Notes under the pieces: generated by a model
What the model saw: the letters and a program-made list of their open reading frames with translations, nothing else
The model's database searches: none
Told to the model about the DNA's origin: nothing
Shown: piece by piece, positions 1-22,397 of the stretch
Layout: the number at the start of each line of letters is the position of its first letter
Position numbering within the stretch: position 1 is the stretch's first letter
Position numbers and translations under genes: made by a program
Source: a virus
Reading direction: 5' to 3' (one strand)
Length of the DNA stretch: 22,397 bases
IMG/VR virus record: IMGVR_UViG_3300012936_000199
Coordinates: 1-22,397 of that record

Positions 1-462
1 GGTGAGAAGAGCCGCCCTTGTCGCCGGTTTGAGTATAAAGGTTACAATCCCCAGTATGGCTTCCGTATCAGTGAGGAAATGCTCTCAGGTCTGGATGCTG
101 ATGGGAGACTACACTTCGGTGCTAAAAATCTCTACAAGAAAATTTACTTAGATGAAAGCAAGGGAGTCCCTGTTCAGAATCTCTGGGATGATGTGTATTT
201 TATCTCACGATCCGAACAGAATAAAAGAAAGTACCCCACCCAGAAGCCATTGAAGTTATTAGAGAGGGTTATTAAATCTTCATGTCCCACAGATGGTTGG
301 GTGCTTGATCCCTTCTGTGGCTCTGGGACGACCGCTATAGCCTCTTATGCCCTACAGAGGAACTGTGTAACCATGGATATCAATGAAGACGCCTTACAGC
401 TTGCTAGAGAGGGTGTAGAGGAGCTTAAAGGACATGGAAGTCTTATTAGTTTTTTTGAATAG
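1..462 (+). CDS. DNA N4/N6-methyltransferase, C-terminal part
   Basis: This partial gene is open from the window edge and ends at a TAG; 153 residues are visible. It carries the AdoMet-binding motif DPFCGSGTT (nt 307-333), preceded by a TQKP-L-LLERVI segment (about residues 80-90) typical of motif X of amino-methyltransferases. Having motif I near the C terminus fits the beta class, in which the catalytic (D/N)PP(Y/F) motif IV lies N-terminal to the target recognition region. That half is outside the window, so the catalytic motif and target site cannot be read. The likely role is methylation of adenine N6 or cytosine N4 in DNA, a common accessory function in T4-like cyanophages. The ATG at position 79 is internal, because the coding frame is already open with family-like sequence upstream. 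No terminator with a U-tract follows. Confidence 0.88.
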   Translation, partial: GEKSRPCRRFEYKGYNPQYGFRISEEMLSGLDADGRLHFGAKNLYKKIYLDESKGVPVQNLWDDVYFISRSEQNKRKYPTQKPLKLLERVIKSSCPTDGWVLDPFCGSGTTAIASYALQRNCVTMDINEDALQLAREGVEELKGHGSLISFFE

Positions 463-481
463 GCGGTTTTTAACAATTCCG

Positions 482-512
482 AACCCTTTACACTACCCTA
501 GGGGCTTCGCCC
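482..512 (+). repeat. Intergenic GC-rich repeat, copy 1
   Basis: AACCCTTT followed by TACCCTAGGGGCTTCGCCC, separated by ACAC. It recurs at 2813-2844 with GGGG in place of ACAC and one extra G. Each copy holds CCCTAGGG and a GGGC-TTC-GCCC hairpin. An alternative GCTTC/GAAGC stem (504-508 with 514-518) is also possible here. No T-run follows, so it is not a classical terminator on the + strand. Confidence 0.6.
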
Positions 513-580
513 TGAAGCTAATGGGACCCAACGGGATCTTGTTATGCTATATACATTACTAACTGAATATTCTTGATACA

Positions 581-745
581 ATGAATAGGGAAAAGCGTTT
601 TATCGTTGAACTCACGGAAGACGTTGCTACCGGTGAACTTGTACTACCAGTACCCCAAGAAGTTTTAAATGAAATGGGTTGGTATGAAGGAACCGAACTT
701 AAGTGGTACGTCGAAGGCAATGAACTTATTCTTCGCGAAGATTGA
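581..745 (+). CDS. AbrB/MazE-like small protein, 54 aa
   Basis: A short gene starting at ATG 581 and ending TGA. The translation begins MNREKRFIVELTED and contains GELVLPVPQEVLNEMGW followed by an acidic-glycine turn and a final beta-strand (NELILRED). This fits the SpoVT/AbrB or MazE swapped-hairpin pattern, in which a strand, an IP-x-E-[VI]-L helix and a 'G-D/E-x-L' strand make one half of a DNA-binding dimer. The length matches a single such domain (about 45-50 residues). No toxin partner lies beside it; the next gene starts two bases after the stop and is a different small protein. It may be a transcriptional regulator or an orphan antitoxin-like protein; the DNA-binding role is inferred from family resemblance. 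No strong Shine-Dalgarno sequence precedes the ATG. Confidence 0.72.
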   Translation: MNREKRFIVELTEDVATGELVLPVPQEVLNEMGWYEGTELKWYVEGNELILRED

Positions 746-747
746 AA

Positions 748-942
748 ATGGTAGTAGACACTCTTTATCACATTTATGTGAATGACACCTGCGTTCACAC
801 CAGCTTAACTGAAGATGAATTTAAAATACAGATGGCTCACCTTAAGGGCTTCCTTGAGTTGACCAATCTAGAGAAGAGTGCTAAAGTGGATTATGTTCAA
901 TGTGAGCCACCCAGTAATCTATTAATGGATGGTTCGTATTGA
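748..942 (+). CDS. Hypothetical protein, 64 aa (paralogue of 2479-2640)
   Basis: A small gene read from ATG 748. A TTG six bases upstream in frame overlaps the previous stop and is less likely. The product starts MVVDTLYHIYVNDTCVHTSL and continues with an acidic T-E-D-E-F-K segment. It aligns by eye with the 53-residue protein at 2479-2640: both have a hydrophobic strand, a short turn, V-H-x-x-[IL]-[ST]-E, an acidic and aromatic helix and a C-terminal strand. The function is unknown. It follows the AbrB-like gene by two bases, so the two are probably co-transcribed and perhaps translationally coupled. No membrane segment or signal peptide is seen. Confidence 0.75.
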   Translation: MVVDTLYHIYVNDTCVHTSLTEDEFKIQMAHLKGFLELTNLEKSAKVDYVQCEPPSNLLMDGSY

Positions 943-987
943 TCACAAACTAGTTTGAATTGAAACGTTTCGTATTATTAAAACATT

Positions 988-1755
988 ATGGCTAAAGGAT
1001 TTACCGTAAAAGCAAAAGAGCCCCCCAAGGGTAAAGTTGCCCCCACTGCCGAAGAGTGGGATTATGATAAGGCTAAAGAGATGCTACGCGGTAAGACCGT
1101 AGTATTCTGCCTCCCAGGTCGTGGCGTAAGCTACACCTTCCTCAAGAACTTTGTTCAAATGTGTTTTGACCTAGTTCAAATGGGTGCTTCTATTCAGATC
1201 TCCCAAGACTACAGCTCCATGGTTAACTTCGCACGTTGTAAGTGCCTAGGTGCTAACGTACTAGCTGGTCCCGATCAGACCCCCTGGCAAGGACGCCTCA
1301 AGTACGACTACCAGCTCTGGATTGACTCCGACATCGTATTCAACACCCAGAAGCTTCTACAGCTAGTCCTTATGGATCAGGACATCGCTACTGGTTGGTA
1401 TTCAACTGAAGATGGTCGTACCACTTCTGTTGCTCACTGGCTAGAAGAAGATGACTTCGCTAAGAACGGCGGTGTTATGAACCATGAGATGGTTGACGGC
1501 ATCCAGAAGCGCAAGAAGCCCTTCACTGTTGATTATGCTGGCTTCGGCTGGATCCTAATCAAGAAAGGAGTCTTTGAGCACACTGAGATGAAGTATCCCT
1601 GGTTTGCTCCTAAGATGCAAGTCTTTGAATCAGGTGCAGTCCAGGATATGTGTGGTGAGGACGTTTCTTTCTGCCTCGACGCTATCGCCGCTGGCTTTGA
1701 GATCTGGTGTGATCCCCGAGTACGTGTTGGTCACGAAAAGACCCGCGTCATCTGA
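988..1755 (+). CDS. Glycosyltransferase-like protein, GT-A fold, 255 aa
   Basis: The 255-residue product has hallmarks of a nucleotide-sugar-dependent GT-A glycosyltransferase. After a basic, proline-rich N terminus (1-25), a TVVFCLPGRG strand-turn (37-46) resembles the nucleotide-binding start. The segment LWIDSDIVF (110-118) contains a D-x-D metal-binding motif (D113, D115). GEDVSFC (223-229) supplies the acidic pair usually near the acceptor site, and VGHEK (247-251) supplies the late histidine common in this fold. Length and motif spacing suit a single-domain enzyme. It would transfer a sugar to a phage or host acceptor, but the substrate cannot be read. It stands alone, 45 bases after the previous gene, and is followed by a strong terminator. 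No clear Shine-Dalgarno precedes the ATG. Annotation as a general hypothetical protein would also be defensible. Confidence 0.72.
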   Translation: MAKGFTVKAKEPPKGKVAPTAEEWDYDKAKEMLRGKTVVFCLPGRGVSYTFLKNFVQMCFDLVQMGASIQISQDYSSMVNFARCKCLGANVLAGPDQTPWQGRLKYDYQLWIDSDIVFNTQKLLQLVLMDQDIATGWYSTEDGRTTSVAHWLEEDDFAKNGGVMNHEMVDGIQKRKKPFTVDYAGFGWILIKKGVFEHTEMKYPWFAPKMQVFESGAVQDMCGEDVSFCLDAIAAGFEIWCDPRVRVGHEKTRVI

Positions 1756-1756
1756 T

Positions 1757-1772
1757 CCACTTACACAAGTGG
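1757..1772 (+). other. Perfect 6-bp hairpin after the glycosyltransferase gene
   Basis: CCACTT-ACAC-AAGTGG starts two bases after the stop codon and stands just before the terminator hairpin at 1778. It could stabilise the mRNA 3' end; no function is shown. Confidence 0.5.
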
Positions 1773-1777
1773 TACAC

Positions 1778-1804
1778 AAGCCTCCCGCAAGGGGGGCTTT
1801 TTTT
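1778..1804 (+). terminator. Rho-independent terminator
   Basis: A GCCTCCC-GCAA-GGGGGGC stem (one G-T pair) with a GNRA tetraloop, extended by AA/TT, is followed by a run of seven Ts. It ends transcription of the glycosyltransferase unit. Confidence 0.88.
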
Positions 1805-1834
1805 ATTATACTTGTCCCATAAAGACAAACACAC

Positions 1835-2476
1835 ATGACTCTATCTGCCTTAATAGCTGACGAGAAGCACATCATTGAATCATCATCTCTAGAGCAGTCT
1901 ACTAAGGTAGGACAGGTCTATTGTTATATCTCTTCCGGTCCATTACCTATGATTAAGATAGGGAAGGGTAAGAATGGTCGTCAACGTATGGCTAGCTGGA
2001 TCCAGGAGTATCCGCCCGAGTGGAGAGAAGGAGAGGTTGTCTTTATTATTGATAAGATGAATCAAAGTACCGCCGAGACGGCTTTCCATAAGTTCTTTGC
2101 AGATCAACGGGTAAGCCAGGAGTCTATGCGGAAACATCTAGGTATCGAATCATGGCAGCGCCTCCCCGATGGTGCGAGCGAGTGGTTTTACTGTGATACC
2201 TTTGTTAAAAACTCTTTCAGGTCTGTTGGTATTGATCTAGTAAAGATCTATAGGAGTGCAGCTAATAGAGAGGAACCACAAGAACTCTCTAGGTTTGAGA
2301 CTTGGTTCTACACACTGCTCTACCGGGCTAATCGCTTATTCAGGGGATTCCTTGGCTGGACAACTTTACTAATTACTACTATACTAGCAGTCACTGCCTG
2401 GGGCTCTTGGCTGTTCTTCGGAGCTACCATTTTCCTCGGTCTTTACATTGCAGGAGTACTATTCCCATCCAATTGA
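1835..2476 (+). CDS. T5orf172 / GIY-YIG-like domain protein with C-terminal membrane segment, 213 aa
   Basis: The N-terminal half fits the T5orf172 (Mug113-like) branch of the GIY-YIG superfamily: a VYCYI strand (28-32), IKIGKG (40-45) with a following R51, an E-x-x-x-H helix (E81, H85) and an EWFY strand (116-119). In related proteins these positions form the putative nuclease site. After a charged linker (about 135-170) comes a hydrophobic stretch at about 172-210 with room for two short membrane helices, ending near the C terminus. A membrane-anchored nuclease-like domain is unusual; possible roles are DNA degradation at the envelope or exclusion of other phages, both speculative. The gene lies just after a terminator and two bases before the next small gene, so it probably starts a new unit. 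No good Shine-Dalgarno is visible. Confidence 0.75.
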   Translation: MTLSALIADEKHIIESSSLEQSTKVGQVYCYISSGPLPMIKIGKGKNGRQRMASWIQEYPPEWREGEVVFIIDKMNQSTAETAFHKFFADQRVSQESMRKHLGIESWQRLPDGASEWFYCDTFVKNSFRSVGIDLVKIYRSAANREEPQELSRFETWFYTLLYRANRLFRGFLGWTTLLITTILAVTAWGSWLFFGATIFLGLYIAGVLFPSN

Positions 2477-2478
2477 CT

Positions 2479-2640
2479 ATGGAACAAGTCTTTGATATAA
2501 TCATTGAAGGACAGACGGTTCACAAAGGTATCTCGGAAGAGATGTTCTTTGATGTTATGTCTGACCTCTCAAATGCCTTTTACGAGGTTGGGTTCCCTAA
2601 CCCAGAAACCATTTCACACATCACCTACACCAAGGAGTAA
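2479..2640 (+). CDS. Hypothetical protein, 53 aa (paralogue of 748-942)
   Basis: Read from ATG 2479, two bases after the TGA of the preceding gene, which suggests coupling. The product begins MEQVFDIIIEGQTVHKGISE and ends HITYTKE. It shares with the 64-residue product of 748-942 the order strand, glycine or asparagine turn, V-H-x-x-[IL]-[ST]-E, aromatic and acidic helix, and final strand, so the two appear to be diverged duplicates flanking the glycosyltransferase and T5orf172 genes. The function is unknown. The end of this gene carries the Shine-Dalgarno sequence for the next one. A longer reading frame in another phase (2504-2860) overlaps it but has no family-like content. Confidence 0.75.
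   Translation: MEQVFDIIIEGQTVHKGISEEMFFDVMSDLSNAFYEVGFPNPETISHITYTKE
2632..2637 (+). promoter_or_regulatory. Shine-Dalgarno AAGGAG for the 2647 gene
   Basis: AAGGAG with nine bases to ATG 2647, lying inside the last codons of the preceding gene. It is the clearest ribosome binding site in the window and decides the start of the 44-residue protein. Confidence 0.75.
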
Positions 2641-2646
2641 TACACA

Positions 2647-2781
2647 ATGTTCGGAAAGACTCAGCTCAAGATTGAAAAAGCTGGAAAGAAGACCCGTCAG
2701 GGTAGTTCCCATCGTACAAAGCTCTCTGCGTCTTCTAGGAACGGCGCTAAGAAGCGTTATCGTGGTCAAGGTCGCGGTTGA
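2647..2781 (+). CDS. Small basic protein, 44 aa
   Basis: The product begins MFGKTQLKIEKAGKKTRQGS and ends NGAKKRYRGQGRG. It is rich in Lys, Arg, Gly and Ser, has few hydrophobic residues and ends in an R-Y-R-G-Q-G-R-type tail. It is probably a disordered nucleic-acid-binding peptide. I recall similar short proteins with a K-[KR]-Y-R-G-Q-G-R end in T4-like cyanophages, where no function is assigned; this is from memory and unverified. A strong Shine-Dalgarno nine bases upstream supports the start and efficient translation. It is followed by a structured intergenic stretch. Confidence 0.82.
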   Translation: MFGKTQLKIEKAGKKTRQGSSHRTKLSASSRNGAKKRYRGQGRG

Positions 2782-2788
2782 TAGAGAT

Positions 2789-2835
2789 CCCCTAGGGTCG
2801 GAAAAAAAAACTAACCCTTTGGGGTACCCTAGGGG
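2789..2835 (+). repeat. Perfect 10-bp inverted repeat around an A9 tract
   Basis: CCCCTAGGGT (2789-2798) is the exact reverse complement of ACCCTAGGGG (2826-2835). The 27-base loop contains a run of nine As (2802-2810) and a small ACCC/GGGT hairpin. The right arm overlaps the GGGGGC-TTC-GCCCCC hairpin at 2832-2846, so the two structures exclude each other. On the minus strand the A9 becomes T9 after a hairpin, so antisense termination is possible. Confidence 0.65.
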
Positions 2836-2844
2836 GCTTCGCCC
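2813..2844 (+). repeat. Intergenic GC-rich repeat, copy 2
   Basis: Second copy of the element at 482-512: AACCCTTT, GGGG, then TACCCTAGGGGGCTTCGCCC. It includes most of a 6-bp hairpin GGGGGC-TTC-GCCCCC (2832-2846) with no U-tract. Confidence 0.6.
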
Positions 2845-2860
2845 CCAAGAACCTAAATAA

Positions 2861-2916
2861 CCTGGGATAGGAACCCCACTAAAAGTTCTATTTGTACACT
2901 CTACCAATGAACTACC
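2861..2916 (-). other. Possible tRNA-gene relic (antisense)
   Basis: The reverse complement reads TAGTTCATTGGTAGAGT (2898-2914), close to the tRNA D-arm consensus, followed after a shortened middle by GGGGTTCCTATCCC (2864-2877), resembling a T-arm. The distance from the D-arm start to TTC is 41 bases, about five short of normal. The T-loop has CT where GA is expected, the anticodon stem is imperfect and no acceptor stem pairs. It is not a working tRNA; decay or chance are both possible. Confidence 0.3.
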
Positions 2917-3048
2917 ATGGGACGTCCAGTTGATCGTGTTGCCGGTGTTGTACTTGTTACAGACTATGGCGCACTTGACCGAGCATTAGAATTGAAAGCA
3001 AAGCGCGAAGCTGAAGCTGCCGAAGCCGAAGATAAGAGCGCTGAATAA
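2917..3048 (+). CDS. Hypothetical protein with acidic Ala/Glu tail, 43 aa
   Basis: Read from ATG 2917, directly after the tRNA-like scrap. The product begins MGRPVDRVAGVVLVTDYGAL and ends in a charged helix rich in Ala, Glu and Lys (about residues 25-43). The N-terminal part has a hydrophobic strand (V-V-L-V-T). I do not recognise it. The A-E-A-A-E-A-E tract suggests a helix or coiled-coil tail. A strong terminator begins seven bases after the stop, which supports a real transcription unit. Coding status rests on the open frame, typical codon use and that terminator. Confidence 0.55.
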   Translation: MGRPVDRVAGVVLVTDYGALDRALELKAKREAEAAEAEDKSAE

Positions 3049-3055
3049 GGTTACC

Positions 3056-3078
3056 GCCCCCGAAAGGGGGCTTTTTTT
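3056..3078 (+). terminator. Rho-independent terminator before the baseplate genes
   Basis: Perfect GCCCCC-GAAA-GGGGGC stem with a GNRA tetraloop followed by seven Ts. It insulates the accessory block from the baseplate genes that start at 3115. Confidence 0.92.
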
Positions 3079-3085
3079 GTATGTA

Positions 3086-3103
3086 CATAAATAAAAATAA
3101 ATA
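3086..3103 (+). promoter_or_regulatory. T4-type late promoter region for gp25
   Basis: Two overlapping late-promoter-like octamers, CATAAATA (3086-3093) and AATAAATA (3096-3103), follow the terminator. T4 late promoters use TATAAATA as their only core element. The second copy is part of ATAAATATCGAT, found again before gp8. With T4 spacing, transcripts from the second copy would have a leader of only about six bases, so the first copy may be the working one. Confidence 0.6.
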
Positions 3104-3114
3104 TCGATCTTGTA

Positions 3115-3519
3115 ATGGCGGAAGTCACCCGTATTTCTAGAAGATTTAAGGATATTAGTCTCTCGTTCCAGCCCCATCCTGTAACCGGCGACTTACCTGT
3201 ACTATTAAACGAGAATGCTATCAAGCAGTCCGTTAAGAACATAGTGCAAACAATTCCGGGTGAAAAGTTTTTCAACTCAGCTTTTGGTAGCGATACACGT
3301 GGATCATTATTTGAGTTGGTTGATATTGCAGTAGCAGATCAAATCAAAGTTCAGATTATTACTTCAATTGAGAACTTTGAACCAAGGGTAAATAATGTTG
3401 ATGTAAGTGTAAAGCTTGCATCCGACAGAAACGAACTAGACGTTACTGTTTTTTACGAAATTATCGGTCAGGACTTTCCTGCACAGCAATTCTCCTTCAT
3501 TTTAGAGGCAACTAGGTAA
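3115..3519 (+). CDS. 25: Baseplate wedge subunit gp25
   Basis: The 134-residue product matches the gpW/gp25 family in length (T4 gp25 is 132) and motifs: an N-terminal strand region ending in a polar loop (about 10-30), an NENAIKQSVKNIV helix (32-44), T-x-P-G-E-K-F-F (46-53), FGSDTRGSLFE (57-67) and the family hallmark E-P-R-V (89-92) before the C-terminal strands. In T4, gp25 sits in the wedge beside gp6 and gp53 and takes part in joining wedges and starting sheath assembly. The stop TAA shares its last base with the ATG of gene 6 (TAATG), so translation is probably coupled. It is expressed from the late promoter region just upstream; no Shine-Dalgarno is evident. Confidence 0.95.
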   Translation: MAEVTRISRRFKDISLSFQPHPVTGDLPVLLNENAIKQSVKNIVQTIPGEKFFNSAFGSDTRGSLFELVDIAVADQIKVQIITSIENFEPRVNNVDVSVKLASDRNELDVTVFYEIIGQDFPAQQFSFILEATR

Positions 3520-5435
3520 TGGCTTTTACTAAGTTTACCAATCTAGACTTTGACCAAATCAAACAATCTATCAAAGATTACCTCCGTGCTAACTCAAACT
3601 TCACGGATTTTGACTTTGATGGGTCAAACTTTAGCGTGCTTATCGATACTCTTGCTTATAACGCATATATCAACTCAGTAAACGCCAATATGATCGTAAA
3701 TGAGTCATTTTTGGACTCAGCTACGCTCCGTAGAAACGTAGTTTCCCTTGCAGGCAACATTGGATACACCCCAAGATCCAAAAAAGCGGCAATTGCTAAG
3801 GTAAAAATGACCGTTAGGGTCACTGCAGAGGTCCCAACAGTCACTTTGAAGGCTGGATTGGTCGCTGTGGGCAATGTTGAGAACACAGATTACACATTTT
3901 CCATCCCAGAAGACATTACAACGACCGTAATTGACGGAATTGCCCAATTTGGAACCGATGAAGAGCCAATTTCTCTCTTCCAAGGCACATATTTGACGAA
4001 TTCTTTCCAATTTGACGGATCTTTGGACCAAAGATTCATCATTAACAACTCAAGTATGGACTACAGCACCCTAGTTGTGCGAATTAAGGAGGAAAATGAG
4101 ACAACTCCTGGAAATAAGTGGTCCAGAGTGCAAAATATTATCGATGTAGACGCCGATTCTGAGATTTATTTTGTAAATGAGGTCCAACAAGAGAAATATG
4201 AGCTTATTTTTGGCGATGGTGTCTTCGGTAAGCCACTAAGAAACGGTCAAATCATCTCTGCAAGCTATATTCTCACCAATGGAGAGGATGGTAACGGTCC
4301 TTCACGGTTCGTTTTCCAAGGAAGCCTAGCAAATCCCAACGGTGGAGTTGTTATCCCTGCATCTACTGTCTCTCTAACCACCCTAGAAGCCGCTAGAAAC
4401 GGCTCTAACATCGAAGGCATAGATTCTATTAAGTATTACGCTCCGAAGCTCTACAGCGCCCAGTACAGGGCTGTGACGGGCAATGACTACGAAGCCATCA
4501 TTAAGGAGATCTATCCTAAGGCAGAAACTATCTCTGTTGTTGGTGGTGAAGAGCTAGATCCACCAAAATTCGGTAATGTCTTCATCAGCATCAAGCCAGT
4601 TAACGGTATTGAGGTTAGTGAGTTCGACAAAAAGATTATTTTGGACAAATTGAAGCAATATTCCATTGCTGGTATCACCCAGAATATCGTAGACCTCAAA
4701 ATCCTCTTTGTTGAGATCGATTCTTCCGTATATTACGACGACAACTTGGTTTCAAGTCCCCAAAGTCTACAAAGTTCCATTATTAGCTCACTAAACACCT
4801 ATTCTGGTTCTGTTGACCTTAATAAGTTTGGTGGTAGATTCAAATACTCCAAAGTTCAGAAGATTATTGACGATACCGACAAGGCAATCACCTCAAACAT
4901 CACTCGCGTGAGAATGCGTAGGAATTTGAGTGCCGTAACCGACGTATTTGCACAATATGAGCTTTGCTTCGGTAATGCGTTCTCTGTTGACCCACATGGC
5001 GGCAACATTAAGAGTACTGGATTCAATGTATTCGGTGTTGATCAGCTTCTATACCTAACTGACTTCCCCAATAAGGATGAGCAAGGAAATCTAGATGGTA
5101 GTGGTAAGGGTGTTATCAAGACATTCACACCAAACATCGAAACTGGTGGTATTACCATCGTCAATCCTAATGCTGGAGAAGTTGACTATACAAAGGGCGA
5201 AATTCAACTAACCACAGTTCGCTTTACTAACACCCAGAAGGAAGACAACGTAATTGAGATCCAAGCATACCCACTCTCCAATGATATCATCGGTTTGAAG
5301 GATTTGTACGTCTCATTTGCCGTTTCTAATAGTGAGATAAATATGGTTAGGGACACGATCTCCAGTGGTGAACAGATCTCTGGTATCGGTTTCGCAGTAA
5401 CCCCAAGTTACTCTAATACAAAGCTAACAAGGTAA
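3519..5435 (+). CDS. 6: Baseplate wedge subunit gp6
   Basis: The 638 residues compare well with T4 gp6 (660). The N-terminal region has FDFDGSNFSVLIDTLAYNA (31-49) and a following stretch ending SLAGNIGYTPRSKKA, characteristic of the gp6/baseplate-J group. FGDGVFGKPLRNG (231-243) is the shared glycine-rich turn. A region near 310-360 (YSAQYRAVTGNDYEAIIKE) is the usual baseplate-J middle domain. The C-terminal part (STGFNVFGVDQLLYLTDFP) is gp6-specific as I recall it. gp6 dimers form the inner baseplate ring and link wedges. The gene overlaps gene 25 by one base and is 17 bases before the giant gene. A GATAAATA near its 3' end may be an internal late promoter. Confidence 0.95.
   Translation: MAFTKFTNLDFDQIKQSIKDYLRANSNFTDFDFDGSNFSVLIDTLAYNAYINSVNANMIVNESFLDSATLRRNVVSLAGNIGYTPRSKKAAIAKVKMTVRVTAEVPTVTLKAGLVAVGNVENTDYTFSIPEDITTTVIDGIAQFGTDEEPISLFQGTYLTNSFQFDGSLDQRFIINNSSMDYSTLVVRIKEENETTPGNKWSRVQNIIDVDADSEIYFVNEVQQEKYELIFGDGVFGKPLRNGQIISASYILTNGEDGNGPSRFVFQGSLANPNGGVVIPASTVSLTTLEAARNGSNIEGIDSIKYYAPKLYSAQYRAVTGNDYEAIIKEIYPKAETISVVGGEELDPPKFGNVFISIKPVNGIEVSEFDKKIILDKLKQYSIAGITQNIVDLKILFVEIDSSVYYDDNLVSSPQSLQSSIISSLNTYSGSVDLNKFGGRFKYSKVQKIIDDTDKAITSNITRVRMRRNLSAVTDVFAQYELCFGNAFSVDPHGGNIKSTGFNVFGVDQLLYLTDFPNKDEQGNLDGSGKGVIKTFTPNIETGGITIVNPNAGEVDYTKGEIQLTTVRFTNTQKEDNVIEIQAYPLSNDIIGLKDLYVSFAVSNSEINMVRDTISSGEQISGIGFAVTPSYSNTKLTR
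5336..5343 (+). promoter_or_regulatory. Possible internal late promoter near the end of gene 6
   Basis: GATAAATA inside the coding sequence, 117 bases before the giant-gene start, differs from T4 TATAAATA at the first base. Chance occurrence is possible. Confidence 0.3.
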
Positions 5436-5452
5436 CATCCTAGGTATACAGC

Positions 5453-8400
5453 ATGATTGGTACTGGATTTGATGTGAGAGTAAAGATCCAAGATATCGTT
5501 GCTTCTCAACTCCCTGAATTTATTTTATCTGATAGTCCACTAACTGACGACTTTCTCAGACAGTTTTACGTCTCCCAGGAAATCCAGGGTGGCGCAGTTG
5601 ACCTTGCGTCTAATTTAGACCAGTACCTAAACCTAAAGGACCTTACTAGCACAAAGAGTGACGATAACTTTCTAACCGCTGATGTTGATTCCTCACAAGA
5701 CATCATTCGGGTAACATCAACCAAGGGCTTTCCTCAGGAGTGGGGTCTGCTCAAAGTTGGTGATGAGATCATTACCTACACCGGTATTACCACAAACAGC
5801 TTCACAGGAGCCATCAGGGGCTTCTCAGGCATCACTGCATACGCCGCACCTAACGATCCCTCCAACCTAGTATTTGAAGCCACCAGCGCCGCCTCTCACA
5901 CCGCTGGTGACTCCGTTGAAAACCTAAGTTCACTCTTCCTAAAGGAGTTCTACAACAAGCTAAAGTTCACCTTTGCTCCTGGTTTTGAAGACATCGATAC
6001 ATCATCTGATGTAAATGCTGCTAACTGGATCCAGAATGTACGTTCATTCTTCCAGTCTAAGGGTAGTGAAGAATCCATCAAGATTCTATTCAAGGTTCTA
6101 TATGGCGAAGATCCTACCGTCATTGACCTAGAAGAGTATCTAATCAAGCCTTCTTTTGCTGAGTACAACAGAGCTGACTATGCTATTGCTGTACCCATCA
6201 CCGGCAACCCCGTTGATTTGCTAGGTAAGACTGTAAAGCAGTCCAATGCAAACATCCTCGGTTCTATCACACAGATCGAGCCCTTCATCCGTAAGGGTCG
6301 TGTATACTACAAGATCTTCTACTTTGTAAGCAACGAAGAGCTATCAAAAGAGCGTAAGAGCTTTACCGTCCCCGGTAGAACTCAAGTTCAGCGCAAGTGG
6401 GATTCTAGTCAGCAGACTCTTACTGTTGATACCACCATTGGCTTCAGTGATACCCATTCATTCGTAACTGCTGATGGTACACACTTCACCTATACAGACT
6501 ACACCGTAAACCAGTTCCTAGGTGTTACTTGTGCAGATCCCAACTATGTGCTAGAAGTTGGTACTGAGATCAGTGACGAGGTTTATGTTGTTGGTCAGAA
6601 CGATAAGGGTGAAGATGTAGTTCTACTACTAACTGGTGTTGTTAGTGACCTTGAATTTGAAGTAGATCCAATCCTACTTCAAGAAGACGAGGAAATCTTT
6701 GTAGATTCTCTTGGGGAGAATATTCAAAGTGAGCGTGTTACCAGAAACGATCAAACATTCAAAGAGATTGTAGCCAACAGCTTTGTCTACAACACATCTG
6801 TTCGCTTTGATGTTGATGACGTTAGTGGTACTGTATTCACCATTAAGAACTCATACCTTGATAAAGCTTTCATCAACGTTGGTGATACCGTAGACATCCT
6901 AGCAAGCGGCACCAATACAGTCTATGCTTCTAACAAGCCAGTTACTGAAGTATCCTACGAAAATGCTACCATCACCGTAGAAGACATCACTGGTGTACCT
7001 CTAGGTGCGAATGTTGATATTCGTAGAAACCAGAAGTATGCAAACAGCAGCAGTGCAGCTATTGATTATGGTAACAATGCTGTTCTATCAAACACACTAA
7101 ACCTATATGATGCTACTGACTTTGACGGCACCCTATTCGTTGCTACAAACTCACTACCATCATACGACATTGATATTGCTCTAACTGAGAATATCATCAC
7201 AGACATCAGTGCAAGCAACCTAGACAACTTCAACAGCCTAGAAGGAACCTACGAGATCGTTCGTGTACCCCAGGACGTCAACTTCCTAACAGGTGAGAGA
7301 GTTGTTTACTCTGTAAGTGGTGGCGCTGAGCCAATCTGTGATCCAGGTGCATACATCGTTGAGGTTCTAAGCAGCCGCAGCTTCCGTCTATATGCATCAC
7401 CTTCATTCATCGGCACACCTAGCTTCATCCCCCTCACTCTAACCACAGAGCCTGGTGAGCACATCTTCACTCTAGAGAGTCAGAAGGACCGTTCTATCAA
7501 TAGCCAGAAGAAGTACGTTAAGATTCCTCTACCTCAGGAAGGCATCTACTCTTCCCCAGATAGAACCCCTGAGCAGATTGAAGACGAAGCCACTGTTGCT
7601 CTACTAACCAATGGCGTTGAGATTAAGACTCCACGGGGCAGGGACAAGGTATACTACGGTCCACTAACCTCCGTAGACGTAATCTTTGGTGGAGATGATT
7701 ACAGTGTAATTACACCCCCAGAACTAACCATTGCAGATTCTACTCTAGAGAACTTCGGTGCTACCGCATCAGCTACTGCTGCTATGAAGGGTAAGCTAGA
7801 GAAGATTCTAATCGACCCTCAGGACTTCGACATCAACCGCGTATTCAGCATCACCGTAACAGGTGGTAATAGCGATGGTGCTACTGCTGAGCCACAGATC
7901 GAAGAGAGAAACCGTTCAATCACTTTCGACGCACGTGAGTTCGTATTCGGTGGTGGTATTGACCCCATCAACGAGTCAATCACATTCCCCATCGATCACA
8001 ACATCCAGCAGGGCGAGCCCCTTACCTATAACAACAGAGGTAATCCTAGCATCCCAACTGGTCCATTCGATGGATCCAACTCAAACAATGGTACAACTCT
8101 AGCCAACGGTGGAATCTACTACCCCAACATTCTAAACAGCAGAAGTATTGAGATCTACAATACTCTAGAGGATCTAAACGCCGGTATTAACACCGTAGGC
8201 TTTACTTCCGAATCTTCTGCGTTTGGTATTCAGTCATTCGACACAGAGCTAAAGCCTCAGATCGTTTCTGCAACGATCACAAATGATGGTGGCTTCTTCT
8301 ACAATAGAGAGATTGTAATTGGACGGGATGGCGTATCTTTCGCGTTCAGTAAGTTTATCTACAACGATCACGGCTTTGAGACTGGCGAGAAAGTTGTCTA

Positions 8401-11400
8401 CTCTGGTAGCGGCAATCGTGTTGTACCCCTAGTACGTAATCAGGAGTACCTAGTTCTAAAGCTAGATGAGCACACCTTCCGTCTATGTGAGATTGGTCCT
8501 GACGACGATCCAACATTTGACTTGGATAGACATGATTATGTCGTATTTGAGAATACTGGTGGCGCATCTGCAACACACGTCATCTCATACCCAGAGATCG
8601 TAGCTGAAGTTGTTGTATCATCATCCTCAGTACCCAACCCAGTTGTAACTGCAACTCCCTACATCAGAGGTGAGATTGAGCGTGTCTACATCACTGGAAA
8701 TGGTTTCTATGGTTCAGACATCATCAACTTTGAAAAAGCTCCCATCATCAAGGTCAGTGAAGGTGAAGGTGCTAAGCTAGTTCCCATCATCAGCGATGGT
8801 GTACTTGGTTCTGTTCAGATTCTATCCAAGGGCAAGAACATCACAGACTCCCCAACAATCACTCTAGTTGACCCAACTGGAGCTGGTCAGGGTGCAAGTC
8901 TACGTGCCGTCGTTCAAGGCGGTGAAATTGTTGATGTTATTATCATCAATGGTGGTTTCTCCTATGCGCCACAATCTAAAATTGAAGTTATTGATAGTAA
9001 CAGAAGAGCTATCCTAGCTGCACGTGTAAGACCCCTAACAGTCAACAACACACTAAAGGAAGGCTTTGAGTCTCTATCTGGTAACCGCTACACAGTACTA
9101 TCTTACGACCGAATTATTCGTGAAGACGTCTATAGCGACACAGGTGATGAGCACTCCCCTATTATTGGTTGGGCTAAGGACGGTAATCCAATCTATGGTC
9201 CATTTGGTTACAGTGAGTTCGACAACGCCAACTCAGAGATCCGTGCAATGGTATCTTCCTACAAGGAGAGCGGAAGCTACATCCAAGGAAGACCCGATGA
9301 ATTGAAGTACCCCATCGGTTTCTTCATTGAGGATCATAGGTTTGAAGGTGACGGTGACCTAGACCAGTACAATGGTAGATATTGTAAGACCCCTGAGTTC
9401 CCTAACGGAATCTATGCTTACTTTGCAACAGTAGACCCCTCCGATAACTCCACCACAAGACCCCCAGTATTCCCATACTTCATTGGTGAGTTCTTCAGGG
9501 ATTCTCCTAGCACCGAGCAGGATGAACTACCCCAGTCATACAGCATCCTCAATAAGCCCATCTACAGGAACACCTTCCCCTATGCGGTAGGCAACCCCTT
9601 CATTGGAAGTGAGTTTATTGACCAGTCATACCTAACAGACATCCAGACCACAGTTATCACTGACTTGAACAGTGGTAGCGTATCTGACGTCTCCATTGTT
9701 GGTGCCGGTAGAAGCTATGCTGTTGGTGACGTTGCAGTCTTCGATACTGAGGAAGACGGTCTATCCGTACGGGTATCCAAGATTGAGGGTGTTAATGTAG
9801 AAAGAGTATCACTAGACGTACTTTCTTACAGTAGAGAGTTCACTAAGATCATCCGTAAGGATGAGGATACCGTTCGCGTATACATCGACGGCGACCATGA
9901 GTACCTAGATCAGGACCTAGTTGTTATCAGTGGCTTGAGTACTGCTCTAGAGCCCCTAGGTGGTGCAACTAAGATCAATGTAAGTCGTGGACAAATGTCC
10001 TTGTACTCACCATTCAGGGATTCACCATTCGACGGTGTATTCGATATCTTCGTTAACAGCATCAATGAAAATGTAAGTGTCGGTTCAAGTATCGTTATCT
10101 TGAATGATGAGCCAGGTGGTGGAGATGAGTACCTAGAAGTTCTTAACATCTTCCCAGTAAACAAGGCTCTACGTGTTAGAAGAACAACTGGCTACGGTGT
10201 AACTCACCCCATCGGTGCACCTATCGTTACTGTACCTAACTTCTTCGACATCGATAACTCAACCGTTGAGTTCAGATCCGAGATCGATGAAGAGTATTTC
10301 TTCAACCCCATCCAGTCAGTTGGTTATGGTGTGGAGACTGGTGTAGGCATAACTGCTGTATATCGGATTGGTGAGATCGAGAACGTAATCTCCATCCAGA
10401 CTCAGGCAATCTTTATGCCTAACAACACCTTCAAGAAGAACGAGAAGGTAACTTTCAGTAAGCCTGCATCCAAGGATAACATTGCTGCTGTCGATGCTGA
10501 CGGCAACACATTCATTATCCCACAGATCCAGAGTGAGTTCTTTATCCATAAGACTGCACAGAACTTCGTTGGTCTAAAGACTACTAAGAATTCTGAGCCC
10601 CTCCTATTCTCTAATCCAATCTCCATCAGTGGACAGGATAGCCCAGAGTACTCTATCAAGAGCCAAAGGAAGTATGAGGACTGCAACCTAGACCGCTTCT
10701 CCTCATTGGTCCAGACTAGCCAGGATCACCTACTAAGAACCGGTGATATTGTTGATCTAGAGGTCATCTCAAACAGATCACGTGGCGATCTAAACAACCC
10801 AAGGGTCATCGTTCAGTTCGATGATTCCAGACAGCTATTGATCATCGATCCCCAGGATGCTGATTCAGTTGACTTTGAGAACAACCTAATTGTTCTAGAG
10901 GACCACAACTACAGAAGTGGCGATCTACTATTCTATCAGAACCCAAGCACTGCTATTGGTGGTCTAATCTCAGGCAGAACATACTACGTCATCGTATTTG
11001 ATAACGATAGGTTCTACCTAGCAGACACCCAGTTCGACACCATTACTGGTTCTGAGCTTCCCATCAACATCACATCTGCTGGTATTGGTAACAACAGGTT
11101 CTTCAAGGTCAATCCTGAGATCCGCGTTATCTCAAACAACGAGCTTGTCTTCGATACAAGTGACGCATCACTAGACGGTTACGAACTCACTCTATTCAGT
11201 GATAGTGCTCTAACCGAGGTGATGGAGAACAATAGTAAGGATTCCGACTTCGTTATTAGAAGGAATGATGCCGGAACTCGTCTATTCGTTCGGTACTCTG
11301 TTAACAACCCAGAGACCTTCTACTATGCACTAACCAAAGACGGTATTCTAGTTGAGCCTAACAGAGATGCACCTAAGCATAACAGTGTAACCTACAACAA

Positions 11401-14400
11401 GAGTGGTTATACTTCAGGTGGTGCTATCACAAATCTATCTGAGAGAAGCTTCCGTTTCCCACTATCAGTTAAGCCCAACACCCCAATCTACAGCACAACA
11501 AACGAGAACTGCATTCTAAAGTACACAACCAGATCATCCAACACCCTTGGACCTATTGCCCAGGTTGATATTGTATCAACTGGTCAGAACTTCACCACTC
11601 TACCTGAGTTCATCTCAATGCAGAGTGCTACTGGTACTAACGCAGAACTACGTGCAAACACCGAGACCATCGGTACCATTGCTGCATACAGAATCCAGAA
11701 CCCCGGTTGGGGATACTATGCTGATACCAGCTTGCGTCCAAAGGGTCAGATTCAGCCTAAGGTTGAGTTTACCGATAGTGACTTTATCACCGACATTGAG
11801 ATTCTCGAAGGTGGTAAGGGCTATCAGACCCCTCCAGTACCCGTTATAATCGATTCTGTTACCAGAGAGGAAGTTGATGCTGGTTCATTGACTATCCAGC
11901 TCCAGTCCTCTGTTATCGTTGACGTAGAGATCAATCTATCTCCTACTGGTCTATCCAAGAACAGTCACGATCTATTCGTTACTGATGGAGACAACGGAAT
12001 CCCCATTCTATCAATCATCGATATTGATAACGTCAGTGGACGTGTTATCTACGAGATGCAGACTCCTATCTCTGGATACAACAGCTACCCATTTGCTGTT
12101 GGTGATGAGGTATTTGTTGAGAACGTTGCTGGTGTTGATGGACAGACAACATACCTAAACTCCAGAGAGATTGGTTATCTATTCGGTAAGGTTGTAGTTG
12201 CACTACCAACCAACCCAGTAGTAATTACCGTTGAGTACCCAGAAGAGTACTGGGATAAGATCGGTAATGCAATCCGGGATCAGGATTCATTCTCTACCAT
12301 CGTTAACAAGAAGAACTACCCACAGTTTAATGTATCACAGGCAACTGCTATCCTCGTTACTGGTGAGAGACTATCTTACATCAACGAGCAGGGCGTTGTT
12401 CAGGATACTGACTTGATTGTTGAAGAGAGCAACGAGGCATTCTTCAAAGTTAAGGGCAACTTCGACATCCGTGTAGGTGACGTTCTACAGGGTAATGTTA
12501 GTGGTATTATCGTTACTGTAACTGGTTTCAATCGCCAGGCATGTACATTCACAACCAAGTCAATCTCTAGATTCGCTAATGGTTGGAACGATACAATCGG
12601 CTTCACCAACGAAGAATCACAGGCACTACCTGATAACGACTACTACCAGAACCTATCTTACTCCATTAAGAGTACTGTTGAGTTCGATGATCTAATCGGT
12701 CCAGTTAACAAGCTAGTTCACCCATCCGGTCTAAAGAACTTCGCCGACACCAAGATTGAGTCAACTGGCTCAGTTAGCGTAAGTGGTGTTACTACAGACA
12801 CAGTAACGATTGACCTAATTGGTCTAACTGACGTTGCTGATACACCTTTGCGCGTTGATAGAATCAACTGTTGGGACTTGGGTTATGACGACGAGGTAGT
12901 AAACAACAGGTCAACTGCTGTTCGCTTCAACGCACTAACCGACAACAAGCGTCTAACTGATTACTTCGCACTACAGACTAACCGCGTTCTACTAATGGAC
13001 GACATCAGTGGTGAATTCATTGATGCAGACAACAGTGCTGAAGTAGTTCGTTATGTTGACTTCGACATCGCCGATGCCCCTATGGTTCGCGTTGTTGGTC
13101 AGATCCGTAATCCACTAGATGACGGTATTCAGTTGGTTGAGAGCGTAATCCTTTATGAGGGTGCAAACACCACCACTCTACAGAAGGCAGTCGTGTCCTC
13201 TCTAAACGACCTAGGATACGGTGAGATCGCTGGTCAAGACAGAAGCACCCTAGGACGCCCAACGGTACGTTACACCCCCTACGAGGACTTCCTAGACACC
13301 ACTGACGTCGATCTAAAGATCCTAAGTGCTCAGTATGTAACTGATCAGAACCCACAACAGCAGGACATCGGTTATGTAAGGTTGGCTTCTGAATCTGGAA
13401 CAGTTGCTCCTGGTCAAACTGCAACCATCCACACCACCAGAAACAGTGCTCCTGCTATTGCAGCATACATCCAGACCAGAAAGGATACTGCACGGATTGA
13501 AGATCTACGCTACACCGAGGTTTATGCCTTCAACGGTGGTGGTGGAGACTCATACTACGCTGAGTACACATTCGACACTCAAGCAACAACCGGATACAGC
13601 AACAGCAACAGTGACCTAGTATTCACGTCTGAGGATCTAAGCAACAACCGCGTTAGATTGAAGATCACCAACAACGGCACTACTTCTACTAAGTATGACG
13701 TTAAGATTACTGAGTTTACTAACCAGCCAGTAGGTTCTACCGTATATCGCTTCAAGCGTGGTAGTATCCCAACCGGTACTGAGAAGAGTATCAACCTAAT
13801 CTCAACCTATGAGAACACAATCTCATCTGTTCCTGATATCACTCTACTAACTCTAGCTGCAAATGAGTTCCAGACCGCAAGGTGCATGGTAAACGTTCGC
13901 GGCACACGGTTGAATGCAATCTATCAGGTAATGATCGCCAACTCTGCTGGTAGTGCATACGCTACTGCATATCCCTTCATCGAAGAGGGTAATGATGGCG
14001 TTGGTATTGGTACCTTCGGTGCTATCCAGAGCGGTAACGACTTTGAGCTACACTTCTATCCTGAGTCAGGCATCCCTGTAGAGAGCATCCAGCTAGTAAC
14101 TTATGCTGAGGCATTCATTCGCGAGAATGACTACCGCAACTACGTTGATGAGCCACTAAACTACGGTGTTGTTACTGAGAACTACTATATCAAGCCATAC
14201 AATGCGCCATTCGGTAACCGCCGTGACCGTATTAGGTTTGAGTTGACCAGTGACGGTGTACCCATCTACGAGAAGAGATTCTTCCCACCAACAACTGTAA
14301 ATGATACCACATTCAGTATCCCCAATCACTTCTTCAGCAGCAATGAAGAGTTGTACTACCTACCCGGCGATTCCGTCGATGGTCCTAGTGCACCTCTAGA

Positions 14401-17113
14401 GATTGAGCCCACAGTTGACGTTGATGGTAACACAATCAACACAATGCCTACCCGCGTATGGGCTATCAAGCGTAGTCTAAACAGCTTCGCTCTAAAGGCA
14501 TCTCCTACTGGTAATGCAATCCGCGTTATCGGTAATGGTCAGGGCAACGAGCACCGTATCGGCATGACTAAGAAGAACGAAAAGACTATCATTACAGTTG
14601 ATGGTATCGTTCAGTCACCAATTGCTAATACAAACCTAGTCTACACCGTTGATGAGGCTCTAGATGCAACAGAAACCTTTGTTACACTAGCTGGTATTGG
14701 TACAATTCGTGCTGGTGATCTACTACGGATCGACGAAGAGATCCTCAACATTGTTGACGTAGGATTCTCTACAAGCTCTGTTGGACCAATCTCTAATACT
14801 GGTTCTATCCCTCTAGTTGAGGTTCAGCGTGGTTCAGTCGGTACATTGGCTGCAACACACAGCAACCAGTCCGAGGCTAAGCTACTCAAGGGAAGCTACA
14901 ACATCGTTGAGTCGGATATCGTCTTCACCCAGGCACCATCTGGTAAGGGCAACCTAAACATCAACGAATCCAACATGGTTGACCTAAACTCAACCTTCCA
15001 GGGACGTACTTTCCTCCAGAAAGAGTATGACCAGATCAAGATCTACGATGATATCAGCAACCAGTTTGATGGTATCAGCAATAAGTATGAGATCACTTTC
15101 AACGGTCAGCAGGTTGATGAAATCGAGAACGGAAGCGGCATTCTACTAATTAATGACGTTTACCAGACTCCAACCACAGAAAACAACGAGGGCAACAACT
15201 ACTTCTATGAGTATAACGATACTGTCGGTATCAACAGCGTTGTCTTCACTGGTATCACATCATCCAATGGTCAGAGAGTTGAGTCCCAGTTTGACGTCAA
15301 CCAGAACCAGATCCCCAGAGGTGGTCTAATCGTCTCCGTCGGTTCTAGTCCCGGTCTTGGCTATGCGCCTCTAGTTGGTGCTCTAGTCGATCCAACTGTA
15401 TCTAACGGCACGATCACCGCTATCAACTCACAAGAGAGAAGTGGTTCTACAACTGCAGTTCAGTATGCACGTTACAATAACATCAGTGGTGAGATGCTAG
15501 TCTCCCTCAAGGGAACGCAGGCTTCTGCTCCTGTATCCATCACGAATGCTACGTACACGAACATCTCTGGTCTACTTGTTATCGAGACAACCACATCACT
15601 ATCAAGCATCGGTTTGAATGCTGGTGATATCATTGAGTTGGCTGGATTAGTATTCCAGTGCGATCAAGGTTCCAAGGCATACCCAGATGAGGATCCACTA
15701 TTCGTAGTCGATACAGTCCTCGACGATAGGAAGTTCACTGTATTCGTCGGCGCATCTGAGTTTGAGCATACCTGGACAAGTGGTGGTACATTCCAGAAGT
15801 TTGAGCCCTTCTCATTCGACAAGGAGCTTCTAAATCCCAAGTTTGTATTCCTAGATGGTCTAACATTCTCCTGCCCATCAGGTACACCCAACAACTCAAC
15901 CACTATCTTCCCTGATACAACCAACCACCTCCCCGTCACCAGACGTGTTGACGCAGCTCACCTACTAATCTATGTTGGTGCTTCTGAGTTCCCACACTTC
16001 TATGAGTCTGGTGGTACCATCGGAGCGTTCACTAAGCTACGTCCCGGAAGAGGCTATAGGGAGACCGTGAAGGTGCTTGCAGTTGAAGAAGGTCACACAG
16101 GTGCCGAAGCCGTAATCGAAGGCATTCCAGGCGCAGGTGGCGTCCTCTCATTCAGCATTATCAGTGGTGGATCAGGCTATACCAACCCAAGCCTATTCGT
16201 TCCCGATCCTGATTACGCAAACCTACCTGTTGAGTGTGTCTTCAGACGCGATGGTACAACAGAAACCGGTAAGAATCTATTCGTTACTCTAACTGTTGGC
16301 GCAGCTAAGACAACTGCAATCGGTCGTTCTGAGTTCTTTGAGGTTGACTCCTTTGAGATCACTAACCAAGGTTATGGTTTCCAAGAGGGTGATATCCTAC
16401 AGATTCCTGATCTAGTTGTTGATGAGAGATTGAGTGCTCCTATCGAGCCATTCCAGCTCACAGTCACCAAGACATTCAACGACAACTTCACCGCATATAA
16501 CTTCGGTGAGCTTGATTACATCGACTCTATCAAGAAACTACAGAATGGTTTAAGAACCAGATTCCCACTAGAGTACAACGGTGAGCTACTATCCTTCGAG
16601 ATTGACCCCAATAACGAGGATTCTGCAGCTATCGAACCAGCAAACGTTCTATTGATCTTTGTTAACACCGTTCTACAGGTCCCCAATGAGAGTTACTTCT
16701 TCAAAGGTGGAACAACATTCCAGTTCCTAATTCCACCTCGCCCAGAAGATGACGTTGACGTTTACTTCTATCGCGGCAAGAGAGGCATTGACTCAGTTCA
16801 GGTTGATATCCCTGGCGAGAAGATCAAGCCTGGTGATGAGATTCAAGTTCGCAAGAACGATTCTTATGACCCAAGTAAGACTCAGGACATCAGAACTGTT
16901 ACTGAAATTATCGAATCAGATACAGTAAGGACCTCCATCTACGTTGGTAACAATGACTTGGATACCAATAACCCAAGACCAGTTGCATGGGACAAGCAGA
17001 AGCGTGACCTATTCATCTACGGTGAGCCTGTTACTAAGGTTCGCGACAGTCTTGAGAGTATCATCAAGCCAACTGCTGCGATTGTTAAGAGCTTCAACGT
17101 TAACGACAATTAG
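5453..17113 (+). CDS. Giant baseplate/tail structural protein in the gp7 position, 3886 aa, with YHYH-like domain
   Basis: It lies between genes 6 and 8, where T4 has gene 7 (1032 residues), so it is probably the gp7 counterpart and nearly four times as long. The N terminus (1-65; SQLPEFILSDSP, FYVSQEIQGGAVDL) and about 190-235 (SFFQSKGSEESIKILFKVLYGED) resemble the start of large cyanophage gp7-like proteins, as I recall them. A YHYH-like domain has H1234 and WAKDGNPIYGPFGY at 1240-1253. Beta-rich 'G-x-G-Y' modules lie near 735-800, 1075-1194, 1409-1447, 2033-2135 and 3530-3585. Two RG-type modules are at 72-150 and 3067-3137, and a tandem pair with VGASEF-x-H and SGGT at 3398-3449 and 3469-3525. 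No signal peptide or membrane helix is seen. The frame continues past the TAG stop for 288 codons. Leucine is mostly CTA. Confidence 0.85.
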   Translation: MIGTGFDVRVKIQDIVASQLPEFILSDSPLTDDFLRQFYVSQEIQGGAVDLASNLDQYLNLKDLTSTKSDDNFLTADVDSSQDIIRVTSTKGFPQEWGLLKVGDEIITYTGITTNSFTGAIRGFSGITAYAAPNDPSNLVFEATSAASHTAGDSVENLSSLFLKEFYNKLKFTFAPGFEDIDTSSDVNAANWIQNVRSFFQSKGSEESIKILFKVLYGEDPTVIDLEEYLIKPSFAEYNRADYAIAVPITGNPVDLLGKTVKQSNANILGSITQIEPFIRKGRVYYKIFYFVSNEELSKERKSFTVPGRTQVQRKWDSSQQTLTVDTTIGFSDTHSFVTADGTHFTYTDYTVNQFLGVTCADPNYVLEVGTEISDEVYVVGQNDKGEDVVLLLTGVVSDLEFEVDPILLQEDEEIFVDSLGENIQSERVTRNDQTFKEIVANSFVYNTSVRFDVDDVSGTVFTIKNSYLDKAFINVGDTVDILASGTNTVYASNKPVTEVSYENATITVEDITGVPLGANVDIRRNQKYANSSSAAIDYGNNAVLSNTLNLYDATDFDGTLFVATNSLPSYDIDIALTENIITDISASNLDNFNSLEGTYEIVRVPQDVNFLTGERVVYSVSGGAEPICDPGAYIVEVLSSRSFRLYASPSFIGTPSFIPLTLTTEPGEHIFTLESQKDRSINSQKKYVKIPLPQEGIYSSPDRTPEQIEDEATVALLTNGVEIKTPRGRDKVYYGPLTSVDVIFGGDDYSVITPPELTIADSTLENFGATASATAAMKGKLEKILIDPQDFDINRVFSITVTGGNSDGATAEPQIEERNRSITFDAREFVFGGGIDPINESITFPIDHNIQQGEPLTYNNRGNPSIPTGPFDGSNSNNGTTLANGGIYYPNILNSRSIEIYNTLEDLNAGINTVGFTSESSAFGIQSFDTELKPQIVSATITNDGGFFYNREIVIGRDGVSFAFSKFIYNDHGFETGEKVVYSGSGNRVVPLVRNQEYLVLKLDEHTFRLCEIGPDDDPTFDLDRHDYVVFENTGGASATHVISYPEIVAEVVVSSSSVPNPVVTATPYIRGEIERVYITGNGFYGSDIINFEKAPIIKVSEGEGAKLVPIISDGVLGSVQILSKGKNITDSPTITLVDPTGAGQGASLRAVVQGGEIVDVIIINGGFSYAPQSKIEVIDSNRRAILAARVRPLTVNNTLKEGFESLSGNRYTVLSYDRIIREDVYSDTGDEHSPIIGWAKDGNPIYGPFGYSEFDNANSEIRAMVSSYKESGSYIQGRPDELKYPIGFFIEDHRFEGDGDLDQYNGRYCKTPEFPNGIYAYFATVDPSDNSTTRPPVFPYFIGEFFRDSPSTEQDELPQSYSILNKPIYRNTFPYAVGNPFIGSEFIDQSYLTDIQTTVITDLNSGSVSDVSIVGAGRSYAVGDVAVFDTEEDGLSVRVSKIEGVNVERVSLDVLSYSREFTKIIRKDEDTVRVYIDGDHEYLDQDLVVISGLSTALEPLGGATKINVSRGQMSLYSPFRDSPFDGVFDIFVNSINENVSVGSSIVILNDEPGGGDEYLEVLNIFPVNKALRVRRTTGYGVTHPIGAPIVTVPNFFDIDNSTVEFRSEIDEEYFFNPIQSVGYGVETGVGITAVYRIGEIENVISIQTQAIFMPNNTFKKNEKVTFSKPASKDNIAAVDADGNTFIIPQIQSEFFIHKTAQNFVGLKTTKNSEPLLFSNPISISGQDSPEYSIKSQRKYEDCNLDRFSSLVQTSQDHLLRTGDIVDLEVISNRSRGDLNNPRVIVQFDDSRQLLIIDPQDADSVDFENNLIVLEDHNYRSGDLLFYQNPSTAIGGLISGRTYYVIVFDNDRFYLADTQFDTITGSELPINITSAGIGNNRFFKVNPEIRVISNNELVFDTSDASLDGYELTLFSDSALTEVMENNSKDSDFVIRRNDAGTRLFVRYSVNNPETFYYALTKDGILVEPNRDAPKHNSVTYNKSGYTSGGAITNLSERSFRFPLSVKPNTPIYSTTNENCILKYTTRSSNTLGPIAQVDIVSTGQNFTTLPEFISMQSATGTNAELRANTETIGTIAAYRIQNPGWGYYADTSLRPKGQIQPKVEFTDSDFITDIEILEGGKGYQTPPVPVIIDSVTREEVDAGSLTIQLQSSVIVDVEINLSPTGLSKNSHDLFVTDGDNGIPILSIIDIDNVSGRVIYEMQTPISGYNSYPFAVGDEVFVENVAGVDGQTTYLNSREIGYLFGKVVVALPTNPVVITVEYPEEYWDKIGNAIRDQDSFSTIVNKKNYPQFNVSQATAILVTGERLSYINEQGVVQDTDLIVEESNEAFFKVKGNFDIRVGDVLQGNVSGIIVTVTGFNRQACTFTTKSISRFANGWNDTIGFTNEESQALPDNDYYQNLSYSIKSTVEFDDLIGPVNKLVHPSGLKNFADTKIESTGSVSVSGVTTDTVTIDLIGLTDVADTPLRVDRINCWDLGYDDEVVNNRSTAVRFNALTDNKRLTDYFALQTNRVLLMDDISGEFIDADNSAEVVRYVDFDIADAPMVRVVGQIRNPLDDGIQLVESVILYEGANTTTLQKAVVSSLNDLGYGEIAGQDRSTLGRPTVRYTPYEDFLDTTDVDLKILSAQYVTDQNPQQQDIGYVRLASESGTVAPGQTATIHTTRNSAPAIAAYIQTRKDTARIEDLRYTEVYAFNGGGGDSYYAEYTFDTQATTGYSNSNSDLVFTSEDLSNNRVRLKITNNGTTSTKYDVKITEFTNQPVGSTVYRFKRGSIPTGTEKSINLISTYENTISSVPDITLLTLAANEFQTARCMVNVRGTRLNAIYQVMIANSAGSAYATAYPFIEEGNDGVGIGTFGAIQSGNDFELHFYPESGIPVESIQLVTYAEAFIRENDYRNYVDEPLNYGVVTENYYIKPYNAPFGNRRDRIRFELTSDGVPIYEKRFFPPTTVNDTTFSIPNHFFSSNEELYYLPGDSVDGPSAPLEIEPTVDVDGNTINTMPTRVWAIKRSLNSFALKASPTGNAIRVIGNGQGNEHRIGMTKKNEKTIITVDGIVQSPIANTNLVYTVDEALDATETFVTLAGIGTIRAGDLLRIDEEILNIVDVGFSTSSVGPISNTGSIPLVEVQRGSVGTLAATHSNQSEAKLLKGSYNIVESDIVFTQAPSGKGNLNINESNMVDLNSTFQGRTFLQKEYDQIKIYDDISNQFDGISNKYEITFNGQQVDEIENGSGILLINDVYQTPTTENNEGNNYFYEYNDTVGINSVVFTGITSSNGQRVESQFDVNQNQIPRGGLIVSVGSSPGLGYAPLVGALVDPTVSNGTITAINSQERSGSTTAVQYARYNNISGEMLVSLKGTQASAPVSITNATYTNISGLLVIETTTSLSSIGLNAGDIIELAGLVFQCDQGSKAYPDEDPLFVVDTVLDDRKFTVFVGASEFEHTWTSGGTFQKFEPFSFDKELLNPKFVFLDGLTFSCPSGTPNNSTTIFPDTTNHLPVTRRVDAAHLLIYVGASEFPHFYESGGTIGAFTKLRPGRGYRETVKVLAVEEGHTGAEAVIEGIPGAGGVLSFSIISGGSGYTNPSLFVPDPDYANLPVECVFRRDGTTETGKNLFVTLTVGAAKTTAIGRSEFFEVDSFEITNQGYGFQEGDILQIPDLVVDERLSAPIEPFQLTVTKTFNDNFTAYNFGELDYIDSIKKLQNGLRTRFPLEYNGELLSFEIDPNNEDSAAIEPANVLLIFVNTVLQVPNESYFFKGGTTFQFLIPPRPEDDVDVYFYRGKRGIDSVQVDIPGEKIKPGDEIQVRKNDSYDPSKTQDIRTVTEIIESDTVRTSIYVGNNDLDTNNPRPVAWDKQKRDLFIYGEPVTKVRDSLESIIKPTAAIVKSFNVNDN
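14651..14862 (+). other. Second copy of the RG-type structural module
   Basis: Residues 3067-3137 of the giant protein. D-A-T-E-T-F-V-T-L, then a G-D-L-L-R-I-D-E-E-I strand pair, then Q-R-G-S-V-G-T-L-A-A-T-H. The same order occurs near the N terminus (residues 72-150: K-V-G-D-E-I-I-T-Y-T, then I-R-G-F-S-G, then A-S-H-T). Confidence 0.5.
15644..16021 (+). repeat. Tandem protein-level repeat (VGASEF/SGGT) in the giant gene
   Basis: Unit 1 spans residues 3398-3449 and unit 2 spans 3469-3525. Both start G-L-[VT]-F-x-C-x-x-G, end in V-G-A-S-E-F-x-H and then S-G-G-T. Unit 2 has an extra loop (N-N-S-T-T-I-F-P-D-T-T). The pattern suggests a duplicated beta domain. Confidence 0.6.
17111..17113 (+). 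other. In-frame TAG interrupting the giant gene
   Basis: Codon 3887 is TAG. The same frame stays open for 288 more codons to TAA at 17978-17980. The codons between the TAG and the first possible start (ATT CTA CTA TCA AAC GTA GAC) have the CTA leucine bias of the gene itself, so they look like former or still translated coding sequence. Confidence 0.75.
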
Positions 17114-17134
17114 ATTCTACTATCAAACGTAGAC

Positions 17135-17980
17135 TTGTTTGAATACGAGGAGACACTAGGAACCGTCATTCCTTCCATCAAGGCTAGGGCATACAACCCA
17201 ACCGCAGGCGAGCCTGTAGAGCTACGGGTTGTAATGAACGGAGATCGCGTACAAGGCGTTGCTGTTCTAAACGCAGCAACCAACAGCGGTTACAGCAACG
17301 GTGATACCATCCGGTTCAACACATCACCAACAGGAGCCAGGGCACAAGCTAACCTACTCGTATCTGGTGGAAGAGTAACAGCCGTGGTAATGACTAATCA
17401 GGGCAGTGGTTATACCTCACCTCCTGGATTCGTCGTCTCAGATCCATCCCAAACATACGAGGATGTTAATGAGATTGGTAACATTGAGGGATGGTCCTCC
17501 ATCATCACTTCAATCACACCATCCTCCTCTGGTCCATTCAACCGGTCACTAATCATCGGCTATAAGACCGTTGATCCGCTGGTTCTATCAGGTGATCTAA
17601 AGCCAGGATACAGAATCTCCGTAACGAATACGTTTGTTGGCTCAGGCGTACAGGCATACGGATCTAACTCCTCAGACTTGATTTCCGTTGGTACTAATTA
17701 CCTAAACGCGGTATATCAAGTGGTTTCCAACTCACCAACTGCAAACGGCGGTACATTGACTGTTAACGTATCAGGAACTACTGATCTAAGTGGTGTAGCG
17801 TCATCCGGCGATAACCTAGGCGGATTCAGTTGGGGTAGATTGACTAACCTAACACGCGAGTTCCCACGGCAGTTTACAGTTGATCCAACAGCTTATACTG
17901 ACGACTTTGCGAACTACCCAACGTTGATCAGAACATCTGAGGGTCTACGTAACCGTGGAGGTCTAGGCAAAGAGGGCTAA
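17135..17980 (+). CDS. C-terminal continuation of the giant structural protein (split by TAG)
   Basis: An open frame of 281 codons from TTG 17135, in the same phase as the giant gene and directly after its TAG. The first in-frame ATG is 17234, which would drop 33 residues; neither start has a Shine-Dalgarno, so independent initiation is weakly supported. The product repeats the 'G-x-G-Y' module of the giant protein twice (NSGYSNGD at 50-57; GSGYTSPPGF at 90-99, after a G-A-R-A-Q-A-N strand). Its end (SWGRLTNLTREFPRQF, then a polar tail) looks like the C terminus of such large cyanophage structural proteins, as I recall them. Read through, the full product would be about 4175 residues. Best explanation: one gene broken by a nonsense change, a sequencing error or programmed read-through. 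A separate small gene is less likely. Confidence 0.65.
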   Translation: MFEYEETLGTVIPSIKARAYNPTAGEPVELRVVMNGDRVQGVAVLNAATNSGYSNGDTIRFNTSPTGARAQANLLVSGGRVTAVVMTNQGSGYTSPPGFVVSDPSQTYEDVNEIGNIEGWSSIITSITPSSSGPFNRSLIIGYKTVDPLVLSGDLKPGYRISVTNTFVGSGVQAYGSNSSDLISVGTNYLNAVYQVVSNSPTANGGTLTVNVSGTTDLSGVASSGDNLGGFSWGRLTNLTREFPRQFTVDPTAYTDDFANYPTLIRTSEGLRNRGGLGKEG

Positions 17981-17985
17981 AAAGT

Positions 17986-18041
17986 AGGGGGGCGATGAGC
18001 GTATAAATATCGATATAAAGGTATTTGCATCATTGCCCCCT
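17986..18041 (+). promoter_or_regulatory. Imperfect inverted repeat enclosing the gp8 late promoter
   Basis: AGGGGGGCGATGAGC (17986-18000) pairs with GCATCATTGCCCCCT (18027-18041), leaving two single-base bulges (G17992, A18029) and one G-T pair. The 26-base loop contains TATAAATA. The stem ends six bases before the gp8 ATG. A transcript started in the loop lacks the left arm and cannot fold this way; a read-through transcript can. No T-run follows, so it is not a standard terminator. Confidence 0.72.
18002..18009 (+). promoter_or_regulatory. 8: Late promoter TATAAATA for gp8
   Basis: A perfect T4 late promoter core in the gap before gene 8. With T4 spacing, transcription would begin near 18015 and give a leader of about 33 bases. 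The extended motif ATAAATATCGAT (18003-18014) is identical to 3097-3108 upstream of gp25. Confidence 0.82.
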
Positions 18042-18047
18042 TATACT

Positions 18048-19595
18048 ATGGCTGCTCTAATCACTGATGGCTTTCGTCTACTCAATGCAGACAATTTCAT
18101 TGAATCAGTAAGCGATCCAGATAATTCATACTATATTTTCGTCGGTCTTACCAACCCAGTTGGTAATGGCTACGGACGTACACCGGACTGGAATCAAGAT
18201 CCCCCAAGTCCAGAAGACAGTATTTCATACACCAGACACGTGTACGACACCATGCTTTACGGGAGACGTATTACTCCCGGTAACGTAAAGCGTGTTATTC
18301 GTCGTATCGACTGGAAGCGAGGAACTCGCTATGAGCAGTATCGTGATGACTATAGTGTAAATAATGTTTCTCCAAATACCGGTTCTACTCGTCTATATGA
18401 TGCAAACTACTACGTAGTAAATAGCGAGTTCCGTGTATATGTCTGCATTAGCAACGGTTCTAGTGGAGACAACCCCAAGGGCAATGGTTCTGAAGATGAG
18501 CCAAACTTTGTTGATACCGAACCATCCGTAGCAGGTAGCAGCGGCGACGGATATGTTTGGAAGTATCTATTCACAATTTCCCCTGCCGACGTTATCAAGT
18601 TTGATAGCACCGAGTATATTACCGTACCTAACGACTGGTTGACTACAACCACCCCACAGATCGTTGCTATTCGTGAGAGTGGCGATTCAGATCTAAATGA
18701 TAGCCAATTGAAGCACATCTACATCGATCAGAGTGGCGAAGGTTATTCAGGTACTGCAAACCAGGAAGTATCCATCATCGGTGACGGTGAAGGTGCTGAG
18801 GCTATTATTGACGTCAGTTCTGGTCGTATTACCCGCGCTCTAGTTTCTAAGGGCGGTAAGGGCTACACATGGGGTCTAGTTGACCTAGGTAACCTAAACC
18901 AGAACGCAACCAGAGCTGCTAAGTTGGATGTTATTATCCCTCCTTCAAAGGGTCATGGATATGATATCTACGAAGAGCTTGGTACCGATAAGGTTATTGT
19001 TTATGCTCGTTTTGACGACTCTACTCAAGACTTCCCAATCGACACCAAGTTTGCTCAGATTGGTCTAATCAAGAACCCAACTATCAAGAACACAACCAGC
19101 ATCTTCAGTGAGAATACTTTCACTGCTGCAGCTTCTATTAAGTTCACCTCCTTCACCGGTACTGTCCGGGTAGGTGACGTAATCGAGCAGGTTACTTCTA
19201 CAGGCATTGTCGCCAAAGGTTATGTTGCTTCATTCGATGAAAGCACACTAGTCTTGAAGTACACCCAAGATAGATCCCTATATTATAACCCACTAGTCTA
19301 CACAAACCAAGACTATATCGGTATTACAACTTCTGGTCATAAGGTTTCCTTTGAATCTTCAGCCAGTGCTATCACAACCGGCGATGGTTTTACTGGTGCG
19401 ATTGATACTTCCTTCTCTGGAAACACAATCACAGTGGGCAATAGGAACGTTGATTTGGGTAGCCAGTTCATAAATGGGCTCGCTGAATCAGAGATAAATA
19501 AACCTAGCGGAGAGATTTTATATCTCGACAACAGACCTGAGGTAACTAGGAATCCTCGTCAAAAGGAAGACGTTAAAATCATTTTGGAATTCTAA
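18048..19595 (+). CDS. 8: Baseplate wedge subunit gp8 (enlarged)
   Basis: The 515-residue product shares T4 gp8 landmarks: a short N-terminal helix and strand with Y-x-I-F-V-G (28-33), P-x-D-S (55-58), VIRRIDW (83-89; VIPRRDW in T4), YVVNSEFRVYVC (122-133), GDGYVWKYLF (167-176) and the C-terminal SGEILYLDNRP then QKEDVKIILEF (487-515). T4 gp8 has 334 residues. The extra length falls in two stretches, about 214-305, holding 'G-x-G-Y' repeats like those of the giant protein, and about 355-485. gp8 dimers connect the wedge core to the gp10/gp7 region in T4. I chose ATG 18048 over an in-frame TTG at 18033, which lies inside the upstream stem. It has its own late promoter. Confidence 0.93.
   Translation: MAALITDGFRLLNADNFIESVSDPDNSYYIFVGLTNPVGNGYGRTPDWNQDPPSPEDSISYTRHVYDTMLYGRRITPGNVKRVIRRIDWKRGTRYEQYRDDYSVNNVSPNTGSTRLYDANYYVVNSEFRVYVCISNGSSGDNPKGNGSEDEPNFVDTEPSVAGSSGDGYVWKYLFTISPADVIKFDSTEYITVPNDWLTTTTPQIVAIRESGDSDLNDSQLKHIYIDQSGEGYSGTANQEVSIIGDGEGAEAIIDVSSGRITRALVSKGGKGYTWGLVDLGNLNQNATRAAKLDVIIPPSKGHGYDIYEELGTDKVIVYARFDDSTQDFPIDTKFAQIGLIKNPTIKNTTSIFSENTFTAAASIKFTSFTGTVRVGDVIEQVTSTGIVAKGYVASFDESTLVLKYTQDRSLYYNPLVYTNQDYIGITTSGHKVSFESSASAITTGDGFTGAIDTSFSGNTITVGNRNVDLGSQFINGLAESEINKPSGEILYLDNRPEVTRNPRQKEDVKIILEF
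19493..19500 (+). promoter_or_regulatory. Possible internal late promoter near the end of gene 8
   Basis: GATAAATA inside gp8, 106 bases before the next start. It mirrors the GATAAATA 117 bases before the giant gene, in the 3' end of gene 6. Confidence 0.3.
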
Positions 19596-19598
19596 ACA

Positions 19599-22397
19599 AT
19601 GTCCCAAATCAATCTAGACACTAGTCCTTACTTCGACGACTTTGACGCGAGTAAGGATTACTATAAAGTTCTTTTCAAGCCAGGATTCCCTGTCCAGGCT
19701 AGAGAACTAACGACGCTGCAATCAATTTTGCAGAATCAGATTAGTAAGTTTGGTGAGCACTTCTTCAAAGAAGGCTCTATGGTAATCCCTGGTGCGATTA
19801 CATACAACCCAAAGTATGATGCTGTTATCCTCAAGAAGCAGCAGTCTGGTATTGATATTTCGTTGTACCTCTCAGAGCTAGTAGGTAAGACGATTAAGGG
19901 AAACTCCACTGGCGTCAGAGCCAAGGTTATTGACTTCCTCCTACCCCCTGATGAGGGAATCGATAATCCAACTATCTACGTTACCTACATCGACAGTGGT
20001 AACAGTGCTGATAGCGATACTTTTACTGTAGATGAGACTCTAATTACAGAGCAGCCCATCACATACGGTAACACAACAATTACTTCAGGATCCAGTTTTG
20101 CTTCAACTGTGTCTGTTGACGCAACTACTGTAGGTTCTTCCGCTAACATTTCCGAAGGTGTGTACTTCATCAGAGGTACATTTGTTCAAGTACAACAGGA
20201 TTCCATCATACTTGAGCCTTATGTAAACATTCCTTCATACCGCGTAGGTCTACAAATTACAGAGAAGATCGTCACTGCTGGTCAGGACAACTCTCTATAT
20301 GATAACGCAAAAGGTTTTAACAACTTCTCCGCTCCCGGTGCAGATCGTCTACAGATCAAAGCCACTCTAACCAAGAAGCCTCTAAACGACTTCAATGATA
20401 CTGACTTCATTGAACTTCTACACGTAGAGAATGGTGAGATCAAGAAGCTCGCCGAAGAGAGTGATTACAACATCATTAAGGACTACCTAGCCAAGAGAAC
20501 CTTCGATGAGTCCGGTGACTACACCGTAGAAGGTCTTGCAGTGACCTCTGCTGAGTCTCTAAGCGACGGTTTGGGTAATGGTGGTGTCTATACCTCTAAG
20601 CAGAAGACTGAGGGCGGCTCAGAGCCTTCTGAGGAGCTTGCTCTTATCCGTGTATCTTCAGGTAAGGCATATGTCCGTGGTTACGATATCAAGAATGCAG
20701 GTACCACAAACCTAGATGCTCCTAAGCCCAGAACTACTGAAGAAGTAGACAGAACTGTTGTTCCATTTGAGATGGGCAGCAAGTACATCGTCAATAACGT
20801 AACAAGCACCCCTAGAGTTGGTCTTGATATCGACGATAACATTGTTTCACTATACTCTTCCAGAGTCGGTGCTACCGGCAGAAAGCTAATCGGTGAAGCT
20901 CGTATCTACTCATTCGGTCTTGAGGACTCTGCTTATGTTGGTCCTTCTGCCCCTTGGGAACTATATCTATTCGATACCCAGATCTTCTCAGAAATCACTC
21001 TAACTGCAAACCCAGGTGCTTCTGCTAACGCTCAGACATTCGTTCGTGGTAACAGCAGTAATGCTACTGGTTTTGTTAGACAGAAGAGTGGTAACACACT
21101 AATCCTAACTCAGGTTTCTGGTGAGTTCCAGAAAGGTGAGACCATCAACAATGGCGATGGCGTATTCACCATCGGTGATGTAATCAACCATAAGCCCAAT
21201 GATGTTCGCTCATTTGAGCAGGCTGCTGCTGGTGGTATTAACTCCGACTTCAGTGCCGATGCTTTGATGTATTCAAACATCCCCAATAACTTCAATGTAA
21301 GCACCCAGGTAACTATCTCCAGCGGTACTGCTACCGTTCCTGGTCGTCTATTCAATGACTTTAAAGCAGGTGATTTGGTTGCTTATCAAGAGCCCGGTCA
21401 GTCTGAACTAACCTACAACAGAGTCATTTCAGTCTCTTCAGACGAACAGCAGATGACCCTAGGTGCAGTTCCTACTGTTGCTGGTGTCTGTAAAGGTACT
21501 GTTGCTACAGGAACCGTATCCTCAGTAATGAGGATTATGCGTTCTACTATCCTAAACCAGGAGAAGTCTTCCCTCTATACCAAGATGGAAGAGACCAACG
21601 TATCTACAGTAAACCTATCTGACTCTTCACTACTATTCACTTCACAGATTACTAGTGAGTCAACAAACGGTTCTGGTGTATTGGTTGCTAACACAACAGC
21701 ACTAGACGTTAATGGTGCTCTATTTGTACCATTTGACCAGGAGAGATACTCTGTAATCTATGCCGATGGTTCCATTGCTAACCTATCTCCAACTCAGGTA
21801 GATGTAACCAGCCCAACTCAGATCCGTATTTCTGGTCTAATCCCCAACCGCAGCAACATTACTCTAAATGTAACTGCTCTCAAGCCAAGCATCAAGTCAA
21901 AGACTAAAGTAAATCTCAAGTCTGAGATTGTAAACATCTCAAGAATCTCCAAGGATCCCGACGGTGGTTCTTACGGAATGACCGTAAACCGCTTCTACGG
22001 AACCCGTGTTGATGACGAGGAAGTATGTCTAAACTTCCCCGACGTCAATAACGTTGTTGCTGTTTATGAGTCACTAGACAGCGGTGCTCCTATTCTAGAC
22101 GTCCTAGGCTTTGTAAGCGGTCTAGACCTAGATGAGAACACAACTAGAGGTGAGACTATCACCGGCACCGTAACAGGCGCTATTGCACGTCTAGTTGATG
22201 CTCCTAATGCAACATCAGTAAGAATCGTTTACCTATCTCAGGCAAGATTTGAAGTTGGTGAAGAAATCACTTTCCTAGAGTCTGGTATCATCACCAACCT
22301 ACAGCTAATCCGGGAGGGTAATTACAATGATATTACAGACAAGTTCACTCTAGACAAGGGTCAGAGAGAGCAGTTCTATGACTATTCACGTCTTGTA
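19599..22397 (+). CDS. DUF4815-type virion structural protein, N-terminal 933 residues
   Basis: The gene starts at ATG 19599, three bases after the gp8 stop, and is open to the window edge. Residues 1-65 (DTSPYFDDFDASKDYYKVLF, then FKPGFPVQARELTTLQS and EGSMVIPG) match the N-terminal domain of DUF4815 phage tail proteins. A later SGKAYVRGYDI (about 354-364) is also typical of that family. The rest is beta-rich, and the visible end (TLDKGQREQFYDYSRL) is a conserved family segment, so much of the protein probably lies beyond the window. Its place after gp8 is that of gp9/gp10 in T4, so it may do a peripheral baseplate or fibre-attachment job, but no direct similarity to T4 gp10 is visible to me. 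It may be co-transcribed with gene 8. Confidence 0.85.
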   Translation, partial: MSQINLDTSPYFDDFDASKDYYKVLFKPGFPVQARELTTLQSILQNQISKFGEHFFKEGSMVIPGAITYNPKYDAVILKKQQSGIDISLYLSELVGKTIKGNSTGVRAKVIDFLLPPDEGIDNPTIYVTYIDSGNSADSDTFTVDETLITEQPITYGNTTITSGSSFASTVSVDATTVGSSANISEGVYFIRGTFVQVQQDSIILEPYVNIPSYRVGLQITEKIVTAGQDNSLYDNAKGFNNFSAPGADRLQIKATLTKKPLNDFNDTDFIELLHVENGEIKKLAEESDYNIIKDYLAKRTFDESGDYTVEGLAVTSAESLSDGLGNGGVYTSKQKTEGGSEPSEELALIRVSSGKAYVRGYDIKNAGTTNLDAPKPRTTEEVDRTVVPFEMGSKYIVNNVTSTPRVGLDIDDNIVSLYSSRVGATGRKLIGEARIYSFGLEDSAYVGPSAPWELYLFDTQIFSEITLTANPGASANAQTFVRGNSSNATGFVRQKSGNTLILTQVSGEFQKGETINNGDGVFTIGDVINHKPNDVRSFEQAAAGGINSDFSADALMYSNIPNNFNVSTQVTISSGTATVPGRLFNDFKAGDLVAYQEPGQSELTYNRVISVSSDEQQMTLGAVPTVAGVCKGTVATGTVSSVMRIMRSTILNQEKSSLYTKMEETNVSTVNLSDSSLLFTSQITSESTNGSGVLVANTTALDVNGALFVPFDQERYSVIYADGSIANLSPTQVDVTSPTQIRISGLIPNRSNITLNVTALKPSIKSKTKVNLKSEIVNISRISKDPDGGSYGMTVNRFYGTRVDDEEVCLNFPDVNNVVAVYESLDSGAPILDVLGFVSGLDLDENTTRGETITGTVTGAIARLVDAPNATSVRIVYLSQARFEVGEEITFLESGIITNLQLIREGNYNDITDKFTLDKGQREQFYDYSRLV

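Follow-up and report, generated by a model that had tools for sequence, protein, structure and literature searches.

The gp7-position gene of the cyanophages S-CAM7 and ACG-2014f (phrog_2885, "baseplate wedge initiator") is a giant, uninterrupted CDS of 12,945 and 12,678 nt, respectively. It lies between gp6 and gp8, as does the corresponding gene of P-SSM2. In phage T4, gp7 is an ordered component in the wedge assembly pathway (PMC3004832). The sequence analysed here (the window) is the entire 22,397-base record of an uncultured virus, IMGVR_UViG_3300012936_000199, which by homology and gene order is of the T4-like cyanophage type; the source phage is a Kyanoviridae-type cyanophage. Pfam and PHROGs matches identify gp25 (nt 3115–3519) and gp6 (nt 3519–5435), after which come the giant gp7-position gene (plus strand, from nt 5453) and gp8 (nt 18048–19595, plus strand), the latter intact and with a full-length match to phrog_438 as well as to Pfam Phage-Gp8. 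This order of gp25, gp6, gp7 and gp8 is that of S-CAM7 and ACG-2014f. A large structural gene 3' of gp8 is truncated by the end of the window. A phmmer search for similarity to solved baseplate structures, that of T4 gp7 included, matched no PDB chain, and the name gp7 is used here from gene order and PHROG annotation.

The giant gene of the window occupies the same place, has the same length and is collinear with those of S-CAM7 and ACG-2014f, including the last 288 residues, but whereas those genes are uninterrupted it carries one TAG codon, 288 codons before its end. The frame opening with ATG at nt 5453 meets this TAG at nt 17111–17113 (ORF 5453–17113, 3,886 aa; coding part nt 5453–17110, plus strand), and the same frame then stays open for 288 codons (nt 17114–17977) up to a TAA at nt 17978–17980. 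The initial annotation had given the same coordinates and phase, which are confirmed. An open frame of 288 codons has a probability of about one in a million by chance (our own arithmetic, with a stop rate of 3/64), and the coding status of the stretch is shown by homology. CTA accounts for 71% of the leucine codons upstream of the TAG and 68% of those downstream, and the CTA CTA that had been remarked on as matching this bias does follow the stop. The match to the PHROG baseplate wedge subunit family (phrog_2885, 4,179 columns) is collinear across the stop, with columns 3–3873 aligned before the TAG and columns 3915–4178 after it. The TAA represents the ancestral gene end, as relatives stop at the equivalent place, after a G-L-R-x-x-G-G motif. 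The TAG itself is present in the sequence; our verdict that there is no real feature here is aimed at the conditional C terminus that had been proposed for the protein.

What follows the TAG, a stretch of 288 residues, is the true C-terminal, beta-rich domain of the same gp7-position protein. A tblastn search with these residues returned 63 cyanophage-type records, and in S-CAM7, ACG-2014f, Sf-CH8, S-T4, P-SSM2 and S-SRM01 the match falls within a single large annotated gene that immediately precedes gp8. In S-SKS1 the domain comes last in a CDS that is annotated on its own, the split being a frame change located several hundred residues upstream of the position of the TAG in the window, and one further matching record is unannotated. 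The C-terminal 334 residues were modelled with AlphaFold, with a placeholder residue at the TAG and two whole sequences left out of the input; the model is beta-rich with a mean pLDDT of 82. Its closest matches among predicted viral structures are C-terminal parts of baseplate wedge initiators from other cyanophages, and a Foldseek comparison of the model with the PDB gave no match at E < 0.001. In a second structural comparison the best match (Z 7.8 over ~76 residues) corresponded to common beta-barrel arrangements, and no function is therefore inferred from it.

Two properties of the downstream domain were considered as possible signs of decay and rejected. The domain retains the invariant positions of a 37-sequence alignment, and keeps 37 of 60 conserved residues, a value that is low among all 147 sequences. 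Near relatives (L002, L006, L011), however, keep 57–64%, so the value in the window does not indicate decay. The codon usage of the domain is the most atypical of any stretch of the gene (z −2.9), but as intact relatives (L110, L111, L112) show the same deviation (z −2.4 to −2.9), this is not evidence of decay either.

The codon at the position of the TAG was compared with 172 other loci that span the site in one open frame and represent 147 distinct C termini; 20 closer relatives were also viewed at the residue level. None of the 172 has a stop in this column. This is the homologue alignment that the initial annotation had called for, and it places a sense codon at the site in every case. The column is variable in relatives, with Glu in 45%, Gln in 11% and a mixture of residues in the rest, and it is flanked by well conserved positions. 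Fourteen residues before it is a Pro that is 99% conserved, and nine to twelve residues after it are F, Y and E at 96–98%, all of which are kept in the window. An exact search for the sequence flanking the stop among other viral contigs and genomes (two collections) gave no match. The TAG is private to this contig as judged against diverged relatives only, because the window is at most about 76% (gp8) and about 38% (downstream domain) identical to anything found.

Since the gene is uninterrupted at this place in every comparable relative, the likeliest origin of the TAG is an isolated mutation or an error in the sequence. We consider it very probable that it represents a nonsense difference of one codon, private to the contig, in a baseplate wedge gene that is intact in all other respects. 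The initial annotation had listed a gene broken by mutation, or by an assembly or sequencing error, among its possibilities, and this is the best explanation given the sense codon in all 172 loci and the lone stops that occur elsewhere in the gene (see below). No break was found in the remainder of the contig, so that generally poor sequence quality is not indicated. The codon may have arisen either as a sequence error or as a real defective or conditional mutant. Ancestrally the gene specifies a single protein of about 4,200 residues, the situation seen in S-CAM7 and ACG-2014f, with the last 288 forming the C-terminal beta-rich domain, and the earlier suggestion that the natural product may be a single polypeptide of about 4175 residues agrees with this. 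Were the base merely an error, the full-length protein would be made by the phage. If the mutation is real, gp7 would lack its last domain, and the genome would probably be defective, or would depend either on suppression or on co-infecting wild-type phage for complementation. Loss of function from the missing domain is plausible, given the ordered role of gp7 in T4 wedge assembly.

The comparison with relatives also bears on the view that the gene is split, with translation restarting after the TAG, either at a TTG (nt 17135) or at an ATG further on, to yield the C-terminal domain as a separate protein that joins the wedge. The frame is open from nt 17135, and this TTG, the first common in-frame start 3' of the stop, is only about 20 nt past it, near enough for restarting ribosomes. 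It is preceded by no recognisable Shine-Dalgarno sequence, as already noted in the initial annotation. It also lies within the group of conserved residues at +8 to +12, and conserved residues likewise lie upstream of the later ATG. None of the relatives ends at the position of the TAG and none has a separate small gene there, so that the arrangement which would have spoken for two genes, a conserved stop followed by a small gene of its own, is absent from the relatives examined. We regard a split gene as very unlikely.

One possibility raised in the initial annotation was read-through or suppression. On this reading the TAG is genuine and fixed, and is sometimes decoded, by an amber-suppressor tRNA of phage or host or through a leaky context, so that a short gp7 and a long form with an extra C-terminal domain are both made. 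It is in accord with the intact downstream domain and its conserved residues, and with the location of the TAG close to where a well conserved module (about 60% identity) gives way to a faster-evolving domain (32–36%). Programmed read-through calls for a conserved stop with a conserved extension behind it; here the extension is conserved but the stop is not, as it is shared by none of the 172 spanning relatives. The RNA following the TAG shows no unusual structure, folding no better than shuffled sequences (z −0.21). TAG is also an ordinary terminator in these genes, being the own stop codon of the gp7-type gene in 41 of 170 spanning loci, and in the window a methylase-like ORF ends with TAG just past its domain. 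No report of stop-codon read-through in cyanophages was found in the literature.

A tRNA search within the 22-kb window found none, and a suppressor tRNA may sit in the rest of the phage genome, beyond the 22 kb. Among the tRNAs of S-CAM7, ACG-2014f, P-SSM2 and Sf-CH8, however, there is no amber suppressor once one S-CAM7 gene is corrected. ARAGORN reported this gene as "Pyl (CTA)", but a better-paired anticodon stem (TCGCT/AGCGT) with a 7-nt loop (CTTCTAA) gives the anticodon TCT, and its counterpart in sister isolates carries a tRNA-Arg annotation, so the lead fails. Taken with the other evidence, this makes part-time decoding of the TAG improbable, and the conditional C terminus on a baseplate protein proposed on that basis is unsupported. 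The specific picture of one cyanophage lineage with a fixed, partly read-through amber codon, whose virions contain both gp7 that has the C-terminal beta domain and gp7 that lacks it, we hold to be quite improbable. A stop that proved to be fixed and read through would provide a rare example of a baseplate protein with a conditional domain; as it stands, the finding matters little.

In-frame TAG codons in phage genes are known from code-15 phages such as the crAss-like phages (PMC11210395; see also PMC9523058), and the window resembles them to that extent. The former source describes recoding that is genome-wide, whereas the window has one TAG in one gene and its relatives use TAG as a terminator. 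Reassignment of TAG to an amino acid throughout the phage would have to account for a single interruption in about 4,175 codons of the giant gene and for the absence of any from the rest of the window's identified genes. Moreover, if TAG were read as sense, the methylase-like ORF would overrun its domain and continue into unrelated sequence. Reassignment is accordingly scarcely credible.

The reading of the TAG as a private error or mutation can be set against other interruptions of the gene. A scan for breaks across 325 loci with gp7-type sequence (1,332 kb of distinct sequence) found six in total, namely the TAG of the window, a TGA in locus L152, a TAG and two frameshifts in locus L108, and the frame change in S-SKS1. 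L108 is a poor contig with ambiguous bases (Ns) and five breaks, including two more frameshifts in the next gene. One of its frameshifts is close to the place of the TAG in the window, but because of the Ns and the five breaks it was set aside and does not count as evidence that the site is special. L152 (IMGVR_UViG_3300007973_000028) is similar to the window in being an uncultured contig whose gp7-type gene is open apart from a single in-frame stop. It differs in that the stop is a TGA near the 5' end, and in that a near-identical sister with a sense codon is known for L152 only: locus L153, 99% identical to it across the 400 bases that were compared, carries a Gly codon at the position of the TGA. 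The L152 TGA and the L108 TAG show that lone stops occur elsewhere in gp7 of uncultured contigs, and relatives should be compared before read-through is proposed for such a stop. By our own arithmetic, with L108 counted and the window excluded, their frequency is about two per 1.3 Mb, which corresponds to one stop in roughly every fifty genes of full length.

The C-terminal domain of the giant gp7-type baseplate wedge gene, i.e. the 288 codons that follow the in-frame TAG (nt 17,114–17,977 of the window), shares 32–36% identity with its relatives, compared with about 60% for the module directly before it. It has diverged much faster than that preceding module, and its codon usage is atypical, a trait also seen in intact relatives (loci L110–L112). 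The domain may have been exchanged among phages.

The 67 nt spacer between the gp7-type gene and gp8 (nt 17,981–18,047) forms a single strong hairpin (fold of nt 17,978–18,060, z = −5.2), and a T4-type late-promoter box, TATAAATA, lies within this hairpin at nt 18,002–18,009. The same pairing of hairpin and late-promoter box is found in the related loci L003, L114, L112, L022 and L008; other relatives carry one without the other.

Breaks are also present in the gp7-type genes of other uncultured contigs. IMGVR_UViG_3300007973_000028 (L152) has a single in-frame TGA (nt 1289–1291 of the locus) in the 5′-proximal part of the gene; L153, a contig that is 99% identical to it, encodes Gly at this site. 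Contig IMGVR_UViG_3300002231_000877 (L108) contains ambiguous bases and five breaks across two structural genes, one of them a frameshift near the position corresponding to the TAG of the window. In the isolate genome of S-SKS1 (HQ633071.1), frame changes at about nt 2177–2195 and 6716–6838 of the fetched locus (L027) affect both the gp7-type gene and the structural gene that follows it, so that each is split, either in the annotation or in the sequence; these are possibly sequencing errors.

Shortly upstream of the baseplate genes, an ORF at nt 1835–2476 of the window shows a weak match to T5orf172 (GIY-YIG-like) and is perhaps a homing endonuclease.

In S-CAM7 (MT586120.1, nt 143,316–143,389; nt 1501–1574 of locus L194), a tRNA-Pyl (CTA) is called by both the GenBank annotation and ARAGORN. 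This call appears to be an out-of-register reading of a tRNA-Arg whose anticodon is TCT, and in sister isolates the gene is annotated as tRNA-Arg.

Follow-up and report, generated by a model that had tools for sequence, protein, structure and literature searches.

The leader of the baseplate wedge gene gp8 in a cyanophage sequence of 22,397 nucleotides (the whole stretch that was analysed, here called the window) probably forms a start-masking hairpin with a late promoter embedded in it, working like the leaders of the T4 genes e and I-TevI. T4-type start masking at gp8 is well supported by the sequence, through the structure that is predicted, its excess over shuffled sequences, its recurrence across a clade of relatives with different stems, and the fit of each leader's own arms to one another. 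An RNA that reads through from the upstream gene gp7 would contain both arms and fold, burying the 20 nt before the gp8 AUG together with the UG of that codon; an RNA begun at the late promoter motif TATAAATA would start within the structure, without the left arm, and leave the gp8 start open. Most gp8 would then come from its own late RNA, and its amount could thereby be adjusted independently of the giant gp7 message. That such a read-through RNA exists, and that its fold affects translation, we infer.

The window has the gene row of a T4-like cyanophage, namely gp25, gp6, a giant gp7 and gp8, and all features located below lie on the plus strand. The gp7-like giant baseplate gene (phrog_2885) occupies 5453-17980, upstream of gp8, and ends in the stop codon TAA at 17978-17980, 21 nt 5' of the promoter motif. 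The gp8 gene (18048-19595, with its ATG at 18048-18050) encodes 515 aa and matches phrog_438, baseplate wedge subunit, with an E value of 2e-170. The named phages nearest to it are the Synechococcus phages S-CAM7 (75% identity) and ACG-2014f (74%). The intergenic gap is 67 nt long and contains TATAAATA. The gp7 frame of the window is split by an in-frame TAG at 17111-17113, after which it is open again to 17980. The part after the TAG matches the end of the gp7 family (phrog_2885 positions 3920-4178), and at this position the frame is uninterrupted in eight of the nine relatives checked. The TAG may be a sequencing error, a recent mutation or a recoded stop.

A first-pass annotation of this DNA described arms of about 14 paired bases enclosing TATAAATA. 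These arms are real, and stronger than was claimed. As an ungapped inverted repeat, 17985-17998 and 18030-18043 are 86% complementary over 14 nt. In the minimum-energy RNA fold, the main stem joins a left arm at 17984-18001 to a right arm at 18026-18044 through 18 pairs, four of them G-U, with one bulged base at 18029. The stem stands directly 3' of the gp7 stop in the window, and its right arm adjoins the gp8 start, ending three bases before 18048 and not six, as had been stated. Within the main stem, an inner helix pairs 18006-18011 with 18020-18025 and takes in half of the promoter motif. An outer helix pairs 17971-17979, which comprises the final gp7 codons and the beginning of the gp7 stop codon, with 18049-18058, inside the gp8 start. 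It occupies the U and G of the gp8 AUG, whose unpaired probabilities are 0.11 (18049) and 0.01 (18050). The predicted read-through fold thus pairs 18026-18044 and 18049-18058, which is to say over the gp8 start region. No Rfam family matched the window at or above its gathering score.

The predicted T4-type late promoter motif at 18002-18009 is the sole exact copy of TATAAATA in the window. Given that 1.07 copies are expected there by chance, the motif alone proves nothing, and it is its conservation that carries the case. The motif follows the left arm, and its 3' half (18006-18009) pairs with 18022-18025 in the inner helix. The earlier placement of the promoter in a loop is therefore right in that the motif lies between the arms of the main stem, but wrong for 18006-18009, which is paired. 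We infer promoter activity from the motif, and a late transcription start at about 18015 from the spacing of T4 late promoters, which we take to apply here. The predicted RNA from this point lacks the left arm.

The fold departs clearly from chance. None of 200 shuffles folded as well as the 121-nt region (z -3.63), and the local fold of the gp8 leader stood at z -4.93 against shuffles. The interaction between the left and right parts of the window leader is -25.8 kcal/mol. Among 202 gene starts of S-CAM7 and ACG-2014f that lack TATAAATA, cut with the same geometry, the strongest interaction was -12.4 kcal/mol, and none of the 202 equalled the gp8 leader of the window, S-CAM7 or ACG-2014f. Comparing the duplex energy of the left part with its own shuffles was discarded as a poor test, in which arms that are partly promoter score unremarkably; values at or below 0.05 were obtained for 10 of the 32 long leaders, counting near-copies, and for 3 of 50 short ones.

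The predicted opening of the start was followed as accessibility, the mean unpaired probability of the start region from -20 to +6. In the window it rises from 0.20 in the read-through RNA to 0.50 in the late RNA (z of the rise 3.17 against shuffles), and the fraction of shuffles as closed as the read-through RNA is 0.005. Moving the late start two bases up or four down leaves the late value at 0.46-0.54. For the 24 long leaders that are distinct (S-PM2, taken in by gap length, and 23 from the clade described below), the rise has a mean z of +2.17 and reaches p <= 0.05 in 15; among 34 other gp8 leaders the mean z is -0.04, with 4 at this level. Compared with shuffles, the read-through RNAs of the long leaders are more closed (z -1.39) and their late RNAs more open (+0.79). 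In these predicted folds, a closed read-through RNA combined with an open late RNA is the two-way mark of a switch. The difference between the two RNAs is weak in L013, L021, L022, L023 and L024 (p 0.14-0.60).

In genes without a Shine-Dalgarno sequence, initiation should depend on an open leader. The 20 nt preceding the gp8 ATG contain no Shine-Dalgarno-like word in the window or in eight relatives checked. Because gp8 lacks this signal, closing its leader should block initiation. The word TTATAC before the ATG was considered as a general ribosome signal and rejected, since, of 184 starts in S-CAM7 and 190 in ACG-2014f, it precedes only 3 and 2, respectively, with gp8 among them in both.

The loci L002 to L024 cluster with the window and with the records of S-CAM7 and ACG-2014f in a gp8 tree, as a single group of 25 of the 71 rows with support 100/100; the gp8 identities of L002 to L024 are 67-76%. 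Further gp8 scans with L015, L024 and L016 as queries returned no additional clade contigs, only outgroup leaders, which were added as controls. All 23 distinct clade leaders have an exact TATAAATA 35-49 nt before the gp8 start, while the median gap in other gp8 leaders is 18 nt. When the part of the leader missing from the predicted late RNA was paired with the part retained in it, the interaction was -8 kcal/mol or stronger in 15 of the 23 clade leaders and in none of 118 other gp8 leaders. Before this comparison near-copies were merged. Two loci lacking the gene start were excluded, as were 14 clade contigs that had been fetched again, and 32 leaders without an NATAAATA motif and 5 too close to a contig end were dropped. 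The predicted device may fairly be ascribed to most members of the clade, but not to all of them.

The stem sequences differ among lineages. The left arm of L006-L008 and L011 is the promoter itself. L015 resembles the window, with the promoter for the most part between the arms, and L009, L010 and S-CAM7 have it paired in an inner helix. Retention of the promoter with loss of the pairing had been named beforehand as the outcome that would refute masking. It is what is seen for the exact geometry of the window, since most relatives lack this stem, but within the clade other stems take its place; the 118 other gp8 leaders have none. The gp7 stop TAA lies inside TATAAATA in 12 of the 23 distinct leaders (L002, L003, L005, L009, L013, L016-L018 and L021-L024), so that one short word is both gene end and promoter, and in several of them also a hairpin arm. 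This overlap is replaced by an insert of 21-26 nt in the window, L015, L010 and S-CAM7; in the first two of these the insert bears the left arm. The gp7 frame of the metagenome contig L003 is shifted at a point about 294 codons from its end, and many stops lie upstream of it; a sequencing or assembly error is the probable cause.

Selection on the pairing was examined by exchanging arms between leaders. Own arms average -10.7 kcal/mol and swapped arms -6.5. With 16 leaders, none of 20,000 permutations was as good as the own arms; with 11 leaders, one per stem type, 3 of 20,000 were, and with nine leaders (without the window and L015) 150 of 20,000. These sets were hand-picked from the 23 distinct leaders. 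In 20 short leaders there was no effect, 8,300 of 20,000 permutations doing as well as the own arms. In L013, L016, L017, L023 and L024 the own right arm comes only 9th to 14th of 16. The predicted structure is kept across relatives in so far as own arms beat swapped ones, but neither set given to RNAalifold shows column-by-column covariation. On a MAFFT alignment of the 23 leaders it finds no consensus pairs, because lineage-specific stems do not align; on six leaders it finds 10 pairs, none with a double change.

The hairpin could also be a functionless chance palindrome, a transcription terminator or an opposed promoter pair, a set of alternatives that is jointly very unlikely. Chance is disfavoured by the shuffle z values, the arm swap, the motif-less gene starts and the 15 of 23 against 0 of 118. 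An intrinsic terminator would be expected to have a G+C-rich stem with a T run after it, but the bases from 18045 on are ACTATGGCT, and a terminator scan (covering loops of 3-8 only) lists nothing at the stem. The reverse complement of TATAAAT does occur within the right arm of L013 and L018, which speaks for these alternatives, but in the window no minus-strand promoter motif is present at the stem. The terminator and the opposed late promoter were both rejected on these grounds.

The stem might instead act on the RNA itself, protecting the gp7 message at its 3' end or being cut by a host RNase, so that gp7 and gp8 RNAs are separated with scant direct effect on initiation. Its position directly 3' of the gp7 stop in the window suits this role, and RNase III could plausibly act on a long stem. 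This explanation seems improbable, since in the strong members the right arm stays beside the gp8 start, the gp7 stop is inside the promoter motif in the 12 leaders listed above, and late leaders are also more open than shuffles (mean z +0.79), which a stability stem does not need.

The main rival is translational coupling, in which the stem closes gp8 on the long RNA until the left arm is melted by a ribosome that is completing gp7. Long-RNA gp8 would then be made in step with gp7, and the late promoter would add more. The arrangement of the genes speaks for it: 21 nt separate the gp7 stop from the promoter in the window, the stop lies inside TATAAATA in those 12 leaders, and the outer helix links the gp7 end to the gp8 AUG. 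A terminating ribosome was taken to cover 11 nt past the stop. When the RNA it covers is removed, predicted accessibility becomes 0.51 in the window and averages 0.53 over the 23 leaders, compared with 0.55 for late RNA and 0.30 for read-through RNA. In L010, L082 and L083, however, a ribosome at the stop gives only 0.40-0.41 against about 0.61 for late RNA, and coupling alone needs no promoter inside the stem. As the whole explanation it is rather unlikely, but masking and coupling may hold together. The claim that the gp8 start is masked in read-through RNA thus stands as far as the predicted accessibility and the fit of own arms go, with the reservation that a ribosome terminating on gp7 is predicted to open the start equally.

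What start masking would achieve at gp8 depends on when the long RNA is made. A strong intrinsic terminator at 3056-3080, with a six-pair G+C stem, a GAAA loop and a T run, lies 5' of gp25. It is followed immediately by CATAAATA and AATAAATA, just 5' of gp25, so that terminator and motifs together span 3056-3103; NATAAATA motifs are found after the terminator within this interval. The interval is likely to be the border and start of a late baseplate unit. Because the terminator and then the NATAAATA motifs precede gp25, the long RNA that covers gp7 is probably a late one too. The early-versus-late logic of T4, on which the first-pass annotation relied, need not apply, since gp25, gp6 and gp7 are structural and probably late themselves. 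Given this upstream unit, the use of the hairpin is probably dosage rather than timing. A separate dosage of gp8 makes sense because T4 tails contain 12 copies of gp8 and 6 of gp7.

The same scan was applied, with T4 as positive control, to five genomes, where 84 of 103 TATAAATA sites were followed by an ORF; starts were chosen by ORF length, and some may be wrong. In T4, 3 of 27 sites reached p <= 0.05, and these, the only sites for which genes were named, precede e (ranked first), segE and I-TevII. Of these, e and I-TevII are documented cases of start masking with a late promoter in the available text of the published accounts (PMC3014915, PMC2988022). At segE (T4 NC_000866, 112021; L147) the late promoter motif lies within a predicted start-masking structure; the T4 start-masking accounts, in their available text, name segB and not segE. 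Of the 23 sites in S-CAM7 the gp8 site ranks second (p 0.06), and of the 18 in ACG-2014f it ranks third (p 0.03). One of seven sites reaches p <= 0.05 in S-SM2 and none of nine in S-PM2.

The best two of the 23 sites in S-CAM7 precede gp8 and a 4,168-aa ORF, and the three of 18 sites at p <= 0.05 in ACG-2014f precede gp8, a 3,967-aa ORF and a 2,518-aa ORF. The giant-gene cases are leads only, because about one match per genome is expected by chance. In both phages (L143, S-CAM7 12060-12128; L144, ACG-2014f 6275-6337) a late promoter motif lies in a predicted hairpin that precedes a giant ORF of about 4,000 aa, homologous between the two and beside a putative endonuclease gene; in ACG-2014f another promoter-bearing predicted hairpin precedes the 2,518-aa ORF (record position 200254). 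A swap matrix of the giant-gene leaders (five rows, four distinct) has own arms best except in row L148, and is too small to count. It is tempting to speculate, although we consider it doubtful, that in the clade a trick which T4 uses for timing has become a means of setting the dosage of virion parts, with promoter hairpins before gp8 and some giant structural genes. Such starts would stay closed in long late mRNAs except when a ribosome comes in from the preceding gene, and be fully open on short late RNAs, so that output would have two inputs, upstream translation and the gene's own promoter. At gp8 the device would work without a Shine-Dalgarno sequence.

If the masking reading is correct, start masking extends from the lysis, recombination and homing genes of T4 to a baseplate gene of ocean cyanophages. 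There would then be a cheap sequence test for promoter-embedded hairpins in any T4-like genome, and how phages produce virion parts in unequal amounts from a single giant message could be tested at one site.

No published gp8 leader hairpin in cyanophages was found, in a literature search that scarcely reached subscription journals, nor any cyanophage case or Shine-Dalgarno-less leader of the T4 e type in the literature searched. The nearest cyanophage system, the 5' leader of psbA in S-PM2, shares with gp8 a predicted hairpin and a late site of the gp55 type (PMC5931967). It concerns another gene and a proposed role in light response or RNA stability, and the text available mentions no masking of the start in read-through RNA. 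That a baseplate gene can carry structure at its start is, as such, already known from T4 gene 25, which is described in the available text as having a conserved stem at its start and is counted among genes with a sequestered ribosome site (PMC3014915, PMC2988022). Gene 25 of the T-even phages thus shares with gp8 an RNA structure at a baseplate wedge gene start, but it is another gene in other hosts, and in the account available no late promoter is placed inside the stem.

The closest parallels are the T4 leaders of e, soc, 49 and I-TevI/II/III, in which RNA from upstream forms a start-masking helix according to the available text (PMC3014915, PMC2988022). The precedent cited in the first-pass annotation, that hairpins block translation of read-through RNA, is thus documented. 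These T4 helices are described there as masking the Shine-Dalgarno sequence and/or the AUG against early or middle RNA, whereas the gp8 leader has no Shine-Dalgarno sequence, sits in a probably late unit and has arms that vary by lineage. The late RNA of the T4 e type is translated, as that of gp8 would be. In the e leader as described, as in that of gp8, TATAAATA is located in the 5' part of the structure, and the late RNA is made without that strand.
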